From contig NC_135184.1 in assembly GCF_041146795.1 (NCBI RefSeq), positions 8,298,967-8,362,966 on the forward strand: DNA of 64,000 bases, in the 5' to 3' direction. The notes beneath the pieces were generated by a model. That model did not search any database. It was not told the DNA's origin and worked only from the letters and a program-made list of their open reading frames with translations. Below, in pieces: positions 1-64,000 of this stretch. The stretch is from Maylandia zebra (lineage: Eukaryota; Chordata; Actinopteri; Cichliformes; Cichlidae). Numbering within the stretch: the first letter of the stretch is position 1; each line of letters opens with the position of its first letter. Made by a program: the position numbers and the translations under genes.

Positions 1-555
1 CAGCTCTCTCAGACAAACCTTTGCCATTTCCCAGCATGCAAGGCACTCGTGGATGCAGGCACACCATTCAGTGCTGACAAGTATGTTGATGTCATTTTGA
101 GGCTACAGGAGGAATTTGATCACAGATTTGCTGACTTCAAGACACACAGAGCCACCTTTCAAATTTTTGCGGACCTCTTCTCCTTTGATGTGCAAGATGC
201 CCCTTCTGTGCTTCAATTGGAGCTCATTGAGCTGCAGTGCAACTCTGAACTCAAAGCGAAGTTCAGGGAGGTGAGTGGAAAAGCAGAAAAGCTTGGACAA
301 TTTTTGAGAGAATTGAGCCCTAGTTTCCCTCGGCTTTCCCGAATGTTCAAGCGGACCATGTGCCTTTTTGGTAGCACATACTTGTGCGAAAAGCTCTTCT
401 CCACTTTGAACTTCAATAAGTCCAAGTACAGGTCCAGACTTACGGATGATCATCTTCAAGACATACTGAGGGTCGCAACTGCTTCCTCCCTCAGGCCAAA
501 TCTGGCTCGGCTATGCGAGAGGAAACCCTGCCAGGTCTCTAGCAGCAAGGAGTAG
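1..555 (+). CDS. hAT-type transposase-like protein, C-terminal part (5' end outside window)
   Basis: The reading frame is open from base 1 to a stop at 553-555, so the start lies upstream of the window. The C-terminal part carries the pattern of an hAT dimerisation domain: a YLCEKLFSTLNFNKSKYRS stretch followed by RLTDDHLQDILRVA. This resembles the hAT-derived region of fish GTF2IRD2/ZBED-type proteins. A matching terminal inverted repeat lies 362 bases downstream, so I read it as the transposase gene of an element that ends at 932. No stop or frameshift is visible in this part. Whether the full gene is intact cannot be judged. A domesticated host gene is the alternative, but the nearby terminus makes a transposon more likely. 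Confidence 0.7.
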   Translation, partial: QLSQTNLCHFPACKALVDAGTPFSADKYVDVILRLQEEFDHRFADFKTHRATFQIFADLFSFDVQDAPSVLQLELIELQCNSELKAKFREVSGKAEKLGQFLRELSPSFPRLSRMFKRTMCLFGSTYLCEKLFSTLNFNKSKYRSRLTDDHLQDILRVATASSLRPNLARLCERKPCQVSSSKE

Positions 556-932
556 GCAAGAGAAGCCATGTTCAGAAGAACAGTTCATTTTCTACAGTGT
601 TCCATTCATGTTCAGAAGAAGGTTATAGAACTGTTAATACAGACATTTCAATCTAAATACAGCAGATATAGAAGACTGAAAAAAACACAAGTTCACTGAC
701 TAAAAATATCTTATTATTGTTTTATTTATGTATTACAGATTGATTAATTTTCTTATTAATTCTTAATTTGCTTATTTATTTTTCATATTTTGTGTTAAAA
801 AATAAAAATAAAGAGATTTGCGAAGATTGGAATTTTTTAACCATGCCTTTCTTGTGGAAAACCTAATGCGGCCCAGCCTCACCCAGACTCTGCCTCCAGC
901 GGCCCCCAGCTAAATTGAGTTTGAGACCCCTG
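1..932 (+). mobile_element. hAT element, 3' portion with terminal inverted repeat
   Basis: The sequence runs from the transposase-like frame through an AT-rich 3' region and ends at 917-932 in GAGTTTGAGACCCCTG. This is the inverse complement of CAGGGGTCTCAAACTC, found as a left terminus at 54930. Such CAGGGG termini are typical of hAT elements. The left end and target duplication are outside the window. Confidence 0.65.
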
Positions 933-1720
933 TTCTTATGCATTTCTGACTAGAGCTTTTTTCGTGTGTCTGACTCTCTTCTGACTACAAATATGTAGGA
1001 CTGCTTTCTTTCATTTGCGCAAAATCTCTCAAATTAGAAACATCCTGTTTAAGAGTGATGTTGAAAAACTAGTTTATGCATTATTACTTCTAGGCAGAAC
1101 TACTGTAATTCATTATTATCAGGCTGTCGTAAAAATTCCCTGAAACACCTTCAGGTGACCCAAAATGCTCCAGTAAGAGTACTGACAGGGAAAGAAGGAC
1201 CATATTTAAGAAAAAAAAATCCAAAACAAAGAAGTGAGAGTTCAGGAGGCTAGCGGCAGAGACACAGCAGTTAAGAGGGCTGACCAGGAGGCTGGCAAAG
1301 AAAGACGGAGCAGATCTGGAGGCCGACCATGACCATAAAGATCCTTGGCTGACAAGACTAGAGACCGTTGTCAGTTTATACGTCAAGGACCTCCTCAATC
1401 ACACTAACACTTCTTCTGTAGAGGAAATAGAGTCTGGGGATGAGGTATATGAGTCTGGGCACTGAGGCAGTCTTTGGTGGGAGGACCCCTAGGGAGGATT
1501 TTTATGAGAATCAGCACCCCCAAGTCTGAGGCCATGTTCCTCAGCTGGAAAAAAGTGGAGCGCCCACTCCGAGTTAGGGATGAGTTGCTGACCCAGGTGA
1601 AAGAGTTTATGTATCTCAGGGTCTTGTTCACGTATCATGAGAGAGGGGATTCCTTTTTTGATTCCTTTTGTCTGTACATTCATGTCCTTGGTTTCGGTCA
1701 TCTCTCCTGATCTTGTCATT
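729..1720 (+). repeat. About 1 kb transposon mosaic, copy 1 (copy 2 at 55448-56438)
   Basis: This stretch is almost identical to 55448-56438, with a handful of substitutions and a small A-tract difference. It spans several unrelated repeats: the hAT 3' end, LINE-like coding debris at about 1040-1200, and a second reverse-transcriptase C-terminal piece at about 1500-1640. Because the same internal junctions occur in both copies, they were copied as one block and not inserted separately. The left flank, right flank and downstream joins differ between copies. Confidence 0.85.
1031..1660 (+). mobile_element. Non-LTR retrotransposon coding debris (two LINE fragments)
   Basis: Around 1040-1200, broken frames read like the C-terminal region of fish L2/Rex-type LINE proteins (a QNAPVRVLTG-like run). 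From about 1500 to 1640 the forward frame reads MRISTPKSEAMFLSWKK and then LLTQVKEFMYLRVLFT, the familiar end of a reverse transcriptase ORF from fish LINEs. Both are short and broken. Clade assignment is tentative. Confidence 0.55.
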
Positions 1721-1974
1721 CTATAGGAATGTATTTAGGTTTAATGAGAGTAAAAGAATATTTAAGCGTTAACATGAAGTGGAAACTTGAACATTTAAGT
1801 AGTTGTTCATGCTTTGAAACAGCTAGAAAGAAGAATTAAACTGTCTAATCCAGGGAATAATTGTATTAAACATAAAAAACCTTTAATTTAAATCCATCCA
1901 TCTAGAATTTACAAGTTTAAGGCTTGGTAATTTAGTAACATCACGTAAGATCATGAGATGAAATCTATTGGGCC

Positions 1975-2113
1975 GAGCTAACTGCGGTAACGCGTTGACG
2001 CCATGCAGCCCCATGCAGCGGGCGACCCGCATTAACTCGCTAACGGAGATTTGCCGAGTTAATGCGGTTATGGCGTTAACGTGATTTTAACGAGACTAAC
2101 GCTGACAGCACTA
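1975..2113. repeat. MITE-like repeat with GTTAACG and CTGACAGCACTA motifs
   Basis: A local GC-rich block is dense in short inverted GTTAAC/GCGTTAA motifs and ends in GCTGACAGCACTA. The same terminal motif forms both arms of the hairpin at 20662-20725. I read it as an internally deleted member of a short DNA-transposon family. Confidence 0.45.
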
Positions 2114-2424
2114 GAAAATCTAGAATAGAAAATGAAATTATCATGGTTTTGGTAAGAGAAATTAAAATTACCAAACTGCATGAAACTGAACATTAAAACA
2201 AAACGTTAAAGGGAAATTTTCATTTGTATTTTTTTCTTCCACACAGTCTTTTTGGATAGCAAGGATTGGAGTGTGTCAAGGTTAATATATCACATTTATC
2301 TATACCAGAGTTGCAAATGTTTAACCGAAAACCAAAGGCACATCCTGTTCTTCTACAAATCCTTACCATATCCAAATTCAAACGTTTGAACTATCGAGCC
2401 AAGCGACCCGCAGAAAATAACTGC

Positions 2425-2915
2425 TAAAGCACTTGCAGAGAAACTGGACAGACTGCAATGTGATAGAAAAGCTAAATTAAATAAAGCTAATCATCTACAA
2501 GAGAGTATATGAAAATAATATCTATATTGTAAGTACATCACTAGATATAGATAATAGTATCTATATCTATATGGTTCAAGCCTCAACTAATGATTCTGTT
2601 GCTTTGTGTAATGAAGCAAGAACTATTCATGGTTCTTTGATCTGTGTGTTACCAGATGATGAAAATGAAAAGCATGAAACATGGTTTAAAGCAAAAACAA
2701 TGTGTTATGATGAGTTTATTTATGAAGTGAGTGAATGGTTATCTGGTTGCGAACATTTGCATTTCAAATATTGGTGTTGATGATGGTGTTAATCCAGAGG
2801 ACAGTGTTTCAAATGTGGCTGGTAAGCCTTCCATCATTAAAAGGTCAACTAGTGGTAAAATAAGCACAACATCCTCTGCAAGAATAAAAGAAAAGCCAGA
2901 AAAAGCTCTGTAACA
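2425..2915 (+). pseudogene. LTR-retrotransposon gag-like remnant (BEL/Pao-like?)
   Basis: Frames at about 2425-2512 (a Lys/Leu-rich helix: AKALAEKLDRLQ) and 2571-2913 look like the N-terminal gag region of fish BEL/Pao-type elements. A middle piece reads ENEKHETWFKAKTM, and a Ser-rich tail contains TSSARIKEKPEKA. A stop at 2778 and frame breaks make it non-functional. Parts of the same sequence recur at 56439-56554 and 61551-61780, where they border the transposon module described there. Family assignment is from general resemblance only. Confidence 0.45.
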
Positions 2916-2930
2916 CACATACAGTTTCTA

Positions 2931-4104
2931 GGTCTGACCAACAATCTCCATCACCAACCAGTGTTGCCTTCTACTTTTAAATATCCTATGAACCTCAAGT
3001 AAAGCAGCAATCTGAGAGCGAAATATACCGGCTCCATTCTTTTAGTACAGGTAAGCAGTAATATTCTATAATAACTTCTCACACCTTCTATTCGAGCGCC
3101 CTCTGTCAGACATCATTTACAGTTTCAATAAAGCTGCATTCACAAACACTGCAACCCAGTTTTACTGTTAAGCGACAATTACAGTTCACCGTTTTGAGTT
3201 GTTTGTATCCACTTATCAGGAACCCGACTATAGTTTGAAAGTCCAGGGCATGCAAAGTTCATTCTTGCACAATGCTCGACTTTAAAGGGACCATCAGTGT
3301 GAAGCACTCTGGAAAGACTGGAGCAAACGGTGGACTGACTTCTTAACAAATCAGTTGTTAAGAACTTCAGTGTGGTGACTGATTAGTCAATGACTGAACA
3401 ATCAACAGACTTGTAACCTTTCAGTAACATGTGTGTGCTGTATGAACTATAATATTAAAAAATATTATGTTACTCTTGTACATGTATTCAAGGATCATGC
3501 TGCTAACTCAACAAAAACAATCAGGTCAGATGTTAAAATGACCTGTTTTCTGCATTCTAAAATAATCTACAAACTTACCTACAGACCGTTTGTTTTGAAA
3601 ACAGCTGAAATATAATATGATCATTTCTGGAGCTGATTTGACATCGGCTTTCAGGATATCCAGGAACAGATCGACATGTTACATACTACCCTAAAACTCA
3701 GCGTAGAAGCGCACGAACGTTTAAGCGGTTAACAAGCGGCGGCTGGCTTGACTGTGGTGGGTAAAAACACCGATGTCAACACATTAAAGTGAAATAAAAT
3801 CAGACACTTTTTGCAGGCTGACTTTAAACTCTGCAAAACCGATTTTCTCAAGAATAAACCACTGCAGAAAAGCAAACGTCACCCATTATATATATATATA
3901 TAATATATCCTAAAAAATTATATATCTTGTGCTTAACTTTTGCAAATAGGTAATATTTTGATAATTTGGTGATATTTAATGTTGCTACATTCTCGCCGAA
4001 ATCGTCGCACTATTTTATGCACTAGAAACAGTGCTTTTTCAGAACTTTACTTCCAGTTCTGAATTTCGTTTGAAATGCATTCTGGGATACTTGGCTAAGG
4101 CGAA
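2931..4104. other. AT-rich stretch, no gene recognised
   Basis: No long ORF, RNA gene or recognised repeat is visible. There is a short TA-repeat tract near 3890-3905. Confidence 0.5.
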
Positions 4105-4440
4105 GTCCAAACAAGTCGTCACCAGAAGCGTACTTTGAGCGTATTTTGAATTTAAAACATATTTGGGCTGCGACTCAAGTCTGTCTTAAGTCCGCGTGAT
4201 CACGGGTACTTCGAGAAACAAAACCAACCACCAGACTCATTCGCTTCGGTGAGTTTTGGTTTTAAGAAAAAAAAAAACATCCTTGTAAAACTCTCGGCTG
4301 TTGCACATATATGGAGATACATTTGTCTCGAAAGGTTGAAAATAATCTACGATATACAAATGTGCGGACTGAGTTAATTTTGAGTGCTCACAAATCCGTG
4401 CTCCAGTCCACATAGATACACAGCAATGTAAACATATGGA
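4105..4440 (+). repeat. Diverged direct repeat A, copy 1 (copy 2 at 12105-12430)
   Basis: This aligns along its length with 12105-12430 despite many substitutions and small indels. Shared words include TGCGACTCAAGTC, GATCACGGGTAC, GTGAGTTTTGGTTTTAAGAA and TTTTGAGTGCTCACAAATCC. It holds no coding sequence. Confidence 0.7.
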
Positions 4441-4498
4441 AAACTATTTTGCAAGTACTGTACATGTTACAGTACAGTGATAATTTACGTATTGAGGT

Positions 4499-4553
4499 CT
4501 ATATATATATATATATATATTATTTTATTTTATTTTATTTTATTTTATTTATT
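4499..4553 (+). repeat. Simple repeat: (TA)n followed by (TTTTA)n
   Basis: A TA dinucleotide run is followed directly by a TTTTA pentanucleotide run. Confidence 0.9.
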
Positions 4554-4853
4554 TTTGCCTGTCCCGTTTGGATTTTTAGCCATCAGAATTGTTGTCTGAA
4601 GGCCAAGAAAGATGCCAAGTGGATTTACTTTACCAAGTGGATCATCGTGGCTTTGCCATATTGGTCCATTTAACTGACCTTTATTATAATTATGTATTTA
4701 TTTTATTTTCATTTTTTAAAGATGGGACAGACATGACTGGGGGATAGGACAGGGTGAAAGAAAGAGAGGGTGAGAAAGAAAGAAAAATAGAGGGGAGAAG
4801 AGATGGTGAGAAAGGGGGGAAGAAAAAAAAAACAAAGAGCAACATAATAAATC

Positions 4854-5357
4854 CAGGCTGGAGAAATCCAGGCTCATCCAGGCTGGAGAAACTGATCAGG
4901 AGGGCTAGCTCTGTGGTCGGCATGAAGCTGGACACTCTGGTGACAGTGGCAGAGAAAAGGACATTAAAGAAACTGATGGACATTATGGACAATGCCAGGC
5001 ATCCTCTGCACACGGCCATTAACAACCAGAAGAGTCTGTTCAGTGACAGGTTGCTTCTCCCCAAGACAAGAACTAACAGACTTAAAAACTCCTTTGTCCC
5101 ACACGCCATCAGACTGTTTAACTCCTCTCTGGAGGGGAGAGGGAGGGGAAACAGGAGGACAAAGGAGGGGGGAACAACTAAGCTGTAGTGCCTCTGCACC
5201 TCACTGTGCAATACCTTTTGTGCAATACTTTTGTAAATAGTCAACAGTGCAATAGACCTCAATACTTGAAATGTGCAATTCACTTGTATTTTTATTTTTT
5301 ATTCCTATTTATTCTATTTATCCCCTTCGTATATTTTATTTATATTGTCTCTGTATT

Positions 5358-5403
<46 letters not shown>

Positions 5404-5525
5404 ATATTCTGTAACTCTGTAACTTCTGTCGGTGCTGTGCTTTTTTGGAAATCGAATTTCCCAGAGGAACCCACCCGAGGGATTAATAAAGTTCTATCTA
5501 ATCTAATCTAATCTAATCTAATCTA
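4854..5525 (+). mobile_element. L2-like LINE, 3' end with ORF2 C-terminus and (ATCTA)n tail
   Basis: The forward frame up to 5188 reads RLEKLIRRASSVVGMKLDTL and then LKNSFVPHAIRLFNSS, the C-terminal end of a fish L2-type LINE ORF2. The 3' UTR follows, with a GT/TA microsatellite at 5367-5402. The conserved end TTTCCCAGAGGAACCC ... GGGATTAATAAAGTT is followed by TCTAA/ATCTA tail repeats at about 5496-5525. This is a typical 5'-truncated copy. Part of its 3' UTR recurs in reverse at about 55240-55435. Confidence 0.75.
5367..5402 (+). repeat. (GT)n(AT)n microsatellite
   Basis: A GT run followed by an AT run lies inside the LINE 3' UTR. Confidence 0.9.
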
Positions 5526-5852
5526 AAAACAACACCCTCACAATAAACTAGCTAACAATAGATAACAGTAGATACTTTTTTTAAATTTCACCTGTTGGGA
5601 ATGAAAAAAGAAAACAAGCAGAAGAAAACGAGAGCAATAGAATAAACAACATCACGATGATCTATGGGAATATAACGGTAAATACTAAATATTAAACATT
5701 ATTGTGCAGCACGTAAGATCGACAGCGCACAGTGTGCTTTGAGGTAGGAGCCAAAAAGGGTGTAGTTTGTGTGTGTGAGCACCCGTGTGTACACCTGTAA
5801 GCATGAACGCGCTTGTTTTTAAAAGGTTCCTTCATGTAATGATCTGCTAGAG

Positions 5853-6170
5853 CAGCGGTCCCCAACCTTTTTTGCCCCACGAACCGGTTTATGCCCAAAA
5901 ACATTTTCACGGACCTTTAGGGTGTTGCGGATAAATACAACATAATAAAACTAGTACCGGTACCGAAAAAAAGAAGATTTATTCATAACACACGTGAAAA
6001 GACCCAGGAAAACCGAGTTAACGATAAAAACGATAAAAACGATAACAAAATAACGCTGAAAAACGATAAAAACCCTGAAAACCATACATTTCACACCTGA
6101 GCCTCAACTCTCGCGGCCCGGTACCAAACGACTCACGGACCGGTACCGGTCCGGGGATTGGGGACCGCTG
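5853..6170. mobile_element. hAT-type MITE (318 bp) with perfect 8-bp target duplication
   Basis: The ends are CAGCGGTCCCCAACC on the left and GGGGACCGCTG on the right, which are inverse complements. The element is flanked by TGCTAGAG at 5845-5852 and again at 6171-6178, an exact 8-bp duplication as expected for hAT transposition. There is no coding capacity. Members of this family usually begin with this CAGCGGTCCCCAA end. Confidence 0.85.
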
Positions 6171-6178
6171 TGCTAGAG

Positions 6179-6889
6179 GGTGTGGGGAGCCACAGCCCCA
6201 TCCACCAGGGCATGAAGCAGGTATGGAGGAGATCAAAACTCCAAACATCCAGAGGCCCCCAGAACACAAGAGACCAAGGAAGACCAACAGAGGGGCAGCC
6301 GCGCCACTATCCCAGAAAGAGCTGACGAGAGTCCCAGATGAGGGGTCACTCAGCAGCCGCGGAGCAGAAGCCGGGGGGGTTGCAGTGACGTGCCCGTGAG
6401 CTCCGCTGGCAGCCAGCTGTGCCTGAGTGACCGAGCCCCAGGCCGAGAGGCTGAGGGCACCCCACCCCCGAAGTGGTCCGAGCGAGCCCCAGGCTCCAGG
6501 CCCCGACAAGCAGCCACCAAGGAGTGAGTCGGTGTGTACCTGGGCACCCATCCCCGGACACAAAGAACCACCAACGCACCGATGTCTGAGGGCGTCTGTC
6601 ACTGGCAGGGGAAGTGGTGGGGGGAGATAGGCCTCCATACCTTGGAGGGCCCGAGATGCCCCCAGAGAGGTGGCGTCTGATACCCGACCAGATACAAACA
6701 TCCATTCCCACCCTCATGCTCTCATATGTAATTACTCAACACTCACCCAACGTGGAGATATATTCCTCTTGTTAAAAGACCCATATTCACAAGGCGGTCT
6801 TGTGAATACCCTCAAAGCTGCAGGACTGCTTTGAGGGTATAGAGAATGTAATTTGTGAACAACATTGAGAAATCAATAACAGTTTAACC
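6179..6889. other. GC-rich block (to about 6720) then non-coding sequence
   Basis: Bases 6180-6720 are much more GC-rich than the surroundings and open in several frames on both strands. That is what high GC alone would give. The text looks like part of a dispersed repeat, but I cannot name the family. No gene is called. Confidence 0.4.
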
Positions 6890-7092
6890 CAGGGGTAGGC
6901 AACTCCAGGCCTCAAGTGCCGGTGTCCTGCAGGTTTTAGCTCATTCAAATTGCTAAATTATCTCCTAAACGTGTCTTGACATTCTCCAGAAGACTGGTAA
7001 TGAACTAATCATTTGATTCAGGTGCGAGACCCAGGGTGAGATCTAAACCCTGCAGGACACTGGCACTCGAGGCCTGGAGTTGCCTATCCCTG
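6890..7092. mobile_element. hAT-type MITE (203 bp)
   Basis: The terminal inverted repeats are CAGGGGTAGGCAACTCCAGG on the left and the near-perfect inverse ending GGAGTTGCCTATCCCTG on the right. Flanks are GTTTAACC (6882-6889) and GTTTAACT (7093-7100), an 8-bp duplication with one mismatch. There is no coding sequence. Confidence 0.8.
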
Positions 7093-7525
7093 GTTTAACT
7101 GATTGCATGACAGAATATATATCAAATTCTGTGAACACATCATCCTGCCAGGCAGGACTGTATCACTGGATCACTTTTTCCTGATTATCCTGGACTCTTT
7201 GTGCCTCTGTTATTTCCAGTCAGCTTGTGTTACCACCTTGCAAGTCTTATTAACTTTTAATTAATTGTGACTATGCATTGATGGCATGGATTTGGGACCT
7301 TTTGTCCTAATCAACATCTATTCAAATTTTTTGTTTTTAAAAGTTTAATTGTAAACAATGGAAGAGAAATATCACTTTGAAGTTGGTGTTTACCTTTTGA
7401 AGTGGCTGTGTGATCATGAAAACGGGAATCAAAACTGCCTGAAGTGCAACGAGTGACTGAATAATTGTACTGAACATAAAAAAAACCTTTAATGGAAATC
7501 CATGCAAACCATTTACTTAACTAGA

Positions 7526-7862
7526 AAGAAGTCTTTACTGATGGGTGCATGGGAGGGTATCTGGTGCAAAGGTATCACACTAACAGTGGCTGTGCAAGAG
7601 CTGTTAAATATTAACAAAAAATAGTCAGAGTTTCTGTCTCGCTCTGGAAGATCCTGCTGTGCTGATTTGCTGCCCAGTGTAAAATATTACTGCCACTGTC
7701 TGAAATGGATCTAGTATTAACATTATTGACAGAGAGTACAGTGGGCACTTGTAATGTGGTTGCTTGCTAATGATACATATTTAAACTGGCACATTTTTTG
7801 AGTGGAGTTTGGATTTGGGTTTCCTGCACTCAGAGACCAAACTGGGACAGTGGGTTGTTGGT
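7526..7862 (+). repeat. Direct repeat B, copy 1 (copy 2 at about 14036-14370)
   Basis: AAGTCTTTACTGATGGGTGC and the following roughly 300 bases are shared with 14036-14370 at high identity with small indels. Copy 1 lies just upstream of the first acyltransferase/thioesterase gene. It is non-coding. Confidence 0.8.
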
Positions 7863-7992
7863 GTAATTAATAAACATACTGTAATGTAATATGGATCGAT
7901 CTGTCTCTGAAATTTCTTACAAAAAGTATTGTGTAAGGGGACTTTTTATCTTACATTCATAAAGTCCAATCTTTTTCTCTTTTTCAGAAAAG

Positions 7993-10900
7993 ATGTCCTC
8001 TCAAGTGAGACTGAAGCTGCTGCCAAGCATCAAATGTATGTTTGATGAGCCCATTCAGGTGAAGGTGGCCGGGCTGAGGCCAAGGCAGGTTGTCAACATG
8101 AGAGCCAAATTAACTGATGACAAGGGAGTGGTGTTCAGCTCCTCGGCCACCTACAGGGCTGATGGCAGTGGGGAGGTCGACCTGAAAAGAGACCCCTCGC
8201 TAGGTGGGAGCTACGTTGGAGTAGAACCCATGGGTCTGCTGTGTTCCATGAGGCCACATACCATGCACAAAATATATCTAAAGACAAATGCCATAAACCC
8301 CCAGGTGGTGAAGTTTTCTGTGCATGAGGAGGAGGGCAGATTACTGGCAGAGATGATGAATGAGAGGCTTCTGATGAGAGATGGGGTCACCAGGGTTCCC
8401 GTCAATGAAGGGAACATCCGTGGAGTCCTTTTCACTCCTCCAGGTACTGGAGGTGGTTCCTAGGTTTCTATGTTCATTTTAGTTCATTTAACATTAACCA
8501 GCTTTTAAATCAACATTGTTGAAATTAAACTTTAACTGTCATTCAGTCATCTGAAACTTCTAGTTCAAATTTTAATTTTCTCCCACCTTGCTTACTGTAG
8601 TTCACATTTCAGGTGCGTTTCTCAGTCCTCCACAACTCATGTCCAGTTAGTACAGAATGCAGCAAGACCTTTGTTTGAAAGACTGCTAACAAAAAATAGC
8701 TGACTGTCACATATTACACCTATTCTTGCGTCCCTTCACTGGCTTCCAGAGAAATTAAGAATAAAATTTAAAATATGACTTGCTGCTGATTAGAATCTTT
8801 TTTCTTTCTTCCAGGAAAAGGTCCTTTTCCTGTTGTGTTGGATTTGCCCACCTCAGTTTCTGAGGCAAGACCCAGTCTACTGGCTAACAAAGGCTTTGTG
8901 GTTCTCTCAGTGGCGGTGTACAATAAGAAGGGTGACAATATCACAGAGACACATCTGGACCACTTTGAAGAAGCAATGAATTTCTTAAAACAGCAACCAA
9001 AGGTGAGTTGCTCTAGTGCGCACAGACAGCAGAAAGATGTTTCATACTGAAGGAAAGTTTATGTTTCTATACTCTGTGCATTCTCAGAGAGGAGAGTAAA
9101 TTTGTAGATCCCAGGTGGAATATCTGCTGTATTCCTGTAGCTAATGGGGATCTTAATTAGCTTAAGTGGAGTTTCAGAAATACTCTCATTTACATTCATT
9201 CAGATAATTGAATAAATTTCAGAGAGCATAAAGCCTCAGCTTTACGACATATTTTTTGTAATCGCACAAATCTTCTTGAGAAAACATGAATTGTTTCTAT
9301 TATCACACAATAACATAATAATTTCTAACATATAATAATTTTCAAGATCAACATTATCAGCCCCCTGAAAAATTGACCTTTTTATTGATAGTAGAAGCTA
9401 CTGCTGTGCAATGTTTGAGCTGTCACTTGAGAACGCATCACCCCAAAAACAGAAGAAATCCTTTTATAATTTTATAGAATAAGAAATGTTGAAGATCTCT
9501 AAGCAAGAAATAGATATACAAAGTTATCACAGCATTTCCAAGTTTCAATATGCAAAGTTAAGAAATTCAGCCAAGAGAGTCACACAGTACAGAACAAGCT
9601 TGGCAGGGTAGGAAGCAAAAGATTTCAAACACTCTAGAAAGAAAACTAGTGATAGATGTGTCTAAAGACCCCAGTACTACTGCCAAGACACTAGAATCTA
9701 GAATTGTAGTCTCAAAAAGGACAATCACGAGAACAAACAAAAATTTGCAGTGTGAAGTGAACCAAGGTCCATGCTAGAAGCCAATAAAATCTGGAGGAGC
9801 TTGAGAGATTTGCCAAAAGAGGAATAGACTGTAGAATGTAACAGCGGCTCTGCGTAGCGTGATAACGTGGTCATGGGGCCAAGTGGGGGAAATTGGGCTT
9901 GAAGGGGTAACTGTAGCATGGCTTGGTACATAGAGCGATCACACTGAGGAGCGTGGAGTTAGAACTGTGGTAAAAGGGGAGTACTAGAAAAGGTGAGCAT
10001 GGCTATATGTCTTGCTTACTTGCAGGTGGAGTGAAAGATGCTTGGAGGGAGAGGGGGCGTGAGTTAGACGGTGTGAGATGGCTGACCTGAGTTCCGTAGG
10101 TTCCGAAGGAGTGTGATGGCAGGAGGGCAGGCAGGTGAAGCACGGAGAGATTTCCAGAGAAGAGCTGGGTTATCCGAGGTTCAAGAGATTAGCTTAATTT
10201 GGGGGTAAGGGTTTTGGAGGTTCCGGGAAAAGCTAGGGCACAAGAGAACAAGGTAAGAAAAGCACTTGGCAAATAACATGGAGCATTAGAGCCAGCTACC
10301 AACATGAAGTAGTTGACAAACTGTTGGAGAGGGAATATCAGTGTAAGGCTTAAATCTCTTTAGCCTGATTGCCTCAACTCAGCTCCAGGTGAGTGAAGCT
10401 GTTGGAGATATGACGGCCCTGCCCAGGGCCAGATACCAAGGAGACTCAAGACCCTGGTAGAAGTTTCCAGCCACTCACCCGGATCATGATAGCTTCACTG
10501 TGCATATATGAATGTGTTTATTTATTTAGTAATGGTAATATGCATATGTAGTCCACAAAAATGAAAATAATGACAGGTAGAGTCAGCCCTGCGCTCCAAA
10601 TGTTTTATAGATTTGCATCGCCTTTTAATTTCTGTGTTATTTCACAGGTGGGCAGTAAAGGAGTTGGCATAATGTCAAGATGCAAGGGAGCAAATATCGG
10701 ACTGGCACTCGCTGCTTTTGTGCCAGGTGTCGAGGCCATAGTGTGCATGAATGCCTGTAACGCCAATGTGGTCACGCCTCTCTACTACAAGAAACGGCAG
10801 ATCCTGTCATCAATACTGTTTGACGAAAGCAAGTTTATTCCCACCGAGTCAGGTGCAATCATCATAAAGGATGCTCTTGAAGATCCCCTGGCAGAGAAGA

Positions 10901-11256
10901 ATAAGGGCAGCTTGATCCCCATTGAACGAGCCAAGAGCCATTTTCTTTTTGCGGTTGTAGGAGACGACCTCAACTGGGACAGCGAAGCCTACATGGATGA
11001 AATGGTAGTGAGACTTAAGCATCATGGGAAGGAGAACTTTGAGACTGTTTTTTACCCTGGAGCTGGACACATGTTGGAGCCACCTTATGCACCCCACTGC
11101 CCCTCCAGCTTCAATGCAGGTGTAGGCAAACGAGTGCTGTGGGGAGGTGAGCCCAAGGCCCACATAGCAGCTGAGATCCACCTGTGGAAGAAGATCCAGG
11201 ATTTCTTCAAAACTCACCTGAGTTGTGATGCAGCACAGACTAAAGCCAAGTTATAG
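7993..11256 (+). CDS. BAAT/ACOT-family enzyme with Cys nucleophile (bile-acid-CoA:amino acid N-acyltransferase-like)
   Basis: Three coding exons join in frame: 7993-8443, 8815-9002 and 10648-11256, giving 415 residues, the normal family length. All introns have GT-AG borders. A further AG acceptor just before the ATG (7987) points to an upstream 5' UTR exon. Exon 1 encodes the N-terminal beta-sandwich domain (about residues 1-150). Exons 2-3 encode the alpha/beta-hydrolase domain. The nucleophile elbow reads GIMSRCKGANIGL, with Cys where thioesterases have Ser. The Asp is in VVGDDLNWD and the His in YPGAGHMLEPPY. In this family a Cys nucleophile marks the N-acyltransferase (BAAT) type, which conjugates bile or fatty acyl-CoA to glycine or taurine. 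The C-terminus ends AKL, close to a PTS1-like tripeptide (seen), so a peroxisomal location is possible (inferred). No stops or frameshifts are seen. The substrate cannot be told from sequence alone. Confidence 0.92.
8596..8792 (+). mobile_element. LINE ORF fragment in intron 1 of the BAAT-like gene
   Basis: Broken frames read VQNAARPLFERLL-like and HITPILASLHWLPE-like runs, typical of the C-terminal region of L2/Rex LINE ORF2. It is short and decayed, and lies in the same orientation as the host gene. Confidence 0.6.
9003..10647 (+). other. Intron 2 of the BAAT-like gene
   Basis: The intron is bounded by GTGAGT at 9003 and TTTCACAG at 10647. No coding exon, RNA gene or clear repeat family is recognised in its 1.6 kb. 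Confidence 0.8.
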
Positions 11257-12104
11257 ATTCAAACAGGATGATTAGAAAGCTTGAGTTACAGAAACATAAA
11301 TCATGACAGCAAATTGACTGTATGAAAATCACATTTTATAATTAATATAATAGTTGTTAATATGACAGTTTGAAATTTTAGGTGAAATTATGATTCGCAC
11401 ATGTCTTCCCCTCCTGTATCTCCTGAGCCCTGTACACATGTTTCTTTTTTCATTTTTCTTTATAATTTTTTGGGATTGTCACTTGATCTTCTGTCTGCTT
11501 ATCCTGGACTCTACAGTCAGCTATGGTTTATTTCCAGTCAGCCTTTCTTAATGTTTCATTGAAATTACTTTTTATTTGTTTTGGCTATTTGTTCCATCAT
11601 CACAGTGCCAAAAACATTATATGATGAGTGTAGATACATGTTTTTAATTTTTGCGTAACGCTGATTTTGTTATTTGATCCCACATTACTGTACTTATCTT
11701 TTGTAAATTGATCTTTATGTTGTAATTAAAAACAACAACAAAAAACAATTGTGTTAAAACTATTAAAGCCTAAAAAAAACGCAACAAAGAATAATGAGCT
11801 GACAAATAGACTTCAGTTTAAAGTTTAATTTACACAGTTTCCTTTCTGAGAGACCAGCAAATTAAAAAGATGACCCATGAAACATAACATATTAAAAATA
11901 TTCAAATATATATAATGTGTAAATGGGAAACTAAAAATGGCTTTATTGATATGGTCCAACCCACAGATTAATTTCTTAACTTTAGGTGGAAGCAGTTTGT
12001 TATTATGTGAGAAGAAAAAACAAAACAAGGTGAGACAATGTAGCTACTCCTGTTTAATGGTTTACTCGTATTTTAAGGTAGTAAGTAAGGTACTAAGTCC
12101 ACAC
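11257..12104. other. 3' flank of the BAAT-like gene, no gene recognised
   Basis: AT-rich sequence with ATTAAA-type poly(A) signal candidates near 11724 and 11760. No ORF is supported. Confidence 0.5.
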
Positions 12105-12430
12105 AAGTCGTCACTAGAAATAAGGTATTCACTTGCTTTGAGCATATTTTGTATTGAACCATATTTGGTCTGCGACTCAAGTCCGTCATAAGTCCACAAG
12201 ATCACGGGTACATCAAGAAACAGCACGGACTAGTGACTCATTTTCTTCAGTGAGTTTTGGTTTTAAGAAAAAAACATGCATGTAAAACTCTCTTTGGGCT
12301 GTTGCATATTTTATGGAAATAATACATCTCAAAATGATCTAAAAAAAAAGATTTTACAAATGTGTGCACTGTGTGAATTTTGAGTGCTCACAAATCCCTG
12401 CTCCACACAAACACACAGAAATGTAAACAT
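12105..12430 (+). repeat. Diverged direct repeat A, copy 2
   Basis: Homologous to 4105-4440, sharing TGCGACTCAAGTC, GATCACGGGTAC and TGAGTGCTCACAAATCC among other words, with many scattered differences. Together with repeat B it brackets the BAAT-like gene. Confidence 0.7.
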
Positions 12431-12692
12431 ACAGAAAGCTATTTACAAGTGCATATTTCAAAATCATAATGAACATATAAAAACACATTTTGAAGCTAAA
12501 CTTCACAAATCTGCTCATTTGTGCAGTTAAAAGCTCCTTGAGCATAATACACTCGCACACACCAATCACAGTTGACAGTGTATAGGAATTTCTTTTACTT
12601 ATGTATTAATCACATTATTTTATTGTATAATGCCTTGGTGACACTGGATTTTAACATGTTTCACACTCATACTATAAGACAAATGGTGGGGG

Positions 12693-13308
12693 TGTAGTAA
12701 GGAAGTTGGGGGAAGCAGACAGCTCCACAGGAAGAAACTTTTGTCTCTTTGAGGACTCTGGTAGGTAGCAAGGGAGTGTGAACCTTAACCTCGTAAGACC
12801 CGAACTCTTCCACAGCATGTATTTTTAATTTCTCTTTGATATTTGGGCATATTGGGGCCCAATGAATGTAAAAACAAAGAATTACCAGATTTTTTTTTAC
12901 CTTATTTTTGTTTTTATGAAAAATCAGAGCCACATATAAGGATATTCGTTTAAAATTTTGATAGAACAGTAGCAGTATAATGTCCTCATCAGTGGATATC
13001 AGGCCCTTGTAGAGCAAAATTGAGTATTTTAGTCTAAATAACCCAAAATGGGAAGTCCACATATGTGGACACCAGGTCCTAGGAGGTTAAGGTGTGAAAC
13101 AGCTGTGTACTGCCTTTTGTTCCTGGAGAAGGTATTTAACTGAGAGCCATGTTAGACTCAGGGGAGACTCTGCTGACCTGCCCCACGGTCATGTAGGCTC
13201 TCCACCAAGCCTGGTTGTCTGTTCTTTGTGTGTTTTGATTAAAGACTGTTAGCTACCGCTCACCGCTCGTCTGCAGGCTTTATTTAAATGGAAAACTTCC
13301 ACAACAAC
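12693..13308 (+). mobile_element. Possible solo LTR interrupted by a TTAA MITE
   Basis: The outer sequence begins TGTAGTAAGGAAG and ends CTTCCACAACA, an imperfect inverted pair of TG...CA type. The right half has an ATTAAA signal at about 13239 and then a short R/U5-like stretch. The TTAA-flanked MITE at 12785-13090 sits inside. I see no clear target duplication, so this is tentative. Confidence 0.3.
12785..13090. mobile_element. TTAA-flanked MITE, copy 1 (piggyBac-like)
   Basis: TTAA at both ends (12785-12788 and 13087-13090) encloses inverted ends CCTCGTAAGACC and GGTCCTAGGAGG. Close relatives lie at 20294-20598 and 61216-61512. TTAA target duplication plus CC-starting ends is the signature of piggyBac-mobilised MITEs. 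It is non-coding. Confidence 0.75.
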
Positions 13309-14035
13309 AGTTAACCACATCACACATTGCTCAAGCCTTTAATTTAGTTGTGATTTTCTTGGTATTATAATTTAAAATAATTCAAATATCCAGCTGTAGT
13401 TCTGTTGTTTTTCTAAACTCATCAAAAGTGTTTTGGGGGTTTCTTTTTGTATTTTACTTTTAGAGATATGCAGTTCTAAGAGTATTTTAATCTAAATTTC
13501 TAAACCGAAGAGACTTCAGGAAAGTCTGGCGGCAGAAGCTTGATAAATCCATCCATCCATTCGCTTCTGCTTATCCTTTCCAGGGTCGCAGGGAGCTTAA
13601 TAAATCTGCTCTATAATTTGACAAAAGCACACTTAAGTCGTACTGAAACTGTAAACTGTAGATTCCATCACATAAATCTTATTCACAATATTTTTCTACT
13701 CTGATATCCTGAGCGGCCCGGGAAAGAGCCAATACCTTGTGATTTCCTTTTTGGCTGCTACAATCAGAATTTTTAAAAGATATTAAAGAAATTATCAGAA
13801 TTTTTTAAGAATATGGAAGAAATTTGTAAAGGTATTTTATTTACCTTGAGCTTTGTGGAACTCAAGCCGTAACGTTTTAATTTTCCAGCAGTCCCACCTT
13901 CCAGGCCTCACACAACCTCCAACGGTTGAGTGTTCTCATGTCAAATATCCCTTTTTAACTACAGAAATTTTTATCAGTGGTTTATTGTCCTGTAAGGAGT
14001 ACAGAAAGGTGTATCTGAGTACTTCATACTTTAGA

Positions 14036-14370
14036 AAAGAAGTCTTTACTGATGGGTGCATGGGAGGGTATCTGGTGCAAAGGTATCACATTAACAGTGG
14101 CTGTGCAAGAGCTATTAAAAATTAACAAAAAATAGGACACAGAGTTTCTGTCTCACTCTGAAAGATCCTGCTGTGCTGATTTGCTGCCCAGTGTAAAATA
14201 TTACTGCCACTGTCTGAAATGGATCTAATATTAACAGCTTGTTGAATTAACAGTGGGCACTTATAGTGTGGTTGCTTGCTTGCTAATGATACGTATTTAA
14301 ATTGGCAAATTTTTTGAGTGGAGTTTGGTGTAAAGCATTTCATGCACACTGAGCACAAACTGGGACAGTG
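14036..14370 (+). repeat. Direct repeat B, copy 2
   Basis: Matches 7526-7862 at high identity with small indels, including GTATCACA(C/T)TAACAGTGG. It is non-coding. Confidence 0.8.
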
Positions 14371-14816
14371 GATTATTTTAAACACTGCATGGTAGCAATG
14401 GCACCCTTCAGTGACAATTTTACATAAATAAGCAGTGTGTTATACTGTTATCAGATGTGGAGTCTCACTAACCACTTTAATAGTGACTTGTGTCCCAAAT
14501 ACTGTTTATTTGTCTTAGTTACAGATAGTGAAATAAAAATGGAAAATGATTGTTTCATAATTGTATACTCAGCTTGGTCAAGACAATAATTCGAGAACGA
14601 GAAGCGTAGGATTTTGAATTGATACCATTGGTGCATCTACTAAAGTTCTGGGGTCAGTTTGAATATCAGTGACCTTGACCTTGAGTTCAAGTTTTCTGAA
14701 AATCTTGTGAATGCTACAACTGTGTGACGAGAAGTAAGTCTCCTAGGTCTTTAAATTTGTATATAGGACTAGGAAGCTGAAGGGTTGCACTGCGGGCCAT
14801 CTGTAGAGGTGTAGAG

Positions 14817-15657
14817 TCAACAACCTGTCTCTGAACGTGGACAAAACAAAAGAGATTGTTGACTTCAGGAGAGCACAGTGGGATCACTGCCCACTTAACA
14901 TGAATGGATCCTCTGTGGAGGTCGTCAAGAGCACCAGATTTCTTGGTGTACACCTGGCGGAGAACCTCTCCTGCTCCCTCAACACCAGCTCCATAACCAA
15001 GAAGGCCCAGCAGCGTCTCTACTTCAAGCAGAAGCTGAGGAAAGCCCATCTCCCACCATCCATTCTCACCACCTTTTACAGTGGGACTAACAAGAGCATC
15101 CTAAGTAGCTGCATCACTGTCTGGTATGGTAACTGCAGCGCATTAGATCGCAGTACTCTATAACGGATTGTGAGAGCAGCTGAGAAGATTATTGGAGTCC
15201 CTCTCCCCTCCTTATAACACCCGCTCGCTGGAGGACCCCACACAGCCTTCAAACACACTCTTCACCCTGCTGCCTTCTGGAAAGAGGTCCCAGAACATCC
15301 GGGCCCTCACTACCAAACTACGGAAAAGTTTCTTCCCACAAGCCGTCAGACCCCTGAACACTCAGTGACTGCACTGGCACACGCACACCTTCACACACGT
15401 TAGTTACTTTTGCACAATACTCAGCATTTTGCACATTTCCATTGTCTTGTGTCTGTATCGTCCTGTTCTGTCTAGTTTTGCACTGTTTTGTCTTGTTTAT
15501 TTTTGCAATTTATGCACACTGCACTTTATGTAGTCCTGGGTTTGTCCGTATATGTCATATATAGCACCAGGGTCTCGGAGGAACGCTGTCTCATTTCACT
15601 CTGTACAGTACCTCTGCACGTGGTTAAAATGACAATAAAAGCCACTTGACTTGACCT
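14817..15657 (+). mobile_element. L2-like LINE, 5'-truncated copy with 3' tail
   Basis: From 14829 the frame reads LNVDKTKEIVDFRR, then STRFLGVHLAENLS, then KKAQQRLYFKQKLRKAHLPP and CITVWYGNCSALDR, the well-known end of fish L2-type ORF2. A stop at 15160 and later frame shifts break it. The 3' UTR ends in AATAAAAGCCACTTGACTTGAC, which carries the short tail repeat. This is a dead copy. Confidence 0.85.
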
Positions 15658-15881
15658 GTATTTTGTAGCAGTTGCTTGGAGACGAGTGCCATACAGTTCA
15701 AATGAGCATACATTCCAAAATATGCAAATTAGCCCCATACATCATAATGCTGATGTTTGCTGTTCAGGGTATGAACATTCTATGCTGAAAGTTTATAAAT
15801 ATACAACCTCTGACTGCTTGTTTTCAGTTGAACTTTTGCAAAGCTGAGGAGATTTTCGCTGCGATCACATCAAGTCCAAAG

Positions 15882-18800
15882 ATGTTTAAACTTCTTTTTC
15901 ACAGAAAGGTAAGTTTGAAGAGACTCGCAGCACATTTCTCTGAATGTTTTCTTATGGTAAATAAGCATTTTTGAAACTTTTAAGGAAGCTTCTTGGATGA
16001 TTTCTGTAAAAACTGAATTTTGAATCCAAATGAAGGATATTGTATTTTCTTACCATATACTTTGTTTTATGCCATTACTGATGTTGGTTTTCTTGTTTCT
16101 AAACAGAAATCACACAAACAAAACGTGGCAGAGACGGAAAGTCCTTCTACGTCTCATCAGAGGTAAAGAAATGTGTCACTCTTTAATGCTGCTGGAGATA
16201 TTTATAGCAGTGGTTTAGTTGGAGCTGTTTTATTTCCCTTTTATTGGTGTTTTGTATTTACATCTTTTACTACTTCTAGTCTTGTCTATAATTTATATTG
16301 ATTCAGAGATTAGCGTTTGAAAATGTAGAGTGTAAATGTACAAAATACATGATTTTGTTCCATTACAGTTATTAATTTTTATCTGCAATCTCCAGCATGT
16401 ACTCCTTGTTAAAATTTTCCACTTTGAAAAATAACATTTACACTTTTGTCCTCATCAGCATCCCGGATGCTTCTGTTGCTGAAAATGGTCAAAAGAAGAA
16501 GAGAAAATGGAGACACTTCTGCTGTTCCTCGGTTTGCTTTTACTCAAAACATATGAAATGCACTTTCTCTTTAAATTGCACTTGTTAATTTAAAGTGACT
16601 TTACTTTTTTAATAAACTTATGTTTGTTCGTCCTCTGCAGCAAACTGACAGCGATGCAGAGGCAGAGAGCAGCACTGTGAAGACACAAAAGAAGTGTCGC
16701 TGGTTTCTTTTTAAATTCTGGAAGGTATGTTTTATGGAAAGAGTCCCTGTCATCAAGCATTTACTCATCACAGTTAAATGAGAAGAATTAAGAGCAATTT
16801 AGCACATCTATGTCCTCAAATTAAGTTCAAAGATGTTTAAACGGTTTTTTTTTCACAGAAAGGTAAGTTTGAAGGGACTTGCAGGATGTTTCTCTAAATA
16901 TTTTTTATGGTAAATAAGCATTTTTGAATCTTTTAATGAAGCTTCATGGATGATTTCTGTAAAAACTGAATTTTGATCACAACCAAATGAAGGATTTTGT
17001 ATTTCATAGGACAAACTTTAAAACTCAATTTAAAGCATGAATAAATTGTTTTTATTTTATTTAAAGATATTCCTATATATCTGCTTCATGAGCTGACAGC
17101 TCACTAAAGTGATAAATAATATGAAATAATACCAAATTTTCTAACTGGACACTTTTCATGGAGAGACTCCCTTGGTATGTTTGTTTTATGCCATTACTGA
17201 TGTTGGTTTTCTTGTTTCTAAACAGAAATTACACAAACAAAACGTGGCAGAGAAGGAAATTCCTTCTACGTCTCATCAGAGGTAAAGAAATGCGCCACTC
17301 TTTAATGCTGCTGGAGATATTTATAGCAGTGGTTTAGTTGGAGCTGTTTTATTTCCCTTTTATTGGCATTTGTCTTCCACCTTGTGTATTTACATCTTTT
17401 TTACTACTTTTGGACGTCCTCCAAAATGTTTCAGCGTCAAAGCTCATGCATACATGCACATACACTGCTCAGAATCTTGACATCTTTCCTAATTTTGTGT
17501 TTGTGTTTTTACCTTTTTGGAGCAGTGTAGCACGCGGTGGGAAAAAAATAAAAAGTCAAACTGGGACTATAGACCGCTTCGGGTGAGTACACGTGGTGCA
17601 CAAAGATCAAAGGTCACTTTGTCAAAGTGGAGAAAATGAATTATTTTACACTGATACTGTAAACGTTGCGCGTGTGTGTCAGGTTTCCAAACATCGGAAA
17701 CACCTGCTACATGAACTCCTGCCTGCAGAGCCTCCTCAACATTGAGGAGTTCATAAGAGACATCAGGCGTCAGGGGGTTTTGTGGAGCACAGATCCAGAA
17801 GCTCAGCTCTTAAGGTGCGCTACGTCAACCTTCTACTTTCTTCAAACACCTGAAGAACAAAGAGATCTAACAGCAGAAATGTCTGTTTACCCTTCCTTTC
17901 TACAGAAGGCTTATTGATGTCAGGGACTGTCATGAGTCGACAGATTATGGCCTTAAAGATCACCACCTAAGAGCTTTTAAGAAGGCATTCAGCAATCAAG
18001 CTGCCGAATACACCGGCAGTGCACAGAAAGTGCGTCAGCTATTTGGACATTTCGTTTTTTGCTTTACCTTCTGATTTTGATGTACTGTTTTAAATCTCTC
18101 TGCTTTTCTTTCAGGACGCTCATGAATTCCTAACATTGTTCCTCAATGAGGTCAAAAGGCTCACACCTCGCCTGGAGAGGAACGCAGCTCTCCTGGGCCA
18201 AAGTTATACCTGCCCAGTAGAAGACCATCACATTTTTAAAATGGAGAACATAAGGACATGCAAGAGGTAAGCCTGTCTTTCAGAAACGCAGAGCTGGTTG
18301 CAATATTTTCATATACCTCTTTTCCACGTACCTGATCTTTACTTTAACTACGTTACTCCTGAAATGTGTAGCTGCGGTCACCACTCATCACAGCAAGAGG
18401 AATTCACCAGTTTGTCTCTTGACCTGGTTCCAGAGGGGTCTGTGATAAACATGTTAGAGACATACTTGAAGGTAAGATCACAAATTCCAATAGAGTTGTC
18501 GTATCAGCGATCTTAACACACCTTTTTTGTTAGTGTTTGTGTGTATGCGTGTGTGTGCATATGTTGAGATTTCTTTCTACCATAAAGCCTGTTTTCTCTG
18601 TGCTGTTGTTCAGGAAGAAGAAATAGAATATCGCTGTGATTGTGGAGGGACGGCCTCAGAACTGAAGTCGTCTTTTGATACACTGCCAAGGTGAGTAAGG
18701 TCACATCAGAATTGATCGACTGACCAGGTTTCCAAACTGTGGCGCATCAAATATCAGAGTTTTTCGAGACAATATTTGAGCAGTCGTTTTCTCCCATCTT

Positions 18801-19998
18801 CTGTTTGTGTTTGACACTCATTCTTCTTATTTTCTGCCTTGTTTGTGTTTTTTTTCTTTTCTGCCAGAGTTCTGATCTTGCATCTGAAGAGGTTTGGCTT
18901 TACACAAACCTACAAGATTCAGAAGGTGGATGACCCCGTCAGGCTGCAGAGGGACTTGGTGGTGCCATCCAATCAGGTAAAAACAGACTGCAGAACGTCT
19001 CAGGCTACGTCCACACTAGCCCGGATAGATTTGAAAACTCCGTGTCCACACTAGCGTTTTCAGTCATTTTCAAATAGTTGTGCGTCTGCATTGAAACGGC
19101 CGAAAACGCCTATGTTCCAGTCCTGCGCATGCGCAAAAGTGAGTGAGAATTACAGAATTTGAAGAAAAGCTATCCGGAGCATGTACAAACTGATATTAAT
19201 TGTTTTTAGGGCTGTCAAAGTTGAGAGCAATCAAAACAACTGCTGTATAATGCACTCGGCTTATCTTTGTTTAATTGCTCACATGACTGCATCACATGAC
19301 TAAAATGCGTCATCGTTTTAGAAAGTCTGCGTTTTCGAGTGTCCACACTGCGACGGGACAACTCCGTTTTGAAATGTATGCGTTTTCGAGAGCGTTTTCA
19401 AGATGCTGTGTTTTTCCTTGAGGAAAACGCCGTCTCAGTGTGGACGGGAGGTCAAAGCGGAGAGAAAACGATGTGTTTTCAAACGAAAACGCATTAGTGT
19501 GGACGTAGCCTCAGCAAATCAGCTTAATTGTGGCACTAATGTGAGACTTTATGAAACTAACACTCTTTGGATTTGTTCCTTCTCAGGGTGGTGGCTGTTA
19601 TAGTATTGTCAGCATCATCAGTCATTATGGAGGCACAGAGTCAGGTAAAACAACAGACTTGTGACAAACAGAAAATGAAAACTTGCTACTTTTCAGTGAA
19701 GGACTCACACACAAAAGCTTTTGATGTTCTAAGAAGCACTAAGTCAAAATCACTGTTTGCTTAAATCAGTTGACTTCCAGAAGTTGGATTCATTTGTCTT
19801 AATGTGATTTCAGGACACTACATCTGTAGTTCTGTCCATCCTGAGGAGAGTCAGCACTCTACATCAGATCGCTGGCTCACCTATAATGACGCACAGGTGC
19901 TCCACACAACCGGATCGGCAGTTTGTGAGGAACAGCAGCACTCGGCCTACATCCTGTTTTACAAGAGAAACGTAAGAAGACACAGCATCTCATCCTGA
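15882..19998 (+). CDS. Ubiquitin-specific protease, USP37-like (peptidase C19)
   Basis: Fourteen GT-AG exons join in one frame (about 429 residues): 15882-15908, 16107-16162, 16459-16531, 16641-16724, 17226-17281, 17526-17582, 17683-17814, 17906-18029, 18115-18266, 18372-18471, 18614-18690, 18868-18976, 19587-19644, 19814-19998. The product would cleave ubiquitin from proteins. The Cys box is GFPNIGNTCYMNSCLQSLL. The QDAHEFL-type motif is KDAHEFLTLFLNEVK. A zinc-type CSCGHH...YRCDCGG pair follows, then VLILHLKRFGF, and the His box GHYICSSVHPEE with the third catalytic residue in WLTYNDAQV. All catalytic residues are present. The USP37-like N-terminal PH-type region is missing. It is replaced by short basic exons, two of which are tandem duplicates. 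Donor 16532 (GTTTGC) is weak. At the 3' end either read-through to 19998 or a further splice after KRN gives nearly the same terminus. Confidence 0.85.
16833..17281 (+). repeat. Duplicated first two exons of the USP gene
   Basis: 16820-17330 repeats 15870-16220, covering the start exon (MFK...FHRK) and the KxHKQNVAE exon with their intron edges. The copied start exon (ATG at 16833) has a run of T before CACAG|AAAG. It is probably skipped or acts as an alternative start. The copied second exon (17226-17281) keeps the frame and its borders and is included in the model. Confidence 0.75.
19003..19510. mobile_element. MITE (508 bp) in a USP intron, Harbinger-like
   Basis: Perfect inverted ends GGCTACGTCCACACTA and TAGTGTGGACGTAGCC are flanked on both sides by TCA, a 3-bp TNA duplication as in PIF/Harbinger insertions. 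Internal sequence repeats the GTGTCCACAC and CGTTTTCGAG words. If the ends are set one base shorter, a 5-bp CTCAG duplication is also possible. It lies between the last two conserved blocks of the USP gene and does not touch the splice sites. Confidence 0.75.
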
Positions 19999-20293
19999 AG
20001 TGAGAGAATTTTTAAATGTCCTGTTACCTTGTTAACCAGTTTTGTCTTCATTCTCAGTTCTGAAACAGGAAGTGGAAGGAAGGAAGGAAGTTAAGGTCAT
20101 CGTCATGCTGAGAAGGAAAAGCAGTCGTCCCAGCCCACCATCGCACACTGGAGGACAAGTATAGGTAAGTATTGCCCTCAGGAGGGAGGGTCCTCCCAGA
20201 GAGCCTGGTCCTCCCAAGATTTCTTCCTCCAGGAGGGAGTTTTTTCTTGCCACCGTCGCCCCACATTCACTGGTCTCATCAGCAGGGACATTT

Positions 20294-20598
20294 TTAACCT
20301 CCTAAGACCTGAACTTTCATGGCATGCATTTTTAATTTCTCTGTGCCATTTGGGTTGATTGGGACCTGATGAATGTAAAAACAAAGACATCAGATTCGGA
20401 CTATCTTTTTTTTGTTTCTCAAAAGAATGAGATCCACATATGAGGACATTCATTTTAAATTTCGATTGAACAGTGGCAGTGTAATGTCCTCCCTCATAAG
20501 TGGATATCAGGTTTTTGAAGAGCAAAATTTTGTATTTTGGTCTAGACAACCCAAAATGTTATGTCTACATATGTGGACACCAGGTCCTAGGAGGTTAA
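20294..20598. mobile_element. TTAA-flanked MITE, copy 2 (piggyBac-like)
   Basis: TTAA at 20294-20297 and 20595-20598 encloses CCTCCTAAGACC and GGTCCTAGGAGG, which are near-perfect inverted ends. It is homologous to 12785-13090 and 61216-61512. Confidence 0.8.
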
Positions 20599-20661
20599 AA
20601 CAAAATCTACTAGAGATCGTCCTTTTCTGGACCAGTGTTTGGCTTGCTCTCTGGAAACAAC

Positions 20662-20725
20662 AAATTAGTGCTGTCAGCGTTAACGTCATTTTACCCAATG
20701 ACGTTTACGCTGACAGCACTAATTT
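20662..20725. repeat. Near-perfect hairpin, 29-bp arms and 6-base loop
   Basis: AAATTAGTGCTGTCAGCG... and its inverse complement are separated by TTACCC, with a single mismatch in the arms. It appears to consist only of the two ends of the transposon family also seen at 1975-2113. Confidence 0.85.
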
Positions 20726-21430
20726 TATTGTTGTTATTAATATTATTATTAATTTATTTGTAAAATAAATTAAATTAAAAAAAACAAAGAAATGATTTAA
20801 TTCTTTATTTTATTTTGTTTTATTAAAATCAAAATAACAACAAAAACAAAAATAACTAATAAAAAAATATTAAAAGTATTCAGCAGTGTTTTGTGAAATT
20901 TGTAATGAGCCTTAGTTAAGTTGATGTCACAGAAGTTTCTGAATCATTTAGATTGTTCAACAAACTGATTCACTCAGGTAAAGATGGTAAGCTGGAGCAA
21001 TGGTACCCTTGGAGTTCAGTTTAAGTTTTCAGACAAATATTCCCTCGATCAGTTGCAGCTTCTGCTTTTAAATAAATGATTTAGCTGCAAATGTTTAGCT
21101 GCAGGTAGCAAAGTCCAAAAGTGACAACATTTCCACTGCAGTCTCTCCAGAAATGGCTTATAAAATTTTTACCAAATTAGACATTTATCCTTGGATCATT
21201 GACAACCCTGTAGGGTGAAAATCTTTCATTGTACCTTTTATAACATTTTAACAAGTTGCTGTCTCCTGCTGCAAGTTTCCTGTTTTGGCTGAACTTCATC
21301 AGCTCAAAAAAACTCACCGTGCTGTGGTGTACTAAATGACCTCATGTACAGGACACACTGAAGGCAGGTTTGCAGTGTTTAATTAACAAAGTCAAGATCA
21401 GTTAACAACAGCTGAACTAAAGACTTTCTT
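20726..21430. other. AT-rich spacer, no gene recognised
   Basis: Low-complexity AT-rich sequence at first (to about 20880), then unremarkable non-coding sequence. Confidence 0.5.
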
Positions 21431-21439
21431 TTTCTCATC

Positions 21440-21610
21440 GATAAAATGAGGTCCATGCCAATGCGCTCAAATGGGACCTCCATTAATGGTGAGGGGCATA
21501 AAGGTGCTTTTTGAATGACCAGCTGGTTCACCAGCTGACACCATTGGACGCACACCATCGGCGCATATCCAAACATGCAAGAAATGCAAGATGGTGGTGC
21601 GCACAGATAC
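21440..21610 (-). pseudogene. Ty3/gypsy integrase fragment
   Basis: The minus-strand frame reads CQLVNQLVIQKAPLCPSPL and then MEVPFERIGMDLIL. This is the join between the zinc-binding region and the catalytic core of gypsy integrases, where the FERIGMDL block is characteristic. The catalytic core that should follow is absent or degraded. Confidence 0.65.
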
Positions 21611-22099
21611 AGCGGCTCTATGCTCTCCACTTACCCAATTTCACTGTGCAAGAAACTGCACAATGACAATAAAAAGCTCTAAGTCTAAAACAGTTTCCTG
21701 GCCAGTAAAATCGGGCAATTATTCGCTCCAGAGTTTTATGCTATTCCAGGTGACCAGCCATCGACTTGTAATGAGCCAGCTAAAACAATAATTTCTCAGT
21801 GGCTCTTCTGGCACCAACAAGTGGGTGTGTTCTTCCATCGTGCAAGTGTCACGACACACTGAACATGGTCTGAACATGGATTTTCCCTCGATATTTCTTT
21901 TCCACCAGTACTATGGGGTATTTGTGAATATCCATGACTGACCCGGCCAGGTGGCCAGCTGGTCTTTGGACAGGGTCACGGCAGTTTCAAGGTTCAACAA
22001 AATCCCTTTCACTGACAGACTGAAGGAAAGCTCCTCAAAAATAGAGGGTCTTCAAGCTCCTCAGTGGCACGAAAAGGTTTCCCGGACTCAGTGTTGTAT

Positions 22100-22482
22100 A
22101 TTTTTTTCCCAAAAGATTGAAATAGTGGAGAGAAATCAGCTTCTGAAACCATCCAGAAGACAAAGTCTCCAACTGGTTTGTGGAAGTCCAGTTTCTCCAA
22201 ATTAATCAGCGGGTGAAATGTCTCTTCATGGATGGTTTTGATTCTGTTGTTATTCACGAACAAAGCCCTCAAAGCAGCATATGAAAGAAAGTCCTCTTTC
22301 ATTGTTGTCTCCAGCGTGTTAAAAGAGAGATCGAGCTCAGTGATGAGTTTTGAAGCGGCTGCAGGGACTTCTCGAAGGTTTTGGCTCGAACAGTCGAAGG
22401 ATGTTGTTCACAGTGGTGACACTGTTGACTGGTGATTGACAAGCACTGAGATACTAGCATGACAAACACAAGAAACATCATG
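22100..22482 (-). pseudogene. Leucine-rich-repeat receptor fragment (signal peptide, LRRNT, LRRs), frameshifted
   Basis: On the minus strand from 22481 a hydrophobic signal-like MMFLVFVMLVSQCLSI opens. A frame change then gives CSSQNLREVP, a typical LRR N-terminal cap, followed by ITELDLSFN and LRALFVNNNRIKTIHEETF, two leucine-rich repeats of the kind found in Toll-like and related receptors. The reading then drifts and stops at 22009. At least one frameshift separates the signal from the cap, and most repeats and any transmembrane part are missing. I call it a broken gene piece. The parent gene is not certain. Confidence 0.55.
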
Positions 22483-23259
22483 ACTTATTCTCCTGAGTGC
22501 CTGCAAAACAAACACAAAATCAAACTCAAAGCTTTTCTCTCAGATGCTGGTGTGGCACAATCTAATGATAAAAAAGGTCATGCTAACAGCTTTTGGAGCA
22601 CAGCTGCACAAAATAACAGCTTTTGGAGCACAAAATGCATTACAGGTAAACCCAGTACCCAAACATGTTAACAAGGATAAAGAAAAAATCTGAAACAAAA
22701 GCAGGTAGTGTGGTGATTTATGTTGTGAGGATGCTTTCACTCCCATCAAAGTCACCCAGTGTTGAGAACCCAAATGAGCCCAAAAACCTCAAGTGGCTGC
22801 AACCAACAGCGAACGTCAAGAAGTGGATACTTGCATGTTGAGCCAGAAACATGCAGAAAACCCAAAAGAGGCGAGATAGCACATCTTGGTCCCACTCAGG
22901 CAGTACGAACACCTGGAAAGAGGAGCCCACAGTTCAGACCCAAGGTCACTGGTAAGGACACCAGCCAGTTATAAGTCTAGTTTTAATTTTCATTTTAGTT
23001 AGTGTTATGGCCTTTCTAAGGGTGGCCAGACCATAATATAAGGGTGATCCACCCCTGTCTGACCCCAAGCAGCACATCACACAACCAGTACAATTTTGAT
23101 GGTGATTTTTTTTCACAGTGATTGAATTCTAACAAAGGAAAGGAGCGAACTATAGCTTCGGGGTGGACCCCAAAACAACAAACAAAAGGGACCGTATCTA
23201 AAGGATGTACAAAACTTATTTATGAAAAGAATAAAACCAAATGACAATGTCTTATCTCC

Positions 23260-23401
23260 CTAACTAAGAAAAACATGAGAAAAGGGTAATCAAATAAAAA
23301 GGCAGTCCACCCCTACATGCTCCTGTATAAAGAAACAGGTAACACAAAGCCTGCCGGTTGAGGTCCATGGCGGTGTCATCTTATATGTTGTCTCCAGGTC
23401 A
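23260..23401 (+). repeat. Local direct repeat, copy 1 (142 bp)
   Basis: Matches 23954-24095 with about one visible difference (GCCGG versus GCAGG). The two copies are 694 bases apart. Confidence 0.85.
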
Positions 23402-23953
23402 TTAGCCAATCTGTATGGGCCGTCCCATGGATGCACCAATCACGGAAAGGCACCTGCACACTCAGATTTACATATGAGACAACATTACGACAACAGTCGT
23501 AACATTAACTAAAAATGTTTTTCACCATCTCGTTTTAACTTCTGGTTTAGCTTCAGCTAACTAAAACTAAATGGACCTTGGAAATAATCACATCTTAATA
23601 GAGTGAACCATAGACTGTATAAAAGATAGGACCATTGCAACTTTACTGCAGCACTTCACCCTTTCACATAGTCCCAGCTCTTCTCTGTCATGTTTTATGG
23701 TGCTGCAAATGTCTTCAGTTGGTGAAAGGTTGGGCTGCTGGTGTCTTGTTGTGCTTGCTATGCATCCCTGACTCGTTTCTTCTTTCTGCATCAAGTAAGG
23801 AATGTAGTGAAAGTTCCCAAGAGGTTAAAAGCACCACTGAAAAAATGCCATCAGACCTGAGTTGGGACACTTGGATTATGGAGCTTCTGGACCAAGAGAG
23901 TGGATGGGAGCATGTGTTTAACAAGTAAGAGTATAACGTCCCCCAAAATGTCT

Positions 23954-24095
23954 CTAACTAAGAAAAACATGAGAAAAGGGTAATCAAATAAAAAGGCAGT
24001 CCACCCCTACATGCTCCTGTATAAAGAAACAGGTAACACAAAGCCTGCAGGTTGAGGTCCATGGCGGTGTCATCTTATATGTTGTCTCCAGGTCA
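23954..24095 (+). repeat. Local direct repeat, copy 2 (142 bp)
   Basis: Second copy of 23260-23401. The spacing would fit either a local duplication or the ends of a small element. The sequence between them shows no recognised gene. Confidence 0.85.
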
Positions 24096-24099
24096 AGGA

Positions 24100-25130
24100 G
24101 ACAACCTTAACCTTAACAACCTTTCGCGTGCCACAGCTGGTTGCCGACCCCTGGACTAGACTATTTAACAATATGTTACAGATTTATGTTACAAAGAAGA
24201 AACGCCACAGAGGAGGTTTGTGGATGTAGTGAAGGAGGACATGCAGAGGGTTGGTGTGACAGACGATGCAAACAATTGCCCATTCCCACAAAGCTATGGT
24301 AAAAGCTAGCGTGAGATTGGGCTGGGTTCATTGTACTGCTGTATATGACTAGGTATTTATTTGGGAAAGGAAAAAATGAACTGAAAACAGTTACTTTCTT
24401 ATGAAATGAACAAAAATAAAACCCAATGTTGTAACAATTACTGCATGGTATATAAATTAAGATTTTCAAAATAAAACACCAGGCCTCCTAAGTCCTAACT
24501 CTGGTTTCACTCATAAAACCTTATACCTTTAAAGTGGAATGGCTTTCACCTTTGAAATGCCCCAGGGTACAACTAAAACAGTTATTGTCAACTTAAACCA
24601 CATTTGTACTAGTGGGCCCCCACATAGACACACATTTACTTGTCCATATTAAACCTGAAGCATAGGCCCTTTCTCTTGTTTGTACTTGTGTTCTCGTGTA
24701 CTCGTGATACGTCATCAGTCGGAGACCAAGTACTGTTCCAATTCAAAGTATGCATCAAGCCGAGAACGCGAAAAAGTCCCGGATGTGTTCTCGCTCCGCC
24801 TGTTTTATCGATAAATGAACGTTTTCTTTAAATTATTTGAATATATATGAGTGCCTGTGTATAAATACACAAACAATACACATATGCTTTCAATTGTGTA
24901 ATTTAAGTGATCTAGGTAGCTCTGTTTTGGAAGTTCAGTTAACGCTAGAAATGTGTTTTGGAGTTTCTACGTCCTTTAGAATTTGTACGTGCTTTTTGGA
25001 GTTTGTACGGGCTTTATCTCTAGGGGCCACTGTATATATTTATATATAAACATACATAAATAAAACCACTTCTTTTTTTTTTTACATTAGTAATTCCTTT
25101 TGTGCATAATTTTATATTGTTGTTAATAAT
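24100..25130. other. No gene recognised
   Basis: Short frames only. A few AT-rich and TA-rich tracts occur near 25030-25080. Confidence 0.5.
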
Positions 25131-25199
25131 AAATAGAGAGTTAATCCCATACAGCTTATGACAAAATTTGATCCGAAGTGATTGATGGCCCTAATCACG

Positions 25200-25530
25200 A
25201 CCTTTTGACCTCCCGCCCCTCCCCTCCGTGGGAAACCCCCCGCGTGACGAATCGTATCCGGAGAAGGGGGGGCGAACCCCCCGCGTGACGAATTATATCC
25301 CGAGAAAGGGGGGCGAACCCCGGAAGCGCGCCATCTGTTGCTAACCGTAACGAATTGCACCCCGAGAAAGGAGGGGTGAACCCGGAAGCGCGTCATCTGT
25401 TGTTGGGGAAAAAAAAAGTTTTTAGAGGGAGGGGGAAAACCTCCGGAAGCGCGTCATCTGTTGTTGGGAAAAAAAGTTTTTAGAGGGAGGGGGAAACCTC
25501 CGGAAGCGCGCCATCTGTTGGAGGGGAATA
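25200..25530 (+). repeat. GC-rich tandem repeat with CTCF-like words (left arm)
   Basis: Several imperfect units contain CCGCGTGACGAAT, GAGAAAGGGGGGCGAACCCC and CGGAAGCGCG(C/T)CATCTGTTG. The last word occurs four times (starting near 25326, 25388, 25449 and 25506). Its complement, CCAACAGATGGCGC, agrees with the vertebrate CTCF core consensus at 13 of 14 positions in the best copy. The other copies are weaker. Confidence 0.7.
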
Positions 25531-25579
25531 AAAAAGCAGAGAGAGGAGTCCGTCACAATTTCTAAGGCACAGACACAAG

Positions 25580-25807
25580 ATGGATTTCCTTCTGCAGCCC
25601 CGCAGCGGTCCTGTGTCCGATGAGATCTGCTCTCCCAAAGAAGAAGGTTTTGAATATGACATATTCAAATACAGCATATTTACTATGGAAGGCATCGATC
25701 CGGACCTTATGACCCTACCGGAAATACTCCGGAAGTGTCTAGTCATTTTCAGACCTGTTGCGTCATGTTCCCTAAGCACAGCGGTGATGCAGCAGCTGAT
25801 TCTGTGA
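25580..25807 (+). CDS. Small hypothetical protein, 75 aa (left arm copy)
   Basis: An intronless frame begins MDFLLQPRSG and ends AVMQQLIL. A TATA-like AATAAAAAAG lies about 50 bases upstream, directly after the GC-rich tandem repeat. The right-arm copy (39833-40036) differs by an in-frame 24-base deletion that keeps the frame open. There is no signal peptide, membrane segment or motif I recognise. It is acidic in the middle. It may be a real small gene or chance. The frame-preserving indel and the upstream TATA-like box are the only support. Confidence 0.4.
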   Translation: MDFLLQPRSGPVSDEICSPKEEGFEYDIFKYSIFTMEGIDPDLMTLPEILRKCLVIFRPVASCSLSTAVMQQLIL

Positions 25808-26099
25808 TGTATAGAGAGACAGAGCGGATGTAATTTTACTTTCTTAAGCTGCACCGGCGTTTGTAATGGATGTAGAGATTTCAATAGTAATTTTATTTTC
25901 CTATAATACAGACGCAGTAAAAAAAAACAAAAAAAAAAAAACCTTTAAGATACACCATAGCTTGTGATGAAAAGAAGAACTTTCTATCCGCTTGTAACCT
26001 ACAGGCTGCCTATGTGTAAAAAAACGGATAACTATCCCTTAGTGAATACTACTTTTCCTTTTGAGGGACTGAAAAAACAAACCAGCGACAGGCGATCTT

Positions 26100-26103
<4 letters not shown>

Positions 26104-26163
<60 letters not shown>
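26104..26163 (+). repeat. (CA)n microsatellite
   Basis: About 30 CA units on the plus strand. The mirror tract in the right arm is at about 39435-39519. Confidence 0.95.
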
Positions 26164-26164
<1 letters not shown>

Positions 26165-26554
26165 CGCGGGGCAAGGAGGAGTTTTTTTCTTCATTACTTT
26201 TTACAATAAGTTTTCTCAATAGATAGAAAATGATGACGCTGAGGAGTCAACATCCGATATTATCATTGCTTGTAACCCGGTTTCTTACATCTCCCCATAA
26301 AACAAGTCTTAGCGAGGAAAAAAAGCTCATATTCGAATAAGTTTATTCCCCTCTGTGGGAAAGAGTTTTTTTCTCAGAGTCAACCATGAGGCGGGTTTTG
26401 TCAACAGCAAGAACAAAGCCAGACAACTGTTGCCCATAAGGTAAAACAAATATCCGCCTCTAAGACGTATTTTACCGTTGCAGAATGTGGAAAACAGACA
26501 GCGTTCACAAGAAGGCATTCAAAAAAAAGGAAATTGGATACCCCAACTCTCCCG

Positions 26555-26560
<6 letters not shown>

Positions 26561-26618
<58 letters not shown>
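26561..26618 (+). repeat. (CA)n microsatellite
   Basis: About 29 CA units. The mirror tract in the right arm is 38015-38090. Confidence 0.95.
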
Positions 26619-26620
<2 letters not shown>

Positions 26621-27070
26621 TGCATAGATAAACTCTGAATATAGTAGTGGGACTTCAGCTGTTTATGTAACTTACTATCTTAAGACTTTTGTGTCTACAA
26701 TAATTAGTTTCCTTGGAACCAGATCCCTACCTGTTAATAATTCTCCACTGTACCCATGGTTCAGAAAATTACAGTCAGCCTGCCAGGGACACGTCACTCA
26801 GAGAGCTTTTAGAAACATGAGAGGCATCCATACATTTAGAGCACGGGCCTGTTATCAGAAAAAAGTACAAGCCGGAGTTGAATGGTGTTCAGTTTCACCT
26901 TCCTTCCTGTTGCTCTATGACGTAGTTTGAAACAGAAACCACAAGTGAGTCAGTCTCGGGTCGAGGTTAGGATTTCCAAAATCAGAGTTCATACACATGT
27001 AGCTCTTGATCATATATGTTCATATGTTAACAGTCTTTTTCTTCCCCTTCTTTATTTCTGCGGGAGTCAG

Positions 27071-28361
27071 GTGGCAGGAGCTCTGTGGAGGTATTTCATC
27101 TCCAAAGGCATTGAGTATCTGGACACTGTGTTTTTCATCCTGAGGAAAAAATTTAACCAGGTCACCTTCCTGCACGTCTACCATCATTGCTCCATGTTCA
27201 CGCTCTGGTGGATTGGCATCAAGTGGGTGGCAGGAGGACAGTGTGAGTAGCTTACAACACAGCAGACATCAGCTATATGATATATATATGAATTTATCAG
27301 CATTGCTGTTGATAAAGCCTTCACCGGCTCTGTAGTTTTGTGGTTTATACTGGGTGAGGGCTGGGAAGAGACACAAATGCCTTGATGGATGCTTCAGGAA
27401 GCTAAACCAAACATGTGGAGCTACTTGTCTATAAACCTTTTATTCACTACTGGTTAATGTATTCATTATTGTTGTTTGTTGAGCTTTTTTTTTTTTTTTT
27501 TTAATAATATGCATCTGCATATTAACAGCCATGCTAGCAACTCTGTAAAGGTATACCACAGGCAGAGGAGCACTTTGAGCTAAGTGCTAATGCCAACAAG
27601 GCAACATGTTGAGAGTAATAGCATTTAATCGCTGAAGTTTACTATTGGGTACAATGTTTATCATGTTCACAGTATGTATTTAGCATGATAACACGCTATC
27701 ACTTGCTAATTAGTAAACACAGGTGCAGCTATATGTATATTTGCAAGTAGATGATTGTGACTGAGAGTAAACTGAGTCTGAACACTGATGAGGAAGCTAG
27801 ATGACAAATTTCACTGAAACCCACAAGCATAGTATCGTCATATGTAGCTTGGATAGTTTAATCTGGATTCATGGGCCCCTGGACCTACACTTGTTTGTAT
27901 CTCCCACCCCCCTCAACTATTGTCTTTTTATTGGATACAGACAGCAGGAGTTCAGAGCAACTCAGTTTAAGATTTTTTTTTAACTATAGTAAGCAGAACA
28001 AAATTAAAAACTTATTGTTTCTTCTACTGCAGCATTCTTTGGTGCACATATGAATGCGATGATCCATGTCCTGATGTACCTGTATTACGGTCTTGCCTCC
28101 TGTGGACCTAAGATCCAAAAGTACCTGTGGTGGAAGAAGTATCTGACAATTATCCAGATGGTAGGTTGATTTCCAGGGTGGCTGATTTTGAAATTAAATA
28201 TACTGATTGTAGGGATCATTTGACTGAAAATCGTTCTTCTTGCTATGAAAGAACGGTGAAAACACAATATGGTGCAAAAGCATAACTCTTATTCTCTCTT
28301 TGGGGCTCAGATTCAGTTCCATGTCACCATCGGTCACACGGCCTTGTCTCTCTATCTCTAA
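27071..28361 (+). pseudogene. ELOVL4-like fatty acid elongase, partial (left arm)
   Basis: Three consecutive exons of an elongase of very long chain fatty acids join in frame: 27071-27242, 28033-28160 and 28311-28361. They encode the histidine box in [18 protein letters not shown], then [19 protein letters not shown], then [11 protein letters not shown] and QFHVTIGHTALSLYL. Normal splice borders are kept. A stop at 28359-28361 cuts the protein where the family continues with its last membrane helices, and the 5' exons are not found upstream. It is therefore a gene fragment, not a working membrane enzyme. Its family is clear; ELOVL4 is the closest by memory of the family. Confidence 0.8.
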
Positions 28362-28573
28362 AGACAGAGCACATATCTGAACCACTGGAACACAGAGGTA
28401 AGAGAAATCTGTGGAGATACATGCGAAGGATTAAACTATAAATTAGTTAATATTAGATTATTTCTGCCAAGAAAAATGTTGCCTGAGTTGATGTAGCAGT
28501 AATCTTGTTTGCGTTGGCCATGTTTCTTTTGATTTGTGTTACCTTACCTGCTTTTCTTTCATACTCTCTTTAG

Positions 28574-28712
28574 GTAATAAAGCCACATCTTTACCATGAA
28601 GCTACCTTTGGCTCTGGTGTTTGCACTCACCCTCCCCATCATCAGGGCTCAGGTTCCCCACTGGGGCCCGTGTCCAGAGCCTGCTGTTCAACCCCCCGTC
28701 AGCCTTAAACAG
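28574..28712 (+). pseudogene. Apolipoprotein D-like first coding exon (left arm)
   Basis: The ATG at 28596 starts a signal peptide (MKLPLALVFALTLPIIRA), followed by QVPHWGPCPEPAVQ, matching the mature start of apolipoprotein D (His-x-Gly-x-Cys-Pro). The exon ends AAACAG|GTACC at 28712, and an AG acceptor precedes it at 28573. No lipocalin exons follow within the arm, so it is an orphan first exon. Teleosts, cichlids notably, carry clusters of apoD genes. This may be a leftover of such a cluster. Confidence 0.6.
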
Positions 28713-28799
28713 GTACCAGTGACGATGCAGACTGTGCAGAATATGCTGAACACATTAGGCGTGAATGTCATGAGATACTTCTTCTCTCGCACAGTTTGA

Positions 28800-31190
28800 A
28801 AAGGAAAAAGCTGACACCACAAACATTATCAGAGATTTCTGTTAAACGAGAATTTATTAATATAAATATTGTTTTCATGTGAAAAAATAATTTAATTTAT
28901 TAAAAGTACTTTTTATTTATATAGTTTATAATATATTATTTTTTTTTTCAGCATTTCAGCATAATCTTTGTTGTAAGTCAACTCAGTACCCAAAGTATTG
29001 TGTAAGTAAAGCTTTTCAGTACCTTTAATAGCATAGAAATGTGCATACATTAGTACAATAACTGAATAAATGAAGACAGACTTTTTCCCAGAGGGGAAAC
29101 TTGGCAAAACATTGTGTTTAATTACTTCCTCAGCTGGTGTAGAGTAGGTTTTTATAAAACACATACCATATATCAGAGTATGTAGATTTATTCATAGTCT
29201 GCCGACCCCCTCTTCTTCTTCTCTGTGTTGGTGTTGTTGTTCGTGTGCGTGTGTGTGCGTGTGTGTGTGCGTGCCTTAGAAGTCAATTAATACATTAGCC
29301 ATACTTAAAAAACATCTGAATTTCATTTAGAACTGAGATTCTAAGTTGTAAGCAGAAATCTTATGCACAGCCAGAAACATGTTTCCCCACTTTCACAATG
29401 CTGAGGTGTCAAATCCACAACCCCCAACAAATGGTTTGTTACACGCGGGTGTGAAGGGCAAGCTTTACTTACACAGCCTCACACACAGTAGATTTTTAAA
29501 GTTTTTTGGGTACAGGGGTTTAGCCACAGATGCAACATCCACTTTTGATAAAGATCCCTCCACCTGTTTATTTCTTAAGAAATTAAGCATCTTTTATTAA
29601 GCTCTTATTTATAATTGTCTACACAATAATAGACACCGTGTGCTCTGTGACATTATAGTCTTCTACTGCTGCTTCCATCGGTTTGCATTTTAAACTCCCA
29701 GCCTTTCAGTTTGTTATGAACGACTTTATATCACAAAATGTTAGAAATATAAAGTGATCCATGCGACTTTTTTATTTTTTTTATTTTATTTATTTTTTTA
29801 TTTTCTGTTTGATGGAAGGACTTAAGACACGAGTTATTTAAACAATTCTAAATGACAGTGTGATGGCCATAGCACTTTATGCGGGTCAAATGTGTTAAGG
29901 ATAATGTTTATCAATGTAAAATTGCAAAGAACTTGTGGATAGATTATAACATTTTGTAAACAGTTACCTCAGAAGCTGTACTGGTAGATCTATGTATGTA
30001 AGGTAAAACTATCCACAGTACTTCCACTTAAGTAGCTAAACACATAAAGTCACCCTTACCAATAATCCGCTGCTCCTTGAAAAAGTAGCGCAAACAGACA
30101 ACTGACTGAGCAATGATAAGTAGAGCTACCCGAGGCCGAGACTCAAGCAGAAGAAATTAAAAGTTGTTGTTTTTGTGGCTCGAAAAATTAAAGAAAGTAT
30201 GTTTAATAATTCAACAAGACCCGCACCTTCAACACATGTACATTCAAATTTTGGAACAGGCTCAACATTGCTGCTGTTCAATAGTTTTTATCCGTTTGAA
30301 AAAGTCATTTTACGGCTTTAATGTTTCCAGCTGATAAGGAGAATGAGTGCGTTTCAAATGTGCGTCCAAAGGCTTTAAACATCTGCTTTGTCTGTAACGA
30401 CAGTATCAAACTACAGAGCATTGTTTTTACTAAAATTCAACATTTTCCGATGAAAATTTGGCTACTTTTTTTTTTTTTTTTCTTTACTGTAACACGCACC
30501 TCAATGCCATTTTTAGGATATTCTTGGTGATCACATTTTTTCATATTCATGCTTTTGGCACTGAGGGTATCTAATACGCATGTTGTCGCTGTGTTTGTAC
30601 TACCAGCTGTGAGGGCTCTGCTTTTGCTTTGAGCAGTCTGTTTTTATTTTGTCTCGTGAGTGTGTGTGTGTTTTTCAAACGAGATCCTCGTCAGTTTGAT
30701 TTTGTTACCACAAACTTTGTGTGAAGTTCACAACAGAGGTAAAGAGATTTAAACACCCCAGTTTAAGGAGGCAGGCAGGGGTTGGACCACCTGCACAGGG
30801 CTGGTGAAGCAGAGAGTGTCGGGGGGAGATGTGCAACAGAAGCAGAGGGAACATTTTACAAGATGATAAATGGCTGATTTAGATGATTAAGGATTTGTCG
30901 ACAAGATTAAAAGACACGTCCGTCAGAGTTCAACAACATTACAGTTTGATTAAATAAAAAAGTTTTTAAACTACACAAGGTTCATTTTCTCCTCTGATAG
31001 TAATCATATTAAACATGTCAAGAAAGAAAGAGTATAAAGAAAATAGTAAATGTGTGTCTAATTAAACTCTTCCTGTGAGCCTTATATCATCCTTTAAAAT
31101 ATGTTTGGTGTTACAAACTTGAAGAAGCACGGAAAAGATCATCAGACATTAATCTAATCAGTTTTCAGCCTTCATTCATATTGAAAAGTT
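28800..31190 (+). other. Left-arm sequence without recognised gene
   Basis: AT-rich sequence with a GT-rich patch at 29225-29275. Only short frames are present, and the same frames recur mirrored in the right arm. No gene is supported. Confidence 0.5.
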
Positions 31191-31198
31191 GAAATCTT

Positions 31199-31565
31199 CC
31201 CTGCTAGACCCAAGTGCAGCGTTTAACACCGTCGGCCAGAACATTTTATTACAGCTATTATTAAATGGAGAGTCCTCTTCACACACTGAGGTTAATTATG
31301 AAGCTCCACAGGCTTCTGTGCAAAGACCAGATTTGTTTACATTATACGTGCTTTAGAAGACATAGCATACATTTTCACTGCTATGCATAAGATACCCGCT
31401 TTTATTGGTTAAACTGCCGGGATGTCTTAGACACATAATGAGCTTTAATTTTCTGCTTCTAAGTTCAGATAGAACTGAGGTTATTGTAACGGGGCGTAAA
31501 AATCTTAGAAACACTGTGGCTAACACGATCCTTACTCTGGATGGCATCGCCTTGAGCCGCCTGTT
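31199..31565 (+). mobile_element. LINE reverse transcriptase fragment (left arm)
   Basis: The forward frame reads DPSAAFNTVGQNILLQLL and later RNTVANTILTLDGIAL. These are reverse-transcriptase and C-terminal words of L2/Rex-type LINEs (the LDxSAAFDTVDH block). A stop at about 31355 and gaps show it is dead. The mirror copy is 33067-33433 on the minus strand. Confidence 0.65.
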
Positions 31566-31694
31566 GTAGTGATTTGGCACATTATAAGTAAAATTGAAAC
31601 ATACAATCCCATAGCACAACATCAACATTTATTTATATACAAAAATAAAAATGCTTTTTCAGAAAAGAATTGTAACTTCACAATTCATCACCGA

Positions 31695-32147
31695 TTATGT
31701 GGTTACATAGGGTAAGTCCTCATCATTATCCCATAGCTGTTCCGGTAATCTCTCAGGGCCTTGGAAGGGTGGCCATGTCCAGTCTACCTCATCAATGTCG
31801 GGAGAGTCGCCGAAATACAAAAAATCTTCCTCGTTGTCAATGTCCATCGTCCACAGCTGTGGTGGTGAGGGGGGTGTGCTCCACTCTGACACTTCACTCC
31901 AATCTTCAAATGTAGGGTTCGTGGCTGGATCTTCAGAGACTAAAGATTGCTCAGTATCCCTGGTACCAAGTACCAAATATGTACCAAGTTCTGTCACTCT
32001 GATGGTTGATTGAGCAGAAGGGCTGGAAGATGCCATTTTCATGGAGAATTTCAAGCCCAACAGATGGGAATTACCGTTCTTTTCCAAAGTTACAGCTGCT
32101 AGAGACGCAGTGGCCGACTCTTCGGTTTTTGAAAATAGCTGCCACAC
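31695..32147 (-). CDS. Hypothetical acidic protein, 150 aa, in palindrome loop
   Basis: A single-exon frame runs leftward from an ATG at 32147 and ends just inside the left arm. The N-terminal third is basic to neutral. The C-terminal half is strongly acidic and rich in Trp and Pro (for example FEDWSEVSEW, DIDNEEDFLYFGDS, DIDEVDWTWPPF). That composition resembles acidic activation domains, which is only a composition argument. There is no membrane segment or catalytic motif. It is divergent to the 184-aa ORF, with 121 bases between start codons. Chance is possible, but 150 codons without stop in unbiased sequence is notable. Confidence 0.45.
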   Translation of the reverse strand: MWQLFSKTEESATASLAAVTLEKNGNSHLLGLKFSMKMASSSPSAQSTIRVTELGTYLVLGTRDTEQSLVSEDPATNPTFEDWSEVSEWSTPPSPPQLWTMDIDNEEDFLYFGDSPDIDEVDWTWPPFQGPERLPEQLWDNDEDLPYVTT

Positions 32148-32268
32148 CTACCCGCACCCTTTAAGATCAACCCACTTCCAGACCACGCCCTCTTCTGTTA
32201 TTTAAAAAGAAGACCGCCGTCTCATTCCTTCAAACCTTTTTTTTTTTAGCTCAAAAACAGAGAGAAGT
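32148..32268. promoter_or_regulatory. Candidate bidirectional promoter
   Basis: This 121-base gap lies between the two divergent start codons. It holds a TATA-like TTATTTAAAAAG at 32199-32210, which on the other strand reads CTTTTTAAATAA and so could serve both directions. A CCACGCCC box is at about 32183-32190. It is about 59 bases before the plus-strand ATG and 52 before the minus-strand ATG. Confidence 0.4.
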
Positions 32269-32823
32269 ATGGCCTCTACAGCCCTGCGCCACCCTGCGGA
32301 GGAGGAGGAAAGTTCTGCGGACGAGGGGACAATATTACCTGACACGTCCGGTTACTATCGCCCCTTGGAAAAGCAGCAGCAAGAGGACGAGCTTGACGGT
32401 TGGGCATCTTCTTTGTTCATCGATACCGTGAAAACCGCGGTGTATCATCTTGTCAACCTCGTAATCAACAAGTACCTCACTGACACATGCAACGATTGTA
32501 TGGCCGATCAACCCCTCCAGAAACAGCATGAGTGTTTGCGAGTGTTGGAGGATGACTTTTACGCTGAAAATTATTACAGCATCAGAAAAAGACTCCTCAC
32601 CCCTCGTTTCATTCCATCCATTCAACGGCTGCTGATTGCTCGCCACATCAAAATGGACGACGTCAAAGTCTGCATGGTGGCGGAAACTCTCTTGCGCGAA
32701 CTGAAATCGGAAAGGAAAGTCTTTGACGCCATAGCCGAGGCATACCACAATCTGGTAGGGTTGGACATGGTGAAAATCAGACAGCTACGGTTGGTCGCAG
32801 AGTTTTACAAAGGAGGCTGCTAA
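32269..32823 (+). CDS. Hypothetical protein, 184 aa, in palindrome loop
   Basis: An intronless frame with ATG at 32269 and stop at 32821-32823. The N-terminus is acidic (EEEESSADEG). The middle is helical, with a small Cys/His cluster (CNDC, then about ten residues later KQHECL). It is followed by RLLTPRFIPSIQRLLIA and a charged helical C-terminus. I do not recognise the family. The Cys-x2-Cys ... His-x-Cys spacing could bind zinc. The TATA-like upstream box, absence of introns and tight divergent partner resemble compact viral or transposon genes more than fish host genes. That is inference from layout. The centre of the palindrome (about 32316) falls inside this ORF. Confidence 0.55.
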   Translation: MASTALRHPAEEEESSADEGTILPDTSGYYRPLEKQQQEDELDGWASSLFIDTVKTAVYHLVNLVINKYLTDTCNDCMADQPLQKQHECLRVLEDDFYAENYYSIRKRLLTPRFIPSIQRLLIARHIKMDDVKVCMVAETLLRELKSERKVFDAIAEAYHNLVGLDMVKIRQLRLVAEFYKGGC

Positions 32824-33066
32824 TTTTTTCTCTGAAAGACTGATTTTTTCATTCTTAGAACGTGTAACCAGCATTTTACCAAACAATGTATTCTACATAT
32901 AGTGCATTTAAAAAAAAAAAAAAAATGTACCCACATAATCGGTGATGAATTGTGAAGTTACAATTCTTTTCTGAAAAAGCATTTTTATTTTTGTATATAA
33001 ATAAATGTTGATGTTGTGCTATGGGATTGTATGTTTCAATTTTACTTATAATGTGCCAAATCACTA

Positions 33067-33433
33067 CAACAGGCGGCTCAAGGCGATGCCATCCAGAGTA
33101 AGGATCGTGTTAGCCACAGTGTTTCTAAGATTTTTACGCCCCGTTACAATAACCTCAGTTCTATCTGAACTTAGAAGCAGAAAATTAAAGCTCATTATGT
33201 GTCTAAGACATCCCGGCAGTTTAACCAATAAAAGCGGGTATCTTATGCATAGCAGTGAAAATGTATGCTATGTCTTCTAAAGCACGTATAATGTAAACAA
33301 ATCTGGTCTTTGCACAGAAGCCTGTGGAGCTTCATAATTAACCTCAGTGTGTGAAGAGGACTCTCCATTTAATAATAGCTGTAATAAAATGTTCTGGCCG
33401 ACGGTGTTAAACGCTGCACTTGGGTCTAGCAGG
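33067..33433 (-). mobile_element. LINE reverse transcriptase fragment (right arm)
   Basis: Mirror copy of 31199-31565 with the same stop and the same words on the minus strand. Confidence 0.65.
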
Positions 33434-35919
33434 GAAGATTTCAACTTTTCAATATGAATGAAGGCTGAAAACTGATTAGATTAATGTCTGATGATCTTTT
33501 CCGTGCTTCTTCAAGTTTGTAACACCAAACATATTTTAAAGGATGATATAAGGCTCACAGGAAGAGTTTAATTAGACACACATTTACTATTTTCTTTATA
33601 CTCTTTCTTTCTTGACATGTTTAATATGATTACTATCAGAGGAGAAAATGAACCTTGTGTAGTTTAAAAACTTTTTTATTTAATCAAACTGTAATGTTGT
33701 TGAACTCTGACGGACGTGTCTTTTAATCTTGTCGACAAATCCTTAATCATCTAAATCAGCCATTTATCATCTTGTAAAATGTTCCCTCTGCTTCTGTTGC
33801 ACATCTCCCCCCGACACTCTCTGCTTCACCAGCCCTGTGCAGCTGGTTCAACCCCTGCCTGCCTCCTTAAACTGGGGTGTTTAAATCTCTTTACCTCTGT
33901 TGTGAACTTCACACAAAGTTTGTGGTAACAAAATCAAACTGACGAGGATCTCGTTTGAAAAACACACACACACTCACGAGACAAAATAAAAACAGACTGC
34001 TCAAAGCAAAAGCAGAGCCCTCACAGCTGGTAGTACAAACACAGCGACAACATGCGTATTAGATACCCTCAGTGCCAAAAGCATGAATATGAAAAAATGT
34101 GATCACCAAGAATATCCTAAAAATGGCATTGAGGTGCGTGTTACAGTAAAGAAAAAAAAAAAAAAAGTAGCCAAATTTTCATCGGAAAATGTTGAATTTT
34201 AGTAAAAACAATGCTCTGTAGTTTGATACTGTCGTTACAGACAAAGCAGATGTTTAAAGCCTTTGGACGCACATTTGAAACGCACTCATTCTCCTTATCA
34301 GCTGGAAACATTAAAGCCGTAAAATGACTTTTTCAAACGGATAAAAACTATTGAACAGCAGCAATGTTGAGCCTGTTCCAAAATTTGAATGTACATGTGT
34401 TGAAGGTGCGGGTCTTGTTGAATTATTAAACATACTTTCTTTAATTTTTCGAGCCACAAAAACAACAACTTTTAATTTCTTCTGCTTGAGTCTCGGCCTC
34501 GGGTAGCTCTACTTATCATTGCTCAGTCAGTTGTCTGTTTGCGCTACTTTTTCAAGGAGCAGCGGATTATTGGTAAGGGTGACTTTATGTGTTTAGCTAC
34601 TTAAGTGGAAGTACTGTGGATAGTTTTACCTTACATACATAGATCTACCAGTACAGCTTCTGAGGTAACTGTTTACAAAATGTTATAATCTATCCACAAG
34701 TTCTTTGCAATTTTACATTGATAAACATTATCCTTAACACATTTGACCCGCATAAAGTGCTATGGCCATCACACTGTCATTTAGAATTGTTTAAATAACT
34801 CGTGTCTTAAGTCCTTCCATCAAACAGAAAATAAAAAAATAAATAAAATAAAAAAAATAAAAAAGTCGCATGGATCACTTTATATTTCTAACATTTTGTG
34901 ATATAAAGTCGTTCATAACAAACTGAAAGGCTGGGAGTTTAAAATGCAAACCGATGGAAGCAGCAGTAGAAGACTATAATGTCACAGAGCACACGGTGTC
35001 TATTATTGTGTAGACAATTATAAATAAGAGCTTAATAAAAGATGCTTAATTTCTTAAGAAATAAACAGGTGGAGGGATCTTTATCAAAAGTGGATGTTGC
35101 ATCTGTGGCTAAACCCCTGTACCCAAAAAACTTTAAAAATCTACTGTGTGTGAGGCTGTGTAAGTAAAGCTTGCCCTTCACACCCGCGTGTAACAAACCA
35201 TTTGTTGGGGGTTGTGGATTTGACACCTCAGCATTGTGAAAGTGGGGAAACATGTTTCTGGCTGTGCATAAGATTTCTGCTTACAACTTAGAATCTCAGT
35301 TCTAAATGAAATTCAGATGTTTTTTAAGTATGGCTAATGTATTAATTGACTTCTAAGGCACGCACACACACACGCACACACACGCACACGAACAACAACA
35401 CCAACACAGAGAAGAAGAAGAGGGGGTCGGCAGACTATGAATAAATCTACATACTCTGATATATGGTATGTGTTTTATAAAAACCTACTCTACACCAGCT
35501 GAGGAAGTAATTAAACACAATGTTTTGCCAAGTTTCCCCTCTGGGAAAAAGTCTGTCTTCATTTATTCAGTTATTGTACTAATGTATGCACATTTCTATG
35601 CTATTAAAGGTACTGAAAAGCTTTACTTACACAATACTTTGGGTACTGAGTTGACTTACAACAAAGATTATGCTGAAATGCTGAAAAAAAAAATAATATA
35701 TTATAAACTATATAAATAAAAAGTACTTTTAATAAATTAAATTATTTTTTCACATGAAAACAATATTTATATTAATAAATTCTCGTTTAACAGAAATCTC
35801 TGATAATGTTTGTGGTGTCAGCTTTTTCCTTTTCAAACTGTGCGAGAGAAGAAGTATCTCATGACATTCACGCCTAATGTGTTCAGCATATTCTGCACAG
35901 TCTGCATCGTCACTGGTAC

Positions 35920-36058
35920 CTGTTTAAGGCTGACGGGGGGTTGAACAGCAGGCTCTGGACACGGGCCCCAGTGGGGAACCTGAGCCCTGATGATGGGGAG
36001 GGTGAGTGCAAACACCAGAGCCAAAGGTAGCTTCATGGTAAAGATGTGGCTTTATTAC
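35920..36058 (-). pseudogene. Apolipoprotein D-like first coding exon (right arm)
   Basis: Mirror of 28574-28712. The ATG is at 36036 on the minus strand, the signal peptide is identical and the donor site is the same. No lipocalin exons follow. Confidence 0.6.
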
Positions 36059-36270
36059 CTAAAGAGAGTATGAAAGAAAAGCAGGTAAGGTAACACAAAT
36101 CAAAAGAAACATGGCCAACGCAAACAAGATTACTGCTACATCAACTCAGGCAACATTTTTCTTGGCAGAAATAATCTAATATTAACTAATTTATAGTTTA
36201 ATCCTTCGCATGTATCTCCACAGATTTCTCTTACCTCTGTGTTCCAGTGGTTCAGATATGTGCTCTGTCT

Positions 36271-37561
36271 TTAGAGATAGAGAGACAAGGCCGTGTGACC
36301 GATGGTGACATGGAACTGAATCTGAGCCCCAAAGAGAGAATAAGAGTTATGCTTTTGCACCATATTGTGTTTTCACCGTTCTTTCATAGCAAGAAGAACG
36401 ATTTTCAGTCAAATGATCCCTACAATCAGTATATTTAATTTCAAAATCAGCCACCCTGGAAATCAACCTACCATCTGGATAATTGTCAGATACTTCTTCC
36501 ACCACAGGTACTTTTGGATCTTAGGTCCACAGGAGGCAAGACCGTAATACAGGTACATCAGGACATGGATCATCGCATTCATATGTGCACCAAAGAATGC
36601 TGCAGTAGAAGAAACAATAAGTTTTTAATTTTGTTCTGCTTACTATAGTTAAAAAAAAATCTTAAACTGAGTTGCTCTGAACTCCTGCTGTCTGTATCCA
36701 ATAAAAAGACAATAGTTGAGGGGGGTGGGAGATACAAACAAGTGTAGGTCCAGGGGCCCATGAATCCAGATTAAACTATCCAAGCTACATATGACGATAC
36801 TATGCTTGTGGGTTTCAGTGAAATTTGTCATCTAGCTTCCTCATCAGTGTTCAGACTCAGTTTACTCTCAGTCACAATCATCTACTTGCAAATATACATA
36901 TAGCTGCACCTGTGTTTACTAATTAGCAAGTGATAGCGTGTTATCATGCTAAATACATACTGTGAACATGATAAACATTGTACCCAATAGTAAACTTCAG
37001 CGATTAAATGCTATTACTCTCAACATGTTGCCTTGTTGGCATTAGCACTTAGCTCAAAGTGCTCCTCTGCCTGTGGTATACCTTTACAGAGTTGCTAGCA
37101 TGGCTGTTAATATGCAGATGCATATTATTAAAAAAAAAAAAAAATAAGCTCAACAAACAACAATAATGAATACATTAACCAGTAGTGAATAAAAGGTTTA
37201 TAGACAAGTAGCTCCACATGTTTGGTTTAGCTTCCTGAAGCATCCATCAAGGCATTTGTGTCTCTTCCCAGCCCTCACCCAGTATAAACCACAAAACTAC
37301 AGAGCCAGTGAAGGCTTTATCAACAGCAATGCTGATAAATTCATATATATATCATATAGCTGATGTCTGCTGTGTTGTAAGCTACTCACACTGTCCTCCT
37401 GCCACCCACTTGATGCCAATCCACCAGAGCGTGAACATGGAGCAATGATGGTAGACGTGCAGGAAGGTGACCTGGTTAAATTTTTTCCTCAGGATGAAAA
37501 ACACAGTGTCCAGATACTCAATGCCTTTGGAGATGAAATACCTCCACAGAGCTCCTGCCAC
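36271..37561 (-). pseudogene. ELOVL4-like fatty acid elongase, partial (right arm)
   Basis: Mirror of the left-arm fragment, with exons 37561-37390, 36599-36472 and 36321-36271 on the minus strand. The histidine box exon, splice borders and premature stop are the same. Because the stop is shared, the gene was already broken before the arms were duplicated, or the arms have since been homogenised. Confidence 0.8.
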
Positions 37562-38011
37562 CTGACTCCCGCAGAAATAAAGAAGGGGAAGAAAAAGACT
37601 GTTAACATATGAACATATATGATCAAGAGCTACATGTGTGTGAACTCTGATTTTGGAAATCCTAACCTCGACCCGAGACTGACTCACTTGTGGTTTCTGT
37701 TTCAAACTACGTCATAGAGCAACAGGAAGGAAGGTGAAACTGAACACCATTCAACTCCGGCTTGTACTTTTTTCTGATAACAGGCCCGTGCTCTAAATGT
37801 ATGGATGCCTCTCATGTTTCTAAAAGCTCTCTGAGTGACGTGTCCCTGGCAGGCTGACTGTAATTTTCTGAACCATGGGTACAGTGGAGAATTATTAACA
37901 GGTAGGGATCTGGTTCCAAGGAAACTAATTATTGTAGACACAAAAGTCTTAAGATAGTAAGTTACATAAACAGCTGAAGTCCCACTACTATATTCAGAGT
38001 TTATCTATGCA

Positions 38012-38014
<3 letters not shown>

Positions 38015-38090
<76 letters not shown>
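38015..38090 (+). repeat. (GT)n microsatellite
   Basis: About 38 GT units, the first of four long tracts in this arm. Confidence 0.95.
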
Positions 38091-38092
<2 letters not shown>

Positions 38093-38485
38093 AGTCGGGA
38101 GAGTTGGGGTATCCAATTTCCTTTTTTTTGAATGCCTTCTTGTGAACGCTGTCTGTTTTCCACATTCTGCAACGGTAAAATACGACTTAGAGGCGGATAT
38201 TTGTTTTACCTTATGGGCAACAGTTGTCTGGCTTTGTTCTTGCTGTTGACAAAACCCGCCTCATGGTTGACTCTGAGAAAAAAACTCTTTCCCACAGAGG
38301 GGAATAAACTTATTCGAATATGAGCTTTTTTTCCTCGCTAAGACTAGTTTTATGGGGAGATGTAAGAAACCGGGTTACAAGCAATGATAATATCGGATGT
38401 TGACTCCTCAGCGTCATCATTTTCTATCTATTGAGAAAACTTATTGTAAAAAGTAATGAAGAAAAAAACTCCTCCTTGCCCCGCG

Positions 38486-38562
<77 letters not shown>

Positions 38563-39028
38563 CCTTCTTGCGAACGCCGTCTGTTTTCTGCAACGGTAAA
38601 ATACGACTTTGAGACGGATATTTGTTTTACCAAATGGACAATTGCTGTTGACAAAACTCGGCTCATGGTTGACTCTTTCCCACAGAGGGGGGTGCTTTAA
38701 TAAACTTATTCGAATATGAGCTTTTTTCCCCGCTAAGACTTGTTTTATGGGGAGATGTAAAAAACCGGGTTACAAGCAATGATAATATCGGATGTTGACT
38801 CCTCAGCGGATCAACATTTTCTATCTATTGAGAAAACTTATTGTTAAAGTATTGAAGAAAAAACTCTCTACTTTGGTCTGACAAGGAGCAGGTTGCGCAA
38901 AACCTACCTCATATAGATGTTTTAATAATAATAATATTTTTTGGAGGGCGTGTTATAGGATATAAGCATTGAGAAAAAAAAAACTGATATCTGCTGTCTC
39001 ACTCCTCCTTGGCCCGCGGGGTGGGGGT

Positions 39029-39111
<83 letters not shown>

Positions 39112-39430
39112 CCTTCTTGCGAACGCCGTCTGTTTTCTGCAACGGTAAAATACGGCTTTGAGACGGATATTTGTTTTGCCAAATGGACAATTGCTGTTGA
39201 CAAAACTCTCCTCATGGTTGACTCTTTCCCACAGAGGGGGGTGCTTTAATAAACTTATTCGAATATGAGTTTTTTTTCCTCGCTAAGACTTGTTTTATGG
39301 GGAGATGTAAGAAACCGGGTTACAAGCAATGATAATATCGGATGTTGACTCCTCAGCGTCATCATTTTCTATCTATTGAGAAAACTTATTGTAAAAAGTA
39401 ATGAAGAAAAAAACTCCTCCTTGCCCCGCG

Positions 39431-39434
<4 letters not shown>
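38091..39434 (-). repeat. Tandem triplication of microsatellite-linked unit (right arm only)
   Basis: Three copies of a roughly 400-470 base unit (38091-38487, 38569-39030, 39110-39434) are separated by (GT)n tracts. Each contains GCAACGGTAAAATACG(A/G)CTT, TTATTCGAATATGAG and GATAATATCGGATGTTGACT. The middle copy has an extra piece at about 38865-39000. The left arm has a single copy at 26163-26560. Confidence 0.9.
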
Positions 39435-39523
<89 letters not shown>

Positions 39524-39832
39524 AAGATCGCCTGTCGCTGGTTTGTTTTTTCAGTCTCTCAAAAGGAAAAGTAGTATTCACTAAGGGATAGTTATCCGTT
39601 TTTTTACACATAGGCAGCCTGTAGGTTACAAGCGGATAGAAAGTTCTTCTTTTCATCACAAGCTATGGTGTATCTTAAAGGTTTTTTTTTGTTTGTTTTT
39701 TTTTACTGCGTCTGTATTATAGGAAAATAAAATTACTATTGAAATCTCTACAGGAAGTCACTCTTTATTTCCATTACAAACGCCGGTGCAGCTTAAGAAA
39801 GTAAAATTACATCCGCTCTGTCTCTCTATACA

Positions 39833-40036
39833 TCACAGAATCAGCTGCTGCATCACCGCTGTGCTTAGGGAACATGACGCAACAGGTCTGAAAATGACTA
39901 GACACTTCCGGAGTATTTCCGGTAGGGTCATAAGGTCCGGATCGAGATTGAATATGTCATATTCAAAACCTTCTTCTTTGGGAGAGCAGATCTCATCGGA
40001 CACAGGAACGCTGCGGGGCTGCAGAAGGAAATCCAT
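39833..40036 (-). CDS. Small hypothetical protein, 67 aa (right arm copy)
   Basis: Mirror of 25580-25807 with the same start and end, but eight residues shorter (24 bases deleted, including the KYSIFTME part). The frame stays open. The TATA-like box and GC-rich repeat lie upstream on the minus strand as in the left arm. Confidence 0.4.
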   Translation of the reverse strand: MDFLLQPRSVPVSDEICSPKEEGFEYDIFNLDPDLMTLPEILRKCLVIFRPVASCSLSTAVMQQLIL

Positions 40037-40089
40037 CTTGTGTCTGTGCCTTAGAAATTGTGACGGACTCCTCTCTCTGCTTTTTTATT

Positions 40090-40410
40090 CCCCTCCAACA
40101 GATGGCGCGCTTCCGGAGGTTTCCCCCTCCCTCTAAAAAACGTTTTTTCCCAACAACAGATGACGCGCTTCCGGAGGTTTCCCCCCTCCCTCTAAAAACT
40201 TTTTTTTTCCCCAACAACAGATGACGCGCTTCCGGGTTCACCCCTCCTTTTTCAGGATGCAATTCGACACGGTTAGCAACAGATGGCGCGCTTCCGGGGT
40301 TCGCCCCCCTTTCTCAGGATATAATTCGTCACGCGGGGGGTTCGCCCCCCCTTCTCCGGATACGATTCGTCACGCGGGGGGTTTCCCACGGAGGGGAGGG
40401 GCGGGAGGTC
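40090..40410 (-). repeat. GC-rich tandem repeat with CTCF-like words (right arm)
   Basis: Mirror of 25200-25530. CAACAGATG(G/A)CGCGC occurs near 40096, 40154, 40215 and 40277 on the plus strand, so the words point outward from the palindrome on both sides. Confidence 0.7.
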
Positions 40411-40509
40411 AAAAGGTCGTGATTAGGGCCATCAATCACTTCGGATCAAATTTTGTCATAAGCTGTATGGGATTAACTCTCTATAAATTAATTAAAGCAA
40501 CAAAACAAC

Positions 40510-40597
40510 CTGAAGAGCCGAAAGAGCCGTCTCTTTTTAGTGAGCCGAGCTGAAAGAGCCGGTTCTCTAAAAAGAGCCGGAATTTCCATCACTAATT
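40510..40597. mobile_element. Short MITE remnant (AGAGCCGG ... CCATCACTA type)
   Basis: Repeated AAGAGCCG/GAGCCGGTTCTCT words end in CCGGAATTTCCATCACTAA, a familiar end of a small hAT-like fish MITE family. It lies just outside the palindrome's right edge. Confidence 0.5.
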
Positions 40598-40599
40598 CT

Positions 40600-41515
40600 T
40601 AGGACTTAGCTTCTGTGTCAGGTCCCACAGGTTCACCTGAACCTTTACCACTTGTCCCGCCCCAAAGCAGAAAAGAGTGTTTTGGACTGGCTTGTTAGTC
40701 TAGCAACCAAAGACAATACAGAGTTGAGATGACTGACATTAGATTGGTAAACAAATAAGGTGAACCTATAAAACAGTCATAAATTCAATTATGTTTAATT
40801 CTTGAGTTTAATAAACAGATAATGTCTGTTAGCAGTTAATCTGTCATTACAGTTAAATGCTGAAGCAGGAATACATTTGTTTAACACTCACAAATGTAGG
40901 ACTTAGTCATTTCTACTTTAATTTCTCCATTTTCTACCTATTAAAGGATGACAAAATCGCATTTGGAGTCTGCTGTAGTTGATAGTGGTGCAAATACTTT
41001 CACAACCACAAGTCAAAGGTTTTTACACTTAATTTGTCTTGTTTTTCAATACATCAGTATTTTAAAATACATTGTTATTTATCATAAAAAAGAGCAGCAT
41101 TGATGAGTAATGTGCTAGTTTTCTGTGGTGCCATTTTCATCCTTGTACTACTGTGGTAGTGAAATATACTTTAGAAATGTGCTATAATAATGCAGTTCTT
41201 TAACTTGGAGTTGGTCTTGTATGGTTTAACCTTTTTTTCCTGTGTGTTCGCATTTGTATTGTAACATTTATTCTGTAGCGATATCTCCCAGGTGGCGTCT
41301 TTGGTCTCCTTCCTTGCTGTTTTCTGGTAGTGACCTCACCCAGATAGCTGTAGGATGGTCACTCACAAGCTGAACACAAATATTTCTTTTAATCTTTGCT
41401 GCCATTGTATTAAACTTGATTTATGAATTTATGTATTCAGTCAACACAAATTCCAAGCAGGTAAAAAGCTTTGGAGCTCAGCAGCAGTCAGAAGAGCTTG
41501 ATGAGGTGAGGAAGA
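40600..41515. other. No gene recognised
   Basis: AT-rich non-coding sequence without a supported ORF or a repeat family I can name. Confidence 0.5.
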
Positions 41516-41524
41516 AGTTACTGC

Positions 41525-41683
41525 CTCTGTCAGTGCGCCCCAGGGTGGCTGTGGCTACAGTGTAGCTTGCCATCACCAGTGTGTGAATGTGTGTGTGAAT
41601 GGGCGAATGACTGGATGTATAAAGCGCTTTGGGGTCCTTGGGGACTAGAAAAGCGCTATACAAATACAGGCCATTTACTGTTG
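41525..41683 (+). mobile_element. tRNA-derived SINE, 3' part
   Basis: CTCTGTCAGTGCGCCCCAGG through GTGTGTGAATGGGCGAATGA to AAAGCGCTATACAAATACAGGCCATTTAC matches the body and tail of the fuller SINE at 49645-49965. The tRNA-like head is missing. Confidence 0.7.
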
Positions 41684-41846
41684 TCCTGGAGTAACTGTAA
41701 CCCACATAATTCCCTGAGGAATTATTAAAGTATTCTGATATTAAAATCAAACATGAAATGCATTCAAAGACAGAACAGAAAATATTCACAAGCAAATAAA
41801 ATAATATATTCAATAGTTGTTTTTTGTTTTATCTTTCAAATCCTGT

Positions 41847-44261
41847 TTATAAATTGGCTTTAGCCTGTGCAGCATCACAACTCAGGTGAGTTCTAAAGAA
41901 CTCCTCTATCTTCTTCCACAGGTGGATCTCTGCTGCTGCGTGGGCCCTGGGCTCCCCTCCCCACACCACTGAGAAGCTAAGGATCCCATGGAAAGCAGAG
42001 GAACAGAAGGGTCCATAGGGTGGCTCCAGCAAATGTCCAGCTCCAGGATAAAAAACAGTCTCAAAGTTCTCCTTCCCATGACGCTTCAGTCTCTCCACCA
42101 TCTGGTCCATGTAGGCCTTGCTGTCCCAGTTGAGGTCATCCTCTGCAGCCACAAAGAGAAACTGGCTCTTGGCTCGTTCAATGGGGACGAGGCTTCCTTT
42201 GTTCTTCTCTTCCAGGGGATCTTCAGTAGCATACTTGGTAAGGTTTGCTCCAGACTTGGTGGTAATCACCTTGCTGAAGTCAAACATTAAGGGTGAGAGG
42301 ATCTGCTGTTTCTTGTAGTAGAGGGGAGTGCCCACACTGGCACTGGTGCCATTGATCCAAACTAAGGCCTCCACACCGGGCACGAATGCAGCAAGAGAGA
42401 GCGCGATATCTGTTCCCTTTGATCTTGATATTATGCCGACTCCTTTACTGCCCGCCTGTGAAATAACACACAGAGCTCAGAAACCGGCAATTCCAAAGTA
42501 TTAAAAGTTGTGACCTGCTGGGCATTTAAACTGGAACAGTTTAAAGAAAAAAATGGGTGTTCTGGCACATAACTCGTAACTACACATAACTAGGACTCCC
42601 TAAAGCAGTGTCTCACTTTTTGCCAAGCAATTCTTCAAACCTGACTGATTTTTAACCAGTTCACTGCATTTCACAGACTACGCATGCAATCATTCCCCCC
42701 CCCCAAAAAAAAAACAAAAACATTTGCTTCACATTCGGTCTGAACACACAGTTACATGGGTTCTTGTAAAGTTACGCTGCTAGCTTAAGTGTCACCCACT
42801 GGACCCACCTTGGGGTGGTGGCGTAAGAAATCCACGGCTTCTTTAAAGGGGTCCAGATGTATCTCTTTCATATTTTGTCTGTCACTGAACACAGCAATCG
42901 TGAGGACCAGAAACCCTTTGTTGGCCAACAAACAGGCTCTTTTCTCAGACATGAAGGTGCCCAGATCCAGCACAGCAGGGAACGGACCTTCTCCTAGAAC
43001 ACAGACAACAAAAGTTTCATGTAAGTAGGTTATAATCATGCATAATGTGCAACTTTAACCTAAAGCCCTACAATAAAAGATCCATATTCAACACTTCATC
43101 TATGTTTTCCAGTTTAAATATGAATTAAAATGTTTTTCACTCATGTATCGTGATTTTGGTGTAAGTTTCATCATATAGTTTCATTACAGCCCAATTAGTG
43201 CTGTATTTTATGATCTCAGAGGTGTTAAACACATTTTTTTTATATTTAAGGATACTTTTAAATAACTTCCCAAAGTAGTACAATAAGTACTTCTACAAAG
43301 GATACAGCTGTGCAAATATGATTACAGCTAATCTGACAAGCCACCCCCTCCTCTGTCCTCCAGATGCATTTTAGGAACTGAGACATCTTTTAAGACATCT
43401 GTTATTAATCTCTGTCTCTCTTCCACAACATGTCTTCTATCCTGTCTTCCTTCTCTCACCCCAGATGGCCCCGCCCCTCCCTGAGCCTGGTTCTGCGGGA
43501 GGTTTCTTCCTGTTAAAAGGCAGTTTTTCCTTCCCACTGTCGCCAAAGTTCTTGCTCATAGGGGGTCATTTGATTGTTGGGTTATTCTTTGTATGTATTA
43601 TTGTAGGGTCTGCCTTACAATATAAATACTTTGAGGCGACTGTTGTTGTGATTTGGCGCTATATAAATAAAATTGAATTGAAATTGAATCAAGAAAAGTG
43701 ATGTACCCTTTGCAGAAAATATACCTTCGCCACCTGTTAAAAAAAAAAAGGGGGCCCACTGTAATGATAGTGAATACTTCTAAGTGGAAAACCACATACA
43801 GTACCTGGGGGTGTAAACAAGACTCCTCGTATGTTCCCCTCTTTGACTGGGTCCCGACTGACCCCGTCTCCCATCAAAAACCTCTCGTTTGTCTCTTCTG
43901 CCAGTATCCTGCCATCCGCCTCCTGCTCATGCACAGAAAACTTCACCACGTGAGGGTTCAGAGCTTTGTTCTTGAAGAAGTACTTGTGCAAAGTGTCTGC
44001 CTTCAGTGACTGCAGCAGACCCATGGGCTGCACTCCAACGTAGCTCCCGTTGAGTGAGGGGTCTCGGTTCAGGTCGACCTCTCCGCCATCATCTGCCCTG
44101 TAAGTGGCTGAAGAGCTGAACACCACTTCTCTCTCGTCGGTCGATGTGGCTCTGATTGTGACCACCTGCCTTGACCGCAGCCCGGCCACTTTCAGCTGAA
44201 CGGGCTCATCAAACAGACACCTGGTGCTCGGCAGCAGCCTCAGCCTGACTTGGGAGGACAT
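41847..44261 (-). CDS. BAAT/ACOT-family enzyme with Ser nucleophile (acyl-CoA thioesterase-like)
   Basis: Three minus-strand exons, 44261-43805, 42993-42809 and 42455-41847, join in frame to 416 residues with GT-AG borders. The structure equals that of the gene at 7993, and the last exon has the same 609 bases. The N-terminal domain starts MSSQVRLRLLPSTRCLFDEP. The nucleophile elbow reads GIISRSKGTDIAL, with Ser in the place where the other gene has Cys. The Asp is in AAEDDLNWD and the His in YPGAGHLLEPPYG. In this family Ser is typical of acyl-CoA thioesterases, which hydrolyse acyl-CoA to free acid and CoA, whereas Cys marks the N-acyltransferase. It ends AKANL, not a PTS1-like tripeptide as seen. 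An AG acceptor lies just before the ATG, so a 5' UTR exon is expected upstream. No disabling change is seen. Confidence 0.92.
43440..43690 (+). mobile_element. Rex1-like LINE 3' end in an intron of the thioesterase-like gene
   Basis: GTTCTGCGGGAGGTTTCTTC, TTCCCACTGTCGCCAAAG and a TTTGGCGCTATATAAATAAA end with (GAATT)n-type tail are the common 3' end of a fish Rex1/Babar-type LINE. It sits in intron 1, antisense to the gene. Confidence 0.7.
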
Positions 44262-46300
44262 CTTTTCTGAAAGATCAAAGACTGAACTCCATGAATGTTC
44301 AATATTTGGACAAATGGGTCATTGCAAGGAAAATAAAAAAGAAACATTCTTGGAATGCTTCCCACTCGACACCATCAGAATCAGATCTTTTTTTTTTTAA
44401 CTTCAATATATTTGAGGACGCAATGCTACATACTATGTAGATTACTGGAGTTACAGACCAGAAAGTATACAGTGTTAGGTCAAAATGTGGCACTTTTTAA
44501 TGTCCCAGCATTTTTTAAATCTCACAACTTTTTAACCACATGAAATTTTAAAGGCTGAAAATTACATTTCAGCTTTGTTACAAACAGCAACCTATTTAAT
44601 TTTAATTCAGCTGTCTACTGGGATATATCAAAATTTTCAGTAGTAAAACTTCATAAATTTAATGCCAATGATGCAGAGAAAAAGAAACAAGCAATAATAC
44701 ACTGGGTATTTTTCCTGCTCTGATCAGTCACTGGAGAAAACTCTCACAGGTGCATTTTGATGACCTTTCACATAGTTACTGGATGTGAAAGGTCATTTTT
44801 TCCCTACATTCTAGTGTCCAAAGTAATTTTCTAAAGCAGGGATTCCCAAAGTGTGGGCTGGGGCCCTCTGGTGGGCTGTAAAGATACTGCAGGTGGACCA
44901 CAGTATTAACAGAAATTCGGTTTGGAATTACTCGGAAGTATGTGTAGTTACATGTTCATACAAGTTAATTTACTTATATAAAAAGTGAATTCGAACTGGT
45001 AGTACGAGGTGGTTAGTTTGTGATATTATTCATTACTGTGACCTTAATTTTCTGCTCATGTATTTAAATTTGTATCCCTGTGGCAGGCGGGGTCACACAC
45101 TGGCCTTAACATTATGCATATGATTGGGTAACAATAGCAAATTATAGCCTGAGTTGTTTATGTTTGTTTTGTTTTCAAGGAAACATATACATTTCTTTTG
45201 TATTTTAATTAGAGGGAGGATTTCAGATTGGGTGGGCCCCGCTAGGTTTTCTTTTTTTAAGAGAAAACGGAAGTTGTTGTTGGGGACTGAAAGTTAATGA
45301 CACACTGAAATCCCTAAAGTTTATGGAATTTTGGTTAATTGTATGGATTAAACAAATGACACTAATGGCTCTTGGCTCTGGAGTAATCGCTGAAATTACT
45401 CCAGAGATCTAAAGCGTATCTTATATGAATATTTCCCATAATGCTGAAATGCCAAGTGTATCATATTTAATACATTAGTTTTTATGACTTTTTTGAGACT
45501 TCCACATTATTAGTGTGAATTTTCCCCCTGAGAAATCTGAAGAAATTGCACAATAAAATTTCAAGCAATAAATTGCACAAAAATGCCAGCTGAAGTAAAA
45601 AAAATAAAAAAATAAATTAAATTAAGACTCATACATGCACATTGATATTTAATTTTTTTTATGGGTCTAAAGTTAAAAAAATACCTGTGTCAAAAAGATG
45701 AACCATTTTGTAGTTATTTCATGGTTCAGGCTTTACAGGGTTAAAAACGAGTTCAACTGTTGTTTCATTCTTTTATTCTGAAGCACATTTGAATTCATGG
45801 GATTAATTTCTTCTTTTCTTATGTATGTGTACTTTTGATATTTGTTTTGTTTTCTGTTCATTATTAATCATACTGTCTGTGTAAAACACCAGCTTCTAAT
45901 CTAGGCATGGGGATATCTTTAGAGTCCTGCATATGCAAACCATGCATATGTCACAGAGGGACAACACAACAATAAACAAGGGGAGACTGAGACAACATGA
46001 AGACAATATAGATACAGTATAATGAGACGGGGGAAGTTAGCTCAACACAAAACACATTACATATCCATTACCAAAATAAAACAGGAAATGTGACACAACA
46101 TGAATCCATCCATCTTCTTCTGCTTATGTAATCCAGGGTCACAGCGAGAACATAGATCATTTGACAAAATGAGCTCTTAAGACACCGAGACCATGACAGC
46201 TGTATATAGATTCAAGGACTCAAGAGATTTTTCAAATTAGCAAAGAAAAAAAATATATCAACATTTTTCTGGAAATGTATGTTTCCATTAAAATAGTAAA
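44262..46300. other. No gene recognised; possible hAT end at 44838
   Basis: CAGGGATTCCCAAAGTGTGG at about 44838 resembles a hAT left end, but I could not find its partner. The rest is AT-rich non-coding sequence. Confidence 0.4.
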
Positions 46301-46302
46301 TG

Positions 46303-46441
46303 GCCTGTATTTGTATAGCGCTTTACTAGTCCCTAAGGACCCCAAAGCGCTTTACACAACCAGTCATCCACCCATTCACATTCACACACCGGTAATGGCA
46401 AACTACATCGTAGCCACAGCCACCCTGGGGCGCACTTCGTA
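46303..46441 (-). mobile_element. tRNA-derived SINE, 3' part
   Basis: Minus-strand copy of the same SINE tail (GTAAATGGCCTGTATTTGTA on the plus strand, ending CACCCTGGGGCGCACT). Confidence 0.7.
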
Positions 46442-47925
46442 ATCCATTTAAAAATTCATCTTAAGTCACTGTCTGCTTATTCAGAAAAGTCCTGTTTAAT
46501 TTTTTATAGGAGATGTACTCCAGAGAAGCTCCTCACTGTACAGGTGAGACGCTCGTGACTGACTCGCAACACAAAAGCTGCCAAAATAAGTGAAAAGCAA
46601 GGATTCTGGTATCTTACTGCCCCTGAGGATTTTTATCCCTTTCCAAATTTATTTAACAACACAAATTCAAAACAGCTGATTATTCAGCTTCATTATATGA
46701 CATAAACCCTGTATTCTCTCTCCCCTTGAGCTTTTCTCTCTTAACTGTCACCAGATTTTTGTTATCTTGTCCACACAAACAGTTTTATTTGAATGTAGTT
46801 TGCAATTTTTCTTGCACAGAATTTATGCAGATAAAGTTATCACATCATTCCACCAAATGTTACAGTTTATGGCAATAAGACATGGAAGAAAAGCACAAAA
46901 CTGCATAAAAGGTCAACCTAAACCTCCAGACATTTGAACACTTTTACTAATTTGTAATCCATGATCATTTCTGCACTAACATCTGAATGTGAAATAAAGC
47001 TTCACTCTGCTGATCTGTTACTTACAATCATCTAAAAGCCTTTATGTCCCATTAATTTATTTTACTTGTGATGTGACAGATGGACGGTGGGAGTATGTAA
47101 ATAATCATAACAACAGCAAAAATGTACTGACAAGGTGAAAGTGAGGGTCTAGAATCTAGTTATAGTTCAATCACTATATCAAGCTAAATGAAAAGGCTTT
47201 AAGCTGAATTCATACTGATGTAGATGTAAACTTTACATAAACTGATTTTTGTGCTCTGAGGCTGAAAAGTATGCCAAAAACTGCCATTCTTTTAACGGGC
47301 ACCTGAGGCTATATCCAAAGAAGTGAGTAACTCTCAGCAGTAGGAATACACTTGTTTACAGCTTGGACCAAAGCCGTTTTTTGTATCTATGGCTAATTTT
47401 CTACTTGTAACAGCTTCATGCAGGGTGGAATTTTATATAACTTACCCATTTAAATTGTGTGCAAGTGGATGTAGCCACATTTAGTGACAGGTGCGTGGAA
47501 ACTAGGTCAGTACTGTTTTAGTGGGCCTCACCGAAATTGACCTCTCAGCCACGTAACTGGGTAAGTTTTGTATTATTTAAAAATGCAAATCATCAGCTAG
47601 TCCAAGAACTTTGTGCTCCAATTCTAGTGTGTGATGTTCAAGTATTTAGTTTGTTACACCAATATATTGTATTGATATAGTTTGCTTACCAAGCTTGGAA
47701 GCATTGGGTGATAACTACATCCTCTTGCTAACGCACTGCTTACACCAGGCTGTTTTTCTGTTTGTTTGTTTTTCATTGTTATTTTTAAGTATGAGTGATA
47801 GAGTGAAATAACATGTTTTAATTCAAGTTTATTATTTATTACATCAACGCTAAAAAGAGTTTAGTATTGATTGCTTAACTACAAAGGATTGGAAACAAAT
47901 CTTTCATCCATTCTGTTTGGGAAAT
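46442..47925. other. No gene recognised
   Basis: AT-rich non-coding sequence. Confidence 0.5.
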
Positions 47926-47926
47926 C

Positions 47927-48140
47927 TATCCATTCATTTACTTCCACTTACCTAATTCCGGGTCACAGGGGGCGGGGGGAGCCTATGCCACCTGTCATAG
48001 GGAAAGCTGGGTTCCACCATGGACAGGTTGCCAATCTCTCACAGGGCAACACATCCATTCACACTCACATTCACACCTACAGTCAATTTAGCATGACTAA
48101 TTAACCTAATTGCATGCATGTTTTTGGGCTGTCCAAAGAA
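47927..48140 (+). repeat. Dispersed fish repeat fragment (CCATTCA...GGGTCACAGGGG type)
   Basis: Shares its layout with fragments at 13546-13592 and 46107-46146: a CCAT-rich start, GGGTCACAGGGGGCGGGGG, then CATCCATTCACACTCACATT and GCATGCATGTTTTTGGGCTG. It is a common fish interspersed repeat that I cannot assign to a class with certainty. Confidence 0.55.
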
Positions 48141-49640
48141 GCCAGAAAGGCAAAGAACATGCACACACAAACTGGGTTGAGACTCAGAACCTTGTTGCTT
48201 TGATATTCAGTACAAATCACTGGTCCACTCTGCTTGACACTCAGGAAGCTTTAGGTTTTAAATGTGGTGCCTAAAGTTAGATATTTGGGTCACATCATGA
48301 CTGATCTCTGCAATGATGATGTGCAGCACCACTGCTGCACAGTATATGCACAAGCAAATATGCAAGTCTTTAAATTCTACATGTGTACAGATGATGTTAA
48401 AAGCTCCTTTTAGATGGCTTTTTTAATTGTACTCCATCTTAAACCACAATTATGGCACAAAAATAAAAGAAAAAAGCTTTAGGATGTTGCTCAAGCTTGT
48501 GCAAGTGCAACACTAAATGTGTATTGTTTTAAGTTTTGATTGAGTAGTGTTAGTTTGTTCTTTTCCTTTGTTTGATGACTTCATTTACTTTTGTTTGAGC
48601 AACCAAAAAAAAGTCAAGTGGATTTCATAATGGTTTTGAACACACTAACAATAAAAAGCCCATTTAAGCCTCTCAGAAAATTCCTAATAGAACATCTCAG
48701 CTTTTCATTAGTTATCTATTGTTTTACAGAGTTTTTCAAATCCTGCAGGAGGCATTACTCTCAAAACAGAAATAGTAACACCCATGATGTTAACCTATTG
48801 CTCCCTCTTGATGCAGTGTAACCACTGCACTGTTAAGCCAGGGGGCTTTTTTTTTTTTTAAATCTACATAAATATACACGGTACGGTATCATATACCAAA
48901 CATTAAATGTATTTTTTTTCCTAAAAACTATGAAAATACAGATTTCCATGCAGTAGTGTTGCAACACAGAATCTGACATGATGTCTATGCCTATTCAGGC
49001 CTCACTGGGAACAATGTAAAGCACAAAATGTGTGGGATAAACATGTAATTGTTATACTTTTACCAGAAACGTGGAAATCTTTGATCATCTGTTTTCAAAA
49101 GCAGGCCAACACGTTCGCTGTCTGCATGTTGGCAAGAGCCCGAGGACCACTGCCAAACACAAGGGCCGCAGAGGGATTTGAATAAATGTTTCTACAATCA
49201 CTGTTTCCTCGTGTCCTTTTTAGATGAATTAAAAGGAGATGATATGGTGGCTCTGCTTGTTTTGGATGCACTGTGCAAGGAATGAGACAAAGACTAAAGA
49301 AAAGCGCTCTTGCGTAAATCAAAAGTTGTTTGACTTTGGAGACCAACTTTTTCCTTTGTGTGTTGATAAAATCAAGAACTACACAAAAAGTGTACAAGAA
49401 CTAAGGAATTTTCTACACCAGTCATTGCAGTTAATCAAATCGCAATCACTATTGCTAGGATTTAGTTTCCCGTGAAAGCTCCAAGAGCAAGGCAGCTCTC
49501 AGATTGTGGTTTTTGATTGTTTTGCCAGTTTCATAAAAAAATTATAGTATGAGACATGTGCTACAGATATATATATATATAAAAAAATTATTTACTGACC
49601 TCTTACAGCTACAATCAATAAGATTTATTAATAACATAAT
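48141..49640. other. No gene recognised
   Basis: Short frames only, AT-rich. Confidence 0.5.
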
Positions 49641-49644
49641 GTAG

Positions 49645-49965
49645 GGTGCGATCGTGGCTCAAGAGTTCGTCTTGTAATCGGAAGGTTGCCGGTTTGAGCC
49701 CCGGCTCCGACAGTCTTGGTCGTTGTGTCCTTGGGAAGACACTTCACCCGTTGCCTACTGGTGGTGGTCAGAGGGCCCGGTGGCACCTGTGTCCGGCAGC
49801 CTCGCCTCTGTCAGTGCGCCCCAGGGCAGCTGTGGCTACAATGTAGCTTGCCATCACCAGTGTGTGAATGTGTGTGTGAATGGGTGAATGACTGAATGTA
49901 GTGTAAAGTGCTTTGGGGTCCATAGGGACTAAGTAAAGCACTATACAAATACAGACCATTTACCA
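49645..49965 (+). mobile_element. tRNA-derived SINE, nearly full length
   Basis: The head resembles a tRNA: a box A-like GTGGCTCAAGAGTTCG and a box B-like GGTTGCCGGTTTGAGCC, 35-40 bases apart. A conserved body follows, then the AAAGCACTATACAAATACAG tail. This is the most complete member in the window; others are at 41525, 46303, 52675 and the window end. Confidence 0.8.
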
Positions 49966-51896
49966 TTATGTTTAGAAACAGAGTGGACCTTTCAAATTAT
50001 TTCACACATTTCCTCTAGGTTCAAATTTGTAGCTCTTTCTCAAAAAATTTGAGTGATTTCATTATTGTAAACCCAGTAAATGTGCTTTTAAAGTGCACAA
50101 TAAAACACTGGATAATATCTCATTATGGCTTCCAGATGGACTAAATAAATAAAAAGAAGCTTGCAGCTAGCAGCATGAAATAGTGAAGAAAGGGGAGCCG
50201 ATATCATGTGATGCATTATTGAGCAAAGTGTAAGAATAGTCTAAGAAGAATTTTGGCTTTCAAGTTTTCTTCAACTGACTTTAAAACAGTCTTTGTCTCT
50301 GTCCTTTGTTACTAAAGTCCTAAAGATACAACACAGTCTTAAAAATAAATACATCTGCACCACATGGGACAGAGATCTTGGCTCCTCTTGTCAGCAGCCT
50401 GCTAAGATAATTACACGGTGCAGACTACATGAACATGGCCTAATAATACACAGTGCAGACATGGCAGGCTTGTAATGTTCACCAGATCAGCAGCTTGGCC
50501 CAAAACCATTCTCGTTCTTACTGTTTTTTAATCAGTTGGAAGAAAAAGGTGAACACCTGAAACAGACAGTATTATTTGTAATTGTTACTGTACGGGGGAC
50601 TTCTTGAAGAAAGAAATCAGCTGCTAATCTGACCGAAAGCTTGTTTGTGTCAATGAAACTTTGAACTTTATAAGCCGATCTTTTAAACTATTCACTGAAT
50701 TCTCAGCGTCACAAATTACCAACATGATGTTAACAACAATCCAAGGGAGAGCAGCAGCTCCAGTCCTTCATTAAATACCACAAGCGATTAGATGATGAGA
50801 GAGAAACTACAGGATAAGGAAACTCCATCCACAGGTGGACCCACAAGGAAGCGTCACAGAAGAATGAAAGGGACAGAAGGACTGAGAGAGAGTGAGTGAG
50901 AGGGAAAAAAAACAGGGAAAATCCCAAAAAGTTATTGTTAGAGGCCAAAAACCAGGGGTATTAATATCCAGGTAAAATACCCCAGCTTGCTCCAGATCCT
51001 TTAAATCACCTTCAATTAATTCAGTGAGATTTTTTAGGTGTAACTGATTTTGCAGAAATGGAAATGTTTTCCAAATTCAATGTTTTTTAATGTGACATAA
51101 ACAAAAGTACAAATGTTGGACTAGAGTAGGATTAACCTCTTCAAATCTTATGTTATTTAGTTCCATTTAGTTTGATTAAATCTTCTTTAAATAGCACCAA
51201 AACAATACAATTATTCAGCAAAGAATTCAACCCCAGCAGTTTTTATGGGTTGTTTTGAGTTAACTCTAGTATTCAGTGAGGTTTCACGGAGTCCTGAAAA
51301 CTTCACCCCTGATAAAGTCTTTTGGAGCATCATGACCTGCCTCCTGTCTGTTTTGGCTCCACAATGGGCCACAACAAACAGCTCACCATTAACAACAGCA
51401 AGTTAATGTCAAGTGGACATTGGATAGTGTTCAGAACCCAGCCTTAACTTCTCTGATCACCTATTCTGCTTGTCTCTAAAGCCTGTATGTTTTATACCTT
51501 GTACTTGTGAAATACTTTTAACATCTCAGTTACAGTTCTGGTATCTGCTGGTATCTGCATGCAGTTTAAATTTGAATGGCTATACACAAATGAATTAATC
51601 ATCATTTACTCATAAACACAGAAGCATAAAGTCAATCTCAAGTTCCCACAGAACATACATCCCTTAGTGCAGGTATAATGCCTTTCAAAGGCCAGAAGCT
51701 GACGTGAGCTCCACTGAGCTGAAATGACAGAAAGGGAGCAGTCAGATACAGAAACACAAAGAACAGGAGAGATAGAGAAGGAGCTTTTCAACAATGCTGC
51801 TTAATAAATCAAACAGGCAGATGAAGGTTCTGCAGTCTTCATGAACTCCCTGCACTGTAGCAAGCATGTTATCTCCCATCTCAGAGGTGAAAAATG
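49966..51896. other. No gene recognised
   Basis: No supported ORF or repeat family. Confidence 0.5.
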
Positions 51897-52370
51897 AGGT
51901 TGAGGTAGTTACTAGTACGTCAGGTTTTGTTCCCCGCTTCCCATTTCTTGTTTAAATTCCTCTTCCGCTCTGCCAAAGTTGCTTTGAGGTGATTCGTTTG
52001 GTTGAGTTTTATGGTGAGTTATTATATTTTTTCAAGACTTTAGTGTAATGTTTCCCAAAACTCTGTTCACTTAACAGTAATCTCCAACACTCGGTCTTCC
52101 TCCCACAGTCCAGCACCATGCAGGTTGGGATAGATGGTGCTCTAAATTCGTTGTAGATGTGATTCTGTTTCTTTCTGTGTGGGAGCACTAGCCAGAGCAC
52201 GACTGTTTATTTAGAGGCTTATACTGCCATCTTGTGGCAGTAGTGAAGACTGTGTGCAGAGAAGACTGTGTGCAGAGAGCCACGACAAACTCGAGCGCTT
52301 ATCAAAACAGGAAGTTATCACTAATCCCTTCACAATAAGAGCCTGAACTGCAAACAAACGCAGAGCTGCT
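51897..52370. repeat. Dispersed repeat C, uninterrupted copy
   Basis: 51897-52175 matches 53398-53806, and 52247-52370 matches 54518-54626. Shared words include CAGGTTTTGTTCCC, GGGATAGATGGTGCTCTAAA and GCAGAGAGCCA. It is non-coding. Confidence 0.65.
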
Positions 52371-52674
52371 CGGTACCGATTATAGCCCCCCAACCCCCCT
52401 TCCCCTCTCTCTCTTCCTCTCCACTGCATGGCTTTGGAAAATGTGAATGCGTGCACAAAATTCAGACTTTTAATTGTATTTTCTTAAGTTCTAAAGCTTT
52501 ATCTGCAATCATACTACATCAAAGTAATTAAGTAATAGAAAAACAACTAAATTAAAACTGAACAGTTAAACAAAAAATTCAATGTTTTTCATTGTCTACA
52601 GTACCTTAGAAATTTCAGTATGTGTTTTTTTATGTAGAAAAAAGGAAACTGCTTGAAGATAATAATAATAATGA

Positions 52675-52881
52675 TGGATTGGATTTATGTAGCGCTTTTC
52701 AAGGCACCCAATGCCACTATTCATTCACTCTCGCATTCTCACTGGTGGAGGCAAGCTACGGTTGTAGCCAGCCACAGCTGCCCTGGGGCAGACTGACAGA
52801 AGCGAGGCCGCCTACTGGTGTTGGCCCCTCTGGCCAACACCACAGATACGCTTCCCAACCCCCTGAGCCACGGTCGCCGTA
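52675..52881 (-). mobile_element. tRNA-derived SINE, reverse orientation
   Basis: Read on the minus strand it begins with a tRNA-like head GGCGACCGTGGCTCAGG, passes through CTTCTGTCAGTCTGCCCCAG and ends AAGCGCTACATAAATCCAAT next to an (AAT)n tract. Confidence 0.7.
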
Positions 52882-53397
52882 ATAACAACCTTTTGTTTAA
52901 TAAATGCTGAAAAGCCTGGGAAATCGCACATTGACTACAATGAGACTACAATATGACTACAATAAGATTATAACACAGTATCCAACATCAGGATTTAAGG
53001 GCAGAACCAGAAATAGAAGAAAATTTTAGAAGTACTTACAAGAAGCATTAACAGAAGCTTGCCGGAAAATAAACAAAAAGTTGTTGGAGAGTCCAGGGCT
53101 TTTTCCAGAAACCACGTTAAGAAAAGATGCGGAATTTGTTAATCGTGAGATGAGGGAAATTCCACGTTTTGTGTTATACATAGAGGGCTACCTAAATGGC
53201 TGGCAGGTTTTCTTCAACACACCTTAAGTTTTTGTTTGACTCCTCCCCTCATGCTGCATCTGTCTGAAACTGTTCCTCATTTCCACATTTATGTAATCAT
53301 CAAAGCACATAGTGATTTGAAAATTGCAGCTTTTCTGGTATTAAGAGATGACCACCTTACTACTTAGTAACATATTCAATAGAACATGTTGGATTTG

Positions 53398-54626
53398 TTG
53401 GAGGTAGTTACCAGTATGTCAGGTTTTGTTCCCGGCTTCCTGTTTAATTCGTCTTCTTGCCAAAGTTACTTTGAGGTGACTAGCTTTGTTGAGTTTTATG
53501 GTCAGTTATAATATTTTTATATATATATATTTTTTTTTTATAAAACAGGCCCTGGGACAAAGGGGGTAAGGTCAAGAACTGGTCCAGGATCACACAACAA
53601 ACACTCAATAATAGATCACAGATAAAAGACCACCCCCACAGGACTACTGGTAGTGGCCATGTCCTTTCCCCAACATATATATTCATTTCACCTAGTAATA
53701 ACCTCCAACAGGTGCTCTCCAGGTACTCTATCTTCCTCCCACAGCGAAGCAACATGAAGTTTGGGATAGATGGTGCTCTAAATTGGTTGTAGATGTGATT
53801 CTGTGTCTTTTTGTGCTTTAATATCAGGAATTATTTTGTCTAATTAAATATTGACTGGCAGCTTTTCTGGGGTGTACCCTGCCTCTCTCTAAATGTCGGA
53901 CAGGATAGGCTCCAGCCCCCTTAATTATTGGGTAAGTGTTAAGTGAATTGGATAAGTGGTTAAGAAAAATTTAGGGATATTTTGGCTGGGGATCGTAAGC
54001 ATATTTATAAACTGAAGGAGTACGTTTAATATTAATAATATAAATGTACTACATTTGACAGATGTACAGATAAGAGCTAGAAGCTCCATTAACAGAAAAA
54101 GAATTAACCATGTAATATTTCTTATACCAAACAATATAGTGCCAGGGCTGGATGGCTTCCCGGCTGAGTTCTATAAGCTTTTCTGGGATATGCTCAGCCC
54201 AATATATTTAAAATGTATCCAAGGAATAAAACAAACTGGTATTATTCCCTGTGATTTAAACACAGCTGCTATCACAGTTCTTCTTAAACCTTGCAGGGAT
54301 CCCACTGTCACATGTAGTTATTGATCACTCTCACTAATTAATACAGATATGAAAATTATAACCAAGGCAGTAACAATCAGAATTGAGAAAGTCATCTCAT
54401 CCATAATTCACCTGGATCAAACTGGTTTTATCAAACACAGACACTCCCCAAACAATACACCTAGACTTTTGGATTTAACGGCTTCAACAGGAAGCCGTTA
54501 GGAAAAGCTTTGTAAAGACATTTGTGCAGAGAGCCATGACAGACTGGAGTGCTTACCAAAACAAAAAGTTACCACTGATCCCTTTGGAATAAGAACCTGA
54601 GTTGCAAACAAATGCAGAGCTGCTGG
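53398..54626. repeat. Dispersed repeat C, copy split by an insertion
   Basis: 53398-53806 and 54518-54626 are the two halves. About 700 bases, including an L1-like fragment, lie between them where the other copy has only about 70. Confidence 0.6.
54050..54480 (+). mobile_element. L1-like LINE reverse transcriptase fragment
   Basis: Forward frame: PGLDGFPAEFYKLFWDMLSP, then TAAITVLLKPCRDPT, a stop at 54322, then SLINTDMKIITKAVTIRIEK and LDQTGFIKHRHS. These are reverse-transcriptase blocks 2-4 of L1-type LINEs. The stop and the missing ends show it is dead. Confidence 0.8.
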
Positions 54627-54929
54627 ATATGTTTTTTTAATAATCTCTCTTTTGAATTTAACCTTTTGGATTTAATGTCAACTTAAATACAGTTTCAGTC
54701 AGTGGCAGACCTGTAATATTTGACCTGTACTAAATGAGTATAATAGTATTTGCCAGTGTGGCAAGCACGTCCCATTTTACTTAGAGGTTAACTCTAATGG
54801 AGCCAATGTTGCTATGTGAACTTTGCTCCAGATACCATTCCTGCTATCCAGAAAGTACATCATGAAAAGCTATTCGTGTACACGCAGAACACCCAAAACA
54901 ACGCTTAACAACAGTGCAATCCTCTATGC

Positions 54930-55650
54930 CAGGGGTCTCAAACTCGCGGCCCGCAGGACGATAGTTTTTGGCCCCCACCTTAATATGAAAATTTAATGTT
55001 AGTGCGACCCGCGAGTTTGATAATGTATTTTAATGTATGACGTATGGAGTGTTTCTTTCTTTTCTGTACCTGGCTGGCTTCCTCCTTTGGGCAAACGCGG
55101 ACATTCGCCCCAGCGCGCTGCGTTCACAACACTTCAAAAAAAGTTTTTTTTTTTAAGTTGCTGCCCAGCGGGACATTATACGTATATAGATTTATACACA
55201 CGTCAGTGGGATTTTTAGTTATTTTTTCACAGTTATTTTTATTAATCCCTCGGGTGGGTTCCTCTGGGAAATTCGATTTCCAAAAAAGCACAGCACCGAC
55301 AGAAGTTACAGAGTTATACACACACACATATATATAAATACAGAGACAATATAAATAAAATATACGAAGGGGATAAATAGAATAAATAGGAATAAAAATA
55401 AAAATACAAGTGAATTGCACATTTCAAGTATTGAGTCTATATCAATCTGTATTACAGATTGATTAATTTTCTTATTAATTCTTAATTTGCTTATTTATTT
55501 TTCATATTTTGTGTTAAAAAAAAAAATAAAGAGATTTGCGAAGATTGGAATTTTTTAACCATGCCTTTCTTGTGGAAAACCTAATGCGGCCCAGCCTCAC
55601 CCAGACTCTGCCTCCAGCGGCCCTCAGCTAAATTGAGTTTGAGACCCCTG
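54930..55650. mobile_element. hAT-like element, internally rearranged
   Basis: It begins CAGGGGTCTCAAACTC at 54930 and ends GAGTTTGAGACCCCTG at 55650, inverse complements. Inside is a reversed piece of a LINE 3' UTR (about 55240-55435, matching 5262-5490) in place of the transposase. The 8-base flanks do not match, so the two ends may come from different insertions. Confidence 0.65.
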
Positions 55651-56438
55651 TTCTTATGCATTTCTGACTAGAGCTTTTTTCGTGTGTCTGACTCTCTTCT
55701 GACTACAAATATGTAGGACTGCTTTCTTTCATTTGCGCAAAATCTCTCAAATTAGAAACATCCTGTTTAAGAGTGATGTTGAAAAACTAGTTTATGCATT
55801 ATTACTTCTAGGCAGAACTACTGTAATTCATTATTATCAGGCTGTCGTAAAAATTCCCTGAAACACCTTCAGGTGACCCAAAATGCTCCAGTAAGAGTAC
55901 TGACAGGGAAAGAAGGACCATATTTAAGAAAAAAAAATCCAAAACAAAGAAGTGAGAGTTCAGGAGGCTAGCGGCAGAGACACAGCAGTTAAGAGGGCTG
56001 ACCAGGAGGCTGGCAAAGAAAGACAGAGCAGATCTGGAGGCCGACCATGACCATAAAGATCCTCGGCTGACAAGACTAGAGACCGTTGTCAGTTTATACG
56101 TCAAGGACCTCCTCAATCACACTAACACTTCTTCTGTAGAGGAAATAGAGTCTGGGGATGAGGTATATGAGTCTGGGCACTGAGGCAGTCTTTGGTGGGA
56201 GGACCCCTAGGGAGGATTTTTATGAGAATCAGCACCCCCAAGTCTGAGGCCATGTTCCTCAGCTGGAAAAAAGTGGAGCACCCACTCCGAGTTAGGGATG
56301 AGTTGCTGACCCAGGTGAAAGAGTTTATGTATCTCAGGGTCTTGTTCACGTATCATGAGAGAGGGGATTCCTTTTTTGATTCCTTTTGTCTGTACATTCA
56401 TGTCCTTGGTTTCGGTCATCTCTCCTGATCTTGTCATT
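55448..56438 (+). repeat. About 1 kb transposon mosaic, copy 2
   Basis: Nearly identical to 729-1720. At 56438 it joins directly to the gag-like remnant, which in copy 1 lies a further kilobase away (2749), so the two copies have different right-hand joins. Confidence 0.85.
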
Positions 56439-56554
56439 GCGAAAATTTGCATTTAAAATATTGGTGTTGATGATGGTGTTAATCCAGAGGACAGTGTTTC
56501 AAATGTGGCTGGTAAGCCTTCCATCATTAAAAGGTCAACTAGTGGTAAAATAAG
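56439..56554 (+). pseudogene. Gag-like remnant edge, copy 2
   Basis: Matches 2749-2864 and ends exactly at GGTAAAATAAG, the same base at which the copy at 61551-61780 ends. The sequence after it is shared with 61781 onward but not with 2865 onward. Confidence 0.8.
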
Positions 56555-57403
56555 GACGATCTGATTTCCTCGTGTCAGCATTGTTCCCACATCATCATAA
56601 TTAATGTTGTTCCAGGTTCAACATTGCAAGTGACCAATCACCTTCTTGTGACGTAATTCCTTTGCGACTTCGAAATACCCGCCTTCGATTATTTCGAAAT
56701 ACAAGTGAAGAAGCGAAAAACCGCCGCCTGTCCGCCGAATTTGAAGTCAATTCGCCTGTCCGCCGAATTTGAAGTCAATTTAGGATACTTTCCTTTAATA
56801 AACGGTAAGCATTATACATATGTTCCTCACTTGGCTTGCTGTTTGTTTGCTAGCGATAGGCTACTTGACGACAGCATTAGCTAACCAGCGTTCCCCAACT
56901 TTTTGGGTGTTTCGTGGCCCGGGGGTTGGGTCAGGCAAAATTGCAGTAGCTTCCCTGATCATTTTACAAACATAAGTGAAGAGAATCTGGACTAAAAGGC
57001 CTAGACTTATGGTTGTGTGCTGAATCTATGAATCAAACTATCACCTGGAAACATAATTAACTGGTCCATAGCTGTGAAACTGGACATGAGTTCTTGATTC
57101 TATGGAGATTAACAGTAATCCAGAAATTTACAAATTTGTCCTGGTACATCGCGTAAATGTTGTCCCAGGGACATCGCGTAAATGTTGTCCCTGGGACATT
57201 GTGTAAATGTTGTCCCTGGGACATCATGTAGAATTTGCCCTGGGACATCGTGTAGATGTTGTCCCTGGGACATTGTGTAAATGTTGTCCCTGGGACATCA
57301 TGTAGAATTTGCCCTGGGACATCGTGTAGATGTTGTCCCTGGGACATCGTGTAAATGTTGTCCCTGGGACATCGTGTAGATGTTGTCCCTGGGACATCGT
57401 GTG
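56555..57403 (+). repeat. Shared 5' module, copy 1 (upstream of Ulp1-like gene)
   Basis: Begins GACGATCTGATTTCCTCG and runs through a tandem CGCCTGTCCGCCGAATTTGA pair to the minisatellite. It is nearly identical to 61781-62544, except that copy 2 has an extra 17-20 bases near 62112. I found no ORF in it. It may be promoter or element end. Confidence 0.85.
57139..57403 (+). repeat. 25-bp minisatellite, about 11 units
   Basis: The unit is CCCTGGGACATCGTG followed by TAAATGTTGT, with CGTG/CATG/TGTG/CGCG variants alternating in blocks. Confidence 0.9.
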
Positions 57404-57500
57404 ATAGCTTGTAAATAATGGAATGAAAATTATTGATTGTTATTAACTTGTGAAAAAGAAGTGTAACAAATCCACATGTTATGTTCTTACACCCTTACAG

Positions 57501-60500
57501 AAACTGTGACTCCTTCACAATGTCAGGTAAATGTCAACTCATGTTGAATAATCAACCAATCAAGCCTTTTATTATCACATGCAATGTTATTGTACAATTT
57601 ACTTAATGAATCGTGTTCCTTAGTTCTGTTTTTATTTATATGTATTTATTTATTTGTTTTATAAGGTAATAGATGGCCTAATCTATTTGCAGTGTGAGGT
57701 ATGTTGAAAAGCTTGTTTGATCATAATGACATAGCATGTTTACGTTTTTTGTAATGTATTTGAAAACATAGGTGTATTTATGTTATTTTTATAGAATTTC
57801 CCTCACATTTATCCAATACCAAGCCAAATCACTGGAAAAATTTTGGATGGGTCCACAAGAGCACAAAGTGCATACTTTTTGAAGGTATGACTTGGACTGT
57901 GGTAACTATGTTCTTATCACAAAGGGTTTATAAGTTGCCACTATAAACAAACAGCATTTTCCAAAATTGAAGCCTTGTCAGAAGAACCTGAAAAATACCT
58001 TTCTGAAACCTTTTCTGTGTAAAGACTTGTTCAAAAGCAATGCACACAGATTAAAACATTTCTGTCTTGGCCAACTGATAAAGAACACCAAAAATTGAGT
58101 GGTGCGTGTTGAGTCTGTGGTCTTGATTTGTTTTGTACACACTATAGAAATTAATTAATGTAAACCAAAAATGACACTTTCTATATGTTTGTGTATCTGC
58201 AGAATTAATTACAAGTCTCACCTGACAAGCTTTTGCAGTTTTGCAGTGTCATTCTTGACAGAAAAACATTCTTGTCACATTATTTTTATTTCCAGAAAAA
58301 CATCTTTCAGATGTATGAGAAATTGATTGGAGCCTGTCTGGAAAACGGCAGCCACTGGACCTTGTTTGTAAGTTGCACAGATTTTGCACTCTCTCTAGTG
58401 CATGATACTTTTCAGTGTCCCTCATTAGGAAAGCTCAAGGCCCAAGCCTACCATATCCATCTTTTTACAAAACAGTTTTGTGACATACCCAAGAGGACCA
58501 TAGTCTATATGAATTCATTTGGCGAGTCGGAGGTCAGAAAAAGTGCGGTGTTGAAAAAATGGAGGTAATTAATTAACATATTTAACATAACATATTTAAT
58601 TTAATTGAAATCATTACCGAACGTGGTTATTGATTTCTCTATATGCTTTTTATTTGTAATAACTGCGATCTCTCAGCTCATTTGCTTCAGCAAGAGGCTG
58701 CACTGGAGAGTGGACCTTGTCACATGTGAGCCACCCACATCAACAGGATGGGAACTCATGTGGAGTGCATGTCATAATGGTACTGAAAACTATAGCTTTA
58801 ACCTATATAAGTAATGTTTACATTTTTGCCTAGTCAGTTTTTAAAGCCTTAGAGGCAGGATGGTAAAATCTCAATTTTTTTTTGTAGATTGAACCATTTC
58901 AGCAGTAATGCTTTGCTTTGGTTGCTCTGTTTTTTTGTTTTTTTTCTCGGGGGGGGGGGGGGTTAAAAACAAACAAACATTTCTTTGTTAATCTAATTCT
59001 TTTTGTTCTTTTTTTTTTTTTTCTTCTTCGTCAATTATTAGTTTGCCCAATCTCTCATTGACGGTAAAACACAAGTGGAGGAGTACAACACTGAAATCAC
59101 AAAGCTCAGGTCCCGACTTTGCCACTACTTATTTTCCTCAATAGGTAAAGATAAAATTAGCTGCCTTCTTTTTCTCTAACATTGGAAAATGTAACTTGTA
59201 CTTAAACAAATTATATTTTGCAGATCGAACTAGGAAGTGCAGTCAGTGCTGGTGTGTGATTGCAGCCAAAGACCGGGTACACTATGACATGTCCTTAGCC
59301 ATATAGATTGTTTATTTAATGGACTTTGTTCATTTGTTTTTTGTTTGTTTATTTCTTCTTCTTTTTTTTTTTTTTTAAATTCACAGGTGCAGTGCCAGAA
59401 ATGTGGTGCATACAAGCACATGCGTTGTTCAAAGTCTGTTTGTGGCATCTGTATCTTCTGTGAGAGTAAGTCACAATATAACTAAACAATGTCCAAAAAT
59501 GTTTAAAGTGAAATTTTTTTTCGTAATTTTGCCTTTGCACACCAGGACTGTGTAATTAAAGTGGACGTTTCAAGATCCAGTTTTTACACAAAACTATTTT
59601 AGACATAACTGTGTCGTATTGTGGGGATTTCTCTTCACAATTAAATTGATATAGTGCTGTTTATATCATTCTTCTTTATGTAACAGCACAGTGCAGCACA
59701 GCAGAGGGAAAGGAGTTGTGCAGCATAGTGGGTGGCTATACAGGAGGAGCAATAGAAGTAGCCAGTGAAGAATGTCATCAGGGAAAGCATCAGGCAGCGA
59801 ATGACAAAGGAAAAGTTCCTAAGGGAGAGAACATCTGCAGCAAATCGACAAGTAACAGTGAGATAGGAAGACTGACAGTCAGAGATGAAGGTACACAGAC
59901 TGAAAGAGATGAAGGTACACAGACTGAAGACAACGAAAAAGAAGCAGAAGTATACGGCACAAGTCTGAGTACAGATAATGCTGCTGCTGATGATGTTGAC
60001 AGGATCGATGCAGATACAGAATTCCAAACTGATTCAGAAGGAACTAGTACAGTTTACAGAGTGCATGGTCGCTTATCTGTACCAAGCTCAAAAAAGAAAA
60101 CCTACACAATAACAGAAGACGAGATCAAGCGCAGAATCAACGCAGAGAACATGTCAGTTCATGTTTTCAGAGGTTTGATTGGGGTAGGTATACATTTCGT
60201 GATTTTGATGTCACCTGAAATAAATCCGGGTTACTCGTATCAATGAAGTGACAATGTGGCTGGAAATTGTGCATTTGCTGCAACATATACACAATTACAC
60301 CATGTAAACAAAAGCATTTAACTTTGTGCGCGTGTGTGTCTCTCTCTGCTCTTTTGGTGTTTGCACTTTTTCTTTTTTAGGGCCGTAAAGCCAAACTGCC
60401 CGCAATGATTCTTGACAGGCCTAAGAAGGCCAAAACTAAAGTAACAGTGTTTAGTGTTCTGAGTGAAGAGGAGGCTGGGGAGCTAGCCCTCGGGTTTGCC

Positions 60501-60683
60501 GGAAGATTGGCATTGTTAATCTTACTTTCTAATAACAGACAGACTCTTCTCAAAATCCAACACAATCTTAAACATGAGCTGACTGATTCCTCAACCTTCA
60601 GTTTGCTGACACACACCTTTGGCCCCGCTGCACTGGATTCTGTCATTTCATTCCTGTGTGAAAAACTTGATCTTGTCTCTTAA
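57501..60683 (+). CDS. Ulp1/SENP-like (C48) cysteine protease with PHD-like finger, multi-exon
   Basis: Exons I can place with GT-AG borders and matching phase are 58296-58368, 58476-58564, 58677-58779, 59042-59144, 59224-59276, 59387-59465, 59687-60183 and 60381-60683. Candidate first exons are 57501-57526 (ATG at 57520) and 57795-57884; the link to 58296 is unresolved. Protease motifs are GSHWTLF (His), then IVYMNSFGE (Asn where Asp is usual), then HQQDGNSCGVHVIMFAQSLI (the Gln and Cys of Ulp1). Next is a Cys/His run of PHD type: CSQC, CQKC, HMRC, CGIC, C. An acidic linker with two copies of RDEGTQTE precedes a helical C-terminus. Family members remove SUMO-like modifiers. Ulp1 genes are also known cargo of Mutator-like elements in plants. 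No stop interrupts the placed exons. The lost Asp may matter for activity. Confidence 0.75.
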
Positions 60684-61215
60684 ATAATGAAACCTTTTGT
60701 GACTTTTGTTTGTTCTGTAAATCAGAATCTTGAAAATTGTTCATTGTTGTTCTAAGTTTGTGTTAACTATTTGGCAAAAATGATTGGTTCCTAATCCAAA
60801 CAGCATAATGACTGTTCTAACACATATCTTAAAAATGCTACAAAGAAAGAAAATTATCACATATGTTTCAATATGAATGTAATTGTGTCACACTCGGTTT
60901 GTAGTAGCTTTCCTGTTTTATTTTGAGTTTTGGTATGTTTACACTGTTATTTTTATTTCCCGTGTGTTCGTCTTCCCTTATTAGTTTTACTGTATTTAAT
61001 TAGTCTGATTTAATAACTTATAATTATTTACTTTCCAGTGTGTATATATGCTCCTCGTTTGGATTATTGTTTGTTTGAGTTCTGCCTGTCTTTTCTATTA
61101 AAGATTTGGACTTTTGGACTATTAGTGGACCTCGTAGGTTTTTATTCTGTTCAATTGGTAATTGACTGGGTTTAATTTAGTGGCCTGGAAAACAGGCCGG
61201 AGGGGTCTGGTCATT
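60684..61215. other. 3' flank of the Ulp1-like gene
   Basis: AT-rich, with an ATTAAA signal near 61099. No further gene is seen. Confidence 0.5.
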
Positions 61216-61512
61216 TTAACCCCCTAAGACCCGAAATCTTCCATGGCATGCATTTTTAATTTCTCTTTGATATTTGGGCCGATTGGAACCCGATGAATGT
61301 AAAAAGAAAGAATTACCAGGTTTTGGTTTTTTTTACCTAATTTTTGTTTCTGAGAAAAATGAGAGCCACATATGAGGACATTAATTTGAAATTTCGATAG
61401 AACAGTTGCAGTATAATGTCCTCATAACTGTATATCAGGCACTTGTTGATCAAGATTTAGTATTTTGGTCTAAATAACCCAAAATGTGATGTCCACATGT
61501 GTGGACGCCAGG
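61216..61512. mobile_element. TTAA MITE, copy 3, right end lost
   Basis: Left TTAA and CCCCCTAAGACCC are present. The homology runs to GTGTGGACGCCAGG and then stops, without the CCTAGGAGGTTAA end found in the other copies. Confidence 0.7.
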
Positions 61513-61550
61513 CTGGAGTAAAGTGTTAGAGCTATTTATACCTATGTAAA

Positions 61551-61780
61551 CTTTGATCTGTGTGTTACCAGATGATGAAAATGAAAAGCATGAAACATGG
61601 TTTAAAGCAAAAACAATGTGTTATGATGAGTTTATTTATGAAGTGAGTGAATGGTTATCTGGTTGCGAACATTTGCATTTAAAATATTGGTGTTGATGAT
61701 GGTGTTAATCCAGAGGACAGTGTTTCAAATGTGGCTGGTAAGCCTTCCATCATTAAAAGGTCAACTAGTGGTAAAATAAG
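61551..61780 (+). pseudogene. Gag-like remnant edge, copy 3
   Basis: Matches 2635-2864, longer at its left side than copy 2, and ends at the same GGTAAAATAAG joint. Confidence 0.8.
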
Positions 61781-62544
61781 GACGATCTGATTTCCTCGTG
61801 TCAGCATTGTTCCCACATCATCATAATTAATGTTGTTCCAGGTTCAACATCGCAAGTGACCAATCACCTTCTTGTGACGTAATTCCTTTGCGACTTCGAA
61901 ATACCCGCCTTCGATTATTTCGAAATACAAGTGAAGAAGCGAAAAACCGCCGCCTGTCCGCCGAATTTGAAGTCAATTCGCCTGTCCGCCGAATTTGAAG
62001 TCAATTTAGGATACTTTCCTTTAATAAACGGTAAGCATTATACATATGTTCCTCACTTGGCTTGCTGTTTGTTTGCTAGCGATAGGCTACTTGACAACAG
62101 CATTAGCTAACCAGTGTTCTCTAGACCAGCGTTCCCCAACTTTTTGGGTGTTTCGTGGCCCGGGGGTTGGGTCAGGCAAAATTGCAGTAGCTTCCCTGAT
62201 CATTTTACAAACATAAGTGAAGAGAATCTGGACTAAAAGGCCTAGACTTATGGTTGTGTGCTGAATCTATGAATCAAACTATCACCTGGAAACATAATTA
62301 ACTGGTCCATAGCTGTGAAACTGGACATGAGTTCTTGATTCTATGGAGATTAACAGTAATCCAGAAATTTACAAATTTGTCCTGGTACATCGCGTAAATG
62401 TTGTCCCAGGGACATCGCGTAAATGTTGTCCCTGGGACATCGCGTAAATGTTGTCCCTGGGACATCGCGTAAATGTTGTCCCTGGGACATCATGTAGAAG
62501 TTGCCCTGGGACATCGTGTAGATGTTGTCCCTGGGACATCATGT
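61781..62544 (+). repeat. Shared 5' module, copy 2 (upstream of MULE-like transposase)
   Basis: Near-identical to 56555-57403, including the minisatellite, which here has about seven units. After 62544 the two sequences have nothing in common. Confidence 0.85.
62379..62544 (+). repeat. 25-bp minisatellite, about 7 units
   Basis: The same unit as at 57139, with the CGCG variant predominating. The two tracts have changed in copy number since they separated. Confidence 0.9.
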
Positions 62545-62734
62545 TAAAGTTGCCAGAGACATACCATATGAAAGTTTAGCTTCTTTTAGCCCCTGTTTGT
62601 TTTATATTATTTTATATATATATTTTTTTAATATTATATTTAATATTTACATTGTATTGCAAAAAACCCCAAAACAAGTTAAAATGAATTAATGAATATT
62701 GACTAATTAAACCTTCGCTATTTTTCCACCAGAA

Positions 62735-63553
62735 ATGGACGACATAATTAGAAGAAGTGTTCTGAATGACGAAAAAAAAAGAACTGGAAAAGACACACAA
62801 CTTTGTGTGCATGTGTCACAATGCCAGGAGGACCCATTCAGTGTTGTGTTAGAAAAATTGAACTCATTAACCCTTCATGGACATTATAAATGTTTAAATG
62901 TTGCCTCAGGTAAAGACAGGAAAAGAGACTATTACAAATTCAACTGCATCAGAACTGGGGAAAAAAGTCGAAACAGCTACAGAGCAGTGGGCTGTAAGGC
63001 CTATGTTTCATTTAAAGTACTCAAATGTTGGAAAGACCACACAGTCATCGTGCAGCGTACATATGATAAGCATGATGGGCATGATCCTTCGGACCCAAAA
63101 GACGCACATTTCAACAATATTTCCAGTGATTTGAGGAGGAAGATTGAGGAACTGCTTTCCCTTGGAACTAAGCCAGCCATCATACTAACCGAATGTCATA
63201 AATGGGCCAAAGAACATGGACACAGAGATCTTCACAACAGAGAGCATTTTGTCACACCACGTGACATTGACAGTGTTAGAACCTGCATGATGAGGAAGAA
63301 GCACTTTAACTGTGGAGACAGTCAATGTGTACATACCTTACTTAATGGAAAACATCAAGAACATGTTCTCTTCTATCAACCATACACATCTGACCAAGAA
63401 CTAATGATTATTTTGCAGACACCTGTAATGAAATCAAACATGGAGAACTATGCAAAACAGTTAGTATTTGTTGACACCACGCACTGCGTTAACCAGTATT
63501 CATTTCCCTTATTCACACTTGTTGTAAGAGATGATCATGGGCATGGAGTCCCT
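62735..63553 (+). pseudogene. Mutator-like (MULE) transposase, truncated by insertion
   Basis: ATG at 62735 (MDDIIRRSVLNDEKKR). At residues about 65-120 there is a Cys-Cys-His-His arrangement (YKFNC, GCKAYV, DKHDGHD) like the WRKY/GCM1-type zinc fingers at the front of MULE transposases. A helical region follows. At residues about 244-273 comes VFVDTTHCVNQYSFPLFTLV with VRDDHGHGVP, the first part of the MULE DDE domain, including its first Asp. At 63553 the domain ends where a Harbinger-like end starts, and the frame stops at 63598 in foreign sequence. The remaining catalytic residues and any SWIM finger are missing. No stop is seen before the break, which suggests a fairly young insertion. 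Confidence 0.75.
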
Positions 63554-63778
63554 GGCCCTGTGCTTCGTACGTCGCTTACTACATCCAAGATCAAATGAAA
63601 CATCCAAGACCAAATCATCGCGCTAACTCTGAGCTCGCTATTCCGGTTCCCCGAACACACCTGTTGTTGACGATTAGTATAGCTGGATGAAGTAATGTGA
63701 GATCACTGGGTGGCCCAACAGGGGCTACGCATCGATAGTAGAAACATTGATCGGCAACCCTTTGATTGGTCGGCGAAA

Positions 63779-63939
63779 ATGTCGAAGGAGCGCGCTCGGT
63801 ATTTTTCGGCAGCAGAGCAAGAACTCTTGAGTGAGGGATTTCAGGAGTTTCAGAGTGTAATTAAAACGCAAGGGAACACTGCAAAGGCTGCAAAAGCAAG
63901 GAGAGAGGGCTGGCAGAAAGTTGCTGACAAATCAAACTC
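63779..63939 (+). CDS. Myb/SANT-like DNA-binding protein, first exon (Harbinger ORF)
   Basis: ATG at 63779 begins MSKERARYFSAAEQELL, and the frame runs EGFQEFQSVI to ARREGWQKVADKSN. It ends at a perfect GTAAGT donor at 63940. The spacing of aromatic and Leu residues and the terminal EGWQKVAD match the Myb/SANT-like domain of Harbinger transposons and the related MSANTD proteins. It would bind the element ends and help the transposase. Later exons are outside the window. A GTG 69 bases upstream is in the same frame, but ATG is preferred. Confidence 0.65.
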
Positions 63940-63949
63940 GTAAGTAATT

Positions 63950-64000
63950 TAATAATAATAATAATAACAATAATAATGGAGTGGATTTATATAGCGCTTT
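63950..64000 (-). mobile_element. (AAT)n tract and start of a reversed SINE
   Basis: An AAT/AAC tract is followed by GGAGTGGATTTATATAGCGCTTT, the reversed tail of the SINE family seen at 52675. It is cut by the window end. Confidence 0.55.

What the first reader, a model, noticed from the sequence alone, without database searches (positions are those of the whole stretch)
25131..40487. Large near-identical palindrome with a unique loop
The sequence shows two inverted arms of 6.6 and 7.6 kb pairing around position 32316, with few base differences, and a 1.2 kb single-copy loop. Such structures are usual in ampliconic or gene-converting regions and can extrude hairpins. The arms share the same broken gene pieces, so they were either duplicated recently or are kept alike by gene conversion. 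Real base differences and the unequal microsatellite units argue against a simple read-through artefact.
Basis: seen in the sequence. Interest (0 to 1): 0.8.

Follow-up and report, generated by a model that had tools for sequence, protein, structure and literature searches.

The report
Palindromic Maverick-type mobile DNA element
The big mirror-image stretch is a 15.3 kb mobile DNA element, a stripped-down relative of virus-like Mavericks that carries a broken host fat-enzyme gene in both arms and has sister copies elsewhere in the same genome.

Summary
The palindrome is real, and it is a mobile element, not an ampliconic chromosomal palindrome. It runs 25135-40482 (15,348 bp), begins AGAGAG, ends CTCTCT, and sits in a perfect 6-bp target-site duplication (ATAAAT). 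These are published signatures of vertebrate Mavericks (Polintons/adintoviruses), but here almost the whole element is terminal inverted repeat. The 1.2 kb loop holds two divergent ORFs. ORF A is open in 9 of 9 full-length copies and has a homologue near an adenovirus-type protease ORF, a Maverick core gene. No core gene was recognised in the element itself. The arms carry broken ELOVL exons. The same genome has 29 convergent pairs of these termini, 25 with exact 6-bp duplications; 6 of 10 other loci examined are palindromic. Within a copy the inner arms differ by 0.10-0.22%, between copies by 0.54-1.39%, so arms are homogenised or regenerated inside each copy. Best reading: a non-autonomous Maverick derivative whose palindrome arose once by fold-back joining, moves as a unit, and keeps its arms alike. 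Fold-back origin, helper dependence and replication-linked homogenisation are inferred. The DNA polymerase search and the search for the ELOVL source did not complete (server busy).

The parts
25129..25134 (.). left copy of the 6-bp target-site duplication, ATAAAT
40483..40488 (.). right copy of the 6-bp target-site duplication, ATAAAT
25135..26617 (+). left terminal zone: AGAGAG end, GC-rich subterminal tandem repeats (25234-25536), short ORF, CA microsatellites; CpG-rich
38015..40482 (-). right terminal zone, inverted copy with extra microsatellite-linked units (38547-39519), ends CTCTCT
25580..25807 (+). short ORF beginning MDFLLQPRS in the terminal repeat; the right-arm copy differs by indels; no family match
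26618..31708 (+). inner left arm
   Evidence: 0.12% from right arm
32925..38014 (-). inner right arm
27068..27241 (+). ELOVL (GNS1/SUR4) exon piece; inverted copy in the right arm
   Evidence: Pfam 6.2e-19, PDB 6y7f 3.1e-17
28026..28163 (+). next ELOVL exon piece; the coding sequence breaks soon after in the following piece
   Evidence: Pfam 2.3e-13; translation
28596..28715 (+). apolipoprotein-D-like first exon (recognised by eye, recalled; no Pfam or PDB match)
   Evidence: translation; negative
31153..31603 (+). degraded LINE-like piece (reverse-transcriptase-like translation recognised by eye); its tail matches a repeat outside the element
   Evidence: 47 bp at 85% to 43631-43677
31709..32924 (.). 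single-copy loop
31695..32036 (-). ORF B, 113 aa, acidic; its last codons lie in the arm
32269..32823 (+). ORF A, 184 aa; open in 9 of 9 full-length copies; homologue near a protease ORF at C5:6.25 Mb

Best explanation
A non-autonomous, palindromic derivative of a Maverick (Polinton/adintovirus-type element). Shown: Maverick end motif, 6-bp target-site duplication, relatives with the same ends at many sites, ORF A shared with a locus that has a Maverick-type protease ORF, a palindrome older than the split of at least three copies, arms more alike within a copy than between copies. Inferred: (1) the palindrome arose once, when a broken linear molecule (terminal repeat - arm - ORF B/ORF A) folded back, primed in the 3' end of ORF B through a short match (TACAT at the junction) and copied itself to its own terminus, leaving ORF A/B as loop; (2) replicase and integrase come in trans from full Mavericks that recognise the shared ends; (3) because its single strand can fold into a hairpin of about 7 kb, each round of protein-primed replication would pair one arm with the other and homogenise them; (4) one branch (three copies found) gained host ELOVL exons. 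Probabilities: mobile Maverick-derived element 0.93; single fold-back origin 0.6; replication-linked rather than chromosomal homogenisation 0.45.
For: Ends AGAGAG/CTCTCT with exact TSD ATAAAT, matching the published vertebrate Maverick (AG)3//(CT)3 motif and 6-bp TSD (PMC8097293). Genome pattern search: 73 termini against 0 for the reversed control; 29 convergent pairs; 25 of 29 with an exact TSD at zero offset (22 of 26, 2 read, 1). Palindromic arms at 6 of 10 other loci examined. Both arm/loop junctions shared with C3 and C2:29.78 and by coordinates with C1. Arm divergence within a copy 0.10-0.22%, between copies 0.54-1.39%; of 83 two-state sites 64 are shared by both arms of a copy or copy group, 2 link right arms of two copies, none has the full left/right split. 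ORF A open in 9 of 9 full-length copies, length changes only of 3 and 6 bp. ORF A homologue (83% aa) near a Peptidase_C5 ORF, E 2.2e-6, above the Pfam cut-off. ELOVL exons by Pfam and PDB. CpG o/e 0.93 in the outer terminal zone and 0.90 in ORF A against 0.41 in the inner arm and 0.40-0.43 in the flanks.
Against: No Maverick core gene was recognised in this element: of 57 ORFs scanned (50 aa or more), only two match Pfam, both ELO. Only one core gene was recognised at the related C5 locus; the polymerase search did not complete, and C5 is not among the paired termini at the pattern threshold used. The outer terminal repeats are about 10 times more diverged (1.4%) than the inner arms, which a single fold-back event alone does not predict. 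The nonsynonymous/synonymous ratio of ORF A is 1.0-1.2 in 3 of 34 defined pairs, all with C17:9.66. CpG in ORF B is host-like (0.44). ORF A has no recognised fold: AlphaFold mean pLDDT 47.6. The fold-back primer rests on 5 nt with a mismatch beside it in two copies. Four of 10 other loci examined showed no palindrome.
Confidence: 0.85

Rival explanations
1. Same mobile element, but the arms are kept alike by ordinary chromosomal gene conversion after insertion, as in primate Y palindromes, not by replication of the element.
For: The within-copy against between-copy pattern is equally expected; 16 of 83 sites are private to one arm, as new unconverted mutations would be.
Against: Does not by itself explain the origin of the palindrome. 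The outer ends are less homogenised than the middle in C18 but not in C2 and C13.
Confidence: 0.45
2. Palindromes formed independently in several copies, so that within-copy likeness is recent duplication.
For: Would give low within-copy divergence; C13, C2:26 and C17:0.11 have different layouts, so rearrangement does recur in the family.
Against: C18, C3 and C2:29.78 share both junctions and the loop; two sites link the right arms of C18 and C3.
Confidence: 0.06
3. Chromosomal (ampliconic) palindrome that is not a mobile element.
For: Large near-identical arms; flanked by an older inverted BAAT gene pair.
Against: Exact TSD and Maverick ends; dispersed copies with their own TSDs; the BAAT pair has a different centre.
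Confidence: 0.02
4. Assembly or hairpin-read artefact.
For: Long inverted repeats are known trouble for assemblers (recalled).
Against: Unique loop, repeated units in one arm only, TSD, further palindromic copies at other loci.
Confidence: 0.01

Closest known systems
Vertebrate Mavericks/Polintons (adintoviruses), PMC8097293 (passages and section 7 read)
   Same: (AG)3//(CT)3 ends, 6-bp TSD, total length (15.3 kb against 12.7-24.6 kb), accessory gene ORF A shared with a locus that has a Maverick-type protease ORF
   Different: terminal inverted repeats of 6.6-7.6 kb against 46-1,447 bp reported for intact elements; no recognised core gene; broken host exons in the arms
Symmetric recombinant adenovirus genomes (SYREC; recalled, searches returned no paper)
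   Same: viral termini at both ends of a palindrome containing cellular DNA, in a protein-primed linear genome
   Different: here integrated in an animal genome assembly, multi-copy, with TSDs; SYREC was an encapsidated laboratory variant (recalled)
Foldback/MITE-type non-autonomous DNA transposons (recalled)
   Same: little but inverted repeats, moved in trans
   Different: 15 kb, Maverick ends, and an accessory gene with conserved frame in the loop
Primate Y-chromosome palindromes (recalled)
   Same: arms kept alike over time
   Different: mobile, with TSDs, many loci

Membership tests
Maverick/Polinton | conserved terminal motif, such as (AG)3//(CT)3 or (AGT)2//(ACT)2 | tested here: met
   AGAGAG at 25135, CTCTCT ending 40482; motif from PMC8097293
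Maverick/Polinton | 6-bp target-site duplication | tested here: met
   ATAAAT; 25 of 29 pairs genome-wide
Maverick/Polinton | core genes (protein-primed polymerase, integrase, ATPase, capsid, protease) in the element | tested here: not met
   57 ORFs scanned, only ELO hits; capsid-type genes may lack a Pfam model. Filed as a non-autonomous derivative, not as an intact Maverick
Maverick/Polinton | related core-gene-bearing element with the same ends in the same genome | tested here: inconclusive
   ORF A homologue near a Peptidase_C5 ORF at C5:6.25 Mb, ends not seen; polymerase search unanswered (searches was another query, 102, 109, 113, 117, 120, 126, 131, 136, 140)
Intact vertebrate Maverick | terminal inverted repeats 46-1,447 bp | tested here: not met
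   6.6-7.6 kb
Ampliconic chromosomal palindrome | no insertion signature; arms belong to the local chromosome | tested here: not met
   TSD and dispersed copies
Arm homogenisation (concerted evolution) | arms more alike within a locus than between loci | tested here: met
   three copies compared

The most novel reading that the evidence does not exclude
A satellite of Mavericks: a transmissible, self-folding linear genome whose kept cargo is ORF A (and B), filled out with captured host DNA to about the genome length of Mavericks and perhaps packaged in helper capsids, whose arms are rewritten from each other at every replication. That would be a germline counterpart of defective symmetric adenovirus genomes.
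Probability: 0.25. Interest if true: 0.9.

Novelty: new variant of a known kind. Interest (0 to 1): 0.7.

Why it matters
Mavericks are thought to replicate as protein-primed linear genomes, but this has not been watched directly in vertebrates (recalled). Palindromic derivatives with paired TSDs would be a natural record of fold-back replication products that were still accepted by the integrase. Comparing arms within and between copies makes it testable whether arms are rewritten during replication or on the chromosome. Host exons separated by intron-like sequence in the arms point to DNA-level gene capture by such elements, relevant to gene transfer. Large near-identical palindromes in animal assemblies should be checked for Maverick ends before being called ampliconic.

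Tried and rejected
Rejected: ampliconic palindrome (TSD, dispersed copies); assembly artefact; origin from the flanking inverted BAAT/ACOT pair (different centre, 78-81% identity). The first idea, that all of the inner arm is host DNA, was narrowed: the part from about 29203-29224 to 31610 recurs in most of the other loci examined, and pieces of it occur at the C5 Maverick-type locus and at C22, so only about 26618-29203 (ELOVL and the ApoD-like exon), seen in three of the copies examined, is argued to be a branch-specific host gain. Its native source was not found because the search did not complete. Led nowhere: viral-contig searches with ORF A and ORF B (no relative); a terminal-repeat pattern in viral contigs (one 19-mer match, L001, not followed up); Rfam on the window (none); PHROGs and NCBIfam for ORF A and B and PDB sequences for ORF A: no significant match; AlphaFold of ORF A (too poor to search); sigma-70 scan of the loop (not informative for an animal). 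Literature: searches for palindromic or non-autonomous Polintons listed no paper on such elements by title or abstract start; I read passages only of PMC8097293 (plus section 7), PMC11071296 and PMC2871265, and search listings for the rest, so this is no proof of absence from print.
Full report
Observation. Self-comparison confirms a near-identical palindrome: arms 25135-31708 and 32925-40482 around a 1,216-bp loop. The inner 5,090 aligned bases differ by 6 substitutions and one indel (0.12%), an intermediate 396 bases by 2 substitutions (0.5%), and the outermost 945 bases by 13 substitutions and 3 indels (1.4%) (a Fisher test on 12/969 against 6/5091, counted from the first alignment, gives p = 1.9e-6). 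The right arm is about 1 kb longer through repeated GT-microsatellite-linked units at 38547-39519.

It is an inserted element. Arm homology ends at AGAGAG (25135) and CTCTCT (40482); the termini are identical for 166 bp inward. Immediately outside stands a perfect 6-bp direct repeat, ATAAAT, at zero offset; identity of random 6-mers from the two flanks is 4e-4. PMC8097293 gives 5'-(AG)3//(CT)3-3' as one of the end motifs and perfect 6-bp TSDs for vertebrate Mavericks, sizes 12,723-24,620 bp and terminal repeats of 46-1,447 bp for intact ones (passages; section 7). This element is 15,348 bp, with terminal repeats of 6.6-7.6 kb.

Copies. The window lies at C18:8298967-8362966 of a 962-Mb unnamed assembly of 63 contigs; the loop region has 89 matches there, a lower bound that counts pieces (40 of 929 candidates were scored). 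I fetched pieces around ten other loci. Palindromic arms were found at six: C3:59.30 Mb, C2:29.78, C1:36.20, C2:26.07-26.08, C13:6.59 and C17:0.11. None were found by the same comparison at C17:9.66 (5,000 N in one piece), C15:28.76, C38 and C25. C13 and C2:26 have other configurations: in C13 the arms hold the terminal repeat and loop genes, with arm sequence in the middle. The full layout including ELOVL occurs at C18, C3 and C2:29.78. The C3 copy lacks about the last 112 bp of its right terminus.

Termini genome-wide. A 27-base terminal pattern with up to two mismatches finds 73 sites (38 forward, 35 reverse) and none for the reversed control. They form 29 convergent pairs 3.0-23.4 kb apart, 18 of them within 11-17.5 kb; 15 sites are unpaired. 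Exact 6-bp duplications at zero offset: 22 of 26 pairs (one more with a 2-base shift, three without), plus C2:29.77 and C13 (read) and the window, so 25 of 29. Three C14 pairs (9.38, 9.74, 9.77 Mb) share flanks and look like one insertion duplicated, so these are at most 23 distinct insertions.

Concerted arms. For C18, C3 and C2:29.78 the inner-arm equivalents of 26618-31610 were aligned. Left against right arm within a copy: 0.10%, 0.22%, 0.12%. Between copies: 0.54-1.39%. Of 83 two-state sites without gaps, 64 are shared by both arms of a copy or of a pair of copies (42, 15 and 7), 16 are private to one arm, 2 neighbouring sites link the right arms of C18 and C3, 1 is mixed, and none shows the full left/right split expected if arms had simply diverged since the palindrome arose. 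Both arm/loop junctions are the same in C18, C3 and C2:29.78 and, by BLAST coordinates, in C1; in several others only the ORF A-side junction was matched. So the palindrome predates these copies while the arms have been homogenised or regenerated since. Differences of C2 are clustered, which may reflect exchange with other family members. Terminal repeats are alike within C2 (0.6%) and C13 (0.2%), but in C18 (1.4%) they are about as different as C18-right is from C3-left (1.5%), so the window's outer ends are less homogenised or were exchanged.

Genes. ORF A (184 codons, + strand of the loop) has coding-type base periodicity (G+C 0.56/0.34/0.61 by codon position); a frame of 205 codons or more arose in 6 of 1,000 shuffles of the loop region. 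It is open in all 9 full-length copies compared (the window and 8 fetched; two of these are the two arms of one locus), with length differences of 3 and 6 bp only; C13 also holds a second, partial copy (335 of 555 bases). Nonsynonymous/synonymous ratios are 0.09-0.80 in 31 of 34 defined pairs and 1.02, 1.02 and 1.20 in three, all with C17:9.66; two pairs with no change are undefined. It has no significant match in Pfam, PHROGs, NCBIfam or PDB sequences, and a single-sequence AlphaFold model is too poor to use (mean pLDDT 47.6). A homologue (83% amino-acid identity) lies at C5:6.25 Mb, about 2 kb from an ORF matching Peptidase_C5, the adenovirus endoprotease (E 2.2e-6, 27.9 bits, cut-off 21.3); none of the other 9 ORFs scanned with it (from C5 and C22) passed a Pfam cut-off. 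ORF B (113 aa, acidic) is open in C3 and C2:29.78, changed by insertions and deletions that keep the frame open over the aligned part in C1, and only its first 36 codons align in C2:26 and C13. In the window element, of 57 ORFs of at least 50 aa scanned (left arm and loop), only two match Pfam at 0.01, both ELO.

Mosaic. ELOVL exon pieces are secure (Pfam 6.2e-19 and 2.3e-13; ELOVL7 structure 3.1e-17) and are separated by intron-like DNA, which points to capture at DNA level. The ApoD-like exon and the LINE-like piece are my recognition from translations, with no Pfam support; the LINE tail has a 47-bp 85% match to a repeat outside the element. CpG observed/expected is 0.93 in the outer terminal zone, 0.90 in ORF A, 0.44 in ORF B, 0.41 in the inner arm and 0.40-0.43 in the flanks; 2 of 103 flank windows reach the loop's value and 2 of 145 reach the terminal zone's. 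The ELOVL part is found in three of the copies examined, while the arm from about 29.2 kb inward recurs widely.

Mechanism. The simplest account is a broken linear Maverick-type molecule that folded back. At the junction both sides read TACAT, with a T/G mismatch just before it in C18 and C3 but not in C2:29.78. A protein-primed genome with 7 kb complementary ends would fold on itself when single-stranded, offering arm-to-arm repair at each round. This is inference; ordinary chromosomal gene conversion explains the same pattern and is given equal weight. Movement in trans by full Mavericks is inferred from shared ends and TSDs; the polymerase search that could name the helper did not complete.

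Verdict. A real, mobile, palindromic, non-autonomous Maverick derivative: a new variant of a known kind. My literature searches listed no description of one by title or abstract start, but the library is partial.

Noticed in passing
7953-11255 (+) and 41848-44298 (-): Older inverted pair of BAAT/acyl-CoA thioesterase genes (78-81% identical) flanking the element, centred near 26.1-26.6 kb and so not concentric with it.
   Followed up: partly
729-1720 and 55448-56438; 56437-57313 and 61663-62554: Young nested repeats: a 992-bp direct repeat at 99.5% and a second pair at 96%, with 25-bp TGTCCCTGGGACAT-type tandem arrays at 57132-57402 and 62373-62576.
   Followed up: no
62711-63598 (+): ORF of 295 aa with a ZSWIM-type RNaseH-like match (1.4e-8) and a weak MULE match, perhaps transposon-derived.
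   Followed up: no
22012-22407 (-): Leucine-rich-repeat ORF, perhaps a Toll-like receptor piece (LRR_8 1.2e-7; the receptor guess is recalled).
   Followed up: no
G000 C14:9.38-9.77 Mb: Four convergent terminus pairs of 9.0-9.6 kb sharing the same flank sequence; one (9.571 Mb) has the same flank inverted on both sides and no TSD, suggesting recombination between duplicated copies.
   Followed up: partly
G000 C25:0.49-3.0 Mb: At least 13 copies of an arm segment (11 cover about 31000-31684, two a shorter part) on one 4.3-Mb contig, spaced tens to hundreds of kb apart.
   Followed up: no
L030/L031 (C2:26.07-26.08 Mb): A double palindrome: arms of about 5.7 kb at 99.6% around a 225-bp centre, each arm holding its own loop genes.
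   Followed up: partly
24953-25035 and the C1 copy's outer edges (L026, L027): By eye, the same interspersed repeat (GTGGCCCCTAGAGA..., GTACAAACTCC units) lies just outside the element here and at both outer edges of the C1 copy.
   Followed up: no
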